This document shows positions 1 to 64,000 of a stretch of DNA of 64,000 bases, in pieces (position 1 is the stretch's first letter; every line of letters starts with the position of its first letter). The notes under the pieces were generated by a model. The model did no database searches. It worked only from the letters and a program-made list of their open reading frames with translations, and had not been told where the DNA came from. Source of the stretch: Mycobacterium intracellulare ATCC 13950 (GTDB taxonomy: Bacteria > Actinomycetota > Actinomycetes > Mycobacteriales > Mycobacteriaceae); assembly GCF_000277125.1 (NCBI RefSeq), contig NC_016946.1, positions 3,906,001 through 3,970,000 on the forward strand, read 5' to 3'. The translations under genes were made by a program, and so were the position numbers.

Positions 1-2
1 TC

Positions 3-116
3 AGCCTGGTCACCACCCACGACAACATCAACGAATTCGACGAGCCCACCGACAAAGCCCTCGAGCACCTGGCCCGCCGGGTGGTCGAGACGGCGGATCG
101 CCTCGCCTCGTCCTGA
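3..116 (+). CDS. C-terminal end of an unidentified protein (partial)
   Basis: Only the last 37 codons lie in the window, ending in TGA at 114-116. The tail ends LEHLARRVVETADRLASS, a helical ending that resembles the last helix of flavodoxin-like or NADPH-dependent FMN reductase proteins, but this is a weak impression. In M. tuberculosis the gene before ilvC on this strand is Rv3000, so position alone would suggest that slot. It converges on ilvC across an intergenic hairpin. Confidence 0.5.
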   Translation, partial: SLVTTHDNINEFDEPTDKALEHLARRVVETADRLASS

Positions 117-143
117 GCCGCCTCGCCTCTTAGCCCGCCGAAC

Positions 144-189
144 GTGCACTCACGGCGAGAAAATCGACGAAAACTCGCCCTGAGTGCAC
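144..189. terminator. Hairpin between convergent genes
   Basis: A 16-bp inverted repeat with one mismatch has arms at 144-159 and 174-189 (GTGCACTCACGGCGAG against its complement) and a 14-nt A-rich loop. It sits between the + strand gene ending at 116 and ilvC ending at 206, where a two-way terminator is expected. There is no U-run, as is usual for mycobacterial terminators. Confidence 0.6.
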
Positions 190-205
190 GCTCGGCGCCG
201 AAAAG

Positions 206-1240
<1,035 letters not shown>

Positions 1241-1747
1241 TTACTTGGCCGTGCCGATTCCGCGTGGACCGCGAGACAACGACACCACTCCCGATTGCAC
1301 GATTTCACGGATGCCGAACGGTTCCAGGATCCGCAGCAGCGCCTCGATCTTGCCGCGGTCGCCCGTCGCCTCGATCGTCAGCGCCTCCGTGGAAACGTCA
1401 ATCACCTTGGCGCGGAACAGGTTCACCGCTTCGATCACCTGACTGCGGGTGCCGGCGTCGGCGCGCACCTTGATCATCGCCAATTCCCGCGACACCGAGT
1501 TGTCGTCGTCGAGCTCGACAATCTTGATGACGTTGATCAGCTTGTTGAGCTGCTTGGTGATCTGTTCGAGCGGGGTCTCCTCGGCGGAGACCACGATCGT
1601 CATCCGGGACATGTCCTTCTGCTCGGTCGCGCCGACCGCCAGGGACTCGATGTTGAAGCCGCGCCGCGAGAACAGCGCGGCCACGCGGGCGAGGACACCG
1701 GGTTTGTCTTCGACCAGCACCGACAGAGTGTGGGTTTGCGGACTCAT
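1241..1747 (-). CDS. ilvN: Acetolactate synthase small (regulatory) subunit IlvN
   Basis: The 168-aa regulatory subunit activates IlvB and confers feedback inhibition by branched-chain amino acids. An N-terminal ACT domain starts at HTLSVLVEDKPGVLARV (about residues 5-80), and a C-terminal domain follows. The start codon overlaps the ilvB stop in TGATG at 1745-1749, which indicates translational coupling and matched expression of the two subunits. ilvC follows 21 bp downstream in the same transcript. Confidence 0.96.
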   Translation of the reverse strand: MSPQTHTLSVLVEDKPGVLARVAALFSRRGFNIESLAVGATEQKDMSRMTIVVSAEETPLEQITKQLNKLINVIKIVELDDDNSVSRELAMIKVRADAGTRSQVIEAVNLFRAKVIDVSTEALTIEATGDRGKIEALLRILEPFGIREIVQSGVVSLSRGPRGIGTAK

Positions 1748-3615
1748 CAGGCGTGCCCTTCACTCTCGTCGTCGAACAGCGGGCGGATCCCGCGGGCCGC
1801 CTGGATCTCGTCATTGCTGGTGCCGGCGGCGACCATCGGCCACACCTGCGCGTCCGCGCCGACGATGAAGTCGATCACGACCGGTCGGTCGTTGATCGCC
1901 CGCGCCTGCTCGATCACGTCGGCGACGTCTTCCTCACGCTCGCAACGCAACCCGACGCAGCCCAGCGCCTCCGCCAGCTTCACGAAGTCCGGGATGCGGT
2001 GCGAATGCGTGGCCAGATCCGTTTGCGAGTAACGCTCTTCGTAGAACAGCGTCTGCCACTGGCGGACCATGCCCAGGTTGCCGTTGTTGATCAGCGCCAC
2101 CTTGATCGGCACGCCTTCGATCGCGCAGGTGGCCAGCTCCTGGTTGGTCATCTGGAAACAGCCGTCGCCGTCGATCGCCCAGACCTCGGCGTCCGGGCGG
2201 GCCATCTTGGCGCCCATGGCGGCCGGAATGGCGAACCCCATGGTGCCCAGGCCGCCGGAGTTGAGCCAGGTGCGCGGCTTCTCATAGGAGATGAATTGGG
2301 CCGCCCACATCTGGTGCTGGCCGACGCCGGCGACGTAAATGGCGTCCGGGCCGGCGATCTGGCCGAGCTTCTCGATGACGTATTCCGGGCCCAGGCTGCC
2401 GTCGCTCTGCGGTCCGTAACTCAGCGGATACGTGGACCGAACCCCGTCGAGGTAGGCCCACCACTCGGTCATGTCGATCTTGCCGGGCACCCCGTCGTGG
2501 CGGAGCTGCTCGACCAGCTCGGCGATGACGGCCTTGACGTCACCGACGATCGGCACGTCGGCGTGGCGGTTCTTGCCGATCTCGGCCGGGTCGATGTCGG
2601 CGTGGATGACCTTGGCTTCGGGCGCGAAGGTGTCCAGCTTCCCGGTCACCCGGTCGTCGAAGCGGGTGCCCAGCGCGATCAGGAGGTCGCTGCGCTGCAG
2701 GGCCGCCACCGCGGCGACGGTGCCGTGCATGCCGGGCATGCCCATGTGCTGACGATGGCTGTCCGGGAACGCGCCGCGCGCCATCAGCGTGGTCACCACC
2801 GGGATGCCGGTCAGCTCGGCCAGCTCGGCCAGCTGCTCGGTCGCGTCCCCGCGGATGACACCCCCGCCCACGTACAGCACCGGTTTGCGGGCCGCGGCGA
2901 TCAGCTTGGCGGCCTCGCGGATCTGCCGGTTGTGCGGCTTGACGGTCGGCTTGTATCCGGGCAGATCGATGCGCGGCGGCCAGCTGAACGTGCACTGGCC
3001 CTGCAGCACGTCCTTGGGGATGTCGACGAGCACCGCGCCGGGGCGGCCCGAGGAGGCGATGTGGAAGGCCTCGGCGAGCACCTGCGGGATCTCGTTACCG
3101 GAGCGGACCAGGAAGTTGTGCTTGGTGATCGGCATCGTGATGCCCGAGATGTCGGCTTCCTGGAAGGCGTCGGTGCCGATCAGCGTGCGCCCCACCTGGC
3201 CGGTGACCGCGACGACGGGGATCGAGTCCATCTGGGCGTCGGCCAGCGCGGTGACCAGGTTGGTGGCCCCGGGGCCGGAAGTCGCCATGCAGACACCGAC
3301 CTTGCCGGTGGCGTGCGCGTAGCCGCTGGCGGCGTGACCCGCGCCCTGTTCGTGGCGGACCAGCACGTGGCGCAGCTTCTTTGAGTCGAACAGCGGGTCA
3401 TAGACCGGCAGCACCGCGCCGCCGGGGATGCCGAAGATGACGTCGACGTCGAGTTCCTCCAGCGACCGGATCACCGACTGCGCGCCGGTAAGTTGCTCGG
3501 GCCCAATGCGTTTCGGCTTGCCGTTGGCAGACTTCGCGGCCGGCTTCACCGCGTCGGTGGCGATGTCGGCGGCGCCCGGTGTGTCGGGGGCGGGCCGCCT
3601 GGTGGGAGCGCTCAC
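1747..3615 (-). CDS. ilvB: Acetolactate synthase large (catalytic) subunit IlvB
   Basis: Thiamine-diphosphate enzyme that condenses pyruvate with pyruvate or 2-oxobutyrate, the first common step of branched-chain amino acid synthesis. In the 622-aa product, the catalytic glutamate lies in [15 protein letters not shown] near the N-terminal domain, and the ThDP/Mg motif GDGCFQM...NNGNLGM lies near residues 475-505. The first roughly 35 residues (Pro/Ala rich) are a non-conserved extension. It is the first gene of ilvBNC and is preceded by a leader-peptide attenuator. Confidence 0.96.
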
Positions 3616-3659
3616 TGTCGTTCAGTCCTTATTCACTCTGGGAATCTCGCGGGGGCAAC

Positions 3660-3696
3660 AAAAAACCCCCGACAGCTCATCTGCTGCACGAGGGTT
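3660..3696 (-). terminator. Attenuator terminator of the ilvBNC leader
   Basis: Read on the minus strand, arms at 3696-3689 (AACCCTCG) and 3671-3664 (CGGGGGTT) pair over 8 bp with one G-U wobble, with an inner CAGC/GCTG stem. The stem runs into six T residues (3665-3660). This is a canonical intrinsic terminator 45 bp upstream of the ilvB start. The CGGGGG arm can also pair with CCCCCG just downstream, giving a possible alternative fold. Confidence 0.8.
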
Positions 3697-3752
3697 GCGC
3701 GTTGGTGCTGGATTGCTTCAAATGCTCAAAGGCAAGTCAGGCACCAACGCGC
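3697..3752 (-). promoter_or_regulatory. Leader hairpin of the ilvBNC attenuator
   Basis: Perfect 12-bp inverted repeat GCGCGTTGGTGC / GCACCAACGCGC with arms at 3697-3708 and 3741-3752. The 5' arm on the transcript lies inside the leader peptide reading frame, over its last codons. A ribosome stalled on the Leu/Val/Ile codons would cover this arm and change folding ahead of the terminator at 3660-3696. This is the standard layout of ribosome-mediated attenuation. Confidence 0.7.
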
Positions 3753-3769
3753 CTAATTACTACGAGCAT
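3737..3769 (-). CDS. ilvB leader peptide
   Basis: A 10-codon reading frame encodes MLVVIRRVGA followed by TGA; four or five of ten residues are Leu, Val or Ile. A GGAAAG ribosome site lies about 8 nt before the ATG at 3769. Its 3' end forms one arm of the leader hairpin, and the intrinsic terminator follows. Leader peptides rich in branched-chain amino acids are known before ilvB in other Actinobacteria, so a role in attenuation is inferred with good support. Confidence 0.8.
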   Translation of the reverse strand: MLVVIRRVGA

Positions 3770-3921
3770 CCCGGGCTTTCCGGCGGTATCCATAGCGCTC
3801 GACGGTAGTCTTCGCACAGCTCAGCAGTCAAATCCGTCACCGTCACCAGCCGGGTTGGGCGCGCGCCGCCGCCTGGCCGCTCGCGGGATCCGCCGGGCGC
3901 CCCGGGTGAAATGATGGTCGG

Positions 3922-4311
3922 GTGGCTACCGGTTCGTCTTCCCGAACACCTCTCGTGATCAAGCTGTCCCCCATCGCGCACCTCGCGGTCGGATTCCTGG
4001 CCCTGGGCTTGCTGATCCCGGTGATGCTGTGGCCGCCGTCCGCGCCGCTGTTGATCATTCCGGTGGTGCTGTCGGCGATGATCGTCCGGTTACGCACCGT
4101 CGCCGACGACCGCGGTGTCACCGTCCGCACGCTGCTGGGCAGCCAGACGGTGCGCTGGGACGACATCGACGGGCTGCGTTTCCATCGCGGTTCCTGGGCA
4201 CGGGCGCGCCTCAAGAGCGGCGCCGAGCTGCGATTGCCGGCGGTCAGCTTCTCGACGCTGCCGGAGCTCACCGCGGCCAGCGCGGGGCGGGTTCCCAACC
4301 CCTATCAGTGA
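3922..4311 (+). CDS. cfp6: Low-molecular-weight antigen CFP-6 homologue, PH-domain membrane protein
   Basis: The 129-aa protein has two adjacent hydrophobic segments (about residues 17-55, LAVGFLALGLLIPVML and LLIIPVVLSAMIV). A bacterial PH-like domain follows (DRGVTVRTLLGSQTVRWDDIDGLRF). This architecture and its place beside ilvB match Rv3004 (CFP-6) of M. tuberculosis. The start is GTG, because the two nearby ATGs are out of frame. It is divergent from ilvBNC and converges on the DoxX gene. The biochemical role is unknown. Confidence 0.85.
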   Translation: MATGSSSRTPLVIKLSPIAHLAVGFLALGLLIPVMLWPPSAPLLIIPVVLSAMIVRLRTVADDRGVTVRTLLGSQTVRWDDIDGLRFHRGSWARARLKSGAELRLPAVSFSTLPELTAASAGRVPNPYQ

Positions 4312-4323
4312 CGGCGGCCCAGC

Positions 4324-5184
4324 TCAGCCGATCGGGTTCACGCCGTTGAGCGCCACCCACACGCCGATGCCGGCGGCGATGCCGGCCAGCAGGGCGACGA
4401 ACGACCCGATGAACGGCCGGTGGGCCCAGCCGCGGCGCGCGTCGAGACCGTAGCGGCCGGGTCCGCACAGGATGACCGCGGCGGCCACGGCGATGAGGGT
4501 GATCTGGTATTCGTGCCCCTCGGGCAGGAAGTACGAGAAGGTGTGCGTGTGCGGCCGCGCCGAGACGGTGGCCAGCAGGCCGTTGATCAAAAACGCAAGA
4601 GCGCCGGCCGCGGCCAGCGGCGTGAACAGGCCCAGCACCAGCAGCACACCGGCCACGAGCTCGCCGCCGGCGCTCACGTAGGCGAGGATGTCGGCGTGCT
4701 GGTAGCCGACGTCGGACAGCGAGTTCCTGAACCCGGTCACTCCCGAACCGCCCCACCAGCCGAACAACTTCTGCAGCCCGTGGGCGCCGAGCACCACGCC
4801 AAGCCCGACCCGCAACACCAGCAAACCCAGATGCTGGGTTCCGCGCCGCCCGACGTCGTGCAACCGGTCGTCGTGCTCGTCGTCGTCGATGTCGGTGGAC
4901 TCCGGCGCCGCGTGCCGGGCCGCCGAATGCGGCTGGACGTACGGCAGCGGCTCCTGGTGTTCGAGCAGGTTGTAACCCGAGGCCCCGGAGCCGGCCATCG
5001 CCGCGGCGGCGCCGTAGGGGATGACGGTGGTGGTTCCCGTGGACGGGTTGAAGTCACCGGGGTAGCCGACTGGGGTCAGATCGTCTTCGGGGTCGACCAG
5101 GCGCGCCGAGGCGGGGCGTCCCGGGGTCGACTCCGGGGATTCGCCCGGCCGCTGCCAATCTGCGTCATTCGGTTGACTGGTCAC
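4324..5184 (-). CDS. DoxX family membrane protein (Rv3005c homologue)
   Basis: The 286-aa product has an acidic, low-complexity N-terminal half. Its C-terminal half has four membrane helices of the DoxX family, starting at LGLLVLRVGLGVVLGAHGLQKLFGWWGG. The reading frame stays open far upstream, but the GTG at 5184 (VTSQPNDADW) gives the usual family length. In M. tuberculosis the homologue Rv3005c joins SodA and SseA in a membrane-associated oxidoreductase complex that handles radical and thiol stress; that role is inferred here from orthology. Confidence 0.88.
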   Translation of the reverse strand: MTSQPNDADWQRPGESPESTPGRPASARLVDPEDDLTPVGYPGDFNPSTGTTTVIPYGAAAAMAGSGASGYNLLEHQEPLPYVQPHSAARHAAPESTDIDDDEHDDRLHDVGRRGTQHLGLLVLRVGLGVVLGAHGLQKLFGWWGGSGVTGFRNSLSDVGYQHADILAYVSAGGELVAGVLLVLGLFTPLAAAGALAFLINGLLATVSARPHTHTFSYFLPEGHEYQITLIAVAAAVILCGPGRYGLDARRGWAHRPFIGSFVALLAGIAAGIGVWVALNGVNPIG

Positions 5185-5437
5185 GGGTGTCAGGGTAAGG
5201 GCAGTTGGCCCCGAATTGGGGATTTGAGCGGCGCTTTCGCCAGGCAATCGACGGTTTGCCCGCCAAAAACGCCCGGATCGGTCCGAAATCGGCCTGCGAG
5301 CCCGTCTGGAGGGGCCGGAAGGCACGATTCGGGGCCCGTCGGCACCCGGTGGAAAGCGGGATCCGATCGCGGGTCCGGCGGCGGGCGAGCGGGACGCGTG
5401 TGGCGGCGGCGGCGGCGGTGTCCGTAGCCTGACGGTC

Positions 5438-6568
5438 ATGCGACTAGGGCGATCGGGGCGGTCGGTGCGGCGCGGGTTCGCCGCGCTGTGTGCCCTCGTG
5501 CTGGTGACGAGCGGGTGCGCGCGCTTCAACGACGCGCAATCACAACCGTTCACGACCGCCCCGGAATTGAAGCCGCAGCCGAGCTCGACGCCGCCCCCGC
5601 CGCCGCCGCTGCCGCCCACCCCGTTCCCGAAGGCCTGCCCGGCGCCGGGGGTCATGCAGGGCTGCCTGGAGAGCACCAGCGGGCTGATTATGGGGCCCGA
5701 CAGCAAAACCGCGCTGGTCGCCGAGCGCACCACCGGAGCGGTCAAGGAGATCTCGGTCAGCGCCGAGCCGAAGGTGAAGATGGTCATCCCGGTCGACCCG
5801 TCCGGGGATGGCGGGTTGATGGACATCGTGTTGTCGCCCACCTACACCCAAGACCGCCTGATGTACGCCTACGTCAGCACCCCGACCGACAACCGGGTCA
5901 TTCGCATCGCCGACGGCGACATCCCCAAGGACATCCTGACCGGGATCCCCAAGGGCGCCACCGGCAACACCGGGGCGTTGATCTTCACCAGCCCCACCAC
6001 GCTGGTCGTGCTGACCGGCGACGCCGGTAACCCGGCGATGGCCGCGGACCCCAATTCGCTGGCCGGCAAGGTGCTGCGCATCGAGCAGCCGACCACCGTC
6101 GGTCAGGCCCCGCCCACCACGGCGCTGTCCGGCGTGGGTTCGGGCGGCGGCTTGTGCACCGACCCGGTCGACGGCTCGCTGTATGTCGCCGACCGCACCC
6201 CGACCGCGGATCGGTTGCAGCGCATCACCAAAACGTCGGACGTCTCCACGGTGTGGACCTGGCCGGACAAACCCGGCGTGGCCGGTTGCGCGGCGATGGA
6301 CGGCACCGTGCTGGTGAACCTGATCAACACCAAGCTGACGGTGGCGGTCCGGCTGGCTCCGACGACGGGCGCGGTCACCGGTGAACCCGACGTCGTGCGC
6401 AAGGACACGCACGCGCACGCGTGGGCGCTGCGCATGTCACCGGATGGAAACGTCTGGGGCGCAACCGTAAACAAGACGGCGGGCGACGCCGAGAAACTGG
6501 ACGACGTGGTGTTCCCGCTCTTCCCGCAGGGCGGCGGCTTCCCGCGCAACAACGACGACAAGACGTAG
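5438..6568 (+). CDS. lppZ: Lipoprotein LppZ, glucose/sorbosone dehydrogenase-like propeller
   Basis: 376-aa lipoprotein: an Arg-rich n-region, a hydrophobic core and the lipobox LVTSGC with the lipidated Cys near residue 28. A Pro-rich linker (PSSTPPPPPPLPPTPFP) leads into a six-bladed beta-propeller of the sorbosone/glucose dehydrogenase type (repeats such as GGLMDIVLSPTY and GNTGALIFTSP). It is expected on the outer face of the cytoplasmic membrane. Substrate and cofactor are unknown. It converges on gatB over a terminator-like hairpin. Confidence 0.9.
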   Translation: MRLGRSGRSVRRGFAALCALVLVTSGCARFNDAQSQPFTTAPELKPQPSSTPPPPPPLPPTPFPKACPAPGVMQGCLESTSGLIMGPDSKTALVAERTTGAVKEISVSAEPKVKMVIPVDPSGDGGLMDIVLSPTYTQDRLMYAYVSTPTDNRVIRIADGDIPKDILTGIPKGATGNTGALIFTSPTTLVVLTGDAGNPAMAADPNSLAGKVLRIEQPTTVGQAPPTTALSGVGSGGGLCTDPVDGSLYVADRTPTADRLQRITKTSDVSTVWTWPDKPGVAGCAAMDGTVLVNLINTKLTVAVRLAPTTGAVTGEPDVVRKDTHAHAWALRMSPDGNVWGATVNKTAGDAEKLDDVVFPLFPQGGGFPRNNDDKT

Positions 6569-6583
6569 CGCGCGCCGGGTTTG

Positions 6584-6644
6584 CGCGAAAGTGCAACTGG
6601 CGATGCATCTGCCGAGACGCGCCGTCGACAACTGCACTCTCGCG
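6584..6644. terminator. Hairpin between convergent lppZ and gatB
   Basis: Arms CGCGAAAGTGCA (6584-6595) and TGCACTCTCGCG (6633-6644) pair over 12 bp with one mismatch around a 37-nt loop. The element is centred between two genes that end at 6568 and 6659. Its arm sequence (a TGCAC core next to GCGAG/CGCGA) is of the same type as the hairpin at 144-189. Confidence 0.5.
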
Positions 6645-6658
6645 ACTTTGGGGTGGGG

Positions 6659-8170
6659 CTAGCCCTGGCCGCAGGCCGCCAGGACCAGTTCGCGCACCCG
6701 GGCGGCGTCGGCCTGCCCGCGGGTGGCCTTCATCACCGCTCCGACGATCGCGCCCGCCGCGGCCACCTTGCCGCCCCGGATCTTTTCCGCCACATCGGGA
6801 TTGGCGGCCAGCGCCTCGTCGACGGCCGCCTGGGTGACCGAGTCGTCGCGCACCAGCGCCAGGCCGCGCGCGGACATGACCTCTTCGGGTTCGCCCTCCC
6901 CGGCCAGCACGCCCTCGACGACCTGGCGCGCCAGTTTGGTGGACAGCTTGCCCTCGTCGACCAGCGCCACCACCGCGGCGACCTGGGCCGGCGTGATGGC
7001 CAGTTCGTCGAGCGCGACGTTGGCTTCGTTGGCCTTCTGCATCAAGAAGTTCCCCCACCAGGCCCGCGCCTGTTCGCTGGACGCGCCGTGTTCGATGGTG
7101 GCGGTGACCAGTTCGATCGCGCCGGCGTTGACCAGGTCGCGCATCACCTCGTCGGAGATCCCCCACTCTTCCTGAATTCGCTTGCGGCTCAACCACGGTA
7201 GCTCGGGGATGGTCTGGCGCAGCCGCTCGACGAGCTCGCGGCTGGGCGCCACGGGCTCCAGGTCGGGCTCGGGGAAGTAGCGGTAGTCCTCGGCGGTCTC
7301 CTTGACGCGGCCCGGGCTGGTGTAGCCCGCCTCGTGAAAGTGCCGGGTTTCCTGGGTGATCTGGCCGCCGGAGGCCAGGACGCTGGCCTGGCGCTGCATT
7401 TCGTAACGCACGGCCACCTCGACGCTTTTCAGCGAGTTGACGTTCTTGGTTTCGGTGCGGGTGCCGAATTCGGCCTGGCCGGTCGGCTTCAGCGACACGT
7501 TGGCGTCGCAGCGCATGGAGCCCTGATCCATCCGGACGTCGGATACGTCCAAGGCGCGCAACAGGTCCCGCAACGCGGTCACGTAGGCCCGGGCGATCTG
7601 CGGTGCCCGGTCCCCGGCCCCGACGATGGGTTTGGTGACGATCTCGATCAGTGGTACCCCGGCGCGGTTGTAGTCGATCAGCGACGTCGTCGCGCCGTGA
7701 ATGCGGCCGGTCTCGCTGCCGATGTGGGTGAGCTTGCCGGTGTCTTCCTCCATGTGCGCGCGCTCGATCTCCACCCGCCAGGTGCTGCCGTCTTCCAGCG
7801 GGGCCTCGAGGTAGCCGTTGATGGCGATGGGCTCGTCGTACTGCGAAATCTGGTAGTTCTTCGGCATGTCCGGGTAGAAGTAGTTCTTCCGGGCGAAGCG
7901 GCACCAGGGCACGATCTCGCAGTTGAGCGCCAGCCCGATCCGGATGGCCGACTCCACCGCGGTCTGGTTGAGCACCGGCAGCGAGCCGGGCAGCCCGAGG
8001 CACACTGGGCACACCTGGGTGTTGGGCTCGGCGCCGAATGCGGTCGTGCAGCCGCAGAACATCTTGGTGACGGTCGACAGCTCGACGTGCACCTCGAGGC
8101 CGAGCACCGGATCGAAACGCGCGATGACGTCGTCGTACTCCATCAGGTCGGCGCTGGCGGCAACACTCAT
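6659..8170 (-). CDS. gatB: Asp-tRNA(Asn)/Glu-tRNA(Gln) amidotransferase subunit B
   Basis: 503-aa tRNA-binding and kinase subunit of GatCAB, which converts misacylated Glu-tRNA(Gln) and Asp-tRNA(Asn) to the correct amides. The conserved GatB start [15 protein letters not shown], the zinc site CGC...CPVCLGLPG and the C-terminal YqeY-like helical domain are all present. It is separated from gatC-gatA by pfkA and an ATPase gene, as in M. tuberculosis apart from the ATPase. A MIRU-type repeat lies directly upstream. Confidence 0.96.
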
Positions 8171-8181
8171 GCGCTCGATCC

Positions 8182-8315
8182 TAGTGGTGATCGCGAGCGC
8201 GGCGGAGCCGGGCGAAGCGGGTCACCACCGATCAAGACTAGTGGTGATCGCGAGCGCGGCGGAGCCGGGCGAAGCGGGTCACCACCGATCAAGACTAGTG
8301 GTGATCGCGAGCGCG
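8182..8315. repeat. MIRU-type tandem repeat, 57-bp unit
   Basis: Two complete 57-bp copies (8182-8238, 8239-8295) and a 20-bp partial third copy (8296-8315) are identical over the aligned bases. The unit contains GCGAGCGCGGCGGAGCCGGG and, read on the minus strand, codes in the style [12 protein letters not shown]. It resembles mycobacterial interspersed repetitive units such as that in senX3-regX3. It lies between two co-oriented genes, and the stop codon of the upstream gene falls inside it. Confidence 0.8.
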
Positions 8316-9407
8316 CTCTCCTCCCCTGCCCGGGAACATCCCGGCCAGCACGGCGGCCATCTCGAGGTAGCTGCGCCGGCTCTCCTTGCTCATTCGGTCC
8401 AGCGCGATCTTCCTGCCCTCGTGCACGTGCCGGTCGAACGGCAGCACCACGGTGGCGGCGACGCGTGCGGACAGCCGGTCGAGTTCCGTCACGGCCACAC
8501 CTTCCACCTTGGCCGGCTCGACGTGATTGACCGCGAGCACGGTCGACGCCATCAATCGTTGATACCCGTTGTGGCACAGCCACTCCAGGGTGGTGTGGGT
8601 CTTGCGTATCGCGTCGATCGAGGTGCTCGTGACCACGACGAGGGCCCGCGACTCCGGCAGAACAGCCTCCATCACACTGGAATTGAGCGCTTTGACGCAA
8701 TCGACCAGCACCACCGAATACTGGTTTCTCAGCATCGAGAACGCCCGCAGAACGTCACGGCGCTCCAGGCGCCAGTCGGTGCTGGCGTAGTCCGGCAGCC
8801 CGAGCACCTCCAGCCCGAAGCCGTTCATGTAGGTCAGCGCCCGGATGTCCTCGTAGCTCGTTGCCGGGCCGCCGCGGAGCAGGTCGGCCATGCTGTGCGG
8901 GTTGTGACGGCCGTGGCGCTCGGCCAGGTCCCCCGCGTCGATGTCGAGTGCGAGCACCCGGTCGTTGCGCACCGCGGCGAAAGTCGACCCGAGGGCCTCG
9001 ACTACCGCGGTCTTGCCCACCCCGCCTTTGAGGTTGAGGACGGCGATCGGAAAAGCACTGCCCACGGTCGCGCGGATGCGCTCCCGCAACTCCGTCTCGT
9101 AGGCGGCGTTTTTGCCCGGGCCGAGATCGATCCCGGTGACGCGGTGGATCAACCCTCGCCAGTTGAGCCTGGCGTCGGTCTCGGGGTGGTCGAAGCGATC
9201 CAGCGCCGTCTCGCCCAGCACCGGCCCGGGGCGCGGCGGGACCGGCGGACGGCGGCCGGGCCCGCGAGGCTGGGGCACCGTGGTCGCCGACGGGCGGGCG
9301 TCGGCGCGCCAGCTGGGCGGGCGCGGGTGGTGGGGTGCCGGGCCCGGTGGGCCCGCCGATCCGACGGAATGCTGAACGACTCCGCGACTCTCACCACGGT
9401 TGCTCAT
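8295..9407 (-). CDS. MinD/ParA-like P-loop ATPase with proline-rich N-terminus
   Basis: 370 aa. Residues 1-65 are Pro/Arg-rich and disordered. From about residue 120 there is a SIMIBI-class ATPase: deviant Walker A KGGVGKT at 127-133 and ALDIDAGD at 153-160. The layout (proline-rich tail plus MinD domain) resembles EspI-type ESX-associated ATPases, but no ESX genes are near, so a secretion role is not supported here. The last six residues and the stop are encoded by the MIRU repeat. I do not recall this gene between gatB and pfkA in M. tuberculosis. Confidence 0.8.
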   Translation of the reverse strand: MSNRGESRGVVQHSVGSAGPPGPAPHHPRPPSWRADARPSATTVPQPRGPGRRPPVPPRPGPVLGETALDRFDHPETDARLNWRGLIHRVTGIDLGPGKNAAYETELRERIRATVGSAFPIAVLNLKGGVGKTAVVEALGSTFAAVRNDRVLALDIDAGDLAERHGRHNPHSMADLLRGGPATSYEDIRALTYMNGFGLEVLGLPDYASTDWRLERRDVLRAFSMLRNQYSVVLVDCVKALNSSVMEAVLPESRALVVVTSTSIDAIRKTHTTLEWLCHNGYQRLMASTVLAVNHVEPAKVEGVAVTELDRLSARVAATVVLPFDRHVHEGRKIALDRMSKESRRSYLEMAAVLAGMFPGRGGERARDHH

Positions 9408-9465
9408 ACCCCGGTATAGCCGTTATGCACGGGTCCGGAAACCACCGGTTATCTGCCCGGCGGGC

Positions 9466-10497
9466 CTAGCCGAAGAAGGCCGCGGCGTCGTCGTAGCGGC
9501 TGTCGGGCACCAGCTTGAGCTGGCGGACGGCATCGGCCAGCGGCACCCGGCCGATGTCCTGGCCGCGCAGCGACACCATCTGGCCGTATTCGCCGGCATG
9601 CGCCGCGTCGGCCGCATTCACGCCGAACCGGGTGGCCAGCACCCGGTCATATGCCGTCGGGGTGCCGCCGCGCTGGACGTGACCCAAGACGGTCACCCGG
9701 ACGTCCTTGTTGATGCGCTTTTCCACCTCGGCGCCCAGCTGCGCGGCCACACCGGTGAATTTCTCGTGGCCGAACTCGTCAATCCCGCCTTCCCGCAACG
9801 CAATCGAGCCGGGTATGGGTTTGGCGCCCTCGGCGACCACGCAGATGAAGTGCGAATCTCCGCGCTGGAAGCGACGTTTGACGAGCCGGCAGACCTCTTC
9901 GACGTCGAATGGCTGCTCGGGGATCAGCGTCATGTGCGCGCCGGAAGCCAGGCCCGCGTTCAGCGCAATCCAACCCGCGTGCCGGCCCATCACCTCGACC
10001 AGCATCACGCGCTGGTGGGACTCGGCGGTGCTGTGCAACCGGTCGATTGCCTCGGTGGCGACGGTCAACGCGGTGTCGTGGCCGAAAGTCACGTCCGTGC
10101 AATCGATGTCGTTGTCGATGGTCTTCGGCACGCCGACCACGGGAACGTTTTCCTCGGAGAGCCAGTGCGCGGCCGTCAGCGTGCCTTCCCCCCCGATCGG
10201 GATGAGGACGTCGATCCCGTTGTCGTCGAGGGTCTGCTTGACCTGGTTCAGCCCGGCCCGAAGTTTGTCGGGATTCACGCGCGCGGTCCCCAGCATCGTT
10301 CCGCCCTTGGCCAGCAGGCGGTCGTTGCGGTCGTCGTTGTGCAGCTGGACGCGCCGGTTCTCCAGCAACCCGCGCCATCCGTCCTGAAATCCGACCACCG
10401 ACGAGCCGTACCGGGAGTCGCACGTACGCACCACCGCCCGGATGACGGCGTTGAGCCCGGGGCAGTCGCCGCCTCCGGTGAGCACTCCGATCCGCAT
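9466..10497 (-). CDS. pfkA: 6-phosphofructokinase
   Basis: 343-aa group III phosphofructokinase that phosphorylates fructose 6-phosphate in glycolysis. The phosphate loop GGGDCPGLN is at residues 8-16, and the catalytic PKTIDNDI segment is present. The donor-site residues are Gly in IGGEGT (where PPi enzymes carry Asp) and Lys in VPKTIDND. That combination occurs in actinobacterial ATP-dependent enzymes, so ATP is the likely donor. It lies between gatA and the MinD-like gene in the same direction. Confidence 0.95.
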
Positions 10498-10540
10498 AGC
10501 CCTATCTTGCCGGGCGGCGGGCTACCGGCGCGAGCAGACG

Positions 10541-12022
10541 TCAGATCGCGGCCGGCAGCGGCCCGCGCGCCGCTTCGTAGGCGGCCCCGACGCGGTACAG
10601 GCGGTCGTCGGCCAGCGCGGGCGCCATGATCTGCAATCCGACGGGCAGGTCGTCGTCCGGCGACAGGCCCGACGGCACCGACATGCCGCAGTGACCGGCC
10701 AGGTTCAGTGGCAGCGTGCACAGGTCGAACAGGTACATCGCCAACGGATCGTCGACCTTCTCACCGAGCCCGAACGCGGTGGTCGGCGTCGCCGGTGACA
10801 CCACGACATCGACCGACCGGTACGCCTCGTCCAGATCGCGGGCGATCAGGGTGCGCACCTTCTGAGCCTGGTTGTAGTAGGCATCGTAGTAGCCGGCCGA
10901 GAGCGCGTAGGTGCCGATCATGATGCGCCGCTTGACCTCCGGGCCGAAGCCCGCGGCGCGGGTCAGCGCCATCACCTCCTCGGCGCTGTGGCTGCCGTCG
11001 TCGCCGATCCGCAGCCCGTAGCGCATCGCGTCGAAGCGCGCCAGGTTGCTCGACACCTCCGAGGGCAGGATCAGGTAGTAGGCGGACAGCGCGTACTCGA
11101 AGTGCGGGCAGTCGACCTCGCTCACCTCGGCGCCCAGCGCGGTCAGCTGCTCGACGGCGGCCTCGAACGAGGTCAGCACCCCGGGCTGATACCCCTCGCC
11201 GCGCAGCTGCTTGACCACGCCGACGCGCACGCCCTTGAGGTCACCGGCCGCCCCGGCCCTCGCCGCGCCGACGACGTCGGGCACCGCCGCGTCGACGGAT
11301 GTCGAGTCGCGGGTGTCGTGCCCCGCGATCACCTGATGCAGCAGCGCCGTGTCCAGCACGGTGCGCGCGCACGGGCCGCCCTGATCCAGCGACGACGCGC
11401 ACGCCACCAGGCCGTAGCGCGACACCGTGCCGTAGGTCGGCTTGACGCCGACGGTCGCGGTCAGCGCGGCGGGCTGCCGGATGGAGCCGCCGGTATCGGT
11501 CCCGATGGCCAGCGGCGCCTGGAACGCGGCAAGCGCCGCCGCGCTGCCGCCACCGGAGCCGCCGGGCACCCGGTCGACGTTCCAGGGGTTGCGGGTGGGC
11601 CCGTACGCGGAGTTCTCGGTCGAGCTGCCCATCGCGAACTCGTCCATGTTGGTCTTGCCGAGGATCGGGATGCCGGCGGCGCGCAGCCGCGAGGTGACGG
11701 TGGCGTCGTAGGGGGCGCGCCAGCCCTCGAGGATCTTGGATCCGCAGGTGGTGGGCATGTCGACCGTGGTGAAGACGTCCTTGAGCGCCAGCGGCACCCC
11801 GGCCAGCGGCGACGGCAGCCGTTCCCCCGCGGCCACCGCCTCGTCGACGACGGCGGCCGCGCCGAGCGCCTCGTCGGCCGCCACGTGCAGGAAGGCGTGG
11901 TAGCGATCGTCGGTGGCTTCGATCTGGTCCAGACACGCCTGGGTGACCTCGACCGACGACAGCTCCTTGGCGGCGATCCGGGCTGCCAGCGTGGCGGCGT
12001 CGGACCGGATGATCTCGTTCAC
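10541..12022 (-). CDS. gatA: Glu-tRNA(Gln) amidotransferase subunit A
   Basis: 493-aa amidase subunit of GatCAB that releases ammonia from glutamine. The amidase signature includes the catalytic Lys in PLALKDVF, the cis-Ser in the GGSIRQPAA loop ([11 protein letters not shown]) and the [13 protein letters not shown]er/Gly-rich segment. The reading frame extends upstream, but the GTG at 12022 ([10 protein letters not shown]) overlaps the gatC stop by 4 bp (GTGA) and gives the family length. Confidence 0.96.
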
Positions 12023-12318
12023 TCGCTGTCTCCCAGGATCTGCGGGACCGCGAAGCGGCCGTCGACGGCCGACGGCGCCTCGGCCAGCGCTTCGGCCTGG
12101 GTCAGGCAGGGCGCCGGCTCGTCCGGGCGGGTGACGTTGACGTCCTTGAGCGGGTTGTCCGTCGCTTCGACACCGGTGACGTCGACCGCCTGTACCTGGC
12201 TGACGTGCGTCAGGATGGCGTCGAGTTGGCCGGCGAAGCTGTCGAGCTCGCTGTCGGTCAACGCCAGCCGGGACAGCCGGGCCAGGTGCGCTACCTCGTC
12301 GCGGGAGATCTGGGACAC
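12019..12318 (-). CDS. gatC: Glu-tRNA(Gln) amidotransferase subunit C
   Basis: 99-aa subunit that stabilises GatA on GatB. The typical start is [21 protein letters not shown], and the C-terminal belt is [18 protein letters not shown]. The GTG at 12318 is chosen because it gives exactly the family length; the frame continues upstream without a plausible ribosome site. The stop overlaps the gatA start in GTGA, so the two are translationally coupled. Confidence 0.95.
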
Positions 12319-12417
12319 GATCCGAAAGCCTAGCCGCGGGCCCGCTGCCGGCGGAGGGGGCCCGAGCCGGCTCGAGCCGAAATGCCGCCGACACATCGCT
12401 GTGCAACAGTGTTGGCC

Positions 12418-13074
12418 GTGCCCTCCTATCTGTTGCGCATCGAGCTCGTCGACCGTCCGGGAAGCCTGGGGTCGCTGGCGGTCGCGCTCGGTTCGGTGGG
12501 CGCCGACATCTTGTCGCTCGACGTCGTGGAGCGGAGCTCGGGGTACGCGATCGACGACCTGGTCATCGAGCTGCCGCCGGGGGCGATGCCGGACTCGCTG
12601 ATCACCGCCGCCGAATCACTGTCCGGGGTCCGGGTGGACAGTGTGCGCCCGCACACCGGTCTGCTGGAGGCGCACCGCGAGCTCGAGCTGCTCGACCACA
12701 TCGCCGCGGCCGGCGACACGGCGTCCAGGCTGCAGGTGCTGGCCAACGAGGCGCCCAGGGTGCTGCGCGTCAGCTGGTGCACGGTGTTGCGCAGTGCCGG
12801 CGGCGAGCTGCAGCGCCTCGCCGGCAGTCGCGGCGCCCCCGAAACCAAGGCGGACACGGCCCCGTGGCTGCCCCTCGAGCGGGCCGTGCCGCTGGACAGC
12901 AGCGCCGACTGGGTGCCCAAGGCATGGCGCGACATGGACATGACGATGGTCGCGGCCCCGCTGGGAGACCCGCACACCGCCGTGGTGCTCGGCCGGCCGG
13001 GCCCCGAATTCCGGCCGTCCGAGGTCGCCCGGTTGGGCTACCTCGCCGGGATCGTCGCCACCATGCTGCGCTGA
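12418..13074 (+). CDS. ACT-domain protein (Rv3013 homologue)
   Basis: 218-aa cytosolic protein with an N-terminal ACT domain ([21 protein letters not shown], residues 4-24 onward). A C-terminal part follows, containing [11 protein letters not shown] and [24 protein letters not shown] domains bind amino acids, which suggests a sensing role next to the amidotransferase genes, but no ligand is known. The GTG at 12418 matches the M. tuberculosis homologue; an ATG 12 codons upstream is less likely. It is divergent from gatCA. Confidence 0.88.
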
Positions 13075-14207
13075 TCGGCCGCAACCCCGTCGAAGCCTAG
13101 GCCTTGGGGTTCCGGGCGGGCGGCGGTGCGAGTGTGGTAGGAATGAATTCCGTTATGCACCAACGTGTTTGATCGCCAGCACTGACCGGGCTAGTTGTTT
13201 GTCGGTGGTGGTTGGGGTTGGAAGGGGTCATACCACCACCAGTCGGCCCGCTCGCCGGTAGGTCCCGGACACGGTGGCACCGCGGGCGGGGGCCCAGTGG
13301 GTGGACGCGCCAACGATCCCGGGCTCAGTACCCGGCCGGCCTCGTCGGTCACGGTCAGGGCGTCGGCGGGTCCGGTGAGGGTGATAACGCCCCGGTGATG
13401 CAACCGGTGGTGATACGGGCAGACCAGCACCAGGTTGGCCAACTCCGTGGGGCCACCGTCTCCCCAATGCCACAGGTGATGCGCGTGCAGGCCACGGCTG
13501 GCCCCACAACCGGGCACCACACACGAGCGGTCGCGGTACTCCAGCGCGCGGCGCAGCCGCCGATTGATCACCCGCGTGGTCCGGCCCGCCCCAATAACCT
13601 GCCCGTCACGTTCGAACCAGACCTCACAGGTGGCATCACAGGTCAACAAGCGACGTTCGGCATCGGACAGCAGCGGACCCAAATGCAGGGTTGCCGCGCG
13701 CTGCCCGACGTCGAGGTGGGCCACCACGGTGGTGTGCTGCCCATGGGGGCGGCGGGTGGCCTCGGCGTCCCAACCCGCCTCGACCAGGCGCATCAACGCA
13801 TCGACCGTGCTCGGCAACGGGGGCCGCTGATCGGATGAACCCTCGCCGTTTGCGTGGTCGTGTTTCCACTCGGCGATCAGCGCCTCACGATGCGCGGCCA
13901 GCGCCGCATCGAACTTCGCCGCATCATGATGGCCCAGCGTGATCCGATAACAACCGCCCCACTCATCGCAGGACTTGGTGATCGAAGGCTCGGGCTCGGG
14001 CCGCGGGCCGGGGTCGGGTCGTGGTTCCAGCTTGACCGCGGTACGCAACTGACCGACCGTCGCGACCGCGGCCAGCTCCGCATAATGCTCATCGGATCCC
14101 TCACCCGCGCGGGCGGCGATCACCCCGACCTGATCGGCCGACAACCGACCCTCCCGCAGACCCTCAACACAGCGCGGAAACTCCTCGAGCCGGGCCGCAA
14201 TCGCAGC

Positions 14208-14230
14208 TGAACTACCCCGGGTTTAGTTCC
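14208..14230 (+). repeat. IS3 left terminal inverted repeat
   Basis: 23 bp beginning TGAACTACCCC. It matches the reverse complement of 15496-15518 with a single G/A difference. Confidence 0.92.
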
Positions 14231-14255
14231 GATCCTTATAGGAGGATTGGAAGCT

Positions 14256-14573
14256 ATGCCCCGTCAGTATTCGCCGGAGTTTCGGCAGCGTGCGTTGCGG
14301 TTGTTGGACACTGTGATGGAAGCCTCGGAAGTGTCGGAGTTCGAGGCCATAAAGTCTGTGGCCAGCAAACTCAATATTTCGGAGGAGTCGGTGCGTCGGT
14401 GGCGACGCAAGGCCCAAGTCGATGCTGGTGAACGGCCGGGCATGACCAGCTCTGAGCATGCCGAGATCCGTAAGCTCAAGCGCGAGAACGCTGAACTGCG
14501 CAGGGCTAACGAGATTTTGAAGTCAGCGTCTGCGTTTTTTGCCGCGGAGTTCGACCGCCCCGCGACGAAATGA
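14256..14573 (+). CDS. IS3-family transposase OrfA
   Basis: 105-aa DNA-binding subunit with a helix-turn-helix (FRQRALRLLD to SEESVRRWRRKA). A leucine-zipper-like coiled coil (EIRKLKRENAELRRANEILK) follows and mediates OrfA/OrfAB dimerisation in this family. ATG 14256 is chosen because AGGAGG lies 10 nt upstream; the TTG at 14247 is too close to it. It ends in SAFFAAEFDRP and overlaps orfB by ATGA. Confidence 0.92.
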   Translation: MPRQYSPEFRQRALRLLDTVMEASEVSEFEAIKSVASKLNISEESVRRWRRKAQVDAGERPGMTSSEHAEIRKLKRENAELRRANEILKSASAFFAAEFDRPATK

Positions 14574-15496
14574 TCGCCTACATCGATGCTCATCGCGATC
14601 AGTTCGGGGTCGAGCTCATCTGCCGAGTGCTGCGGGCAGCTATCCCCGGATTCCTCACCTCGCGGGGTTATCGGGCCGCGCGGACCCGACCACCGTCGGA
14701 CCGGGAGATCCGCGATGAGCAGCTGATCGCCGACCTTGAGGCGGTGCACCGGCAGAATTACTCGGTGTATGGGGTCAAGAAGATGCACGCGGCGATGACA
14801 CGGCGTGGTTGGCAGCTGGGCCGTGAACAAACCCGCCGGTTGATGCGCAAGGCCGGGTTGCGCGGCGCCCAGCGGGGCAAGCCGGTGTTCACCACGATCA
14901 GCGACCCGGCCGCGATCCGGCCGGCCGATCTGGTCAACCGCCAATTCCGGGCTGCTGCACCGAACCGGCTATGGGTCGCCGACATCACGTTCGTGCGGAC
15001 CTGGCAGGGGTTCTGTTACACCGCGTTCGTCACTGATGCGTGCACGAAGAAGATCGTTGGCTGGGCGGTCTCGGCCACGATGCGCACCGAAGACCTCCCA
15101 CTTCAAGCATTCAATCACGCTGTGTGGCAGTCGAATACCGATCTATCCGAGTTGGTTCATCATTCCGACCGCGGATCCCAGTACCTATCGCTGGCCTATA
15201 CCGACCGGCTGGCTGAACTGGGGATCGCGCCCTCGGTCGGGTCGCGTGGCGATAGTTATGACAACGCCCTCGCTGAAGCGGTCAACGCCGCCTACAAGAC
15301 CGAGCTCATCAACCGCGGCAAGCCCTGGCGGTGCATCGATGATGTCGAACTCTCGACCGCCGAATGGGTGGCCTGGTACAACCAGGAACGCCTGCACGAA
15401 GGCCTCGGCTACGTTCCACCCGCCGAGTACGAGGCCGCCCTCACCGGCACCTCACACCATGCGAGCCAGCCGACCCCGGCCCTCGCAACCGAGTAG
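14570..15496 (+). CDS. IS3-family transposase OrfB (DDE integrase core)
   Basis: 308-aa catalytic part with an rve integrase core. The first Asp is in LWVADITFVR, the second in HHSDRGSQY, and the Glu is in DNALAEAVNAAYKTEL. An HTH_21-like region is at about residues 45-95. The ATG overlaps the orfA stop. The frame is also open upstream across a TTTTTTG run at 14537-14543, so an OrfAB fusion by -1 frameshifting is plausible. The stop overlaps the right inverted repeat by one base. Confidence 0.93.
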   Translation: MIAYIDAHRDQFGVELICRVLRAAIPGFLTSRGYRAARTRPPSDREIRDEQLIADLEAVHRQNYSVYGVKKMHAAMTRRGWQLGREQTRRLMRKAGLRGAQRGKPVFTTISDPAAIRPADLVNRQFRAAAPNRLWVADITFVRTWQGFCYTAFVTDACTKKIVGWAVSATMRTEDLPLQAFNHAVWQSNTDLSELVHHSDRGSQYLSLAYTDRLAELGIAPSVGSRGDSYDNALAEAVNAAYKTELINRGKPWRCIDDVELSTAEWVAWYNQERLHEGLGYVPPAEYEAALTGTSHHASQPTPALATE

Positions 15497-15518
15497 GAAC
15501 TAAACCTGGGGTAGTTCA
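15496..15518 (-). repeat. IS3 right terminal inverted repeat
   Basis: 23 bp ending in GGGGTAGTTCA on the + strand. It is the inverted copy of 14208-14230 with one mismatch, followed by the AGC target duplication. Confidence 0.92.
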
Positions 15519-15841
15519 AGCGATCGTGTGCGCGTTGCCCGACGAACACCCCAGCTTCCAGGCCACCAACGCCGGCACCGACCGCGCCCCGGTCACACCA
15601 CACAACCCGTCACGATCAATCTCGGCCACGATCTCCACAATGCGCCCATCAATCGCATTGCGCTGACCCGCCAACTCCGCCAACTCCCCAAACAACACCT
15701 CAAGACGGTCACTCGCAGTGACCACCACAGCCACAGCCTCAGCGGACGCGATCGACGACATGCTGTCATCATCACAGCCACCACCGACAAGTTAGGGCCA
15801 AGTCATGTCGCGCTAGGAGGGCGCGACCCCCCGCAACCAGA

Positions 15842-18747
15842 TCAGCGGGCACCCGACGACATCGCCACCGGGTCGTCGTCCTCCCACAGCAGCAGCTGAC
15901 GAACCGCCGGGCGCGGGCCGTAGGGGCGCAGCATGGTGCTGGCCGGTCGTGGCCGCACCCGCTGCGGCCACCAGAACCAGCGCCCGAGAAGCCTTGCGAC
16001 AGAAGGCGTCATGAACGACCGCACGATCAGCGTGTCGAACAGCAGGCCGAGTCCGATGGTCGTACCGATCTGGCCGAGGACCTGGAAACCGCTGAAGACG
16101 AACGCACACATGGTGACGGCGAACACGACGCCGGCCGAGGTGACCACCGAGCCCGAGCCGGCCATCGCCCGGATGATGCCGGTATTGATGCCCGCATGGA
16201 TCTCTTCCTTGAATCGCGAGATCAATAGCAGGTTGTAGTCGGATCCGACGGCGAGCAGCAGGATCACGGCCAGCGCCAGCACCACCCAATAGAGCTGGAC
16301 GCCGAAGATGTACTGCCACACCAGAACCGATAGCCCGAACGAGGCGCCCAGCGACAGGGCCACGGTACCCACGATGACGAGCGCGGCGATCAGGCTGCGC
16401 GTGATGATCATCATGATCAGCAGGATGAGGCTCAGCGCCGCGAAGGCCACGATCATCAGGTCGTACTTGGCACCGTCCTGGATGGGATGTCCTTGTACGT
16501 CGCGGCGGTGCCGCCGAGATAGATCTGCGCGCCGGCCATCGGCGTGCCCTTCAGGGCCTCGTGCGCGGCCTTGGCCATCGGATCGATGTGCGAAATGCCC
16601 TCCGGCGTAGCGGGATCGCCCTCATGCGTGACGATCATGCGGGCGGCCTTGCCGTCCGGTGACAGGAACAGCTTCAGCCCGCGTTTGAAGTCGGGATTGT
16701 TGAACACCTCGGGCGGCAGGTAAAAGGTGTCGTCGTTCTTGGCCGCGTCGAAGGCTCGCCCCAGCGCCGTCGCGTTGTCGATCGCCGCGGCGGTCTGCGC
16801 GTAAATGCCCGACAGCGTCGCGTAATTGGCCAACGTCAGATCGCGATTGGTCTGCTGGCTCTCGATCTGCGGCGGGATCAGCGCCGTCAGTTTCGGTTGT
16901 AACGCGTCAAGCTTGTCGAGGGAAGCCGTGAGGTTTTCGAACTTCTCGGTGAGTTGATCGATGCCGTCGATCGCATCGAAGAGAGAGCGGAACGCGAAGC
17001 AGGCGGGAATGTCGTAACAATGCTTTTCCCAATAGAAATAGCTGCGCACCGGCCGGAAGAAATCGTCGAAATTCGCGATCTTGTCGCGCAGGTCCCGAAT
17101 CGTGCCGAGGGTGTCGCGGAAACTTTCGGTTTCCTCGTGGGTGGTGCCGGCGAGCTGCTGCTGCAATACGTACTGCTGCTTCAAGATGTTGATGGTCTTG
17201 GACAGCTCATTGGCCTGCTTGAGGGCGTCGTCGGCCCGATCGCGTTGGTAGGTCAGGTTTTGCTGTTGCGCCGCACTTTGATTGCTGACCACGAAGGCAA
17301 GCGAGCTGTGGACCAGCGGGGTTCCCAACGGCCTGGTGATGGACTGCACCTGGGCGATGCCGGGAACGTGGAACACCGCCTTGGCCACCTTGTCCAGGAT
17401 GAGCATGCTCTCCGGATTACGCATGTCGTGATCCGTTTCGACCATCAGCAATTCGGGCTCGAGCCGGGCCCGCGAGAAGTGCTTCTCGGCGGCCGTGTAA
17501 CCGATGTTGGCCGGTGCGCTCGCGGGCATGTACGGCCGGGTGTCGTAACTCGTCTTGTATCCGGGTAGGGCGAGCAGACCGATCAGGGCCAGCGCACACG
17601 CCGACGCCAAAACCGCGCCGGGCCAACGGACGATTGCGGTGCCGATGCGCCGCCAACCTCGCGTCCGGATCGCCCGCTTGGGGTCGAAGATCCCCACCTT
17701 GGCGCCCAAAGTGAGGATCGCCGGCCCCAGGGTGAGCGCGGCGAACAGCGCAACGAGGATGCCCAATGCGGCCGGCACACCCAGACTTTGGAAGTAGGGC
17801 AGCCGGGTGAAGCTCAGGCAGGCCACCGCACCCGCAACGGTGAGACCCGACCCCAGAACGATGTGCGTGGTGCCGTGATACATCGTGTAGAACGCGGTTT
17901 CGCGATCCTCACCGGATCCGCGCGCTTCTTGATAGCGGCCGACGAAAAATATCGCGTAGTCGGTTCCCGCGGCGATCACCAAGAGCGTCAGGAGATTCGT
18001 CGCATAGGTCGACAGCCCGATGACTCCCGCGTTGCCGAGGAACGCGACAAGGCCTCGGGCGGCTGACATTTCGATCAGGACCGTGGCGAGCACCAGCAAC
18101 GTGGTGAGCACCGAGCGGTAGACGAAGAACAACATCACCGCGATCACCCCCACCGTGATCCCGGTGACCTTGGCGGTCCCCTTGCTCCCGACGTCGAACT
18201 GATCGGAGATCAGCGGCGCCGCGCCGGTCACATAGGTCTTGACGCCGGGGGGCGGCTTCATGTGTTCGACGATGTCGCGGATGGCGCCGACGCCCTCGTT
18301 GGCCAGCGCCGAGCCCTGATTGCCGGCGAGGTTGACCTGAACGTAGGCGGCCTTGCCGTCGCTGCTCTGCGAACCCGCCGCGGTGAGCGTGTCGCCCCAG
18401 TAATCCTGGACGTGCTGGACGTGTTTCTTGTCCCGCTCGATCTTTCGGATCATCTCGTCGTAAAAGCGGTGGGCGTCCGCGCCGAGCGGCTTGTCACCTT
18501 CCAGCACGATCATGGCCGAGCTGTCGGTGTCGAACTCGTGGAATTTTTCACCGATGCGCTTGATCGCCTTGAGCGACGGGGCGTCGGGCGAGTTCAGCGC
18601 CACATTATGGGTTTTCCCAACGTCTTCCAGTTGCGGCACCGCGATGTTGGTGAGGGCGGCGAGCCCGACCCAGAACAGCAGGATCGGCAGCGCGAGCCGG
18701 CGAATGGTGCGCGGCACAAAGGTCCGCGGCTGTTGTTCGTTGCTCAT
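15842..18747 (-). pseudogene. mmpL-family RND transporter, frameshifted
   Basis: An MmpL4/5-type lipid or siderophore exporter of about 968 residues in its ancestral frame. The first 763 codons (18747-16456) cover the first membrane bundle, the periplasmic coiled-coil domain and the start of the second bundle, ending TYKDI and then an aberrant tail. The rest (16456-15842, 204 aa, [10 protein letters not shown]...) is in another frame. The cause is a tandem duplication GGATG-GGATG (+ strand 16480-16489), a 5-bp insertion in the normal [11 protein letters not shown] codons. The first frame stops in TGATG, which overlaps an ATG for the second part, so both halves could still be made as two chains. 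mmpS overlaps its start. Confidence 0.85.
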
Positions 18748-19190
18748 CCAGATTTGTCCAGACAGAAGGTGTAGGCGTCGACTTTGTGAACCGTGCGTTG
18801 GTCTTTCACTTCACCGTTGACGGTGATGCGGCAGCCGAGGGTGTCCCCGTTGCCCTGCGCGACGACGTTGCCGATGACCGCGGGCTCCGTGGTGGTGATG
18901 GTGAACGACCATGGCAGGGGCGCGTCCTTGACTTGCTGCGGCTGGGCGTTGACGTCCAGGTAGTTGATGGTGGCCACCGCGCCGGGGGCGCCGAAAACCT
19001 CGAGGACCACCTGCTTGGGGTTGAACGGGACGATCTCGGCCGCCAGGCCGCTGTTGGCCGTCGTGTTGTCGTGCGAGCCGAAGATGCCGTGTAGCCGATA
19101 GATCCCGAACCCCGCGAGCGCGACGACGAGCACGCTGACGATCACCATCCACCCCCGCCTCACCAGGGGTGCTAACGAAAAGCCTTTCAC
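18744..19190 (-). CDS. MmpS family membrane protein
   Basis: 148 aa: a short cytoplasmic start, one membrane helix (MVIVSVLVVALAGFGIYRL, residues 15-33) and a periplasmic immunoglobulin-like domain (KQVVLEVFGAPGAVATINYLDV...) with a conserved C-terminal YTFCLD. MmpS proteins are accessory subunits of MmpL exporters. The stop overlaps the mmpL start (ATGA), so the pair is translationally coupled. Two palindromes lie upstream, toward the divergent oxidase-like gene. Confidence 0.9.
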   Translation of the reverse strand: MKGFSLAPLVRRGWMVIVSVLVVALAGFGIYRLHGIFGSHDNTTANSGLAAEIVPFNPKQVVLEVFGAPGAVATINYLDVNAQPQQVKDAPLPWSFTITTTEPAVIGNVVAQGNGDTLGCRITVNGEVKDQRTVHKVDAYTFCLDKSG

Positions 19191-19277
19191 CCGTTAGCCT
19201 TTCGAAAATCGGGTGACAGGGACGCGCCCGATGCGAGCGCGGCTGCCAACGTCGTCAGCGTGATCGACAGCTATGAC

Positions 19278-19298
19278 AGTACGGTACGGGACCGTACT
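19278..19298. promoter_or_regulatory. Palindromic operator, probable TetR site
   Basis: Perfect 8-bp arms AGTACGGT and ACCGTACT are separated by 5 bp in the space between mmpS (minus) and the PPOX-like gene (plus). A TetR gene lies just beyond the PPOX gene. The size and symmetry are typical of TetR operators. That this TetR binds here is inference from position. Confidence 0.6.
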
Positions 19299-19302
19299 TA
19301 CA

Positions 19303-19320
19303 AGGGGAAATTTTTCCCCT
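19303..19320. promoter_or_regulatory. Second palindrome in the mmpS/PPOX divergent region
   Basis: AGGGGAAA-TT-TTTCCCCT, perfect 8-bp arms with a 2-bp centre, 4 bp from the operator-like palindrome at 19278-19298. It may be a second regulator site; as RNA it would form only a weak, tight hairpin. Confidence 0.45.
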
Positions 19321-19393
19321 GGTCATGTCGGGCGATGAATTCCGGCGCCGTCACCGGTCAGTCTCCGTACGAGCAATCCTGCGAGGAGTAACC

Positions 19394-19912
19394 ATGCTGC
19401 CCGACCCGATTTCGGCAACCGACCTGAACATCTACGGCGACGCCGAGCTGCCGTGGGCCAGGGCCCTTGACGCGATGAAGGCCCTGCCGTCCGAGGAGAC
19501 GCCACAGTTTCTGGGGACGGTCCGGGCGGACGGCAGCCCCCACTCGGCGGGTATCGGCTCGATCGAACACGGCGGCCACATCTATTTCACCAGCGGCCCC
19601 GCGACGCTGAAATCCCGCAACCTGGCCGCCAATCCGGCCTGCACCCTGTCGTTCCGCCTTCCCGGAGTCGACCTGGTCCTCGACGGCGTAACCCACCGGA
19701 CCACCGATGTGCGCGAACTCGACGAGGTCACGGCGCGCTATCGCGACTCCGGCTGGCCCTGCGAACGCGACGGCGACGCCGTCACCGCCCCGTACAGCGC
19801 CCAGAGCGCGGGGCCGCCGCCGTGGTATTTGTACCGATTCGTGGCCCGGGGCGCTGTCGGTGTCGCAACCGCCGAGCCCCACGGGGCGACGCGTTGGCGG
19901 TTCGCGCCCTAG
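19394..19912 (+). CDS. Pyridoxamine 5'-phosphate oxidase-like flavin/F420-type protein
   Basis: 172-aa split-barrel protein (QFLGTVRADGSPHSAGIGSIEHGGHIYFTSG; TLKSRNLAANPACTLSF) of the PPOX-like superfamily, whose members bind FMN, F420 or heme. The ATG at 19394 has GAGGAG 7 nt upstream and is preferred over an upstream in-frame start at 19325. The substrate is unknown. It is divergent from mmpS and its 3' end overlaps the convergent TetR gene by 3-4 bp. Confidence 0.8.
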   Translation: MLPDPISATDLNIYGDAELPWARALDAMKALPSEETPQFLGTVRADGSPHSAGIGSIEHGGHIYFTSGPATLKSRNLAANPACTLSFRLPGVDLVLDGVTHRTTDVRELDEVTARYRDSGWPCERDGDAVTAPYSAQSAGPPPWYLYRFVARGAVGVATAEPHGATRWRFAP

Positions 19913-20508
19913 GCGCCGGGCCCCGCGGTCAGGCCCGGGATGAGGAACCCGTCGACGAACGCCTGCACGGTGCGTCGGGTGGGCGGACGTCCGGGGATGA
20001 TCGACCGGAAGATGAGGTAGCCGGGCAACAGGTCCCAGAGTTCGTCGGTGATGACGTCCTCGGTGATCTCGCCGCGGTCGACGGCCTGGTGCAGCACGTG
20101 CTGAATCATCGCCTTGCGCTGGTCGAGGAATTGATGCTGCAGGGCTTCGTTGAGTGCGGGGTGCCGCGACACCTCGACCATCACCGCGCGGATGGTGCTG
20201 GCGTGCTGCCCGCACTCGACGGCGATGGTCTCCCCCAGGCTCAGCAGGTCGCCGCGCAACGTGCCCGTATTCGGCGGGACGGCCACCTGGCGGACGCCTT
20301 CGATGAAGGCGGCCAACACCAGTTCGGCCTTGGACGGCCAGCGCCGGTACACCGTGGCCTTGCTGGCGCGGGCGGCATTGGCCACCGCGTCCACCGCCAG
20401 CTGGTCATAGCCGTGTTCCTGCAGCAGCCGCAGGGTCACCGCCAGGATCTCGGCCTCGCGCGGCGACCACGGCGATGCCTGCGCGCACTCCTCGGCCGTC
20501 TGGGTCAT
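19909..20508 (-). CDS. TetR family transcriptional regulator
   Basis: 199-aa repressor-type protein. An N-terminal TetR helix-turn-helix runs REAEILAVTLRLLQEHGYDQLAVDAVANAARASKATVYRRWPSK (residues about 18-60). A C-terminal ligand domain of the TetR_C_11/16 type contains DRGEITEDVITDELWDLLPGYLIFR. The start is placed at MTQTAEE; the frame extends 12 codons further. It is the likely regulator of the mmpS-mmpL and PPOX promoters, inferred from the palindromes between them. Confidence 0.85.
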   Translation of the reverse strand: MTQTAEECAQASPWSPREAEILAVTLRLLQEHGYDQLAVDAVANAARASKATVYRRWPSKAELVLAAFIEGVRQVAVPPNTGTLRGDLLSLGETIAVECGQHASTIRAVMVEVSRHPALNEALQHQFLDQRKAMIQHVLHQAVDRGEITEDVITDELWDLLPGYLIFRSIIPGRPPTRRTVQAFVDGFLIPGLTAGPGA

Positions 20509-20554
20509 AGAACCCACGATAGAGCCGCCCGGGCGGTGCGGCATGTATATGTCG

Positions 20555-21661
20555 TTATCGGGAGGTCATGAGCGCGCGTTCGATGTCGGCGACAAGGTCG
20601 TCGGTGTCCTCGATGCCCAGCGAGATGCGCGCGAACCCGTCGGCGACCGGGTCGCCCCAGCGGGCCCGCCGATCCACCGACGTGTGCAGGCCCCCGAAGC
20701 TGGTGGCGGCGATCAGCAGCTCGCTGGCGTCGACGAGGGCGTGCACCGCCGCGGCGTCGGCCAGTTCGACCGAGAGCAGGCCGCCGAATCGGCGCATCTG
20801 CGCCATGGCGACGGGATGCGCCGGATCCTGCGCCAACCCCGGGTAGCGCACGGCCCGCACCGCCGGGTGGCCGGCCAGCATCGTCGCCACCGCCCGGGCG
20901 TTCTGGCATTGGCGCTCGAATCGCAGTCCGGCAGTTTCCAGGCTGCGCAACAGAAGCCACGCCTCGAACCCGCCCAGGACCGCGCCGGCGAGCAGGCGTT
21001 GGCGCTCGGCGGCGGCGAGTAACTCGGGCTGACTGGTTGCGACATAGCCGGCCAGCAGGTCGCTGTGACCGGACAGGGCCTTGGTGGCGCTGGCCACCAC
21101 CGCGTCGGCGCCCAGCGACAGCGGCTGCTGACCCAGCGGCGTGGCGGCGGTGTTGTCGACGACCAGGCGTGCGCCGCGGCCGTGGCAGATGGTGGCCAGC
21201 CGGTGCAGGTCGACCACGTCGAGCGCCGGATTGGTGGGGGTCTCGGCGAGCACCACGTCGGCTTGCGCGGCGGCGTCATAGATCTGCGAGCTCGACGCCG
21301 CGACGACCGTGACCCCCGCAAGCGCCAGGTCCTCGGCGGCGTGACGGCGCACCTGGTAGTAGCCGTCGGCCGGCACCACCACCGTCGCCCCGGGCGGCGC
21401 CCAGGCCCGCAACACCGCGCTGACGGCCGCCATCCCCGAGCCGAACACCACCGCACCCGCCGCCCCCTCCAGCTCGGCGAGCGCCGATTCCAGTTGCCGC
21501 CACGTCGGGTTGGAGCCGCGGCCGTAGCTGTCCAGGGTTTCGTCGGCCGAAAGGTGATACGTGGCGGCGAGCACCGGCTGCGGCGCGACGGGCTGGCCCG
21601 AAACCGCTTGGGAATTCACGGCTTTGAGGCTGCGGGTGGAATCGCCGTACCGGCCGCTCAT
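20555..21661 (-). CDS. PLP-dependent transsulfuration enzyme (cystathionine gamma-synthase/lyase type)
   Basis: 368-aa Cys/Met-metabolism PLP enzyme. The family marks are YGRGSNPTWRQLESALAELEG, the phosphate-contacting FGSGMAAVSAVL, VDNTAATPLGQQPLSLGADAV and the PLP lysine in SATKALSGHSD (about residue 200). The substrate (cystathionine, homocysteine or methionine) cannot be told from sequence. It starts 3 bp after the ligA stop, so it is probably co-transcribed with ligA. I do not recall it at this place in M. tuberculosis, where metB is elsewhere. Confidence 0.82.
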   Translation of the reverse strand: MSGRYGDSTRSLKAVNSQAVSGQPVAPQPVLAATYHLSADETLDSYGRGSNPTWRQLESALAELEGAAGAVVFGSGMAAVSAVLRAWAPPGATVVVPADGYYQVRRHAAEDLALAGVTVVAASSSQIYDAAAQADVVLAETPTNPALDVVDLHRLATICHGRGARLVVDNTAATPLGQQPLSLGADAVVASATKALSGHSDLLAGYVATSQPELLAAAERQRLLAGAVLGGFEAWLLLRSLETAGLRFERQCQNARAVATMLAGHPAVRAVRYPGLAQDPAHPVAMAQMRRFGGLLSVELADAAAVHALVDASELLIAATSFGGLHTSVDRRARWGDPVADGFARISLGIEDTDDLVADIERALMTSR

Positions 21662-21664
21662 CGG

Positions 21665-23755
<2,091 letters not shown>

Positions 23756-23794
23756 CTATCCGAGGACACCGACGCAAAACCCGGCGCGCTCGAC

Positions 23795-24130
23795 TCAATC
23801 CTCCACTCCGTCTTCCACGAAGGACCGCAACCGATCCAGGGCCGCATCCCACCGGCGGGACAACTGGTCGAGGTAGTCGCTGGCCGACGCCAACGGCCCG
23901 GTCTGCACCGTCCACACGCGCTCGCGCCCCCGCCGGCTGCTGGTGACCAGCCCGACCGACTCCAACAGCTGCAGGTGCTTGCTCGCCGCCTGCCGGGTGA
24001 CCGGGACGACGCTGGTGACCTGCGACGTCGAGCTCGGGCCCTGATCGCAGAGCCGCACGATGATGCGCAGCCGGTTCGGGTCACCGAGCGCACCGAAGAT
24101 CGGGGCGCCGACGGCGACTCGTCCGCTCAT
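23795..24130 (-). CDS. ArsR family transcriptional regulator
   Basis: 111-aa winged-helix protein: FGALGDPNRLRIIVRL, the recognition helix VTRQAASKHLQLLESVGLV and the wing SSRRGRERVWTV. No metal-binding cysteine pair is seen, so it probably does not sense metals. Its start overlaps the stop of the SRPBCC gene by 4 bp (ATGA). It is likely autoregulated through the twin palindromes at 24612-24677. Confidence 0.88.
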   Translation of the reverse strand: MSGRVAVGAPIFGALGDPNRLRIIVRLCDQGPSSTSQVTSVVPVTRQAASKHLQLLESVGLVTSSRRGRERVWTVQTGPLASASDYLDQLSRRWDAALDRLRSFVEDGVED

Positions 24131-24609
24131 ACCCGGACGCCCTCGATGTACTTGCGCACCAGCGTGGTCTGGATCGCCCAGCCTTCGCCGTTCGCCTCGA
24201 ACGACGCGCCGCGGCGGGCCTCCGGAATGGCCTCGAAACCGGATTCGGTGATGGTCAGCAGCACCCCGTCGGACTGCTCGGCGAGGGTGAACTCGACCAG
24301 CGTGGTCGGCTCGCCCTCATAGTCGACCTCCGGGTCGATGGCAAAGGGATGCCAGCGGTAGGCGAACCGCCGCCGCGGCTCGACGGCGACGATCTGCCAG
24401 GTGCTCGTCACGCCCGCGTGCGACTGTTGGCGCTTGGCGACCTCGCCGTCGACGGTGGTCGGGCTGATCGCCGCGGTCACCGATGTCCCGGCGACGAACG
24501 GCCCGTCGAAGCGCACCCCGAACCAGCGGCCGAACTCCTCGGCGTCGCTGATGGCCCGCCACACCCGCTCCAGCGGCGCGCGCAGCACCACCTGCTTCTC
24601 GATCTTCAT
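24127..24609 (-). CDS. SRPBCC (AHSA1-like) domain protein
   Basis: 160-aa START/Bet v1-like fold protein (QVVLRAPLERVWRAISDAEEFGRWFGVRFDGPF ... AYRWHP ... TTLVEFTLAEQSDGVLLTITESGFE). Such proteins bind hydrophobic ligands and often pair with ArsR regulators. The ATG at 24609 has AGGAGG 6 nt upstream. It is the first gene of a two-gene unit with the ArsR gene; the order is the reverse of the common regulator-first arrangement. Confidence 0.87.
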   Translation of the reverse strand: MKIEKQVVLRAPLERVWRAISDAEEFGRWFGVRFDGPFVAGTSVTAAISPTTVDGEVAKRQQSHAGVTSTWQIVAVEPRRRFAYRWHPFAIDPEVDYEGEPTTLVEFTLAEQSDGVLLTITESGFEAIPEARRGASFEANGEGWAIQTTLVRKYIEGVRV

Positions 24610-24611
24610 AT

Positions 24612-24631
24612 GCAACCTCCTGGTTGCCTAT
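24612..24631. promoter_or_regulatory. Operator 1 of the SRPBCC-ArsR unit
   Basis: GCAACC-tcct-GGTTGC followed by CTAT. It overlaps the ribosome-binding site of the SRPBCC gene and is 17/20 identical to the copy at 24658-24677. Confidence 0.6.
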
Positions 24632-24657
24632 TAGTTCAGCACGGCGCGGTATGAAAC

Positions 24658-24677
24658 GCAACCCCTCGGTTGCCTAT
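24658..24677. promoter_or_regulatory. Operator 2 of the SRPBCC-ArsR unit
   Basis: GCAACC-cctc-GGTTGC followed by CTAT, 46 bp from the first copy. It reaches into the last codon and stop of the upstream methionine-synthase-like gene. Confidence 0.6.
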
Positions 24678-25690
24678 TTGATGGCGTCGGGATCCTCGGC
24701 GAACATCTGGGCGGCCTTGCGGGCGAGCTCGATCGCGGTGCGGGCCCACGCGGGGGTGGCGCCGGCCAGACCACAGGCCGGGGTGACGCCGATGCGTTCG
24801 CGCAGCGCCGAGCGGGCGAAGCCGAGGCGATCGGTCACCGCGACCACACCACCGGCGACCTCCTCCGCCGACAGCCGCCGCGCCGGGGCGCTAGCGGGGA
24901 CGACGCCCAGCACGACGGCGCGGTCGGACTCGACGAACGCGGCGATGCCGTCGAGATCCGCCGCGCTCAAGGCGCCCGGATCGACCGAGACCGCGCTGAA
25001 TGCGCTGCGCTGCAACAGGTCCCAGGGCACGCCGGGTGCACAGCAGTGCAGCGCCACCTCGCCGCCCACCGTCTCGGCGCAGGCGTCGAGCAGGCCGCCG
25101 GCCACAGCCTCGTCGAGCGGCGCGACCGGACTGAGCGCCGTCACCCCGCTCAACGCGCCCCCCAACGCTTTTGGCAGCGACGGCTCGTCGAACTGGACGA
25201 CCACCGGCGTCTCGAGGCGCCGCGACAGCTGAGCACGATGCGCGGCGACGCCTTCGGCCAGCGACGACGTGAGGTCGCGCAGCGCGCCGGGGTCGGTGAT
25301 CGCCCGGTGCCCGTTGGCCAGCTCGATCTCGGCGGCCAGCGTGATGGGGCCCGGCGCCTGCACCTTGACCACGCGGCCGTCATTGCGCAGGCCGGCGGCC
25401 TCCCAGGCCTCTTCCAGCGCGTCCATGTCCTCGTCGAGGAGGCTGATGGCGCGGCGGCTGACCGCGCCCGGACGGGCGACGAGGCGGTACCCGCGCGGCA
25501 CCGTGTCGATGGCGACGTCGACCAGCAGCGCCCCGGCCCGGCCCAGCAGGTCGGCGCCCACCCCGCGGGCGGGCAGTTCGACGATGTGCGGCAGCGCCCC
25601 TGCCAATTCGCCGACGATCACGGCGGCGGCCTCCCGCGCCGCGATGCCCGGCCAGGAACCGACGCCACTGGGCCCCGCGAAAACACTCAC
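24674..25690 (-). CDS. Cobalamin-independent methionine synthase-like protein (Rv3015c homologue)
   Basis: 338-aa protein with the C-terminal MetE barrel fold only: GVGSWPG at the start, VVVQFDEPSLPKAL and a HCCAPGVPWDLL zinc-ligand-like segment. Full MetE enzymes are about twice as long and carry His-Cys-Cys zinc ligands, so methyl transfer to homocysteine is not assured. The GTG at 25690 is preferred; the open frame continues upstream without family similarity. Confidence 0.85.
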   Translation of the reverse strand: MSVFAGPSGVGSWPGIAAREAAAVIVGELAGALPHIVELPARGVGADLLGRAGALLVDVAIDTVPRGYRLVARPGAVSRRAISLLDEDMDALEEAWEAAGLRNDGRVVKVQAPGPITLAAEIELANGHRAITDPGALRDLTSSLAEGVAAHRAQLSRRLETPVVVQFDEPSLPKALGGALSGVTALSPVAPLDEAVAGGLLDACAETVGGEVALHCCAPGVPWDLLQRSAFSAVSVDPGALSAADLDGIAAFVESDRAVVLGVVPASAPARRLSAEEVAGGVVAVTDRLGFARSALRERIGVTPACGLAGATPAWARTAIELARKAAQMFAEDPDAIK

Positions 25691-25789
25691 CGGCCAACCG
25701 TATTCGACGTCGCCCGGGCCGCCGGTCGGCAGGGGCTGTGTGCCGAGGGTCCCCGCGGGTAGGTTCAACCGCAGAGGGGTGCAAAAACG

Positions 25790-26434
25790 GTGTCGCAGAG
25801 GACGAAGTGGGCGAGGCTGCCGCTGTGGTGCGGGGCGGTGCTGATGGCGGTGTCGTGCACCCGGGTGGTGGACGGCGCGGCGCTCGCGGGTCCCGACACC
25901 AACCGCAGGGTGGTGCAGGGCATCAACGTCGACACGATCCTGCTGGACCAGTCGCGGATGCGTGCGATCACCGGCGCCGGTGAGCACCTGACCATCATTC
26001 CCTCGATGGACGGCACCAGCCCGGTGAACATCGACGCGCTGGCCCAGACCGCGCCGCGGGAGTGCCGGTTCATCTACGACGAGACCGCGACCTTCGGGAC
26101 CGACCTCGAGGCGTTTCACAAGACGACCTTTCAGGACCCGCCCGACGGCGCGTTGATCTCGGAGGGCGCGGCGGCCTATCGCGACGCCGAGATCGCGCGG
26201 ACCGCCTTCAACGCCCTGGTGGGCACCGTCGGGGACTGCGCGAACGGCTCGGGTGGGCAGCTCTACGTCGGCGAGTGGAACGCCGACGGCACCTCGCTGC
26301 ACCTGCGGCCCGGCGGTTGCGGCCGCGACTACCGGATCCTGTCGGTGGCCATGCTGGAGGTCACGTTCTGCGGCTTCGCGCAATCGGTGTCCGACATCGT
26401 GATGACGAACATCGCCGCGAACGTGCCGCGCTAG
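25790..26434 (+). CDS. lpqA: Lipoprotein LpqA-like, PknH-type sensor domain
   Basis: 214-aa lipoprotein with the signal sequence and lipobox LMAVSC (Cys near residue 23). The rest is a PknH_C-like extracellular domain with paired cysteines (ECRFIYDETATFG, GDCANGSGGQLYVGEWNADG, GGCGRDYRILS, CGFAQSVSDIV). The GTG start has AGAGGGG upstream. Its position between the Rv3015c homologue and mnmA matches Rv3016 (lpqA). Ligand and role are unknown. Confidence 0.82.
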   Translation: MSQRTKWARLPLWCGAVLMAVSCTRVVDGAALAGPDTNRRVVQGINVDTILLDQSRMRAITGAGEHLTIIPSMDGTSPVNIDALAQTAPRECRFIYDETATFGTDLEAFHKTTFQDPPDGALISEGAAAYRDAEIARTAFNALVGTVGDCANGSGGQLYVGEWNADGTSLHLRPGGCGRDYRILSVAMLEVTFCGFAQSVSDIVMTNIAANVPR

Positions 26435-26441
26435 TTCGCGA

Positions 26442-27518
26442 TCAGCGCGACGTCGCGGCGATGACGGCGCTGCCGATCACCTCGTCCCCGTCGGGGTCGG
26501 GCCGGTACAGCACCAGCGTCTGGCCCGGCGCGACACCGCGCAGCGGGACGCGCAACCGCACGACGAGTTCGCCGCCGACGAGTTCGGCCACGGCGTCGGC
26601 CGTCTCACCGTGCGCGCGCACCTGAACCGCGCACTCGATCGGCCCCGACGGCGTCACACCCGAGGTGAATACCGGTGCCCGCCCGGTCAATTCGCGCACT
26701 TCGAGTTCGGCCACGTCCCCCACCCGCACGGTCGCGGTCTCGGCGTCGATCGCGGTCACGTAGCGCGGGCGACCGTCGGGGCCGGGCCCGGCGATGCCGA
26801 GACCCTTGCGTTGCCCGATGGTGAAGCCGTGCACGCCGTCGTGCTCGGCGAGCACCGTCCCGTCCGCATTGACCACGGCACCGCGGCGAACCCCGATGCG
26901 TGAGCCCAAAAAGGCTCGGGTGTCGCCCGACGGGATGAAGCAGATGTCGTGACTGTCCGGCTTTTCGGCGACGGCCAGGCCGCGGCGGGCGGCTTCGGCG
27001 CGGATCTGTGACTTGGGGGTGTCGCCGATCGGGAACGCGGCGTGGCGCAGCTGCTCGGCGCTCAGCACGGCCAGCACGTAGGACTGGTCCTTGTCGTGGT
27101 CCACGGCGCGGCGCAGCCGACCGCCGGAAAGCCGGGCGTAGTGGCCGGTGGCCACCGTGTCGAACCCGAGCGCAACGGCTCTCGCCGACAGGGCCGAGAA
27201 CTTGATCTTCTGATTGCACACCACGCACGGGTTGGGCGTCTCGCCGCGCGCATAGGACGACACGAATTCGTCGATGACGTCCGCCTGGAACTTTTCCGCG
27301 AAATCCCAGACGTAGAACGGTATTCCGAGCACGTCGGCGACCCGCCGCGCGTCCGAGGCGTCCTCTTTCGAGCAGCAGCCGCGCGAGCCGCTGCGCAGCG
27401 TGCCGGGCGAGGACGACAGCGCCAGGTGCACGCCCACCACGTCGTGTCCGGCGTCGACCATCCGGGCCGCGGCGACCGACGAGTCGACGCCACCGCTCAT
27501 GGCTGCAAGCACCTTCAC
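26442..27518 (-). CDS. mnmA: tRNA-specific 2-thiouridylase MnmA
   Basis: 358-aa enzyme that thiolates U34 of Lys, Glu and Gln tRNAs. The PP-loop [12 protein letters not shown] is at residues 6-17, the nucleophilic Cys is in [12 protein letters not shown] and the persulfide Cys in [15 protein letters not shown]. The GTG start directly abuts the iscS stop, so the sulfur donor gene and the tRNA thiolase share a transcript. Confidence 0.96.
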
Positions 27519-28697
27519 TTAGGACGCCCCCGCCGCGGCCAGGGCCGCCCGACGCGCCCGCTCCACCGCCCCGGGCAGCACCCGCAGCACCGCATCGACG
27601 TCGGCGTCAACACTGGTGTGCCCCAATGAGAGTCGCAGCGACCCGCGGGCGCTGGTCGGGTCGGCTCCCATGGCCATCAGCACGTGCGAGGGCTGCGCGA
27701 CACCGGCGGTGCACGCCGAACCGGTCGAGCACTCGATTCCGTTGGCGTCCAGGAGCATCAACAGCGCATCGCCCTCGCAACCGCGGAACGTGAAGTGCGC
27801 GTTGCCGGGAAGGCGCAGCGGGTCGCGGGCACCGTTGAGGCTGACGTCCTCGATGCCGCCGAGCACCCCGTCGACCAGCCGGTCCCGCAGCGCCCGCAGC
27901 CGGGCGCTGTTGACCTCGAGCCCGTCGATCGAGATCCGGGCCGCCGCGGCCATTCCGACCGCACCGGCGACATCGGCCGTCCCCGAACGGATGTCGCGCT
28001 CCTGGCCGCCGCCGTGTGCGAGCGGCACGCACGCGACGTCGCGGCGCAACAGCAGCGCACCCACGGCCGCGGGGCCCCCGAACTTGTGCGCGGTCACGCT
28101 CATCGCCGACAGCCCGCTGGCGGCGAAGTCCACCGGCAACTGCCCCACCGCCTGAATGGCATCGCTGTGCATCGGCACCCCGAATTCGGCTGCGACGGCG
28201 GCGAGTTCGGCGACGGGCAGCACGGTGCCGACCTCGTTGTTGGCCCACATGACCGAGACCAGCGCGACATCGTCGTGGTGGGTGAGCACCTCGCGCAGCG
28301 CCGCCGCCGACACCGAGCCGTCGGGCGCGGTCGGCAACCACGTCACTTCGGCTCCCTCGTGCTCGACGAGCCAATTGACCGAGTCCAGCACGGCGTGGTG
28401 TTCGACCTCGCTGGTGACGATGCGCCGGTGCCGCGGCTCGGCGTCGCGCCGGGCCCAGTAGATGCCCTTGACGGCCAGGTTGTCGCTCTCGGTGCCGCCG
28501 GCGGTGAAGATCACCTCCGAGGGACGCGCCCCCAGCTTGTCGGCAATCAGTTCTCGGGATTCCTCGATGCGGCGCCGCGCCGCCCGGCCGCTGGTGTGCA
28601 GCGAGGAGGCGTTGCCCACCGTGCCCAGCACAGCCGTCATCGCCTCGACGGCGGCGGGGTGCATCGGGGTGGTGGCGGCGTGATCCAAATAGACCAT
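27519..28697 (-). CDS. iscS: Cysteine desulfurase IscS
   Basis: 392-aa PLP enzyme that releases sulfur from cysteine for tRNA thiolation and Fe-S assembly. Marks: [12 protein letters not shown] at the start, [10 protein letters not shown], the PLP lysine in [10 protein letters not shown] and the active-site loop [11 protein letters not shown]. The ATG at 28697 fits homologues; an in-frame GTG four codons upstream is possible. It sits immediately upstream of mnmA. Confidence 0.95.
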
Positions 28698-28730
28698 GAC
28701 GCGACCCACGATACCGGCCCACCGGTGGGC

Positions 28731-29567
28731 TCAGGCCACCAGCACGCGCCCGTGACCAGCGCCCCGGGCCGTTCCGGCGCCCACCGCCGACTGGCAGCGG
28801 CCGGCCAGGGCACGCCGATCGGTCCCCGGGAGCTGCAGCGACTCGACGTGCACCCGCGCCAGCGTGCGGCGCTGCGCGAGCAGCCGGCGGATCGAGCCCA
28901 GCAGGGTCTCGTCGCCGACGAAGGCCGGCACCGTCGAGAGGCCGCCATCGATGTGGTGGTAGGTCAGCCGCAGGGGCTGCACCGGCCGTCCGGCATCGAT
29001 CGCGGCCTGGAACATGGCCGGATAGAACGCCCCGCAGTCGCGACCACACCACGTGGTGCCCTCCGGAAACGCCACCACCGTCTGCCCGGCGCGCAGCCGG
29101 TGGGCGACGGCGTCCACCACGCCGGGCAGCCGCCGCAAACTGGACCGCTCGATCGGGATGACCTTGCAGACGCGGGCCACGATCGCGGTCGCCGGCCCGC
29201 TGAACATGTCGGCACGGGCGACGAACGACCCGGGCAACACCGAGCCGATCGCGAAGACGTCGAGCCACGACATGTGCGGGCTGACCACCAGCACACCGCG
29301 CAGGTTGCGAATCGGGTTGCCCGACACCGCAATCCGGACACCGAAGCAGCGCAGCACCAGCCGGCAATAGATGCGCTGCACGCGGGTGCGGCCCGGCAGT
29401 GGCAGGGCCAGCAGCGGCAGCCCCGGCGCGAGCAGCAGCGCCAGCAGCAGGCGAAGCGTGACCCGCAGCGCCACCAGCGGCGGCGGGCAGGCGACCGCGT
29501 CGCCGGGGCGCACGCAGCCGGCGCCGCACGAGGCGCGCGGTAGCCAGGAGTGCGCGATGCCGGTCAT
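28731..29567 (-). CDS. 1-acylglycerol-3-phosphate acyltransferase-like protein (Rv3026c homologue)
   Basis: 278-aa PlsC-family acyltransferase. A hydrophobic segment (VTLRLLLALLLAPGLPLLALPL) precedes the catalytic HX4D motif in SPHMSWLDVFA and the acceptor-binding FPEGTTW. The start overlaps the stop of the upstream GNAT gene (ATGA). Acyl acceptor unknown: lysophosphatidate or, given its partner, a lyso-ornithine-type lipid. Confidence 0.88.
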   Translation of the reverse strand: MTGIAHSWLPRASCGAGCVRPGDAVACPPPLVALRVTLRLLLALLLAPGLPLLALPLPGRTRVQRIYCRLVLRCFGVRIAVSGNPIRNLRGVLVVSPHMSWLDVFAIGSVLPGSFVARADMFSGPATAIVARVCKVIPIERSSLRRLPGVVDAVAHRLRAGQTVVAFPEGTTWCGRDCGAFYPAMFQAAIDAGRPVQPLRLTYHHIDGGLSTVPAFVGDETLLGSIRRLLAQRRTLARVHVESLQLPGTDRRALAGRCQSAVGAGTARGAGHGRVLVA

Positions 29568-30406
29568 TTCCCCGCCATCTCCGCGGCGGCCGACACCGAG
29601 CGGAGGCGTTTCAGGTATCGGGTGTCGGCGTGCTGTTTGCCCAGCAGCACGCAGAAGTCACCGACACCGAAATCCGGGTCGTGCGCGGGCTCCCCGCACA
29701 CCCGCGCGCCCAGCCGCAGGTAGCCGCGCAGCAGCGCCGGAACCGAGGGCCGCGCGGGCGCCGGGATGTCGTCGAGCGCGGTCCCGTCGACGACGACGGG
29801 GCGGTGTGGCCGCACCCGGTGGTGCGCGGGCGCGCCGTGACGGGCCAGGATGACGTCGCGGACGCCGCGCAGCCGGCTGCCCGGCGGTTGATCGTCGGCC
29901 TCGTCGCCGATGGGCACCGACACGCACCCGGTGACGTGGTCGTAGCCGTAGCGGTCGAGGTAAGCCAGGATGCCCGCCCACATCAGCAGCACCACGCCGC
30001 CGTTGCGGTGCCCGTCGCGCACCACGGCGCGCCCCATCTCGACCAGGGACGGCCGCAGCGGGTCGAACGCGCGGATGTCGAATTCCGTGGCGGTGTAGAG
30101 CCCGCCGGCCGCGATGGCGCCCGCCGGCGCCAGCATGCGGTAGCAGCCCACCAGCTCACCGGTGTTGTCGTCCCGGACCAGCAGGTGGTCGCAGAACTCG
30201 TCGAAGCGGTCCTCGTCGCGCCGGTCCGATCCGTGCCCGCCGTCCGGCGGCAGGGCGAAGCCGGGGGTGCTGGTGAAGACGTCATACCGGAGTCGCTGCG
30301 CCGCTTCGATCAGGCCGGGATCGGTGGACAGCAACAGCGAGTAGCGCGGCGTGGTCGACGCGCCGCTGAGCTTGTCGGCGGGGATGAGGACAGAAGCGAT
30401 GCTCAT
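29564..30406 (-). CDS. GNAT-fold N-acyltransferase, OlsB-like (Rv3027c homologue)
   Basis: 280-aa Acetyltransf_5-type protein: YSLLLSTDPGLIEAAQRLRYDVF, CDHLLVRDDNTGELVGCYRML and LVEMGRAVVRDGHRNGGVVLLMWAGI. This family includes ornithine N-acyltransferases (OlsB) that use acyl-ACP. The ATG at 30406 is chosen over an in-frame TTG three codons upstream. It is translationally coupled to the PlsC-like gene, the same pairing as olsB-olsA in ornithine-lipid synthesis; that function is inference. Confidence 0.82.
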   Translation of the reverse strand: MSIASVLIPADKLSGASTTPRYSLLLSTDPGLIEAAQRLRYDVFTSTPGFALPPDGGHGSDRRDEDRFDEFCDHLLVRDDNTGELVGCYRMLAPAGAIAAGGLYTATEFDIRAFDPLRPSLVEMGRAVVRDGHRNGGVVLLMWAGILAYLDRYGYDHVTGCVSVPIGDEADDQPPGSRLRGVRDVILARHGAPAHHRVRPHRPVVVDGTALDDIPAPARPSVPALLRGYLRLGARVCGEPAHDPDFGVGDFCVLLGKQHADTRYLKRLRSVSAAAEMAGK

Positions 30407-30559
30407 GAGACACAACGTGGCGTAGCCGGTGAGCGGGTCGGCATCGGCGCTGTGACGTGTCGGTGCACGTCAGATGACGAAATGAGACCGAGCCAACCGA
30501 CGACGCGGGGGCGCCGTCGTCCCATCCGTCACTCGGATCACTGGAAGGCGGGAGGAGCT

Positions 30560-30623
30560 TTGTGCCCACCTCCGAGCGACAACGACGGCCGCCGTTGCGG
30601 TTGTCGCTCGGAGGTGGGCACAA
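30560..30623. repeat. Perfect 24-bp inverted repeat with 16-nt loop
   Basis: Arms at 30560-30583 (starting TTGTGCCCACCTCCGAGC) and 30600-30623 are exactly complementary. It lies in a 332-bp gene-free stretch (30407-30738) between the etfA terminator and the promoter region of the acyltransferase pair. A smaller stem (GACGACG/CGTCGTC at 30499-30521) is nearby. It has no U-run on either strand and no coding potential; it may be a palindromic repeat element. Confidence 0.7.
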
Positions 30624-30693
30624 CGGCACATCCCCCTGGGCCGGGGACTGGTGGGGCCGGTGTGACGCACCGGACGGGCGTGGCACACAAGAA

Positions 30694-30721
30694 AGCCCCC
30701 GGCGCCGCGGCGCCGGGGGCT
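30694..30721 (-). terminator. Intrinsic terminator of etfBA
   Basis: AGCCCCCGGCGCC-GC-GGCGCCGGGGGCT: a 13-bp perfect GC stem, followed on the minus strand by TTTCTTGTG. It is 18 bp past the etfA stop. This is the clearest classical terminator of a protein operon in the window. Confidence 0.9.
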
Positions 30722-30738
30722 CTTCGAGGCCGAGAAGC

Positions 30739-31695
30739 TCAGCCCTTGCGTGCCTTGATCGCGTCGGTCAGCTGCGGGGCGACCTTGAACAGGTCGCCCA
30801 CCACGCCGTAGTCGGCGATCTCGAAGATGGGTGCCTCTTCGTCCTTGTTGACCGCGACGATGGTCTTGGACGTCTGCATCCCGGCGCGGTGCTGGATCGC
30901 ACCGGAGATGCCCAGCGCGATGTAGAGCTGCGGCGAGACCGTCTTACCCGTCTGGCCCACCTGGAACTGGCCCGGGTAGTAGCCGGAGTCGACGGCGGCA
31001 CGAGACGCGCCGACGGCCGCGCCGAGCGAGTCGGCCAGGGCCTCGACCACGCTGAAGTTCTCCGCGCTGCCCACGCCGCGACCGCCGGAGACCACGATGG
31101 TGGCCTCGGACAGCTCGGGGCGGTCACCGGCGACCGCGGGCTCGCGGGCGGTGATCTTGGTGGCGTTCTCGGCGGGGGCCGGGACCTCGACGGTGACCTG
31201 CTCGCCGGCTCCGGCGGACGGCTCGGCGTCGACGGCGCCGGCGCGCAGGGTGATCACCGGGGTGTCGCCGTTGGCCTGGGCCTCGACGGTGAACGCGCCA
31301 CCGAAGATCGAGTGGATGGCCTTGGGGCCCTCCTTGACCTCGACCACGTCGACCAGCAGACCGGAACCGATCCGGGCCGCGAGCCGGCCGGCGATTTCCT
31401 TGCCGTCGGCGTTGGCGGCCAGCAGCACGGCCGCGGGCGCGTTCGACTCGGCCAGCGCGGCAAGCACGTCGACCACCGGGGTGATCAGGTACTTGTCCAC
31501 GTCGTCGGACTCGGCGACGTAGATCTTGGCGGCGCCGGCCTCCTTCAGCCCGTCGGCCAGCGGGGCGGCCGTCCCCGGCGCCCCGACCACGACGGCGGAG
31601 GGCTCGCCCAGCGCGCGGGCGGCGGTGATCAATTCGGAGGTGACCTTCTTCAGCGCACCTTCGGCGTGCTCCACGAGCACCAATACTTCAGCCAT
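30739..31695 (-). CDS. etfA: Electron transfer flavoprotein alpha subunit
   Basis: 318-aa FAD-carrying subunit (FixB) that passes electrons from acyl-CoA dehydrogenases to the membrane quinone pool. The C-terminal FAD domain is complete: [32 protein letters not shown] and [15 protein letters not shown]. It follows etfB by 51 bp in one transcription unit that ends at the terminator 30694-30721. Confidence 0.95.
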
Positions 31696-31746
31696 GGTTA
31701 TATCGCTCTTCTCGTCTCAGGAATGGTCTTCGATGGGGTGCTCGAA

Positions 31747-32547
31747 TTAGATGATCTTCTGGGCGACCAGGTACTGGGCGACCTGGTTGCCGCCCTCGCC
31801 CTCGTCGGTGACCTTCTCACCCGCGGTCTTCGGCGGCTTCGGCGTCGACGACAGCACGGTGGATCCGGCGTTGGCCAGCCCGACCTCGTCGCTTTCGACC
31901 CCGATCTCGGCCAAGGTCAGCACCGTGACCTCTTTCTTCTTGGCGGCCATGATGCCCTTGAACGACGGGAAGCGCGGCTCGTTGATCTTCTCGGTGACGC
32001 TGACGACCGCGGGCAGCGTGGCCTCGAGGTTGAAGACGCCGTCGTCGGTCTCGCGCTCGCCGGTCACCTTGTCGCCCTCGAGGGAGAGCTTGCGCACGTG
32101 GGTGAGCTGCGGCAGGCCCAGGTACTCGGCGATGATGGCCGGGACCGCCCCGCCGGTGCCGTCGGTGGCCTCGTTACCGGCGATCACCAGCTCGGTGCCC
32201 TCGATGGTGCCCAGCGCGCGGGCCAGCGCCCACCCGGTCTGCACCACGTCGGAGCCGTGCAGGCCGTCGTCCTTGAGGTGGACGGCCTTGTCGGCGCCCA
32301 TCGACAGGGCCTTGCGGATCGCTTCGGTGGCGCGCTCGGGACCCGCGGTCAGCACGGTCACCGACCCCTCGACGCCGTCGGCGGCTTCCTTCTCCCGGAT
32401 CTGCAGGGCCTCTTCTACCGCGCGCTCGTTGATCTCGTCCAGCACCGCGTCGGCGGCCTCGCGGTCCAGCGTGTAATCGCCGTCTGTCAGCTTGCGCTCT
32501 GACCAAGTGTCTGGGACCTGCTTAATCAGGACCACGATGTTCGTCAT
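31747..32547 (-). CDS. etfB: Electron transfer flavoprotein beta subunit
   Basis: 266-aa AMP-binding subunit (FixA) of ETF. Signature region: VIAGNEATDGTGGAVPAIIAEYLGLPQLTHV; N-terminus NIVVLIKQVPDTW. An AGGAGG ribosome site is about 12 nt before the ATG. It is the first gene of etfBA and is divergent from the methyltransferase gene across a 229-bp promoter region with a small palindrome. Confidence 0.95.
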   Translation of the reverse strand: MTNIVVLIKQVPDTWSERKLTDGDYTLDREAADAVLDEINERAVEEALQIREKEAADGVEGSVTVLTAGPERATEAIRKALSMGADKAVHLKDDGLHGSDVVQTGWALARALGTIEGTELVIAGNEATDGTGGAVPAIIAEYLGLPQLTHVRKLSLEGDKVTGERETDDGVFNLEATLPAVVSVTEKINEPRFPSFKGIMAAKKKEVTVLTLAEIGVESDEVGLANAGSTVLSSTPKPPKTAGEKVTDEGEGGNQVAQYLVAQKII

Positions 32548-32629
32548 GAGTGTGGTTCGTCCTCCTCGAAGGGGTCCGCAGCGCTCGACTGCGAGACCTC
32601 GGTACGCGTTTTTCGCAACGCACAGCCGT

Positions 32630-32645
32630 GTTACTACCCGGTAAC
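32630..32645. promoter_or_regulatory. Palindrome upstream of etfB
   Basis: GTTAC-tacccg-GTAAC lies 83 bp before the etfB start and 132 bp before the divergent methyltransferase gene. It looks like a small repressor site, perhaps for a fatty-acid-responsive regulator; no regulator gene is adjacent. Confidence 0.35.
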
Positions 32646-32776
32646 TTTGTGCGGTATGCCTTCACACCATAGCTGGTAGTGCTGCAGGTTCTTGCGGCCC
32701 GCCTCCCCCTGCGCGCGCGGGGTTACCCACTTGTGTGGTTCGCGAATCCGACACTTCGCGTTAGCCTGCCTATGCA

Positions 32777-33601
32777 ATGAGCGCACCGGTACCTGACCTC
32801 CCCCCGCACACCCCCGGCGTCACCGCGTCGGTGGGCGACGCGGTGATGATGCTGACGGGCGAGCGCACCATCCCGGGTTTGGACATCGAAAACTACTGGT
32901 TTCGGCGCCACGAGGTGGTCTACCAGCGGCTTGCCGAGCGCTGCGTGGGCCGCGAGGTGCTCGAGGCGGGCTGCGGCGAGGGATACGGCGCCGACCTGAT
33001 CGCCGGCGTCGCTCGCCGCGTCATCGCGGTGGACTACGACGAGTCCGCCGTGGCCCACGTCCGCGCCCGCTACCCCCGGGTGGACGTCATGCAGGCCAAC
33101 CTCGCGCGGCTCCCGCTGCCCGATTCGTCGGTGGACATTGTGGTCAACTTCCAGGTCATCGAGCATCTGTGGGACCAAACACAATTCGTCGCCGAGTGCG
33201 CGCGGGTGCTGCGACCGTCGGGGCTGCTGATGATGTCGACGCCCAACCGGATCACCTTCTCGCCCGGGCGCGACACCCCGATCAACCCGTTCCACACCCG
33301 CGAACTCAACGCCGACGAGATGGCTGAGCTGCTCATCGCCGGCGGTTTTTCGGACGTGTCGATCAGCGGCCTGTTCCACGGTCCGCGGCTGCAGGAGATG
33401 GACGCCCGGCACGGCGGTTCGATCATCGACGCGCAGATCGCGCGCGCGGTAACCGACGCCCCGTGGCCACCCGACCTGGCGGCGGACGTCGCCGCGGTCA
33501 CCACCGACGACTTCGAACTCGTAGAAAGCGGATCCGGCGCGGCGACCGGCCGGCACATCGACGACAGCCTCGACCTGATCGCAATCGCGGTAGCGCCGTG
33601 A
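32777..33601 (+). CDS. SAM-dependent methyltransferase (Rv3030 homologue)
   Basis: 274-aa class I methyltransferase: motif I VLEAGCGEGYGADL, VIAVDYDESAV and the post-motif QANLARLPLPDSSVDIVVNFQVIEHL. In M. tuberculosis this gene heads the Rv3030-Rv3037c region, proposed to build methylglucose lipopolysaccharides, 6-O-methylated glucans that bind fatty acyl-CoA. The stop overlaps the GH57 gene start in GTGA. Confidence 0.86.
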   Translation: MSAPVPDLPPHTPGVTASVGDAVMMLTGERTIPGLDIENYWFRRHEVVYQRLAERCVGREVLEAGCGEGYGADLIAGVARRVIAVDYDESAVAHVRARYPRVDVMQANLARLPLPDSSVDIVVNFQVIEHLWDQTQFVAECARVLRPSGLLMMSTPNRITFSPGRDTPINPFHTRELNADEMAELLIAGGFSDVSISGLFHGPRLQEMDARHGGSIIDAQIARAVTDAPWPPDLAADVAAVTTDDFELVESGSGAATGRHIDDSLDLIAIAVAP

Positions 33602-35178
33602 ACTCGACGCCAGACCGGGTCCCCGGCCTGTTCACCCTGGTTTTGCACACCCATCTTCCGTGGCTGGCCCACCACGGCCGCTGGCCGGTCGGTGAGGAAT
33701 GGCTGTATCAATCCTGGGCGGCGGCCTACCTGCCGCTGATGCGCGTGCTGAACACGCTGGCCGGCGAGGACCGCCAGGGACTGATCACGCTCGGCGTCAC
33801 GCCGGTGGTGAACGCGCAACTCGACGACCCGTATTGCCTTGGCGGCATGCATCATTGGCTGGCGAACTGGCGGCTGCGCGCAGCCGAGGCGGCCAGTGTG
33901 CGGTCGATTCCCCGATCGAAGTCGGCCGGCTATCAGTCGTGCACGCCGGAGGCGTTGCGCGCCTTGGGGATTCGCGAGGAGGCGGAGGCCGAGAACGCCC
34001 TTGAGGACTTCGCCACCCTATGGCGGCACGGCGGCAGCGCGCCGCTGCGCGGGTTGCTCGACGCCGGCACGGTGGAGCTGCTCGGCGGGCCGCTGGCCCA
34101 CCCGTTCCAACCGCTGCTCGCCCCCCGCCTGCGCGAGTTCGCCCTGCGCGAGGGGCTGGCCGACGCCGGGCAGCGGCTGGCGCACACCCCCACCGGCATC
34201 TGGGCGCCCGAATGCGCGTACGCGCCCGGGCTCGAACACGACTACGCCGCCGCCGGGGTCACGCACTTCATGGTCGACGGCCCGTCACTGCACGGCGACA
34301 CTGCGCTGGGCCGGCCCGTCGGCGACACCGACGTGGTGGCGTTCGGGCGCGACCTGCAGGTCAGCTACCGGGTGTGGTCGCCGAAGTCCGGCTACCCCGG
34401 GCACGCCGCCTATCGCGATTTCCACACCTATGACCACCTCACCGGGCTCAAGCCGGCCAGGGTCACCGGCCGCAACGTGCCCTCGGAAGGCAAGGCGCCC
34501 TACGACCCCGAGCGGGCCGACCACGCCGTCGACATTCACGTCGCCGACTTCGTCGAGACGGTCCGCAACCGCCTGACGAGCGAGTCCGCGCGCATCGGGC
34601 GGCCCGCGCATGTGATCGCCGCCTTCGACACCGAGCTGTTCGGCCACTGGTGGTACGAGGGCCCGACCTGGTTGGAGCGGGTGCTGCGCGCCCTGCCCGA
34701 GGCCGGCGTGCGGGTGGGCACCCTGACCGACGCGATCGCCGACGGCTTCGTCGGTAGCCCGGTGGCCCTGCCGCCCAGCTCGTGGGGTTCGGGCAAGGAC
34801 TGGCAGGTGTGGGCCGGCGACCAGGTCGCCGACCTGGTGCAGCTCAACAACGAAGTGGTCGACACCGCGCTGAGCACCGTCGACAAGGCGCTGTCCCAAA
34901 CCGCGACGCTGGACGGGCCCATCCCCCGCGACCACGTCGCCGACCAGATCCTGCGCGAAACCTTGCTGACGGTCTCCAGCGACTGGCCGTTCATGGTGAG
35001 CAAGGATTCGGCCGCCGACTACGCCCGCTACCGCGCCCACCTGCACGCGCACGCCACCCGTGAGATCGCGGGGGCGCTGGCGTCCGGGCGGCGCGACACC
35101 GCGCAGCGCCTGGCGGAGGGGTGGAACCGCGCGGACGGACTCTTCGGCGCCCTCGACGCCCGCAGGTTGCCCCGATGA
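33598..35178 (+). CDS. Glycoside hydrolase family 57, probable glucan branching enzyme (Rv3031 homologue)
   Basis: 526-aa GH57 protein. Conserved motifs in order: LHTHLPWLAHHG, GIWAPECAY (nucleophile Glu) and AAFDTELFGHWWYEGPTWL (acid/base Asp). A DUF1957-type helical C-terminus follows. The start GTG at 33598 overlaps the methyltransferase stop and gives the M. tuberculosis length. Expected to add alpha-1,6 branches to cytosolic alpha-glucan or methylglucose polysaccharide precursors. Confidence 0.9.
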   Translation: MNSTPDRVPGLFTLVLHTHLPWLAHHGRWPVGEEWLYQSWAAAYLPLMRVLNTLAGEDRQGLITLGVTPVVNAQLDDPYCLGGMHHWLANWRLRAAEAASVRSIPRSKSAGYQSCTPEALRALGIREEAEAENALEDFATLWRHGGSAPLRGLLDAGTVELLGGPLAHPFQPLLAPRLREFALREGLADAGQRLAHTPTGIWAPECAYAPGLEHDYAAAGVTHFMVDGPSLHGDTALGRPVGDTDVVAFGRDLQVSYRVWSPKSGYPGHAAYRDFHTYDHLTGLKPARVTGRNVPSEGKAPYDPERADHAVDIHVADFVETVRNRLTSESARIGRPAHVIAAFDTELFGHWWYEGPTWLERVLRALPEAGVRVGTLTDAIADGFVGSPVALPPSSWGSGKDWQVWAGDQVADLVQLNNEVVDTALSTVDKALSQTATLDGPIPRDHVADQILRETLLTVSSDWPFMVSKDSAADYARYRAHLHAHATREIAGALASGRRDTAQRLAEGWNRADGLFGALDARRLPR

Positions 35179-35191
35179 GGTGGACCACGAA

Positions 35192-36436
35192 GTGAAGATC
35201 CTGATGGTGTCGTGGGAGTACCCGCCGGTGGTCGTCGGCGGGCTCGGCCGGCACGTCCACCACCTGTCCACCGCGCTGGCGGCCGCAGGTCACGACGTCG
35301 TGGTGCTGTCACGCCGACCCACCGGGACCGATCCCCGCAGCCATCCGTCGTCCGACCAGATCAGCGAGGGTGTTCGGGTGATCGCGGCCGCGCAGGATCC
35401 GCACGAGTTCACCTTCGGCACCGACATGATGGCCTGGACGCTCGCGATGGGGCATTCCATGGTCCGCGCCGGGCTGAGCCTGAAGAAACCCGGCAGCAGC
35501 CACGCGTGGCGGCCCGACGTCGTGCACGCCCACGACTGGCTGGTGGCCCATCCGGCGATCGCGCTGGCCCAATTCTATGACGTGCCAATGGTTTCCACGA
35601 TCCACGCGACCGAGGCCGGTCGGCATTCCGGCTGGGTCAGCGGCGCGCTCAGCCGTCAGGTGCACGCGGTCGAGTCCTGGCTGGTGCGCGAATCCGATTC
35701 GCTGATCACCTGTTCGGGGTCGATGGCCGACGAGATCACCGAACTGTTCGGTCCGGGGCTGGCCGAGATCACCGTGATCTGCAACGGCATCGAGACGGCG
35801 CGGTGGCCGTTCGCGGCGCGGCGGCCGCGCACGGGGCCGGCCGAACTGCTTTACCTGGGGCGGCTGGAGTACGAAAAGGGGGTGCACGACGTCATCGCCG
35901 CGCTCCCGCGGGTCAGGCGCACCCACCCGGGCACCACGCTGACCATCGCCGGCGAGGGCACCCAGCAGGGCTGGCTCATCGAGCAAGCCCGTAAACACCG
36001 GGTGTTCAAGGCGATTCGGTTCGTCGGGCACCTCGAGCACGCGGAGCTGTTGGCCGTACTGCATCGCGCCGACGCCGCGGTGTTGCCCAGCCACTACGAG
36101 CCGTTCGGCATCGTGGCGCTCGAGGCGGCCGCGGCCGGCACTCCCCTGGTGACGTCGAACATCGGCGGGCTGGGCGAGGCGGTGATCGACGGTCGGACCG
36201 GCGTATCGTGCCCGCCCCGGGACGTGACCCGGCTGGCCGCGGCGATTCGCACCGTCCTCGACGATCCGCGCGCCGCGCAACAACGCGCCCGGGCCGCCCG
36301 CGAACGCCTCACGTCCGACTTCGATTGGCATACGGTGGCCGACAAGACCGCGCAGGTCTATCTGTCGGCCAAGCGCGGCGAGCGGCAGCCGCAGGCGCGA
36401 CTCCCCATCGTCGAACACGCCTTGCCGGACCGGTAG
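35192..36436 (+). CDS. GT4 alpha-1,4-glucosyltransferase (Rv3032 homologue)
   Basis: 414-aa GT-B glycosyltransferase: glycogen-synthase-like start VSWEYPPVVVGGLGRHVHHL, HAHDWLVAHPAI, and the EX7E motif in SHYEPFGIVALEAAAAGTPLV. In M. tuberculosis Rv3032 elongates alpha-1,4-glucan of methylglucose lipopolysaccharide and glycogen. The GTG at 35192 matches the homologue's length; it lies 13 bp after the GH57 stop, so the three genes form one operon. Confidence 0.92.
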   Translation: MKILMVSWEYPPVVVGGLGRHVHHLSTALAAAGHDVVVLSRRPTGTDPRSHPSSDQISEGVRVIAAAQDPHEFTFGTDMMAWTLAMGHSMVRAGLSLKKPGSSHAWRPDVVHAHDWLVAHPAIALAQFYDVPMVSTIHATEAGRHSGWVSGALSRQVHAVESWLVRESDSLITCSGSMADEITELFGPGLAEITVICNGIETARWPFAARRPRTGPAELLYLGRLEYEKGVHDVIAALPRVRRTHPGTTLTIAGEGTQQGWLIEQARKHRVFKAIRFVGHLEHAELLAVLHRADAAVLPSHYEPFGIVALEAAAAGTPLVTSNIGGLGEAVIDGRTGVSCPPRDVTRLAAAIRTVLDDPRAAQQRARAARERLTSDFDWHTVADKTAQVYLSAKRGERQPQARLPIVEHALPDR

Positions 36437-36458
36437 CGAGCTTTCTAACGTTTCAGGC

Positions 36459-37841
36459 ATGGGCCTGGACTATTCGAGCGTGGTGCACGCGCCGATCACG
36501 GACGTCTTCGATTGGCATGCCAGGCCGGGTGCCTTCCACCGCCTCTCGCCGCCGTGGCAGCCGATGCGCCTCATCGCCGAGGCATCCTCGCTCGAGGACG
36601 GGCGGGCGACGCTGGCGCTGCCCGGCGGCCTGCGCTGGATCGCCGTGCATCAGCCGGACGGCTACGATCCCCCGCGCCGGTTCGTCGACGCCCTCGGTGG
36701 TGACGGCCTGGCCACGCTTCCGGCGCGAATGGCGTTGCGCTGGCGCCACACCCACGAGTTCGTAGACATCGGCGATGACCGCACGCGGGTGATCGACCGG
36801 GTCGAGACCGCGGTGCCGGGATCGCTGTTGCGGCCCATGTTCGACTACCGGCACCGCCAGCTGGCCGACGACTTGGCTGCCCACCGGTTGGCCGCCGAGA
36901 ACGGTCTGAAGCGATCGACGATCGCCGTCACCGGATCGTCGGGGCTGGTCGGTTCGGCGCTGACGGCGTTTCTGCGCACCGGCGGGCACCGGGTCATCCT
37001 GCTGGTCAGGCGCGACGCACGCGACACCGACGAACGGCGTTGGGACCCCGAGGATCCCGACCCGCAGCTGTTGGCCGGAGTCGACGCGGTCATCCATCTG
37101 GCTGGCGCCTCCATCGCCGGACGGTTCACCGACAAGCACCGGGATGCCATCCGGGACAGCAGGATTGGGCCCACCCGGCGCCTCGCCGAACTCTTGGCCC
37201 GCACCGACCCCCGGCCCGCCGTGCTGATCTCGGCGTCATCGGTCGGCTATTACGGATACGACCGCGGCGACGACACGCTGAGCGAGGACAGCGACCGTGG
37301 GGAGGGATTCCTGGCCGACGTGGTGGCCGACTGGGAGGAGGCGACCGCACCCGCGCAGGAGGCGGGGCTGCGGGTGGTGCGGGTGCGCACCGGCATCGTC
37401 CAGTCACCGCGCGGCGGCACGCTGAGGCTGATGCGTCCGCTGTTTGCCGCCGGGCTCGGGGGGCGATTGGGCGACGGCAGGCAATGGCTGTCCTGGATCG
37501 GAATCGACGACCTGGTCGATGTGTATCACCGCGCGCTGTGGGACACGGCGCTGTCGGGGCCCGTGAATGCCGTTGCGCCGCAACCCGTCCGCAACGCGGA
37601 GTACACGTCGACCCTGGCGGCGGTGCTGCATCGGCCGGCCGTGTTGCCGGTGCCGTCGCTGGGGCCTCGCCTCCTGCTCGGGGGGCAGGGCGCCCGCGAA
37701 CTGGCCTGCGCGAGCCAGCGGGTGGCACCCCGCAAGCTCGTCGCGGCCGGGCACCGGTTCCGTCAACCCGACCTGACCCAGGCGCTGCGTCACCTGTTGG
37801 GCCGCGGGCAGTCAACGGTTAGGGCACCCGGCGGACGGTGA
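36459..37841 (+). CDS. SRPBCC-epimerase fusion (TIGR01777 family)
   Basis: 460 aa. Residues 1-150 are a SRPBCC (START-like) domain (VVHAPITDVFDWHARPGAF). From about 155 there is an extended-SDR epimerase of the TIGR01777 family: TIAVTGSSGLVGSALTAFL, HLAGASIAGRF and SSASSVGYYG. The substrate is unknown. It begins the accessory island after the Rv3032 homologue, and its 3' end overlaps the convergent SDR gene by 23 bp. Confidence 0.85.
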   Translation: MGLDYSSVVHAPITDVFDWHARPGAFHRLSPPWQPMRLIAEASSLEDGRATLALPGGLRWIAVHQPDGYDPPRRFVDALGGDGLATLPARMALRWRHTHEFVDIGDDRTRVIDRVETAVPGSLLRPMFDYRHRQLADDLAAHRLAAENGLKRSTIAVTGSSGLVGSALTAFLRTGGHRVILLVRRDARDTDERRWDPEDPDPQLLAGVDAVIHLAGASIAGRFTDKHRDAIRDSRIGPTRRLAELLARTDPRPAVLISASSVGYYGYDRGDDTLSEDSDRGEGFLADVVADWEEATAPAQEAGLRVVRVRTGIVQSPRGGTLRLMRPLFAAGLGGRLGDGRQWLSWIGIDDLVDVYHRALWDTALSGPVNAVAPQPVRNAEYTSTLAAVLHRPAVLPVPSLGPRLLLGGQGARELACASQRVAPRKLVAAGHRFRQPDLTQALRHLLGRGQSTVRAPGGR

Positions 37842-38898
37842 GCGGGCCTTCGTGAAGGTCGCGGCTGATGGCCTCGGCGCACGAACGCGCACGAAGGACG
37901 GGGCTCTGGGTTCCCCAGGTATGCAAGAACCCGTCGACCAGGTCGGCCAGCGCAGCCTCGGAACTCCACCGCGGCGACCATCCGAGAACGTTACGCGCGC
38001 GGTCGGTGCCCAGCAGCGGCAACGAAAACGCCATGTCCAGCCAGCCACGATCGAGGGGTTGCAACCTGGCCCGCCACGACGCCGCCACCAACAGCCCCAG
38101 TAGCGGGGAGGGCACGTGAATCGGGCGTGCCCGCAACGCCTTTGCGATGTCATCGCGGCCGACCGGCGGTTCGGCGGCCAGGTTGAAGGGCCCGAGTGCG
38201 CGGCGCTCGATCGCCTTGACGCACGCGTCGGCGACGTCGTCGGCGTGCACGATGGACACGCTCAGCGAGCGGTCCAGCGGTAGCAGCGGCAACCAGCGCA
38301 CCCAACGCGGGTCCACGTAGGCGGGCAGGGTGTAGCGTCGCAGGCCCAACGCGGCGTCGCGCTGCAGGATGAAACCGGGCCTCATCCGGGTGATTCCGAC
38401 CCCGTCGGGGTTGTGCCCCTCGTAGCCGTCGAGCATGTGCTCCACCGCGGATTTCGCCCTGCTGTACGCGGAGGATGGTATGCCCGCGGTCGAGAAGGTC
38501 TCGTCGACCTTCTGCCCGTATCGCCCGGCGGCGTAGGTCCCCACCGACGACATGTGCAGCAGGTGCGGCACTTTCGCGTTGTGTGCCGCGCTCAATACCG
38601 CCGCGCTGCCGTTGACCCCGACCGCGTCCAAATAACGCCTGTTGCGTGTGGGCTGGAAACCCCACGCCAGATGGACCACGCACGCGGCCCCGCGGAAGAC
38701 CTTGAGCAGCTCGAGCTCCACGCCCGAGTCGGCCAGGTCCAGCTCGTGCCAGTGGGCGGACCGGTACACGTCGTCCGAAGGCGGTCGCCTCCGGCTGATT
38801 CCGACGATCTCATAGTCCGAGTCGTCGGCGGTGAGCCGGCGCAGTAAGGCGGTGCCGACGTTGCCGCTGGCCCCGGTGATCACGATGCGCTTGGGCAC
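37819..38898 (-). CDS. NAD-dependent epimerase/dehydratase (extended SDR)
   Basis: 359 aa: nucleotide loop IVITGASGNVGTALLRRL, DLADSG, HLAWGFQPTRN, and the catalytic Tyr-X3-Lys in SSAYSRAKSAVEHML. Short-chain dehydrogenase acting on a sugar, steroid or lipid; substrate not deducible. GTG start with AAAGGGGG 7 nt upstream. It is the last gene of a three-gene minus-strand unit (gaps 33 and 25 bp) that starts at a SigF-type promoter near 40490. Confidence 0.84.
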   Translation of the reverse strand: MPKRIVITGASGNVGTALLRRLTADDSDYEIVGISRRRPPSDDVYRSAHWHELDLADSGVELELLKVFRGAACVVHLAWGFQPTRNRRYLDAVGVNGSAAVLSAAHNAKVPHLLHMSSVGTYAAGRYGQKVDETFSTAGIPSSAYSRAKSAVEHMLDGYEGHNPDGVGITRMRPGFILQRDAALGLRRYTLPAYVDPRWVRWLPLLPLDRSLSVSIVHADDVADACVKAIERRALGPFNLAAEPPVGRDDIAKALRARPIHVPSPLLGLLVAASWRARLQPLDRGWLDMAFSLPLLGTDRARNVLGWSPRWSSEAALADLVDGFLHTWGTQSPVLRARSCAEAISRDLHEGPLTVRRVP

Positions 38899-38923
38899 CG
38901 GCTACCCCCTTTCCTACGCCCGG

Positions 38924-39643
38924 TTACTCATCGGCATCCCTGCCGTCACGGCTCTGCCGATACGCGCGGGCGCGCAGGTCGGCGAGCCACCGCGGGTGCA
39001 GGCTCAGGCCCGGCGCGGTGTTGACGACGGGATCGAACGACACGTCGCGATGCTGTTCGTCGTCGACGACCGCGGTCAGCGTCAAGTGGCCCACCGGGGT
39101 GAAATGCCCTCTGCCGCAGGCTTGGTCGAGCGCGATCTCGATATTGCCGCGTTCGAGACGGTTGCGGACGTTGGCCAGCGACAAGCCGAGGCCGTCGATG
39201 TCGCTCGGGGTGCGGGCCCGCAGCCACCAATTGTGGTTCTGATAGTGCAACGGCATCAGGGTGGTCAGTGTCTGTCCGTTCCACGACGCGGTCGGCCGCA
39301 GCGCCACCGCCCGGGACAGCACCCCCGACCCGGCGGACACGAGCAAGATGTCCCACGGCTTTCCCGCCGGCTCCGGGGGCGTCAACCGGAAAGCCAGGCC
39401 GACGAAGTCGGGCAGCGCGCCCGGTGTGCCGCTGGCCTTGGATACCCGGGCAACGATCTCCGACGAGGGGATCGGCAAGCCCTGACCCGCCGGGGCGATG
39501 CGTTCGATGAAGCCCCTCGCCAGCACCCCGCTCGGATGAAAGATCCGTTTGCCCCGGATCGCGGAGCCCCACTGGAAGGGCAGCGCCACAAGATCGAAAA
39601 CATTCACCGGCGGCGGATTCCCGTTCTGTGTCGGGGGAAACAC
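38924..39643 (-). CDS. Catalase-superfamily-like protein, function unknown
   Basis: 239 aa. The segments HPSGVLARGFIERIAP, ARVSKASGTPGALPDFVGLAFRL and WDILLVSAG resemble the barrel of small catalase-like proteins found in mycobacteria, where the first stands in for the heme-site start. I cannot confirm heme ligands. GTG start, no clear ribosome site; probably coupled to the secreted-protein gene 33 bp upstream. The match to the catalase fold is an impression, not a search result. Confidence 0.65.
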   Translation of the reverse strand: MFPPTQNGNPPPVNVFDLVALPFQWGSAIRGKRIFHPSGVLARGFIERIAPAGQGLPIPSSEIVARVSKASGTPGALPDFVGLAFRLTPPEPAGKPWDILLVSAGSGVLSRAVALRPTASWNGQTLTTLMPLHYQNHNWWLRARTPSDIDGLGLSLANVRNRLERGNIEIALDQACGRGHFTPVGHLTLTAVVDDEQHRDVSFDPVVNTAPGLSLHPRWLADLRARAYRQSRDGRDADE

Positions 39644-39676
39644 GCCGCGCGACGTCCCTGGGTGACGACGGGACGG

Positions 39677-40417
39677 CTACGGCGCCGCCACAGCGCGAGC
39701 GGCGGTGCGCCAGTTGATCATGCGCAGAGCGGGCAGCTGTTGTTGCCCGCTGTAGGAGTGGCTGTCGATGTAGACCTGCGCCATGACCGCCTGCCACGAC
39801 TCGAACTGGGGTGAGGCCCTCCACATGCCCTCGTAGAGCCCCACGATGACGGCCTTGTTGTCGTCGGTCAGCGCGTAGACCGGGCCGCCGAAGTCGCGAC
39901 CGTCCACGACCATGTCGGGGATGGCGAAACGGCCGTTGGTGACCGTGCCGACCGGCCCGCAGCGCTGCCCGGTCGAGCGGCGCAGCTGACACACGGGCAG
40001 GCCCGGCTGCGCGCGCAGCCCGGGCGTCGACCGCAACTGCCGGCCCGTGGGCAACACGTCCGAGGCCGTGACATTGCCTGCAAGAGCGATGACTTCGTAT
40101 TCGACCGGCAGCATCGACGTGTCCGCAGCCGAGTCCGTGTCGACCTGCCTACGGCCGAGGACCACATCGCCGATCGGCTTGCGGTCACGGTCGGTCACCA
40201 TCGACTGCCCACCGTCGCACTGCCCGCTGGTCAGCGCGACCCGCAGCCGCGGCTCGACCATTCCGAGCATGCATACCGTGTTGCCCTGACGAATCTCCAT
40301 TCCCGGAAACACCGTGATCCCCGGGTCGGCGCCAGCCCATCCCGGTGCGCCGATAAACATCATGATGGCAGCGGGCGCAAGCGCTAACCGGCACCAGCGG
40401 CGGCCGAGCTTTTCCAT
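39677..40417 (-). CDS. Secreted trypsin-like pseudoprotease
   Basis: 246 aa with a Sec signal peptide (MEKLGRRWCRLALAPAAIMMFIGAPGWAGAD, cut near WAGA-DP). The body follows the actinobacterial trypsin-like pattern: CMLG, then LRVALTSGQCDGG where AGHC is expected, CQLRRSTGQRCGPV, and GRDFGGPVYAL where GDSGGP is expected. Both the catalytic His (Gln) and Ser (Phe) are therefore replaced, so it is probably inactive. It is the first gene of a three-gene unit behind a SigF-type promoter. The frame extends upstream of 40417, but the signal peptide fixes the start. Confidence 0.75.
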   Translation of the reverse strand: MEKLGRRWCRLALAPAAIMMFIGAPGWAGADPGITVFPGMEIRQGNTVCMLGMVEPRLRVALTSGQCDGGQSMVTDRDRKPIGDVVLGRRQVDTDSAADTSMLPVEYEVIALAGNVTASDVLPTGRQLRSTPGLRAQPGLPVCQLRRSTGQRCGPVGTVTNGRFAIPDMVVDGRDFGGPVYALTDDNKAVIVGLYEGMWRASPQFESWQAVMAQVYIDSHSYSGQQQLPALRMINWRTAARAVAAP

Positions 40418-40482
40418 TGGGCCGCACCACCCCTCGCGTCCGTCCGTCAAGGGATTCGTCGCGTTTGTTACGTGGCCCGCGT

Positions 40483-40507
40483 ATACCCCGCGGTTACGCC
40501 GCCAAAC
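40483..40507 (-). promoter_or_regulatory. SigF-type promoter of the secreted-protein operon
   Basis: Minus strand GTTT (40507-40504), 15-bp spacer, GGGTAT (40488-40483), an exact match to the mycobacterial SigF consensus GTTT-N15-17-GGGTA. A start site near 40476 would give a leader of about 60 nt before the ATG at 40417. Confidence 0.75.
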
Positions 40508-40686
40508 ACGCATTCACCACCGGGTTCATCGGCGTCGTTGCTCACCGTCCAGAAAACGAAACTTTGCTACCGCGCGACGGCGGGGACGCTAGGCTGCTGT
40601 CAGGTTGAGTTCACAGCTGCGTCTTTAGCGGGAGCGGTGTGCAAACACTGGTCACTCCCTTCTCACCACAATCGATAGGCGCTTCA

Positions 40687-41178
40687 ATGGCTGCTCTTCA
40701 CTCCGCGGATTCGGCGGACCAACAACATCCCACACGCGGCCGCCACATGGCCCAATTCGCCAGGGCGCACGTGTTCGTCTATGCGCGCTGCCTCGCCACG
40801 GTGGTGCGCGTCGACGGCGAGATCGATGCCGCGAATGCGAGAGACCTCACCGAAGCCATCCGCGGCTTCGCCCGGCTCAAGACCCCGGTGGTCCTCGATT
40901 TGAGCCGACTGCGCTTCCTCAGCGTCGAGGGCTTTCGGGCGCTGCTGTTCGTCAACGACGAGCTCCGTAAAGCCCGCGTGCACTGCAGCGTGGTCACCGG
41001 CAAGGCGATCCGGCCGCTGCTGCGGATCGTGCACGACAACGGGTTGGCGACCACCGACTCGGTACCGGAGGCCTTTCAAACCATCGAAGACATCCTTGCG
41101 GCGCGACGGCGTTTCGTCTCCGAACTCGCCCGCCCGAGACAGCCGCGTAGCCGGGTCCCCCGCAGCGCCGCGTCGTGA
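40687..41178 (+). CDS. STAS-domain protein (anti-sigma factor antagonist type)
   Basis: 163 aa (178 from an in-frame GTG at 40639). The STAS domain covers about residues 25-125: ATVVRVDGEIDAANARDLTEAIRGF, VVLDLSRLRFLSVEGFRALLFV and CSVVTGKAI. The conserved phosphorylatable Ser/Thr sits in the LRFLSVEGF loop. Such proteins free sigma factors from anti-sigma kinases. It lies between two SigF-type promoters, which suggests, but does not prove, that it feeds into SigF control. The C-terminus is basic and disordered. Confidence 0.82.
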   Translation: MAALHSADSADQQHPTRGRHMAQFARAHVFVYARCLATVVRVDGEIDAANARDLTEAIRGFARLKTPVVLDLSRLRFLSVEGFRALLFVNDELRKARVHCSVVTGKAIRPLLRIVHDNGLATTDSVPEAFQTIEDILAARRRFVSELARPRQPRSRVPRSAAS

Positions 41179-41268
41179 CCCCGATGGGGGTTAAAACACC
41201 GCACGGGTTGGCGTTTCGGCTCCGTGCTCGGTTTCGGGCCCAGCGTGACTCGGCAAACACGGATCACC

Positions 41269-41297
41269 TTCATCAAGTGAATGTTTAAGTTATTGAA
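41269..41297. promoter_or_regulatory. Palindromic element upstream of crtE, shared with idi/mmpL
   Basis: 29-bp AT-rich element running from TTCA to TGAA with the core AATGTTTAA; 9 of 14 pairs are symmetric. It matches 53793-53821 at 20 of 29 positions, including the nine-base core and both ends. A MarR gene lies between the two copies. Within it, GTTT followed after 16 bp by TGGTAT (41283-41308) is a second, weaker SigF-like match. Confidence 0.55.
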
Positions 41298-41352
41298 CAA
41301 CGTGGTATCTCCCACCGGGCGGCGCGGGGCGGGGCCTGGCGGCTCGTGCCGT

Positions 41353-41378
41353 GGTTTGCCCGCCTCGTCGGCGGGTAT
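41353..41378 (+). promoter_or_regulatory. SigF-type promoter of the carotenoid operon
   Basis: GGTTT (41353-41357), 15-bp spacer, GGGTAT (41373-41378): exact mycobacterial SigF consensus. A start site near 41385 would give about 60 nt of leader before the crtE ATG. SigF is known to control carotenoid pigment in M. smegmatis, which makes this match convincing. Confidence 0.8.
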
Positions 41379-41446
41379 GACCGCGTGTGCCGGGCCAGCG
41401 CAGGCCCGGCCATTCCCAGCCGTCCGGGAGGGAGCGCTTGGGCACC

Positions 41447-42568
41447 ATGGGAGCTTTGTCGTTTTCGCCCGCGGGCGCATCACCGCCCGTGACGGGCTCC
41501 TCGGGCGGTGACGACTTCGGCGAGTGGCGGTCGGAGGTCCGGCGGAGGGTTTTGGTCGAGGTCGCCGAGTTCGTCGCGCAGCGACGCGCCGCCGACCTGG
41601 ACGGGGCGGGCATCGAAGCGGTCGGCGACATCCTGGCCGACTTCGTCTCCGGCGGTAAATGCCTGCGGTCGACGTTCGTGTACCTGGGGTGGCTGTGCGG
41701 CGCGCCGGCCGACCCCGCGGCGTTGCGGGCCGCGGCGAGCTTTGAGTTGGTGCACGCCTTCGCGCTGCTGCAAGACGACGTCATGGACGGCTCCGACGTG
41801 CGGCGCGGCCGCCCGTCGGCGCACCGGCAATTCGGGCGGTGGCACCGGGAACGCGGATTGCCCGGCGCCTCACGGCGATTCGGCGAGTCCGCGGCCATCC
41901 TGCTCGGAGATCTGTGCCTGATCTGGGCCGAACAAATGCTGCGGGACAGCGGAATCGATCCCCGGCGGCTGCAATTGGCGTGGCCGCGCTACGACGCGAT
42001 GCGCACCGAGCTCGCCGTGGGACAGTTCGCCGACCTGATCAACGACGCGCGGCAGGCGCCCGGGCTGGAATTCGTTCTCGATGTGGCACGGCGCAAATCG
42101 GGCAACTACACCGTGCGCCGACCCCTGGAGATCGGGGCGGCCATGGCCGGCTGCGGCGCTCACACGCTGTGCCAACTGGGCCGCTACGGCCGCGCCGTCG
42201 GCGAGGCGTTTCAGCTCCGCGACGACGTGCTCGGCGTCTTCGGTTCACCCGCGGTAACGGGTAAAGCCAGCGCGATAGACCTGCTCGAGCGCAAGGCAAC
42301 CAGCGTCGTGGTGGCCGCCCACCAGCTGGCCGATCCCGCGACCCGCCGTGAACTCACCGAGCTGGCGAATCGTGAAGCCCTCGGGCGTGACGCGATCGAC
42401 AGGTGGAAGGCGCTGATCATCGGGACCGGGGCCGTGGGGCTGATCGAAGAGATGATCGGCGACCGCGTCGCGTCCGCGCGCGCCCACCTCGGGGACCTGC
42501 CGATCGAGGAGCCCGTTCGCATCGCGCTGGCCGAAATGGCGGCGGCTTGTACGGATCGCGCCGTATGA
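41447..42568 (+). CDS. crtE: Geranylgeranyl diphosphate synthase CrtE
   Basis: 373-aa trans-prenyltransferase that extends FPP or smaller primers to C20 GGPP for carotenoid synthesis. First Asp-rich motif LLQDDVMDGSDVRRG and second motif FQLRDDVLGVFG; GGKCLRST near the start. The ATG at 41447 lies 12 nt after GGGAGGGAG; a TTG three codons upstream is an alternative. It is the first gene of the crt operon, 28 bp before crtI. Confidence 0.93.
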   Translation: MGALSFSPAGASPPVTGSSGGDDFGEWRSEVRRRVLVEVAEFVAQRRAADLDGAGIEAVGDILADFVSGGKCLRSTFVYLGWLCGAPADPAALRAAASFELVHAFALLQDDVMDGSDVRRGRPSAHRQFGRWHRERGLPGASRRFGESAAILLGDLCLIWAEQMLRDSGIDPRRLQLAWPRYDAMRTELAVGQFADLINDARQAPGLEFVLDVARRKSGNYTVRRPLEIGAAMAGCGAHTLCQLGRYGRAVGEAFQLRDDVLGVFGSPAVTGKASAIDLLERKATSVVVAAHQLADPATRRELTELANREALGRDAIDRWKALIIGTGAVGLIEEMIGDRVASARAHLGDLPIEEPVRIALAEMAAACTDRAV

Positions 42569-42596
42569 CCGGTACCGAGTCGGGAGCGCGTTGACC

Positions 42597-44117
42597 ATGC
42601 GGACCATCGACGGACGCACCGATCACGTCGTGGTGGTCGGCGCCGGCCTGGCCGGCCTGTCCGCGGCGCTGCACCTGGCCGGGCGGGGGCGCGCGGTCAC
42701 CGTGGTGGAACGTGAGCCATGGCCGGGCGGGCGGGCCGGGCGCCTCGACATCGACGGGTACCGGATCGACACCGGGCCAACGGTGCTCACGATGCCGGAC
42801 ATCATCGACGAGACCTTCGCGGCCGTCGGCGAGACAAGGTCCAACCGGCTGGAGCTCTCGCCGGTTGATCCCGCCTACCGCGCCGTGTTCGCCGACGGCA
42901 GCGCGCTCGATGTGCACAGTGACGCAGACCGGATGGCCGACGCAATCGCCGACTTCGCCGGTTCCGGGCAGGCGGCGGGCTACCGGCGGCTGCGCACGTG
43001 GCTGACCAGGTTGTACCGCACCGAATTCGACGGGTTCATCGGTGCCAATTTCGATTCCCCGCTCTCGCTGCTCACGCCGCGGCTGGCGCAGCTGACGGCG
43101 ATCGGCGGCTTCCGCAGGTGGGATCGCATGGTCAAGCGGCACATCAGCGATGAGCGGCTGCAGCGGATCTTCACCTTCCAGTCGCTGTACGCCGGGGTGG
43201 CGCCGCGCGACGCCCTGGCGGTCTACGCGGTCATCGCCTACATGGACACCATCGCGGGCGTGGTGTTCCCGCGGGGCGGCGTGCGCGCGCTGCCCGACGC
43301 GCTGGCCGCGGCGGCCACCGACGCCGGCGTCCAATTCCGTTACGGCGCAACCGTTACCGCCCTCGAACAATCCGGCGGCCGGGTCAGGGCCGTACTCACC
43401 GAACAGGCCGGGCACATCTCGTGCGACGCGATCGTGCTGACCACCGAACTGCCCCAGACCTACGCGCTGCTGGGCCGCACACCCCGCCGCGCCGTGCGGT
43501 TGCGGGCCTCCCCGTCGGCGGTGGTGGCGCACCTGGGTTGCCCCGCGGTCGCTCGCGACACGGCCCACCACACCATCCTGTTCGGCGAGGCATGGGATCA
43601 GACCTTCACCGACATCATCCGCGACGGCCGGTTGATGACCGATCCGTCGTTGCTGGTGACCCGCCCGACGGCCGGCGACCCGGCGCTGGCTCCCGAGGGC
43701 CGCGATCTGCTCTACGTCCTGGCCCCCGCGCCGAACCTGGAGCGCGGCACCATCGATTGGTCGCGGGCCGGCGCCGCCTACGCCGAGGGCCTCGTCGCAC
43801 ACGTCGCGGACCGGTTGCTCCCCGGATTGCGGGAGGACGCAGCGGTTCTCGACGTCGTCACACCCGCCGACTGGGCCCGTCAGGGCATGGCGGCCGGCAG
43901 CCCCTTCGCGCTGGCCCACACGTTCGGTCAGACCGGGCCGTTCCGGCCGGCCAACATGGTGCGCGGCATCGACAACGCGGTGCTCGCCGGTTCCTCCACG
44001 GTGCCCGGCGTCGGCGTGCCGACCACCCTGATTTCCGGGCGGCTCGCCGCGGACCGCATCACCGGGGCCGCCACGAGGGCCATCGCCGTCCTCGACACGA
44101 AAGCCGGTTTGCCATGA
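42597..44117 (+). CDS. crtI: Phytoene desaturase CrtI
   Basis: 506-aa FAD-dependent desaturase converting phytoene to lycopene. The Rossmann FAD motif VVVVGAGLAGLSAALHLAGR is near residue 12, with EREPWPGGRAGRL and RIDTGPTVLTMPD. The C-terminal FAD-contact segment AGSSTVPGVGVPTTLISGRLAADRI is typical of CrtI. The stop overlaps the crtB start (ATGA). A TTG two codons upstream is an alternative start. Confidence 0.94.
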   Translation: MRTIDGRTDHVVVVGAGLAGLSAALHLAGRGRAVTVVEREPWPGGRAGRLDIDGYRIDTGPTVLTMPDIIDETFAAVGETRSNRLELSPVDPAYRAVFADGSALDVHSDADRMADAIADFAGSGQAAGYRRLRTWLTRLYRTEFDGFIGANFDSPLSLLTPRLAQLTAIGGFRRWDRMVKRHISDERLQRIFTFQSLYAGVAPRDALAVYAVIAYMDTIAGVVFPRGGVRALPDALAAAATDAGVQFRYGATVTALEQSGGRVRAVLTEQAGHISCDAIVLTTELPQTYALLGRTPRRAVRLRASPSAVVAHLGCPAVARDTAHHTILFGEAWDQTFTDIIRDGRLMTDPSLLVTRPTAGDPALAPEGRDLLYVLAPAPNLERGTIDWSRAGAAYAEGLVAHVADRLLPGLREDAAVLDVVTPADWARQGMAAGSPFALAHTFGQTGPFRPANMVRGIDNAVLAGSSTVPGVGVPTTLISGRLAADRITGAATRAIAVLDTKAGLP

Positions 44118-45067
44118 TACGCAGCGAATTGGCCGCGGCCGGAATCGACGATCCGCGGCTGCGCGAGGGATATCGCCAGTGCCGGGAACTCAATGCCGCC
44201 CATGGCCGCACCTTCTTCCTGGCGACCCGGCTGCTCGCGCCCGACCAACGGCCGCCCGTGCACGCGCTGTACGGCTTCGCCCGCTACGCCGACGACATCC
44301 TCGACGATCTCGATCCGCGGCTGGACCCTTGCAGTCGTGGCAGGCGGCTGCAGCAACTGTCCGAGCGCTTCTTCTCCGACGGCGCCCACCTCGACGATCC
44401 GTTGGTGGCGGCGGTGACTCACACCGCGCGGCGCTACCGGATCAGCGCCGGGCTCTTCGAGGACTTCCTGAACTCGATGCGGATGGATCTCACGGTCACC
44501 GACTATCCCGACCGCGAAGCGCTCAACCTCTACATGCGGGGCTCCGCGGAAGCCATTGGGCTGCAGGTACTCCCGATCCTGGGAACCGTGACGCCGATGG
44601 AGGAGGCCGCGCCGTATGCCGCGGCGCTGGGCCGGGCCTTCCAGCTCACCAACTTCCTGCGCGATGTCGACGAAGATCTGGTGCGCGGCCGGGTCTACCT
44701 GCCGACCGACGAACTCGCGGCCGACGGCGTGGATCGTGAGCTGTTGACGTGGTGTCATGCGCATCGCCGCACCGACCCCCGGGTGCGCCGCGCCCTGGCC
44801 GCGCAGCACGAAATCGCGCGTCAGACTTACCGATTCGCCGCGGCGGGGATCGCCACGCTGGCGCGTCGCTCACGGCCGTGCGTGGCAACCGCGGCCGCCC
44901 TGTACGCCGAGATCCTGGACTGCATCGAAAGAAGCGAGTTCGCGGTGTTCGACCACCGGGCCACCGTGGGCCGGGCTCGACGGCTTCGGGTCGCCGGTGC
45001 GGGACTGATACGGTCGTGGCGGGCGCGAAATGGCGAGCGGGACGATCTCAACTCGGGGGCCGCATGA
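44114..45067 (+). CDS. crtB: Phytoene synthase CrtB
   Basis: 317-aa squalene/phytoene synthase joining two GGPP to phytoene. Asp-rich motifs ARYADDILDD (about residue 57) and NFLRDVDEDLVRGRVYLP (about residue 180) are both intact. The long open frame upstream is antisense-like read-through of crtI; the ATG overlapping the crtI stop is the real start. The stop overlaps crtYc (ATGA). Confidence 0.94.
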   Translation: MIRSELAAAGIDDPRLREGYRQCRELNAAHGRTFFLATRLLAPDQRPPVHALYGFARYADDILDDLDPRLDPCSRGRRLQQLSERFFSDGAHLDDPLVAAVTHTARRYRISAGLFEDFLNSMRMDLTVTDYPDREALNLYMRGSAEAIGLQVLPILGTVTPMEEAAPYAAALGRAFQLTNFLRDVDEDLVRGRVYLPTDELAADGVDRELLTWCHAHRRTDPRVRRALAAQHEIARQTYRFAAAGIATLARRSRPCVATAAALYAEILDCIERSEFAVFDHRATVGRARRLRVAGAGLIRSWRARNGERDDLNSGAA

Positions 45068-45387
45068 GCGATCGGTGGCAATACCTTCTGGTCCTGGCCG
45101 CATGCCTGCTGATCACGGCGCCGCTGGAGGCGTTGGGCCCCGGCGTCTACCGACAGTGGCGACGCTTCCTCAAGGCGGTGCTGCCGGTCGCCGCGGTGTT
45201 CCTGATCTGGGATGAGATCGCCGTCGCCGCGCGCGTGTGGACCTACGACGGCGCGTACCTCAGCGGCCTGAGCATCCCGTTTCGGGTGCCGATCGAAGAG
45301 GTGCTGTTCTTTCTCGTCATTCCGGCGTGCGCGCTGCTGACCTACAACGCCGTGGGCGCCATCCTGGCAAGGGTGCACCGGCGGTGA
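45064..45387 (+). CDS. crtYc: Lycopene cyclase subunit CrtYc
   Basis: 107-aa membrane protein of three helices, half of the heterodimeric actinobacterial lycopene cyclase that forms beta-ionone rings. The lycopene cyclase domain carries the FRVPIEEVLFF signature with the conserved Glu pair. Overlaps crtB (ATGA) and crtYd (GTGA) by 4 bp each, as expected for obligate partners. Confidence 0.92.
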   Translation: MSDRWQYLLVLAACLLITAPLEALGPGVYRQWRRFLKAVLPVAAVFLIWDEIAVAARVWTYDGAYLSGLSIPFRVPIEEVLFFLVIPACALLTYNAVGAILARVHRR

Positions 45388-45695
45388 GCGGTCTCGGCTA
45401 CACCCTGCCCGCCGTGCTGGCGGTATTGGCCGTCTGCGCACTGGAATTGGCGGTGCTGCGCACCGGGCTGTTTCGCCGGCCGGCCTACTGGCTGTCGATG
45501 GTGATCGTCCTGGGATTCCAGATCCCGGTCGACGGATGGCTGACAAAGCTCAGCTCGCCCATCGTCAGCTACGACGATCGGCAGCTGAGCGGGCTGCGCT
45601 TCCCGTTCGACATTCCGGTCGAAGACTTTCTGTTCGGTTTCGCGTTGGTCACCGCGGTGCTGCTGCTGTGGGAACGGCAACATGCGCGTCAGTGA
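45384..45695 (+). CDS. crtYd: Lycopene cyclase subunit CrtYd
   Basis: 103-aa three-helix membrane partner of CrtYc with the matching signature FDIPVEDFLFGF. The GTG overlaps the crtYc stop. The 3' end overlaps the next gene by 14 bp. Together CrtYc and CrtYd convert lycopene to beta-carotene. Confidence 0.92.
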   Translation: MSGLGYTLPAVLAVLAVCALELAVLRTGLFRRPAYWLSMVIVLGFQIPVDGWLTKLSSPIVSYDDRQLSGLRFPFDIPVEDFLFGFALVTAVLLLWERQHARQ

Positions 45696-46407
45696 TGCGG
45701 GCCCCGCCCCCGCCGACCTGGCAGCCGCGTTCGACGCGGGTGCCGCGGCCTACGACCGGCTGGTCGGCGCCAGCCCGGGCTACCACGCGCAACTGCTGCT
45801 GTCGGCGCGCCGGATGCGGATTCCGGCCCGCGGCAAGGGCTTACGGTTGCTCGACGCCGGCTGCGGGACGGGCGCCTCAACGGCCGCACTGCTCGCCGTC
45901 GCGCCGCACGCCGACATCGTCGCCGTGGACGCGTCGCGCGGAATGCTCGACGCGGCGCGCGCGAAGGACTGGCCCGCCACGGTGCGCTTCGTCCACACCC
46001 CCGTCGAACAATTGGCGGAGCACGGGATCACCGGGCCCTTCGACGCCATCCTGGCCGCGTACCTGATCCGCAACGTCGCCGACCGCGACGACCAACTGCG
46101 CAAGTTCCGCACGCTGTTGCGGCCCGGCGGCACCCTGGCCGTGCACGAGTATTCGGTGCGCGACTCCCGGGCCGCCACCCGCATCTGGCACGCGGTCTGC
46201 TGGGGCATCATCATCCCGTCCGGGTGGTGGCGCACCCGCGACACCGCGCTCTATCGCTACCTGTGGCGTAGCGTGCTCGCATTCGACGGCGCCGCGCGGT
46301 TCCGGACCCGCCTCGCCGACGCCGGCTTCACCGCCGTGCACAGCGAGACGATGCCCGGCTGGGAAGCCAACATCGTGCACACCTTCCTGGCGGACGCGCC
46401 GTCATGA
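45682..46407 (+). CDS. Class I SAM-dependent methyltransferase of the carotenoid operon
   Basis: 241 aa: motif I LRLLDAGCGTGASTAAL, IVAVDASRGMLDAAR and ILAAYLIRNVADRD, the last resembling UbiE/MenG quinone methyltransferases. C-terminal hydrophobic stretch around HAVCWGIIIPSGWW. Actinobacterial isorenieratene clusters contain a similar methyltransferase (crtT-like), whose reaction is not firmly known to me. Coupled to crtU by ATGA. Confidence 0.82.
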   Translation: MRVSDAGPAPADLAAAFDAGAAAYDRLVGASPGYHAQLLLSARRMRIPARGKGLRLLDAGCGTGASTAALLAVAPHADIVAVDASRGMLDAARAKDWPATVRFVHTPVEQLAEHGITGPFDAILAAYLIRNVADRDDQLRKFRTLLRPGGTLAVHEYSVRDSRAATRIWHAVCWGIIIPSGWWRTRDTALYRYLWRSVLAFDGAARFRTRLADAGFTAVHSETMPGWEANIVHTFLADAPS

Positions 46408-47936
46408 CCGCGCACGCCGACCGTCGCCGCCGAACATTGCCCGCACCAACGGGATTGCCGGACGCCGGCGCGCTGCCGTCGCGGCCCCGGGTCGCCGTCG
46501 TCGGCGGCGGGATCGCCGGACTGGCCGCCGCCACCGGACTCGCCGAGCGCGGCGTCGCGGTCGAGGTCATCGAACGCGAACCCTACCTCGGCGGTCGGGT
46601 CGGCGGCTGGACCGAGCGCGACGGCGGCGTCGACCTCGCGATGAACCGCGGCTTCCACGCGTTCTTCCGGCAGTACTACAACCTGCGCGCCCTGCTGGCC
46701 CGGATCGACCCGCGATTGCGGATGCTGGCTCCCGTCGAGGATTACCCGCTCATCGACGGCGCGGGGCGGCGCGACAGCTTCCGCGGGCTGCCGCGCACCC
46801 CGCCGTGGAACGCCGTCGCCTTCGCCGCGCGCAGCCCGACGTTCCGCCTTCGCGACTTCACCCGCATCGATGCCCGCGCCGCCGCGCCGCTGGCCGCGGT
46901 GTCGGTGCCGGGCACCTACGAGCGCCTCGACCACATCGACGCCGCGGCGTTCCTCGAAAACATCCGATTCCCCGAGGCCGCACGGCATCTGGCCTTCGAG
47001 GTGTTCTCCCGCAGCTTCTTCGCCGACCCCGCCAAGCTGTCCGCGGCCGAGTTGGCGACCATGTTCCACATCTACTTCCTGGGATCGGCCGAGGGCCTGA
47101 TCTTCGACGTCCCGTGCGCGAACTACGACGGCGCGCTGTGGCAGCCGTTGTGCGGCTACCTCGAGGGGCGCGGGGTGCGGTTTCGGCTCGGCACCGCCGC
47201 CCTGGGCATCGAGGGGGATTCGGCGGGGCGCTTTCGCGTGCACACCGATTCCGGCGAGCGGCTCGACGTCGACGCGGTGGTGCTGGCCACCGACGTCGCG
47301 GGTCTGCAGCGGATCGTGGCGGGATCGAGCGGCCTTGGCACCGATGACTGGCGGGCCCGGATCTCGCGGCTGCGCACCGCGCCGCCGTTCGCCGTGCATC
47401 GGTTCTGGCTCGATCGCCCCGTCTCGGCGCGGCGCCCGGCGTTTCTGGGCACGGCCGGGCACAAGCCGCTGGACAACATCAGCGTGCTGGAACGCTACGA
47501 ACGCGAAGCCCGCGCGTGGGCGTGCGCGCATCAGGGTTCGGTGGTCGAATTGCATTCCTACGCATTGGATTCGGCGCCGTCGCGCGCCGCCGCGCTCCGC
47601 CGGCTGCACGCGGTGTACCCGGAAACGGCGGCGGCACAGATCGTTCACGAGAGGCTGCTGCACCGCAGCGACTGCCCGCTTTTCGCGCCGGGCACCTATA
47701 CGGACCGCCCCGCGGTGATCACCCCGACACCGGGCCTGGTGTTGGCCGGCGACGCCATCCGGATCGACCTGCCGGTGGCGCTGATGGAGCGCGCCGCCAC
47801 CACCGGGTGGTGCGCCGCGAACCAACTGCTGAAACGCTGGGGACTGGCCGGACACCCGTTGTCCACGGTGCCCACCCGGGGCCGCTCACCACTGCTGCGA
47901 TGGCTTGCCACCCGCGAGGGAGCCGCCCGGCGATGA
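46404..47936 (+). CDS. crtU: Beta-carotene desaturase/methyltransferase CrtU (isorenieratene synthase)
   Basis: 510-aa flavoprotein that aromatises beta-ionone rings with a methyl shift, yielding isorenieratene (leprotene), a carotenoid known from mycobacteria. FAD motif VAVVGGGIAGLAAATGLAER near residue 30, then YLGGRVGGW and the family mark NRGFHAFFRQYYNLRALL. The C-terminal FAD contact is GLVLAGDAIRIDLPVALMERAATTG. Assignment is by these motifs plus operon context. Confidence 0.86.
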   Translation: MTAHADRRRRTLPAPTGLPDAGALPSRPRVAVVGGGIAGLAAATGLAERGVAVEVIEREPYLGGRVGGWTERDGGVDLAMNRGFHAFFRQYYNLRALLARIDPRLRMLAPVEDYPLIDGAGRRDSFRGLPRTPPWNAVAFAARSPTFRLRDFTRIDARAAAPLAAVSVPGTYERLDHIDAAAFLENIRFPEAARHLAFEVFSRSFFADPAKLSAAELATMFHIYFLGSAEGLIFDVPCANYDGALWQPLCGYLEGRGVRFRLGTAALGIEGDSAGRFRVHTDSGERLDVDAVVLATDVAGLQRIVAGSSGLGTDDWRARISRLRTAPPFAVHRFWLDRPVSARRPAFLGTAGHKPLDNISVLERYEREARAWACAHQGSVVELHSYALDSAPSRAAALRRLHAVYPETAAAQIVHERLLHRSDCPLFAPGTYTDRPAVITPTPGLVLAGDAIRIDLPVALMERAATTGWCAANQLLKRWGLAGHPLSTVPTRGRSPLLRWLATREGAARR

Positions 47937-48937
47937 AGATCCGCGACCAGCTGCAAAGCCTGCGGACGTGGCCCAAAGATTGGCCCCTGCAGGTGATCCC
48001 ACGTGTGTCGTGGGCCGATCAGCGCCCGACCTATCGCGACGCACAACCCGCCGTCATCGACGCCGCGCTGCGCCGCTCACAGCACCGCCCCACCGGCAAC
48101 TGGTACGCGTTCGCCGCCAGCCGGCAGGTGGTCGGCGGGCGGCCGTTCGGCGCGCTCGTCGCCGGCGTCGAGGTCGTCGCCTGGCGCGACGAGCAGCACC
48201 GCCTGTGCGTGGGACCGCGCAGTTGCCCGCACCTGGGGGCCGACCTCGCCACCGGCACGGTGCACCGCGGCACGCTGGTGTGCCGGTGGCACGGGCTGAC
48301 CCTGGACGGGCGCGCCCGCGAATTCGGTTGGAGCCCGTTGCCCGGTCACGACGACGGCACCCTGGTCTGGGTGCGCCTCGATGCGGTCGGACGGGAGCCG
48401 CCGCTGGAGCTTCCGGTGATTCCGGACCGGCCGACCGGCGACACCCTGGCCGCAGTCGCCCGCACGGAGGGCGTCTGCGAGCCGATCGACGTCATCGCCA
48501 ACCGGCTCGATCCGTGGCATGGCGCCTGGTTTCACCCGTACTCGTTCACCCGCCTCGAGGTGCTCACCACACCGACCGAACACGCCGACCGCTTCTTGGT
48601 GGCCGTGACGTTCCGGATGGGACGCCTGGGGGTGCCGGTCGTCGCGGAGTTCAGCTGCCCGGAGGCCCGCACCATCGTCATGCGCATCGTGGACGGGGAG
48701 GGGGCAGGCAGCGTCGTCGAAACCCACGCCACCCCAATCGGTTTGGGCCCCGATGGCCGCCCCCGCACTGCCGTCCTGGAAGCCACCATCGCGCACTCGG
48801 GGCGGCCCGGGTTCAAGCGGGCATCCCGGGTGGCGCCGCTGATCACGCCGCTCATGCGCTTCGCGTCCAGCAGGCTCTGGCGCGACGACCTCGCCTACGC
48901 CGAGCGTCGTTACCAGGTACGCGCCGCACGCGGATGA
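47933..48937 (+). CDS. Rieske 2Fe-2S protein of the carotenoid operon (DUF5914-like)
   Basis: 334 aa. The Rieske cluster motif is SCPHLGADLATG...CRWHGLTLDG (near residues 98-125). The C-terminal part (VCEPIDVIANRLDPWHGAWFHPYSF ... VPVVAEFSC) carries the His-rich DPWHGAWFHP segment reminiscent of an oxygenase iron site. It may hydroxylate or desaturate carotenoid end groups, or supply electrons to CrtU; this is inference. Starts in the crtU stop (ATGA) and ends the coupled operon. Confidence 0.82.
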   Translation: MKIRDQLQSLRTWPKDWPLQVIPRVSWADQRPTYRDAQPAVIDAALRRSQHRPTGNWYAFAASRQVVGGRPFGALVAGVEVVAWRDEQHRLCVGPRSCPHLGADLATGTVHRGTLVCRWHGLTLDGRAREFGWSPLPGHDDGTLVWVRLDAVGREPPLELPVIPDRPTGDTLAAVARTEGVCEPIDVIANRLDPWHGAWFHPYSFTRLEVLTTPTEHADRFLVAVTFRMGRLGVPVVAEFSCPEARTIVMRIVDGEGAGSVVETHATPIGLGPDGRPRTAVLEATIAHSGRPGFKRASRVAPLITPLMRFASSRLWRDDLAYAERRYQVRAARG

Positions 48938-49028
48938 CCCACAGCGGTGCGCATGCAAGAATCGTCGGATCAGTTCCGCACCCGAGTCCGCCTCGGCCGT
49001 CACGAGGCACTACGCAGTCGCGGTCGCA

Positions 49029-49388
49029 GTGACCGTCGGCGCGCACCTTGCGTACCTGCTCTACGTGCCCAGCGGCGGCTTTCTCGCATTGCGCTGGCCG
49101 CGCACCATGGCGCTGCACGTGCCGGCGGTGGGTTGGGGTATCGCCGTCGTCACGCTCAGACTCCCCTGCCCGTTGACCATCCTGGAATCGTGGGCCCGCC
49201 GCAGCGCGGGGATGAATCCGCTGCCGACCGCGGGCTTCATCGAGCGTTATGTCGCAGGTCATTTCGTGCCGACCGGGCGCATTGGTGCCGCACAGGCGTT
49301 GGCGTTCAGCGCGGCCGGCGTCTCATGGTGCGTCCTGGCGCGGCGGATCCTTCATCCCCGGAGGCGGCCCGTCGGCGCGAACGGCTGA
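49029..49388 (+). CDS. DUF2784 membrane protein, start uncertain
   Basis: 119 aa from GTG 49029: LAYLLYVPSGGFLALRWPRT, LHVPAVGWGIAVVTLRLPCPLT and GFIERYVAGHFVP are typical of DUF2784, with three to four helices. The family usually starts several residues earlier. Here the expected spot reads GTC-ACG-AGG-CAC-TAC, so a GTG start may have mutated to GTC. No ribosome site is seen. Its 3' end overlaps a convergent small gene by 66 bp. Confidence 0.7.
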   Translation: MTVGAHLAYLLYVPSGGFLALRWPRTMALHVPAVGWGIAVVTLRLPCPLTILESWARRSAGMNPLPTAGFIERYVAGHFVPTGRIGAAQALAFSAAGVSWCVLARRILHPRRRPVGANG

Positions 49389-49544
49389 GCGCCGCCACAG
49401 CAGCCATACGGTGCCCAGCACCAGCGCCGCGAACACGATCGCGGCCGGCCACAGGGCCAGTTCGGCAAGCCACACACGCCGTTGCAGGCGCAGCACTTTG
49501 CGCTGGGCGCCCCGCAGGCGTTGCGACGTCTCGTGCACGGTCAT
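49323..49544 (-). CDS. Small single-pass membrane protein, SigF-type promoter
   Basis: 73 aa: basic amphipathic start (SQRLRGAQRKVLRLQRRVW), one membrane helix (ALWPAAIVFAALVLGTVWLLW, residues about 31-51) and a short Pro-rich tail. Not recognised. It could be dismissed as a shadow of the convergent DUF2784 gene, but a consensus SigF promoter ends 11 bp before its ATG, so it would be a nearly leaderless transcript. A GTG two codons later is an alternative start. Confidence 0.6.
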   Translation of the reverse strand: MTVHETSQRLRGAQRKVLRLQRRVWLAELALWPAAIVFAALVLGTVWLLWRRSAVRADGPPPGMKDPPRQDAP

Positions 49545-49554
49545 CCGCCATCAC

Positions 49555-49580
49555 ATACCCGAGGAGCACCTGTTCAAACC
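49555..49580 (-). promoter_or_regulatory. SigF-type promoter of the small membrane protein gene
   Basis: Minus strand GGTTT (49580-49576), 15-bp spacer, GGGTAT (49560-49555), exact consensus. Predicted start near 49548, only about 4 nt before the ATG at 49544. Confidence 0.72.
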
Positions 49581-49697
49581 GCAGGACGCCGCGGTCTGTA
49601 GCCACAAGCATTTGACTATTGAATACATGAAACGTCTCCGCGATTCGGCGCCCTGCTCAGCGGGAATGCCATAACGGAATACGGGGGAAGGAACACC

Positions 49698-50129
49698 ATG
49701 AGCTTCGACAACACCGGCGAGGGCGCCACGCAGGCGGTGGGAAAAGTCACCGAGGCGCTGGAAACCATCGAGCGCGCCCGGGGACACCTGTACTCCTTCC
49801 ACCAACTCACCGGCCATGCCGACCTCCAACTCGACGAGGCGGTGTCGCGGTTGCACGAACTCGGGCACGCCGGTCTGGCCCAACACATCAGCCGCGAGCT
49901 GATCGGGCGCAACGTCCTCCCGGGGCGCTGGAGCTTTCAGGTGGTCGAAGACTACGACGACGGCTACTACCGCTGCTTCAAGGAGATCGAACAGCTGGTG
50001 CGAATGCGACTCGCCGGCGGACAGCGCCACCGCTACGAGATGGCGATGAAAGAGGAGCGGCGCACCGCGGGTCACCCCGCCCACACCGCGTCGCCCAACG
50101 ACGAATCGACGAATGGTGAAAACCTATGA
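49698..50129 (+). CDS. Conserved hypothetical protein, helical, His-rich
   Basis: 143 aa, soluble and mostly helical (TQAVGKVTEALETIERARGHLYSFHQLTGHADLQLDEAV). Clustered His residues (HLYSFHQLTGH, HELGHAGLAQH) hint at metal or heme binding, but no named family is recognised. Strong ribosome site GGGGGAAGGA before the ATG. It is the first of three coupled small genes, with its stop in ATGA of the DUF2945 gene. Such sets are often general-stress genes; no SigF consensus was found on this strand here. Confidence 0.75.
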   Translation: MSFDNTGEGATQAVGKVTEALETIERARGHLYSFHQLTGHADLQLDEAVSRLHELGHAGLAQHISRELIGRNVLPGRWSFQVVEDYDDGYYRCFKEIEQLVRMRLAGGQRHRYEMAMKEERRTAGHPAHTASPNDESTNGENL

Positions 50130-50310
50130 GCAACAGAGAATTCGACAAGGGCGACGCGGTCGAGTGGCAAAGCCACGGCACGACGGTCCGCGGTACCGTC
50201 GAGGGCGAGATCACCTCGGATACCGAGGCCGCCGGGCGCACGGTGCGCGCCTCCGCGGACCAGCCGCAGATGCGGTGCACAAGCCGGACGCGCTGCGCCG
50301 CGCGGACTGA
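50126..50310 (+). pseudogene. DUF2945 (TUDOR-like) gene with internal deletion and frameshift
   Basis: The first 45 or so codons are normal for DUF2945: FDKGDAVEWQSHGTTVRGTV and ITSDTEAAGRTVRASADQPQ. The usual ending (VHKPDALRRAD) follows at 50277-50310 but in another frame. About a dozen middle codons are missing at the join near 50268-50272. Read without shifting, the frame runs on to 50395 and collides with the DUF3140 gene. Probably non-functional, unless the junction is a sequencing error. Confidence 0.7.
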
Positions 50311-50330
50311 TTCGTGTCGAGGGTCATCCG

Positions 50331-50663
50331 ATGACAGAGGACAAGGACACCACCTGGGCCCGCTTCCACGACGCGGTGAACATGACCGCCGGTGAGCTGG
50401 AAAAGTGGCTCGCCACAGAAGAGTCGAACGCCGTGGGACAAAAGCAGGGCGAGAGCGAGTCGACCGGTCATGCCAGCGGGCGCCGCATCGTCGAGATACT
50501 CAGGGCGAAGCGAAAAGACCTCACCGAGGCCGACTACGCGCACATGCGCAAGGTTGTCGGGTACGCCAAGCGCCATCTGGCGCAACGTCCACAGGGCAAC
50601 ATCGACGAGAGCCCCCGGCGCTACTCGTTGATGAACTGGGGTCACGACCCCGCGAAGTCGTGA
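50331..50663 (+). CDS. DUF3140 protein
   Basis: 110 aa: WARFHDAVNMTAGELEKWLATEES, then GRRIVEILRAKRKDLTEADYAHMRKVVGYAKRHLAQRP and a RYSLMNWGHDP ending, all typical of DUF3140. Frequently found beside DUF2945, as here. Small, basic, soluble; may bind DNA, but nothing is established. Starts 20 bp after the broken DUF2945 gene. Confidence 0.82.
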   Translation: MTEDKDTTWARFHDAVNMTAGELEKWLATEESNAVGQKQGESESTGHASGRRIVEILRAKRKDLTEADYAHMRKVVGYAKRHLAQRPQGNIDESPRRYSLMNWGHDPAKS

Positions 50664-50798
50664 CACCGCCTCGACCCACCGGCTAAGCCACGATGATCCG
50701 GTAGGGGTGCCGTAGGCTGATGGCCACCGACCGGACCGGGGGCCGCGCGCAGCGGTCCCGAACGCTGGTCGGCCTATCTTGCAAGAGGATGCGGGTAA

Positions 50799-51365
50799 GT
50801 GACCAAGCGCGGCGCCGCTGACCGGCGAATGGACCGAGCCGAACTCGAGAAGTTGATGTCGGCGGACATGCGCGCGATCACGGCGCAGTCCGACCGCATC
50901 GGCCGGCACTTCGCGCGGCAAAACGAGGTCAGCGGCACCGACTTCCACGCCCTGCTGCACATCATGGTCGCCGAGACTGCCGGAACGCCGTTGACGGCGG
51001 CGCAATTGCGGAGGCGCATGGACGTATCGCCCGCCGCCATCACCTATCTCGTGGACCGCATGATCGACGCAGGGCACCTCCGGCGCGAACCGGACCCGCA
51101 GGACCGCCGCAAGACGCTGCTGCGCTACGAGAAACCTGGAATGGCGCTGGCGCGCTCATTTTTCACGCCGTTGGGCGCCGAACTGCATACCGCCCTCGCC
51201 GAGCTTCCCGACCGCGACTTGGCGGCCGCTCATCGGGTTTTCACGGCGATGATCGAGGCGATGTCCGCCTTCGAATCCACGCTCACCGCACCGGCTCCCA
51301 AACGGCCCGCCACCCCCGAGGGGAAGCGCACCCCGGCGAAAGGCCGCGGCGGCGCCGTGCGCTGA
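50799..51365 (+). CDS. MarR family transcriptional regulator
   Basis: 188 aa winged-helix protein: LLHIMVAETAGTPLTAAQLRRRMDVSPAAITYLVDRMIDAGHLRREPDPQDRRKTLLRYEK (about residues 48-108), with a basic Pro/Lys tail. GTG start. It is convergent with the glycosyltransferase-idi pair. Its position between the two copies of the 29-bp element (41269 and 53793) makes it the best local candidate to bind them; this is inference. Confidence 0.87.
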   Translation: MTKRGAADRRMDRAELEKLMSADMRAITAQSDRIGRHFARQNEVSGTDFHALLHIMVAETAGTPLTAAQLRRRMDVSPAAITYLVDRMIDAGHLRREPDPQDRRKTLLRYEKPGMALARSFFTPLGAELHTALAELPDRDLAAAHRVFTAMIEAMSAFESTLTAPAPKRPATPEGKRTPAKGRGGAVR

Positions 51366-51380
51366 GACGCACCGGGCCGG

Positions 51381-52631
51381 TTAGTGCACCGGGCGCTCGA
51401 CGGTGCATCCCAACAGCCGCTGCTCGATGAGATCCGCTCCGCGGGCCACACCTCCGGTGGCCGCGAACCCGGCGGCCACCCGTCGCGCACCGTCCGCCAT
51501 CGTCATTGCCTGACGCACCTTCGCTCTCAGCCGCGCCGGTGTGAGTTTTTTCGCCCTCAGCCGGGTGCCGCAGTGAGCGACCTCCACCCGCCGGGCGACT
51601 TCGGCCTGATCGCGGGCGAAGGGAACGACGCAGACCGGTACACCCCGGTCGAGAGCCTTCAGTGTGGTCCCCATTCCGCCATGCGTGATCGCGCAGGCGG
51701 CCTTCTCCAGGACGGCGGTGTGCGGCACGAAACGGCATACCGTCGCGTTGTCGGGGCGCGGCAAATCGGTGGGTATGCCCGCCGGAAACGTCGCCACGAC
51801 GTGCACGTCCTCATCGGCCAGCGCGTGCAAGGCGATTCGCCCCAGCGGTTCGTCGGCCTGCCGCAACGACGACGTGTTCACCAGCACGACGGGCCGGTCG
51901 AGGTCATCGATCCAACCCGCTGTCACGGTTTCGGTCGGCTCGAATACGCACGCGCCGATGTGGTGCAACACATCGGGCCATCCCGGATGCCGATACTCGA
52001 AAGGCTCGCCTCCGACGGCCAGCAGCAGCGGCGCGCGGCGCATGAAGCCGTCCACCGACGTTACCGGTGGCACCGCCAGCTGCACGCGAATTGCGTTGAC
52101 GCGCGGCAGCATTGGCCGGTCGAACAGGTACCTCACGATCGGGCGTACCGTGGCGTCCCGCAGGTCACCGACGACGCCCGGCAGAGGCCGCAGCCCGGGA
52201 CCGAACGGCGGCACGCCCCGGGAGCGCAGGTACGGGGTGAACGGCGAAAACAGCGACCACGGAATCTCCCCGGCGTCTGCGGCCGACAAGGCGCCCCAAC
52301 AATTCGCGTCCACGATGACCGCATCCGGCCGAACCTCGGCCACGGCCCGACGCAGGTCGTCGACCTCGAACACCGCTCGCCGGCACAGCACGTCGACCGA
52401 CGAGGTCAAGACCTCCAAGGCGTTTCGCGCCCGCCAGTCCTTCCCGGCAATCGCCTCGATTCGCGGATCGACGGGCGCGGCGTGCACGCCAACCGAGCGC
52501 ATCGTCGAGACGCCGCCCGCCATGGTGCGCACATGAACGTCGTGACCCCGCCGGGCGAGTTCGGCCAGCAGGGCGCCGACCGGCAGCAGATGTCCGAGTG
52601 CCGGCGAGCCGTACGCCAGGATGACAGCCAC
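51381..52631 (-). CDS. GT1-family (UGT-like) glycosyltransferase
   Basis: 416-aa GT-B enzyme: N-terminal acceptor domain VILAYGSPALGHLLPVGALLAELARRGHDV; C-terminal donor motif CAITHGGMGTTLKALDRGVPVCVVPFARDQ. The family includes antibiotic, glycolipid and carotenoid (CrtX) glucosyltransferases. The GTG at 52631 is 11 bp after the idi stop, and upstream codons lack a start. Co-transcription with an isoprenoid gene next to a carotenoid operon suggests a carotenoid or other terpenoid acceptor; inferred. Confidence 0.84.
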   Translation of the reverse strand: MAVILAYGSPALGHLLPVGALLAELARRGHDVHVRTMAGGVSTMRSVGVHAAPVDPRIEAIAGKDWRARNALEVLTSSVDVLCRRAVFEVDDLRRAVAEVRPDAVIVDANCWGALSAADAGEIPWSLFSPFTPYLRSRGVPPFGPGLRPLPGVVGDLRDATVRPIVRYLFDRPMLPRVNAIRVQLAVPPVTSVDGFMRRAPLLLAVGGEPFEYRHPGWPDVLHHIGACVFEPTETVTAGWIDDLDRPVVLVNTSSLRQADEPLGRIALHALADEDVHVVATFPAGIPTDLPRPDNATVCRFVPHTAVLEKAACAITHGGMGTTLKALDRGVPVCVVPFARDQAEVARRVEVAHCGTRLRAKKLTPARLRAKVRQAMTMADGARRVAAGFAATGGVARGADLIEQRLLGCTVERPVH

Positions 52632-52642
52632 GTCGCGCGAAG

Positions 52643-53689
52643 CTACGTCTCGCGGACGAGGTCGACGTCGCGCAGCGCCGCGAGGTTTGCCGCACCGCAG
52701 CCGTGCAGGCATACCCGAAGCTCATCGATGAACGGCTGCAGCCAATCCACCACCGCCGCAGTGGATTCGATCGCGGCCGGCAGCAGCGGCCGGGCCACCG
52801 CCACGACGTCGGCCCCCAGGGCGATCGCCTTGGCCGCGTCCATCCCGGTTCGAATGCCACCGGACGCCACCAGCGGGATCTCCGGCAGCGCCTCGCGCAC
52901 CTCCACGACCGCACGCGCGGTGGGGATTCCCCAGTCGGCCAACTCCGGATGGCGCAGTTCGCCGTAACGCACGAACTGTTCGACCCGCGACCACGACGTG
53001 CCGCCGGCGCCCGCCACGTCGATTCCGGCAACCGGAAGCGTGCCGTCGGCCCCAAGGAGTTCGGCCACCGCGGCGCCGCCGATCCCGTGGCCGACCTCCT
53101 TGAGCAACACGGGGTAGCCGAGGGCGTCGGCCGCTTCGCGCAGCCGGTCCACCGAGCCGGAGAAGTCGGTGTCGCCGTTGTGTTGCATCGCTTCCTGCAA
53201 CGGATTGGTATGCACGGCAAGCGCGTCGGCGCCCACCCGATCGAGGGCCTTGGCCAGGTCCGGCACGGCCGCCTTCGCCAGCTGGGATAGCCCAATGTTG
53301 CCGAACAGCAACGCATCTGGGGCGACGTCGCGAACCGTGAAGCTGTCCGCGGCGCAGTCCCCCAGCGCGCTGTCGAGCATGATGCGCTGCGAGCCGAGCA
53401 TCATGCCGACGCCGAGCTGTTGGGCGGCGGCCGCCAGATTGCGGTTGATCGTCCCGGACAACTCTGCGCCCCCGGTCATCGCGCCGATGAGGATCGGAGA
53501 GCGCAGGTTGGCACCGAAAAACGTGGTGGACATGTCGATGTCGCCCAGGCTGGTCTGCGTGAGCGCGTTGTAGGGCAGGTGATACCGGTCCAGGCCGGTG
53601 CTGACCCCGGCATAACCGACCGGCTCGCTCAGGCACACGTCGATGTGCCGCCGCTTGCGATTCTTCATCGCGCCACGGTCAGCGGTCAT
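52643..53689 (-). CDS. fni: Type II isopentenyl-diphosphate delta-isomerase
   Basis: 348-aa FMN- and NADPH-dependent Idi-2 that interconverts IPP and DMAPP to prime prenyl chains. Marks: [10 protein letters not shown] at the start, [44 protein letters not shown] and [20 protein letters not shown]. Starts at ATG 53689 (ATG 53668 also possible). Divergent from the MmpL gene over the shared 29-bp element; supplies precursor for crtE. Confidence 0.92.
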
Positions 53690-53792
53690 CGCCGGCAAGC
53701 CTCGCGTCCATCAATGTCTCCGCATCGCGTCCATAATGTTCATAGTGCCCCCTTTCGCGCAGCGCTATGCCGACTCCGTGGTGCTGCGTCGT

Positions 53793-53821
53793 TTCAGTTG
53801 ATTAATGTTTAACTGACTGAA
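53793..53821. promoter_or_regulatory. Palindromic element between idi and mmpL, shared with crtE
   Basis: 29-bp element from TTCA to TGAA with the core AATGTTTAA; 10 of 14 pairs are symmetric (outer arms TTCAGT/ACTGAA, inner TTAA/TTAA). It matches 41269-41297 at 20 of 29 positions. It ends 6 bp before the first mmpL start codon, where a bound repressor would block the transcript. Confidence 0.6.
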
Positions 53822-53827
53822 AGGGTT

Positions 53828-55939
53828 GTGTTCGTGGTGTGGGAGCCCTTGGCCACCGCTGTGACGGGTCGACGTTCGTGGCTGCTCGCGCTGGTCGCGG
53901 CCCTGCTGGGGGTCGGTTTCATGGTTCTCATCGGCGAGAACGCGGCGGCGGGCCAGTCACCGAAATCGCTGCCCGACGACTCCGCGTCGGCCGAGGTGGA
54001 CGCGCTGTCGCGGCAGTTCCCCGGCGGCGACCGCGCCCCGGTGATTGTCGTGGTCAGCCGGACCGACGGCGCGGTGCTCAGCCCCTCGGACGTTTCGGCC
54101 GCACGCGCGGCCCGCGATCGGGCCCAGGCCGCCGCGCCGCCCGGCGGGGATGGCGCGGCGCCCGCGCTGCCGTCGACCGACGGGAAGGCCGCCTCGGGCA
54201 TCGTGCCGATCAGCGGCGGCCTGTCGGGGCTTGACCTCGACCGCACGGTCACGGCGCTGCGCACGGCCGCGGCGAGCGGACTGCCCACGGATCTGCAGGT
54301 GCACGTCACGGGCGGGCCGGCGTTCGGCGCCGACATCGCCAGCGCCTTCACCAACGCCAACATCACCTTGCTCGCCGTGACGACGTCGGTGGTGGCGCTG
54401 CTGCTGATCGCCACGTACCGGTCCCCGGTGCTGTGGCTGGTCCCCTTGCTCGTCGTCGGATTCGCCGACCGGGTCGCCGCCGCGGTCGGTACGGCGGTGG
54501 CGTCGCTGACCGGGCTGAGCTTCGACGGCGCCACCTCGGGCATCACCAGCGTGCTGGTGTTCGGGGCGGGCACCAATTACGCGCTGTTGTTGATCTCCCG
54601 GTATCGCCAAGAGCTACGGCGCCATTCCGGGCACCGCGTCGCGCTGCGGCACGCCGTGCGCCGCGCGGGGCCGGCCATCGTTGCCAGCAATGCCACCGTG
54701 GTGCTGGCGCTGCTCACGCTGCTGTTCGCGGCCACTCCGAGCACACGCAGTCTGGGCGCGCTGGCGGCGTGCGGCCTCGTGGTCGCCGCGGTGTCGGTGC
54801 TGGTCATCCTGCCGCCGATGCTGGCCGTGTGCGGCCGCCGATTGTTCTGGCCGTTCATCCCGCACGCCGACGACGCCGAGGACCGGGATTCCGGTGCCTG
54901 GCGGCGCATCGCGGAATCGGTCGCACGCCGTCCCGCGCTGGTTGCGGTGGTAGCGATCGCGGTGCTGGCCGCCCTGGGCACGGGCTTGTGGGGGACCCGG
55001 ATCGGGCTGTCGCAGACCGAGCAGTTCCGCGTGCGCGCGGATTCGGTGTCCGGTTACACCGTGGTGGCCGAACACTTCCCGGCCGGCCTGGCCAACCCGA
55101 CGCTGGTTGTCGCGCCCACCGCCCACGCGTCGTCGGTGCGGCAGGCGATCGGGGCCACGCCCGGCGTCGTCTCGGTGACCGAGTCCGGCCGCTCGGAAAC
55201 GGGGCTGACGAAGTGGTCGGTGGTGATCGACGCACCGCCGTCGTCCGACCGGGCGTTCGGCATCGTTGCCGCACTGCGGGATTCGACCCGGGCCGCCGAC
55301 CCCGGCGCGCTGGTGGGCGGCGCCGACGCGCAGGCCCTCGACGTCCGGGACGCGGCCGCGCATGACCGCGTGCTGCTGATCCCGGCGATCCTGGCCGTCA
55401 TCCTGGTCGTCCTGTATGCGTTGCTGCGATCCGCCCTCGCGCCGCCGACCCTGCTGGCCGCGACGATTCTGGGTGCCCTGGCCGCGTTGGGCATGGGCGG
55501 CTGGGCGAGCATCCATATCTTCGGTTTTCCGGCACTGGACAACACCACCCCGCTGTTCGCCTTCCTGTTCTTGGCCGCCCTCGGCGTGGACTACACCATC
55601 TTTCTGGTCACCCGCGCCCGCGAGGAGGCCGCACGGCACGGCGCGCGCGATGGGATGGTGCGCGCGGTGTCGGCGACCGGAGGCGTAATCACCAGCGCGG
55701 GAATCGTTTTGGCCGCCGTGTTCTGCGTGCTCGGGGTGCTGCCGTTGATCGTCCTGACGCAGTTGGGGATCATCGTCGGCCTGGGCATCCTGCTCGACAC
55801 CTTCGTGGTGCGCACCCTGGTCATCCCGGCGTTGTTCGCCCTCATCGGCGACCGAATCTGGTGGCCCACCAGCCCCGCCAATACCGAACCCGTTGAACAA
55901 CAAGCGGATCAGGCCCAACGCGAACGGAGCACGCCGTGA
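53828..55939 (+). CDS. MmpL/RND family transporter
   Basis: 703-aa RND exporter with two MMPL halves, each a helix, a periplasmic domain and a five-helix bundle. First bundle: TNANITLLAVTTSVVALLLIA ... VFGAGTNYALLLISRYRQEL. Second: LFLAALGVDYTIFLVTRAREE with the proton-relay type Asp-Tyr. In-frame GTGs at 53828, 53834 and 53837; 53834 has the best ribosome-site spacing. Shorter than MmpL4/5 and lacking the coiled-coil domain. Its stop overlaps tspO (GTGA). Substrate unknown; context suggests a lipid or glycosylated terpenoid. Confidence 0.88.
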   Translation: MFVVWEPLATAVTGRRSWLLALVAALLGVGFMVLIGENAAAGQSPKSLPDDSASAEVDALSRQFPGGDRAPVIVVVSRTDGAVLSPSDVSAARAARDRAQAAAPPGGDGAAPALPSTDGKAASGIVPISGGLSGLDLDRTVTALRTAAASGLPTDLQVHVTGGPAFGADIASAFTNANITLLAVTTSVVALLLIATYRSPVLWLVPLLVVGFADRVAAAVGTAVASLTGLSFDGATSGITSVLVFGAGTNYALLLISRYRQELRRHSGHRVALRHAVRRAGPAIVASNATVVLALLTLLFAATPSTRSLGALAACGLVVAAVSVLVILPPMLAVCGRRLFWPFIPHADDAEDRDSGAWRRIAESVARRPALVAVVAIAVLAALGTGLWGTRIGLSQTEQFRVRADSVSGYTVVAEHFPAGLANPTLVVAPTAHASSVRQAIGATPGVVSVTESGRSETGLTKWSVVIDAPPSSDRAFGIVAALRDSTRAADPGALVGGADAQALDVRDAAAHDRVLLIPAILAVILVVLYALLRSALAPPTLLAATILGALAALGMGGWASIHIFGFPALDNTTPLFAFLFLAALGVDYTIFLVTRAREEAARHGARDGMVRAVSATGGVITSAGIVLAAVFCVLGVLPLIVLTQLGIIVGLGILLDTFVVRTLVIPALFALIGDRIWWPTSPANTEPVEQQADQAQRERSTP

Positions 55940-56415
55940 ACAAATCGATCTTAGGTGCGACGGCCCTGGGCGTCGCCGCGGCCGCCGCCGCCGGCAGCGT
56001 CGCCAGCGCCAACGCCGCCTCGCCGTGGTACGCGCGGCTTCGCAAGCCCGCGTACCAGCCGCCGCGCGCCGCCTTCCCCGTCGCGTGGACCACGCTCTAC
56101 GCGGACATCGCGGTCACGTCGGCGGTGGCCATCGACCGGTTTCGCGCCACCGGGCGCCATGACCAGGCGCGCAGCTACGCCGCTGCCCTGGTAGTGAATC
56201 TGCTCCTCAACGCCGGGTGGAGCTGGCTCTTCTTTCGGTACCACAAGCTCGGTGCGGCCGCGGTCGGTGCCGCGGCGCTGACGGCCAGCAGCGCCGACCT
56301 GGTGAGGCGCACCGCGCAAGCCGGCCCGCGGGGCGGGCCGGCGCTACTGCCCTACCCGATGTGGTGCGGCTTCGCGACCGTCCTGTCCACCCACATCTGG
56401 CGGCTCAACCGTTAG
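55936..56415 (+). CDS. tspO: TspO/MBR family protein
   Basis: 159-aa five-helix membrane protein: WYARLRKPAYQPPRAAFPVAWTTLYADIAVTSA and LNAGWSWLFFRYHKLGAAAVGA are the family hallmarks. TspO binds porphyrins and, in Rhodobacter, tunes carotenoid and photosynthesis gene expression in response to light and oxygen. The GTG overlaps the mmpL stop, and the photolyase gene follows 10 bp later. Confidence 0.92.
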   Translation: MNKSILGATALGVAAAAAAGSVASANAASPWYARLRKPAYQPPRAAFPVAWTTLYADIAVTSAVAIDRFRATGRHDQARSYAAALVVNLLLNAGWSWLFFRYHKLGAAAVGAAALTASSADLVRRTAQAGPRGGPALLPYPMWCGFATVLSTHIWRLNR

Positions 56416-56425
56416 GGGTCGAATC

Positions 56426-57754
56426 ATGCCCGCCCTGTTGTGGTTTCGCCGCGATCTGCGGTTGCGTGACCATCCGGCGCTGCTCGCCGCGGCCGAGGGG
56501 GGCGAGGTGCTCGCCTGCTTTGTGCTCGATCCGCGGCTGGAAAGCTCGTCGGGACAGCGCCGGCTGCAGTTCCTGGGTGACTCGCTGCGGCGGCTGCGCG
56601 CGGACCTCGACGGGCGGCTGCTCGTCACCCGCGGGCGGCCCGACACCCAGATTCCCCGCATCGCCAAGGAGATCGGCGCGACGTCGGTGCACATCTCGGA
56701 GGACTTCGCGCCGTTCGGCACGCGCCGCGACGAACGGGTGCGCGCCGCACTGGGCGCGGTCCCGCTGGTGGCGACCGGCTCGCCGTACCTCGTCTCGCCC
56801 GGACGCGTCACCAAGCCGGACGGCTCCCCGTACCAGGTGTTCACACCGTTTCTGCGGCAGTGGCACAAAGTCGGCTGGCGGGCCCCGGCCACATCGGGCG
56901 CCGCGTCCGCGCGCTGGCTCGATCCTGCGCGCCTGCGAGTCGAGCCCTGCGAAATCCCCGACCCCGGTGTCTCGCTCGATGTCGCCGCCGGCGAGGCGGC
57001 GGCGCGCGCCCAGTGGAAGTCCTTCCTCGACAACGGATTGAGAAGCTACGCCGACGACCGCAACAGGCCCGACCTGCGCGGCACCAGCCGGATGTCGGCG
57101 CACCTGAAATTCGGCACCGTCCACCCCCGCACCCTGGCCGCCGACCTGGACCTGCGCGGCGGCGGGGCGCAGGCGTACCTGCGGGAGTTGGCTTTCCGCG
57201 ATTTCTACGCCGACGTGCTGCACCACTGGCCCGCGAGCGCGTGGCGCAACTGGAACAAAGATTTCGACGGCATCCCGACCGACTCCGGCGCCGAGGCCGA
57301 GCGCCGCTTCGCGGCGTGGAAGGCCGGTGAGACCGGTTTTCCCTTCGTCGACGCCGGGATGCGGCAGCTGCGCGAGACGGGGTTCATGCACAACCGGGTG
57401 CGGATGAGCGTCGCGTCGTTTCTGGTCAAGGACCTACATCTGCCGTGGCAGTGGGGCGCCGAATGGTTTCTGGACCAGCTCGTGGACGGGGACATGGCGA
57501 ACAACCAGCACGGCTGGCAGTGGTGTGCGGGCTGCGGCACCGATGCCGCGCCCTACTTCCGGGTGTTCAACCCGACGACACAGGGCGAAAAGTTCGACCC
57601 CACAGGCGATTACATCCGCCGCTGGGTGCCCGAGCTGCGCTCGGCCGATGACGCGCACCTGCGCAGGGGCCGGCGGCCGGACAACTACCCGCAGCCCATC
57701 GTCGACCACGCCGCCGAACGGGCCGAAGCGCTGCGGCGCTATCAGAGCATCTGA
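56426..57754 (+). CDS. phr: Deoxyribodipyrimidine photolyase
   Basis: 442-aa class I photolyase repairing UV-induced pyrimidine dimers with blue light. N-terminal antenna domain ALLWFRRDLRLRDHPALLAAA. C-terminal FAD domain TSRMSAHLKFGTVHPRTL, AWRNWNKDFDG, RMSVASFLVKDLHLPWQWG and the FAD/DNA segment NNQHGWQWCAGCGTDAAPYFRVFNP. Likely co-transcribed with mmpL and tspO. Fits a light-protection theme with the carotenoid genes. Confidence 0.94.
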   Translation: MPALLWFRRDLRLRDHPALLAAAEGGEVLACFVLDPRLESSSGQRRLQFLGDSLRRLRADLDGRLLVTRGRPDTQIPRIAKEIGATSVHISEDFAPFGTRRDERVRAALGAVPLVATGSPYLVSPGRVTKPDGSPYQVFTPFLRQWHKVGWRAPATSGAASARWLDPARLRVEPCEIPDPGVSLDVAAGEAAARAQWKSFLDNGLRSYADDRNRPDLRGTSRMSAHLKFGTVHPRTLAADLDLRGGGAQAYLRELAFRDFYADVLHHWPASAWRNWNKDFDGIPTDSGAEAERRFAAWKAGETGFPFVDAGMRQLRETGFMHNRVRMSVASFLVKDLHLPWQWGAEWFLDQLVDGDMANNQHGWQWCAGCGTDAAPYFRVFNPTTQGEKFDPTGDYIRRWVPELRSADDAHLRRGRRPDNYPQPIVDHAAERAEALRRYQSI

Positions 57755-57846
57755 TCTCGGCGCTCGTTTGCCCAATCGTGCACCCGTAGCCGATGGGCAT
57801 GCCATGATCGGCCGATTCAGCTGGTCAAGCCATTCGGGAGGCGACA

Positions 57847-58392
57847 ATGACCGTCATCTGTGCGCTGCCGGTTTCGTGCGCTGCCGCCGGCCTCATCACC
57901 GCCGTCGCGGGCTGTTCCTGCTCGATCGGTTCGTCGCACGCGGTGAGCAGGAGCGAGGTCGCCGGCCAAATCTCCGCGAAGATGACCGACGCCGCGGGCA
58001 ACAAGCCCGAGTCGGTGAACTGCCCGAACGACCTGCCCGCAACCCTCGGCGCGCAGGTGACCTGCGAAATGAAGGTCAAGAACCGGCCGTTCGGCGTCAA
58101 CGTCACGGTCACCAGCGTCGAGGGCGGCGACGTCAAGTTCGACATGGTGGAGATGGTCGGCAAGGAGCAGGTCGCCGCCGCGATCAGCACCCAGCTCGGC
58201 CAGCGGGTGGGCAGAAAGCCGGACTCGGTGACCTGCCCCGACAATCTGAGAGGCGTTGCGGGCGCGACACTTCGGTGTCAGCTCACCGACCGCGGCCAGA
58301 AATACGGCGTGCTGGTGACCGTCACGAACGTCGCCGCGGGCGACGTCAACTTCCATTTCAAGGTCGACGACCGGCCGCAACCGGACAGCTAG
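57847..58392 (+). CDS. DUF4333 lipoprotein (Rv3033 homologue)
   Basis: 181 aa: signal with lipobox AVAGC (Cys near residue 23), then two tandem DUF4333 repeats (SVNCPNDLPATLGAQVTCEMK and SVTCPDNLRGVAGATLRCQL), each with a Cys pair. Ribosome site GGGAGG before the ATG. Length and position match Rv3033. Function unknown; located at the outer face of the membrane. The 3' end overlaps the convergent acetyltransferase gene. Confidence 0.85.
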   Translation: MTVICALPVSCAAAGLITAVAGCSCSIGSSHAVSRSEVAGQISAKMTDAAGNKPESVNCPNDLPATLGAQVTCEMKVKNRPFGVNVTVTSVEGGDVKFDMVEMVGKEQVAAAISTQLGQRVGRKPDSVTCPDNLRGVAGATLRCQLTDRGQKYGVLVTVTNVAAGDVNFHFKVDDRPQPDS

Positions 58393-59126
58393 CGGGAGGC
58401 CTTTTTCCGTTCGATGTCGGCCAGGGCGGCGGCGAGTTCGGCACGCTGCGCGGCCGAGCTCTCCCAGGCGAGCTGGCGGTTCTTGACAACCTTGGCCGGC
58501 GCGCCGACCGCGATCGAGTAGTCCGGAATCACCCCGCGCACCACCGCATGCGATCCCAGCACGCAACCGCGCCCGACCGACGTGCCCCGCAGCACCGACA
58601 CCTTGACCCCCACCCAGGTGTCCGGGCCGATCCGCACCGGGGACTTGACGATGCCCTGGTCCTTGATGGGCATGTCGATGTTGTCCATGCGGTGGTCGAA
58701 ATCGCAGACGTAGCACCAGTCGGCCATCAGGACCGAATCGCCGAGCTCGATGTCGAGGTAGGCGTTGATGACGTTGTCGCGGCCCAGCACCACCTTGTCG
58801 CCGAACCGCAGCGAACCCTCGTGCGCGCGGATGGTGTTCTTGTCACCGATGTGGACCCAGCGCCCGATCTCGAGCTGCGCGAGCTCGGGCGTGGCATGGA
58901 TTTCCACACCCTTGCCGAGAAAGACCATGCCGCGGGTGATGATGTGCGGGTTGGCCAGCTTGAACTTCAGTAACCGCCAGTAGCGCACCAGGTACCACGG
59001 GGTGTATGCGCGGTTGCGCAGCACCCACTTCAGCGAGGCCAGCGTGAGGAACCTGGCCTGGCGCGGGTCGCGCAGGTTCGATCCACGCCAGCGGCGATGG
59101 ACCGGGGCGCCCCACATGCTCGTCAT
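58389..59126 (-). CDS. Left-handed beta-helix acyl/acetyltransferase (Rv3034c homologue)
   Basis: 245 aa with hexapeptide repeats (GRWVHIGDKNTIRAHEGSLRFGDKVVLGRDNVINAY ... IGPDTWVGVKVSVLRGTSVGRGCVLGSHAVVRGVIPDYSIAVGAPAKVV) typical of maltose/xenobiotic O-acetyltransferases. In M. tuberculosis it belongs to the methylglucose lipopolysaccharide region and may acylate that glucan; inferred from synteny. Start ATG 59126 (59117 also possible). Confidence 0.86.
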   Translation of the reverse strand: MTSMWGAPVHRRWRGSNLRDPRQARFLTLASLKWVLRNRAYTPWYLVRYWRLLKFKLANPHIITRGMVFLGKGVEIHATPELAQLEIGRWVHIGDKNTIRAHEGSLRFGDKVVLGRDNVINAYLDIELGDSVLMADWCYVCDFDHRMDNIDMPIKDQGIVKSPVRIGPDTWVGVKVSVLRGTSVGRGCVLGSHAVVRGVIPDYSIAVGAPAKVVKNRQLAWESSAAQRAELAAALADIERKKASR

Positions 59127-59220
59127 GGCCGGAAAGCCTAGTCGAGAGCCCAAGCGATACCCTCACGTGTACTCGACCGCCGCACCTGCGCACGCCCTGG
59201 GGAAGGACTTGGAAACCGAC

Positions 59221-60543
59221 GTGCTTGCCCGACACCTCGTCAGTGGGCTTCGGCGTTGCTCATCCGCGCTGCTGGCGGCGGCGCTCGTGGCCGGGGTCGG
59301 CGGCTGCGGCACCACCGACTCGTGGGTGGACGCATCGGCCGCACAAGGCTGGCCGGCGCAATACGCCGACGCCGCCAACACCAGCTACACCCCCACCGGC
59401 GGGGCCACCAAGCTGTCGTTGCAGTGGACCCGGTCGGTCAAGGGGAGCCTGGCCGCCGGACCGGCGCTGAGCGCGCGAGGCTATCTGGCACTGAACGCCC
59501 AGACCTCGGCGGGTTGTTCGCTGATGGAGTGGGAGAACAACCACAACGGACGCCAGCGCTGGTGTGTGCGGTTGTTCCAGGGCGGCGGCTTCGGCGGGCC
59601 GCTGCTCGACGGCTTCGACAACCTCTACGTCGGCCAGCCCGGCGCCTTCCTGTCGTTCCCGGTGACGCAGTGGACGCGGTGGCGCCAGCCGGTGATCGGC
59701 ATGCCCACGACGCCGCGGTTCCTCGGTAGCGGCGAGTTACTCGTCGCCACGCACCTGGGGCAGGTGCTGGTTTTCGACTCACATCGCGGCCAGGTGGTGA
59801 GCAGCCCGCTCGATCTGGTGGACGGCATCGATCCCACCGATGCGACGCGCGGGCTCGCCGACTGCGCGCCGGCGCGCCAGGGCTGCCCGGTGGCGGCGGC
59901 CCCCGCCTTCTCGGCCGCCAACGGGATGGCGGTGCTCGGCGTCTGGCAGCCGGGGGCACCGGCCGCTGTGCTGGTGGGCCTGAAGTACCACCCCGGGCAG
60001 ACGCCGCTGCTGACCAAGGAGTGGACCAGCGACGCCGTGGGCGCCGGCGCCATCGCCAGCCCGGTGCTCTCGGCCGACGGGTCGACCGTCTACGTCAACG
60101 GCCGCGACGAACGCCTGTGGGCGCTGCGCACAGCGGACGCGAAGGTGAAGTGGTCGGCGCCGCTGGGATTTCTGGCGCAGACTCCCCCGGCGATCACCCC
60201 GCAGGGGCTGATCGTCTCCGGTGGCGGGCCCGACACGCGGCTCGTCGCGTTCAAGGACGCCGGCGATCACGCCGACCAGGTGTGGCGCCGCGACGACGCC
60301 GTCCCCCTGTCGTCGTCGAGCCTCGCGGGCGCCGGGGTCGGCTACACGGTGGTCGGCGGACCGCCCGCCAACGGCGCCCCCGGGATGTCGGTGCTGGTCT
60401 TCGATCCCGGTGACGGCCACACGCTGAACAGCTATCCGCTGCCGGCGGCCACCGGGTATCCGCTCGGGGTTGCGGTCGGCACCGACCGGCGGGTGGTGGC
60501 CGCCACCAGCGACGGCCAGGTCTACGGTTTCGCGCCGGCCTGA
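59221..60543 (+). CDS. Beta-propeller lipoprotein (Rv3035 homologue)
   Basis: 440 aa from GTG 59221: signal peptide RRCSSALLAAALVAGVGGC with a lipobox-like VGGC. A PQQ/WD-like beta-propeller follows with recurring blades (WENNHNGRQRWCVRLF, SPVLSADGSTVYVNGRDERLWALRTADAKVKWSAPLG, ATSDGQVYGFAPA). An in-frame GTG at 59167 is also possible. Probable extracytoplasmic scaffold or sensor; no catalytic residues seen. Confidence 0.82.
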   Translation: MLARHLVSGLRRCSSALLAAALVAGVGGCGTTDSWVDASAAQGWPAQYADAANTSYTPTGGATKLSLQWTRSVKGSLAAGPALSARGYLALNAQTSAGCSLMEWENNHNGRQRWCVRLFQGGGFGGPLLDGFDNLYVGQPGAFLSFPVTQWTRWRQPVIGMPTTPRFLGSGELLVATHLGQVLVFDSHRGQVVSSPLDLVDGIDPTDATRGLADCAPARQGCPVAAAPAFSAANGMAVLGVWQPGAPAAVLVGLKYHPGQTPLLTKEWTSDAVGAGAIASPVLSADGSTVYVNGRDERLWALRTADAKVKWSAPLGFLAQTPPAITPQGLIVSGGGPDTRLVAFKDAGDHADQVWRRDDAVPLSSSSLAGAGVGYTVVGGPPANGAPGMSVLVFDPGDGHTLNSYPLPAATGYPLGVAVGTDRRVVAATSDGQVYGFAPA

Positions 60544-60561
60544 CCGGGACATACTCCTTAG

Positions 60562-60948
60562 GTGCCGATCGACGACCCCACAGCGCAGGACGCCGCGACC
60601 ACCACGGCGGAGGGCCGGCGCGCGAGCACCGCGGACATCGTGGCGACGCTCGTCCTGCTGGTCATCCATGGCGGCCTCTACGGGGCGACCTTTGTGGTCC
60701 TGGGCCTGCTGGTGATGAGCACCGACCCGTGCAGCTATCAGAAGTGCGGCGATCCCGCCTGGATCGACCGGGCCATGAACCTGGGCACCTGGGGCGGGGC
60801 CGCCCTCTTGGTCGCCGACGTCGTGGTCGCCGTGTACCTGCTGGTGCGCGGGAGGAGGGCCTTCTTCGTCCCGATCATCGGTTGCCTCGCCCAGGTGGCG
60901 CTGGCGGCGCTGGCCGTGGCGATGGAATTGCGGGCCGGGCCGGTCTGA
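60562..60948 (+). CDS. Small membrane protein, three to four helices
   Basis: 128 aa: a charged N-terminus, then helices around VATLVLLVIHGGLYGATFVVLGLLVM, GGAALLVADVVVAVYLLV and AFFVPIIGCLAQVALAALAVAM. A short Cys-containing loop (DPCSYQKCGDP) faces outward. GTG start 18 bp after the propeller gene, so probably same operon. Not recognised as a named family; no function proposed. Confidence 0.75.
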   Translation: MPIDDPTAQDAATTTAEGRRASTADIVATLVLLVIHGGLYGATFVVLGLLVMSTDPCSYQKCGDPAWIDRAMNLGTWGGAALLVADVVVAVYLLVRGRRAFFVPIIGCLAQVALAALAVAMELRAGPV

Positions 60949-60955
60949 GCCGTGG

Positions 60956-61639
60956 TCAGATTGCCAGCGGCGGGATCGCGTTGCGCGGCACCTGGGCCTG
61001 GGCGGGCCCCCCGAACGCCGGCAGCATCTCGCCCGGGGCGAAGTAGAAGATCAGCTGATCGTCGGTGATGGCGAAATTCTGATAGTGCGACGGATCATGG
61101 CCCGTCGACGGCAAAATCGCGGCGCCCAAAGGGGTTTGACGTTCCAGGTCGCGCTGCACGATCGGGAAGATGGCGTCCAGCGGCGTCGTCCCCGGTGGGA
61201 ACAGGGTGTCGAAGGTGATGGGCTGCTTCGTCCCGAGGTTGTAGTTGAACGCCTTGTACCAGATCGACGACCGCGTTCCCCCGACGTCCTGGAAGAACTT
61301 GAGCACCACGCTGCGGGTGTTGTGCGGCGGCTGACCGGCGCTGTGCTGGTCGGTGGTGGCCTCCAGCTGGTACGGCTGGTCGCGCCCCCCGGAACTCTGC
61401 GCGACGTTGACGAAGCCGTCCCGGTTCTGGGTGATGTAGTCGGTCAGCGCCTGTTGATCCGGGTAGTCGGTGGGAAACGTCATGGTGAGCATGTAGTTGG
61501 GGCCGGTGGCGTGCACGCGGCACATCTGGCCGGCCTCGACGCTGCCGCCGAGGCTCGCGCACGACGGCGGCTCGGCGGCGGCCGGCCAGCCCAACAACAC
61601 CGCCGTTGCGAGCAGCGCAGCGGCTATCAGATAACGCAT
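60956..61639 (-). CDS. Secreted protein TB22.2 homologue (Rv3036c), DUF3298-like
   Basis: 227 aa: cleavable signal MRYLIAAALLATAVLLGWPAAAE, then a DUF3298/RsiV-like domain (MTFPTDYPDQQALTDYITQNRD, WYKAFNYNLGTKQPITFDTLFPPG, FAITDDQLIFYFAPGEMLPAFGG). Exactly the length of M. tuberculosis TB22.2, for which esterase activity has been reported. Upstream in-frame codons lack a signal-peptide-compatible start, so ATG 61639 is used. Confidence 0.88.
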   Translation of the reverse strand: MRYLIAAALLATAVLLGWPAAAEPPSCASLGGSVEAGQMCRVHATGPNYMLTMTFPTDYPDQQALTDYITQNRDGFVNVAQSSGGRDQPYQLEATTDQHSAGQPPHNTRSVVLKFFQDVGGTRSSIWYKAFNYNLGTKQPITFDTLFPPGTTPLDAIFPIVQRDLERQTPLGAAILPSTGHDPSHYQNFAITDDQLIFYFAPGEMLPAFGGPAQAQVPRNAIPPLAI

Positions 61640-61713
61640 CGTGGAATTGTCCTCGCAAACTAGCCAGGGCGGGGGTGCGACCGGAAAAGTAACCGCCGCC
61701 AGCGTACCCGGCG

Positions 61714-62976
61714 CTACCGGGACGCCCGGCAAACGAACGCCGTCGCGCGCCCCGAGGTTCCCGACCCGATCCGGGTGATGACCGTCGACAGCGGCCGGCG
61801 GCCCCGCAGCCGCATCCGTTTGCGCAGCGCGTCGGGGTCGACCCGCACCCCGCGGACCAATACCTCCAGCGACCCGCAGTCCAGCGCCGAGAGCGCCTGC
61901 CGCAGCCGTCGTTCGTCGAAGACCAGCTGCTCGATCACCTCGAAGCCCCGCACCCCGGCCGGCAGCCGATCACCCGAGAGGTAGGCGATGTCGGGATCGA
62001 GCTGCCACAGCCCGTGCCGCGCGCCGTAGTGGCGCACCAGCCCGGCCCGGACCACGGCGCCGTCCGGGTCGACGATCCACCGCCCGACCGGGCGCACGCC
62101 GCAGTCGTCGGGGTCGGCGTCGGTGACCTGTTCGCCGCGGTCGAGGACGCTCGCCCGCCGGGTGACGCCGGGCCGCGCCAATCCCGACGACCACAGGCAG
62201 GCTTCCCGAACCGAGCCGCGATAGGACGTCACCTCGATCTCTCCGTCGAAGCCCAGCCGCCGCACCTCGTCGAAATCGATTCCCGGAGCGCACTTTACGA
62301 CAAAATCCCGGCCTCGATACGCGTCCAGCAACGCGGCCAGGCCGGGCTGATAGTCGTCGATGCGCAGGCGCCGCCGACCCTCGGCGCGGCGCGCCGGATC
62401 GACGACGAGCACGGCATCGCGGGTCACCGGGTGCAGCGCGTCGGCGCGGCAGAGCCCCGCCGCCCCCACGTTGTGGCGGGCCATGGCCAGCCGCACGGCG
62501 TCGACGTCGCTGCCCACCGTCGTGATCCCGCGGCCGCGCAGCGCGGCCAGCTCGGTGCCGATCGAACACGTCGCGTCGTGCACGACGGCGTCCGCGGCGG
62601 CCTCGGCCAGCCGCCCGGCCCGGTGCACCGCCACCGGCGCGGCGGTGGCTTGCTGCAGCGCCTCGTCGGTGAACAGCCAGTCCGACACGGCGCACCCCAG
62701 CCCGCTCAGTTTCTCCGCGGCGCGGCGGCGCAACAGGACCGTCTCCACCAGCACCGCCGCCCGCTCACCGAAGCGGGCGCGGGTCGCGGCGACGTCGGCG
62801 ACCCGGGTGGCGTCCGTCAGCTCGAGTTCGGCGACGGCCGCCAGCGCCGCGGCGCCGGCTTGCGACCGCAGGTAGCCGACGTCGTCGGCGCTGAACCGCA
62901 GCCCACCGCTCAGGAGGGTTTGACCCCGGTCACCATCACGTTGTAGAACCAGCCCTTCGGCACCACGCGCCGCCAC
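61714..62976 (-). CDS. THUMP-like class I methyltransferase (Rv3037c homologue)
   Basis: Up to 420 aa: N-terminal helical region (RFSADDVGYLRSQAGAAAL), a class I fold (VHDATCSIGTELAALRGRGITTVGSDVDAVRLAMARHN; VLVVDPARRAEG with a DPAR motif in place of the NPPY type) and a C-terminal THUMP-like domain (VVRAGLVRHYGARHGLWQLDPDIAYLSGD). The true start is unclear: the GTG at 62976 overlaps the upstream gene by 67 bp, yet the conserved start lies near residue 27, where no usual start codon exists. Substrate unknown, possibly the methylglucose polymer or RNA. Confidence 0.8.
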   Translation of the reverse strand: MAARGAEGLVLQRDGDRGQTLLSGGLRFSADDVGYLRSQAGAAALAAVAELELTDATRVADVAATRARFGERAAVLVETVLLRRRAAEKLSGLGCAVSDWLFTDEALQQATAAPVAVHRAGRLAEAAADAVVHDATCSIGTELAALRGRGITTVGSDVDAVRLAMARHNVGAAGLCRADALHPVTRDAVLVVDPARRAEGRRRLRIDDYQPGLAALLDAYRGRDFVVKCAPGIDFDEVRRLGFDGEIEVTSYRGSVREACLWSSGLARPGVTRRASVLDRGEQVTDADPDDCGVRPVGRWIVDPDGAVVRAGLVRHYGARHGLWQLDPDIAYLSGDRLPAGVRGFEVIEQLVFDERRLRQALSALDCGSLEVLVRGVRVDPDALRKRMRLRGRRPLSTVITRIGSGTSGRATAFVCRASR

Positions 62977-63881
62977 ACATTGGCATCCGCCCAGCTCAGG
63001 GCCTTCCAGCCGTTGAACGCGAATTTCGCCCAGCCCCAGCCCAGCCGCCCGGCCGGCACCGACGCCTCGAAGGTGCGCACCGGCCAGCCGAACATCGCGG
63101 CGGTGAACTCCTCGCTGACGGTCCGCACCTCGGTGGCGCCGGCGTTGGCGGCCATCCGCTCGAGGTCACCGGGGGTGAAGGTGTGCAGGTCGACGATGGC
63201 CTCCAGCGCCGCGGCGCGGGAGGATTCGTCGAGCTCGGCCTGCGGGCGCCGCCAGCTGCCCAGGCCCGGCAGCTTGGTGACGTTGGTGGCGATCCGCCAG
63301 GTCAGCGTGGACAGCTCGCGGGCGTAGACGTCGCCGGCGCTGGTCGGTTCGCCGGCGAAGACGAACCGCCCGCCCGGGCGCAGCACCCGGATCACCTCGC
63401 GCAGCGAAAGCTCGACATCGGGTATGTGGTGCAGCACGGCGTGCCCGACGACCAAATCGAAGGTGTTGTCCTCATACGGGATGCCCTCGGCGTCGGCCAC
63501 CCGGCCGTCGATGTCCAGGCCCAGGGACTGCCCGTTGCGGGTGGCGACCTTGACCATGCCCGGCGACAGGTCGGTCACCGACCCGCGGCGAGCGACCCCG
63601 GACTGGATCAGATTCAGCAGGAAAAACCCTGTGCCGCAGCCCAATTCGAGGGCCCGGTCGTAGGGCAACTCACGCAGCACCGAGTCGGGCACGATGGCGT
63701 CGAAACGGCCCCGCGCGTAGTCGATGCAGCGCTGGTCATAGGAGATCGACCACTTCTCGTCGTAGGTTTCGGCCTCCCAGTCGTGATAGAGCACCTGGGC
63801 CAGCTTGCTGTCGTGCCGGGCGGCCTCCACCTGCTCGGCGGTGGCGTGGGGCGTCGGAACGGCGTCGGTCGAACTCGTCAT
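62910..63881 (-). CDS. SAM-dependent methyltransferase (Rv3038c homologue)
   Basis: 323 aa: LYHDWEAETYDEKWSISYDQRC, motif I ALELGCGTGFFLLNLIQSG, DGRVADAEGIPYEDNTFDLVVGHAVLHHIPDV and VLRPGGRFVFAGEPT. A class I methyltransferase like those acting on small molecules or lipids; substrate unknown. ATG 63881. Overlaps the THUMP-like gene, so they are probably co-expressed. Confidence 0.87.
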   Translation of the reverse strand: MTSSTDAVPTPHATAEQVEAARHDSKLAQVLYHDWEAETYDEKWSISYDQRCIDYARGRFDAIVPDSVLRELPYDRALELGCGTGFFLLNLIQSGVARRGSVTDLSPGMVKVATRNGQSLGLDIDGRVADAEGIPYEDNTFDLVVGHAVLHHIPDVELSLREVIRVLRPGGRFVFAGEPTSAGDVYARELSTLTWRIATNVTKLPGLGSWRRPQAELDESSRAAALEAIVDLHTFTPGDLERMAANAGATEVRTVSEEFTAAMFGWPVRTFEASVPAGRLGWGWAKFAFNGWKALSWADANVWRRVVPKGWFYNVMVTGVKPS

Positions 63882-63891
63882 GCAGGGCAGC

Positions 63892-64000
63892 CTAACGGCC
63901 GCCGGGATCCGCCCGATCGCCACCGCCCTGACCAGCGGAAAACACCTCCGCGTAGCGGCGGCGTTCGGCGGCGAGCCGCTCGGCGCGCTCCAGGTCGAAC
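63892..64000 (-). CDS. C-terminal end of an unidentified protein (partial)
   Basis: The last 35 or so codons of a minus-strand gene: a helical, Arg/Ala-rich segment ([19 protein letters not shown]) and then a disordered tail ending at TAG 63894-63892. In M. tuberculosis the next gene on this strand is Rv3039c (echA17, an enoyl-CoA hydratase-like protein), whose C-terminal helix would look similar; the piece is too short to decide. Its stop is 10 bp before the methyltransferase ATG. Confidence 0.45.

Follow-up and report, generated by a model that had tools for sequence, protein, structure and literature searches.

Two partly symmetric 29-bp sites in the genome of Mycobacterium intracellulare ATCC 13950, one upstream of the carotenoid gene crtE and the other between fni (idi) and mmpL-tspO-phr, are very probably operators of the MarR-family repressor CrtR1, as judged from sequence comparisons. 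CrtR1 would repress transcription from both sites and leave them upon binding an inducer, which would jointly raise the expression of crtE, fni, and mmpL-tspO-phr. Both sites are located in a stretch of 64,000 nucleotides, referred to here as the window (Table 1).

Table 1. Features of the window, numbered from its first nucleotide.
Feature	Position	Strand	Basis and remarks
Operator 1 (crtE)	41269-41297	.	predicted; TTCATCAAGTGAATGTTTAAGTTATTGAA
Operator 1, first box	41269-41281		TTCATCAAGTGAA
Operator 1, second box	41285-41297		TTAAGTTATTGAA, after spacer TGT
crtE, polyprenyl synthetase	41447-42568	+	PF00348 2.2e-44; first gene after operator 1
crtI, crtB, two lycopene cyclase genes	42591-45681	+	Pfam Amino_oxidase, SQS_PSY, Lycopene_cyc
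UbiE-type methyltransferase, HpnE-like FAD oxidoreductase, unknown ORF, DUF2784	45682-49388	+	Pfam, NCBIfam (HpnE match below family cut-off); remainder of the pigment gene run
Decayed third operator, before ORF at 49698	49602-49632	.	2.8 bits, third-best 31-mer of the window
crtR1, MarR-family repressor, 188 aa	50799-51365	+	Pfam MarR_2 1.4e-13; proposed binder
Glycosyltransferase, downstream of fni	51381-52712	-	EryCIII-like_C 1.1e-16
fni (idi), type 2 isopentenyl-diphosphate isomerase	52643-53698	-	TIGR02151 339 bits, cut-off 281.3
Operator 2 (fni/mmpL intergenic)	53793-53821	.	predicted; TTCAGTTGATTAATGTTTAACTGACTGAA
Operator 2, first box	53793-53805		TTCAGTTGATTAA
Operator 2, second box	53809-53821		TTAACTGACTGAA, after spacer TGT
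Likely -35 of mmpL promoter, TTGATT	53798-53803	+	inferred from 65 aligned promoters; inside operator 2
Likely -10 of mmpL promoter, AAGGGT	53821-53826	+	inferred from promoter alignment
mmpL	53834-55939	+	PF03176 4.9e-97 on ORF from 53828; start codon by comparison
tspO	55936-56415	+	PF03073 1.9e-32
phr, DNA photolyase	56426-57754	+	PF03441 2.0e-78, PF00875 1.2e-41

Each site is composed of two 13-bp boxes of the form TTMA-N5-TKAA, separated by 3 bp and with centres 16 bp apart, and these boxes constitute the partial symmetry noticed in a first-pass annotation of the window. As that annotation had described, both 29-bp sequences are present at the positions listed in Table 1, have TTCA and TGAA ends, contain the core AATGTTTAA, and agree at 20 of 29 positions when counted by eye. 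Their reported AT-richness corresponds to GC contents of 24% (operator 1) and 28% (operator 2) versus 69% for the window, in which 0.003% and 0.02% of 29-mers, respectively, are equally AT-rich. A scan of the genome (5,402,402 bases) for the motif, which the annotation had proposed, identified the pattern TTNA-N7-AATGTTTAA-N5-TNAA at these two sites only, with zero matches for the reversed control. The looser symmetric pattern TTMANNNNNTKAAYNNTTMANNNNNTKAA with zero or one mismatch also occurs at these two places only in the whole genome, and with two or three mismatches it is at control level (14 matches counting strands, of which the two sites account for four, versus eight in the control). 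The likely crtE start codon (ATG 41447), identified by eye and preceded by GGGAGG, follows the end of operator 1 by 149 nt. Operator 2 is positioned about 95 nt from the start of the fni open reading frame (53698, minus strand) and 12 nt before the likely mmpL start (GTG 53834).

The motif is retained in orthologous regions. A score matrix built solely from 20 distinct mmpL-upstream sites detected the crtE site in 31 of 31 upstream regions examined, at a distance of 101-168 nt from the aligned start of the gene. The matrix produced 104 merged hits above 10 bits in 40 loci (780,182 bases), and ten column-permuted matrices gave a mean of 2.7 unmerged hits, with a top score anywhere in the 780 kb of 27.7 bits. 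Operator 2 scores 62.4 bits; operator 1, at 21.1 bits, is the third lowest of the 31 crtE sites and lies below the permuted-matrix maximum. The broader comparison comprised 79 loci from 110 relatives, with M. kansasii and M. marinum not among them. At a threshold of at least 25 bits, the operator is present at 51 of 52 named crtE loci and 48 of 49 named mmpL loci, counts that are not independent of the training species, and at 35 of 65 named fni loci; hence, it does not precede every fni. Four relatives, read as M. innocens, M. ostraviense, M. attenuatum, and M. simiae, have an mmpL site of 20-33 bits with one intact box. Among 20 outgroup loci from outside the family, 18 pair a CrtR homologue with an mmpL, and the operator is missing from 17 (best score at most -4.0 bits). 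The decayed site before the open reading frame at 49698 has counterparts of at least 23 bits in six of 12 examined upstream regions of orthologues, some of which belong to the matrix training set; two partial orthologues (L066, L073) and a row interrupted by a contig break (L058) were dropped.

The occurrence of the motif follows that of CrtR, which favours the MarR protein encoded at 50799, the candidate of the first-pass annotation, as the probable binder. In 80 further upstream regions of mmpL homologues, none of which were used in training, a single box was found in 52 of the 52 with an adjacent CrtR and in none of the 28 without (background 112 of 3971 pieces). Full-site scores of at least 26.9 bits were reached in 41 of 52 versus 0 of 28, and tandem boxes were present in 35 of 52 versus 0 of 28; 11 of the 52 retain one box alone. 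Of these 28 homologues lacking a site, many probably represent paralogues, falling into clades of 10, 9, and 3, and two come from genomes that encode a CrtR elsewhere. Two genomes without CrtR (loci L050, L052) have no operator at mmpL-tspO-phr; their mmpL is 76-77% identical, and tspO and phr are retained. Whole-genome scans with the pattern yielded a match in 17 of 18 genomes with CrtR and no reversed-control match in any of the 24 scanned; G011 has CrtR and no match, and G002 has a one-mismatch match despite having no close CrtR. Conservation and co-occurrence together support the proposed regulator site linking the pigment operon, the idi-glycosyltransferase unit, and mmpL-tspO-phr. Chance similarity of the two sites is ruled out by their uniqueness, the matrix controls, the scans of relatives, and the co-occurrence with CrtR.

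The protein encoded at 50799 is a MarR winged-helix protein by domain matches (PF12802 1.4e-13, PF01047 2e-10), and a PDB search identified general MarR relatives only (best E 7e-10). It belongs to a clade of 37 rows with support 100/100; two rows labelled CrtR1 by identity grouped among CrtR2 in the tree. An identity with LitR/CarH was rejected, since the protein contains MarR-type domains only and no MerR plus B12-binding domain. CrtR1 is the sole close CrtR in its genome, from which the paralogue CrtR2 is absent, and therefore CrtR1 is the likely repressor of crtE, fni, and mmpL-tspO-phr. In the window and in the gene order of relatives, crtR1 is positioned beside carotenoid genes, mmpL genes, or both. 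CrtR2 usually neighbours mmpL or crtE, and in most relatives is divergent from one of them. The operator precedes crtR2 at 28 of 32 named loci and crtR1 directly at one of 79 (both at least 25 bits), and thus the self-repression published for CrtR has no counterpart here in a site before crtR1. The nearest site to crtR1 in its own genome is the decayed one four genes upstream. An own-gene site occurs in described CrtR examples; we do not take it as defining.

Two CrtR1 dimers could bind side by side at each operator because of the two 13-bp boxes and the 16-bp distance between their centres. Operator 2 would span the region from the -35 to the -10 element of the mmpL-tspO-phr promoter and face fni on the other strand. 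In 65 aligned mmpL promoters, G occupies position 9 in 98%, and the mirror position 23 is T in 55% and A in 34%; the -10 of relatives is AAnnnT (position 30 A 97%, 31 A 75%, 35 T 92%). The likely -10 is placed 17 bp after the -35, and the mRNA starting from GTG 53834 would likely be leaderless. Operator 1 would span the promoter region of crtE, ahead of an extended leader; the alignment could not fix the positions of the crtE -10 and -35. When no inducer is bound, CrtR1 may block RNA polymerase at both operators. An inducer tied to light or isoprenoid metabolism would free them, and carotenoid synthesis, isoprenoid supply through fni, MmpL transport, TspO, and photolyase would rise together.

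The mmpL site could instead be a relic of the lost CrtR2, with CrtR1 now acting at crtE alone, as might be suggested by the usual position of CrtR2 next to mmpL or crtE and by G129, which retains only a decayed CrtR2. We regard this as improbable. Four CrtR2-less genomes of the group (own, G046, G131, and G048) retain strong sites of 44-51 bits, whereas the sites vanish in L050 and L052, which lie in CrtR-less genomes. In genomes with CrtR1 and no CrtR2, loci L034, L035, and L036 score 44-51 bits and the own site 50. In addition, the recognition-helix stretch AAITYLV is common to CrtR1 and CrtR2; helices of the Vtal type are found in seven outgroup homologues that lack the motif. CrtR1 would thus serve both sites here, CrtR2 having been lost.

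The sites are very AT-rich for their genome and CrtR binding is a prediction, so they might be used by another regulator or by a protein with a general affinity for AT-rich DNA, for example Lsr2. There is only a slight chance of this, as the boxes are sequence-specific, occur together with CrtR, and have no reversed-control matches in 24 genomes. That they form RNA hairpins, acting as attenuators or leader elements, is highly unlikely, even though they are inverted repeats and the crtE leader is long and roughly constant in length. Given the nearby start codon and the likely -35 within it, the mmpL site probably does not form part of the mRNA in the mmpL direction. CrtR1 operators remain the preferred reading.

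Light-induced pigment is a classic mycobacterial trait. The operator is found across species before crtE, mmpL-tspO-phr, fni, and crtR2, and in some species before genes for a SOUL haem-binding protein, a second MmpL, a second TspO, and STAS and fasciclin proteins. It is conceivable, although we consider it rather doubtful, that the role of CrtR as a master repressor extends beyond pigment to a mycobacterial regulon against photo-oxidative damage involving porphyrins and isoprenoids, with a light-excited porphyrin product as the inducer, which TspO, SOUL, and MmpL might bind or export. In this lineage, the targets that CrtR2 left behind on its loss might then have passed to CrtR1 by way of an operator that both paralogues recognise. 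Three fasciclin upstream regions carry the operator at 33-44 bits (two in G134, one in G058). None was found at eight fasciclin loci of four genomes read as the M. kansasii complex and M. simiae; thus, mpk83/mpk70 are probably induced by light indirectly. A defined operator would allow regulons to be predicted from sequence in many species, and it offers an example from nature in which one repressor has apparently been replaced by its paralogue at a conserved operator.

CrtR of Corynebacterium glutamicum is similarly of the MarR family and represses crt genes together with an mmpL; it is encoded divergently from crtE, and its described motif is 15-19 bp long (PMC5401885, PMC7432914, PMC6739363). 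According to the sections of the articles consulted, it requires TTAA near the crtE promoter for binding (PMC5401885), and an oligonucleotide from that study contains TTAAAAATATTAA, in our reading an exact TTMA-N5-TKAA box. A TTAA-centred motif is present at the crtE promoter here and in 31 of 31 crtE upstream regions, and is longer than that of C. glutamicum. The C. glutamicum footprint covers 52 bp, in which its authors found no inverted repeats, whereas each mycobacterial site has two boxes in tandem. Photolyase mRNA of C. glutamicum changes little in light. Reports on its CrtR ligand conflict: one describes inhibition by GGPP (PMC7432914), which other authors did not reproduce (PMC6739363). 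Carotenoid genes of other bacteria are controlled by light through LitR/CarH (PMC6739363), which are MerR-type and B12-dependent, unlike the MarR-type candidate here.

The closest parallel is M. kansasii, as described in the consulted sections of a 2023 study (PMC9861118). There, crtE, mmpL1, and fni are released from repression when crtR is disrupted, and expression of phrB-tspO-mmpL2 rises 27-32 fold in light; the role of CrtR at this photolyase locus was left open. As in M. kansasii, a MarR-type gene adjoins crt genes and fni, and the window contains the counterpart of phrB-tspO-mmpL2, its mmpL corresponding to mmpL2 by gene order. Searches of openly licensed PMC papers found no description of an operator for CrtR in mycobacteria, and those sections of the M. 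kansasii account give none. The new part is the predicted operator and its predicted link to the photolyase locus, so that two DNA fragments and one protein would suffice to test CrtR control of that locus. Unlike in M. kansasii, fni and mmpL-tspO-phr would share one intergenic operator adjacent to crtR.

Each of the two probable 29-bp operators in the window consists of two 13-bp boxes (TTMA-N5-TKAA) separated by 3 bp; one site is TTCATCAAGTGAA-TGT-TTAAGTTATTGAA, and the other is TTCAGTTGATTAA-TGT-TTAACTGACTGAA. The first-pass annotation had located both correctly, and they are identical at 20 of 29 positions and very AT-rich relative to the 69% GC background. A scan of the 5,402,402-base genome matched the shared pattern at these two sites and nowhere else, and a looser symmetric pattern with zero or one mismatch identified the same two places only. 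The boxes are offset by 16 bp, which suggests that two dimers could bind per operator.

Features of the window related to the probable CrtR operators
Feature	Position	Strand	Context
STAS-domain gene	40639-41178		Just upstream of crtE
ACTGGCG-like block	41240-41268		Weak in the window
Operator 1	41269-41297		Downstream: crtE, crtI, crtB, two lycopene cyclase genes, then methyltransferase and HpnE-like oxidoreductase
Putative decayed third operator	49602-49632		Upstream of ORF 49698-50129
ORF	49698-50129		143 aa, unnamed, no Pfam match; leads by close spacing to TUDOR-domain ORF, DUF3140 and crtR1
crtR1 (MarR family)	50799-51365	+	Between the pigment unit and the fni/mmpL unit
Operator 2	53793-53821		Between fni with downstream glycosyltransferase (- strand) and mmpL-tspO-phr (+ strand)

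The earlier proposal that a shared regulator site joins the pigment operon to the fni and mmpL-tspO-phr units is supported by comparative genomics. A matrix derived from 20 distinct mmpL-upstream sites produced 104 merged hits above 10 bits in 40 loci (780,182 bases), and ten column-permuted matrices averaged 2.7 unmerged hits, the highest at 27.7 bits. The expected conservation in related mycobacteria, of which M. colombiense provides several of the nearest named loci, was borne out: the mmpL-trained matrix detected the operator in 31/31 crtE upstreams, 101–168 nt before the aligned crtE start, with scores of 12.7–47.7. Scores are lowest at the two loci taken to be M. ostraviense and M. innocens, followed by the window (21.1). 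In 79 named loci, many from species that overlap the training set, a symmetric matrix reached at least 25 bits upstream of crtE (51/52), mmpL (48/49), crtR2 (28/32), fni (35/65), and crtR1 (just 1/79).

The presence of the operator follows that of CrtR. Among 80 further mmpL-homologue upstreams, none of which was used in matrix training, a full site of at least 26.9 bits occurs in 41 of the 52 with an adjacent CrtR (the remaining 11 score at most 11.5), and the best score in the 28 without one is 5.1. Tandem boxes were found in 35/52 versus 0/28, and a single box in 52/52 versus 0/28, with a background box frequency of 112/3971 pieces, real sites included. Of the 28 site-less homologues, 22 belong to three possibly paralogous clades, and two of their genomes have CrtR elsewhere. 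Cleaner cases are loci L050 and L052, which retain tspO, phr, and an mmpL 76–77% identical, and lack both a close CrtR in the genome and the operator; L050 still has flanking letters in common with L041, a locus with CrtR2 and the operator. Locus L059 has neither CrtR nor site, and tspO and phr were not found within the stretch examined. In 24 whole genomes, the pattern with at most one mismatch matched in 17/18 with CrtR and 1/6 without, and the reversed control in none.

CrtR homologues from 148 genomes of the genus form two groups: CrtR1, the type of the window gene, which closes the crt run, and CrtR2, which in most cases is oriented divergently from mmpL or crtE. The 37 CrtR1 sequences form one clade among CrtR2 lineages (support 100/100). 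Both groups have the recognition-helix stretch AAITYLV, which differs in seven outgroup homologues from loci without the motif. Outgroup CrtR-mmpL pairs (L290–L305) have a different recognition helix and seem to have another, AT-poorer inverted repeat, e.g. AATCTCGACTGTCGAGA in L300.

A search of the window genome gave a single close CrtR, the self match at 99%, and the next match listed was at 34%. No CrtR2 was seen there or in relatives G046, G131, and G048, which retain the mmpL operator (44–51 bits). Therefore, CrtR1, the binder suggested previously, most probably serves both operators. The decayed third site may be a trace of self-regulation; a site of at least 23 bits is present in 6 of 12 orthologous upstreams examined.

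In 65 mmpL promoters, TTGATT is kept in the left half of the site and not in the mirror half, and is followed after 17 bp by AAnnnT, which in many promoters leaves about 7 nt to the start codon. This arrangement fits a leaderless promoter with the operator as its -35 to -10 stretch, so that a bound repressor would block the polymerase. The crtE sites differ in having A at positions 8 and 9 (94% each), and the promoter position could not be fixed from aligned crtE upstreams. In many species, a conserved ACTGGCG-like block lies 12–22 nt upstream of the crtE operator (L063–L099).

Operators also precede genes for a SOUL haem-binding protein, a second MmpL, TspO, and a STAS protein in some relatives, as well as fasciclin genes L312, L321 (G134), and L313 (G058), 65–80 nt before the start (33–44 bits); none was found at 11 other fasciclin loci examined. 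These additional targets suggest a photo-oxidative stress regulon. The operator is absent before the window STAS gene; in L079, L082, L085, L089, L091, and L092 it precedes a STAS gene, with a SOUL gene adjoining. At locus L311 (G097, read as M. bohemicum), the operator separates fni from the front part of mmpL, all three far from crtR, and an N-terminally short mmpL stands directly after crtR, a rearrangement in which the operator was carried along.

According to PMC9861118, crtE, mmpL1, and fni are derepressed in M. kansasii crtR mutants, and exposure to light for 20 min switches on 14 genes, phrB-tspO-mmpL2 among them (27–32 fold); the paper states that CrtR action at loci other than carotenoid genes is unknown in M. 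kansasii. By gene order, the window mmpL corresponds to mmpL2. Four relatives (read as M. innocens, M. ostraviense, M. attenuatum, and M. simiae) carry an mmpL2 site of 20–33 bits with one intact box, and direct control is therefore predicted; their fasciclin genes have no site (8 loci), which predicts indirect control. As described in PMC5401885, PMC7432914, and PMC6739363, C. glutamicum CrtR requires TTAA near the crtE promoter and has a 52-bp footprint; relief by GGPP was reported by one group and could not be reproduced by another. New here, as a variant on a known kind and supported by comparative genomics, is a predicted tandem-box CrtR operator that would link photolyase, TspO, and MmpL to the carotenoid genes.
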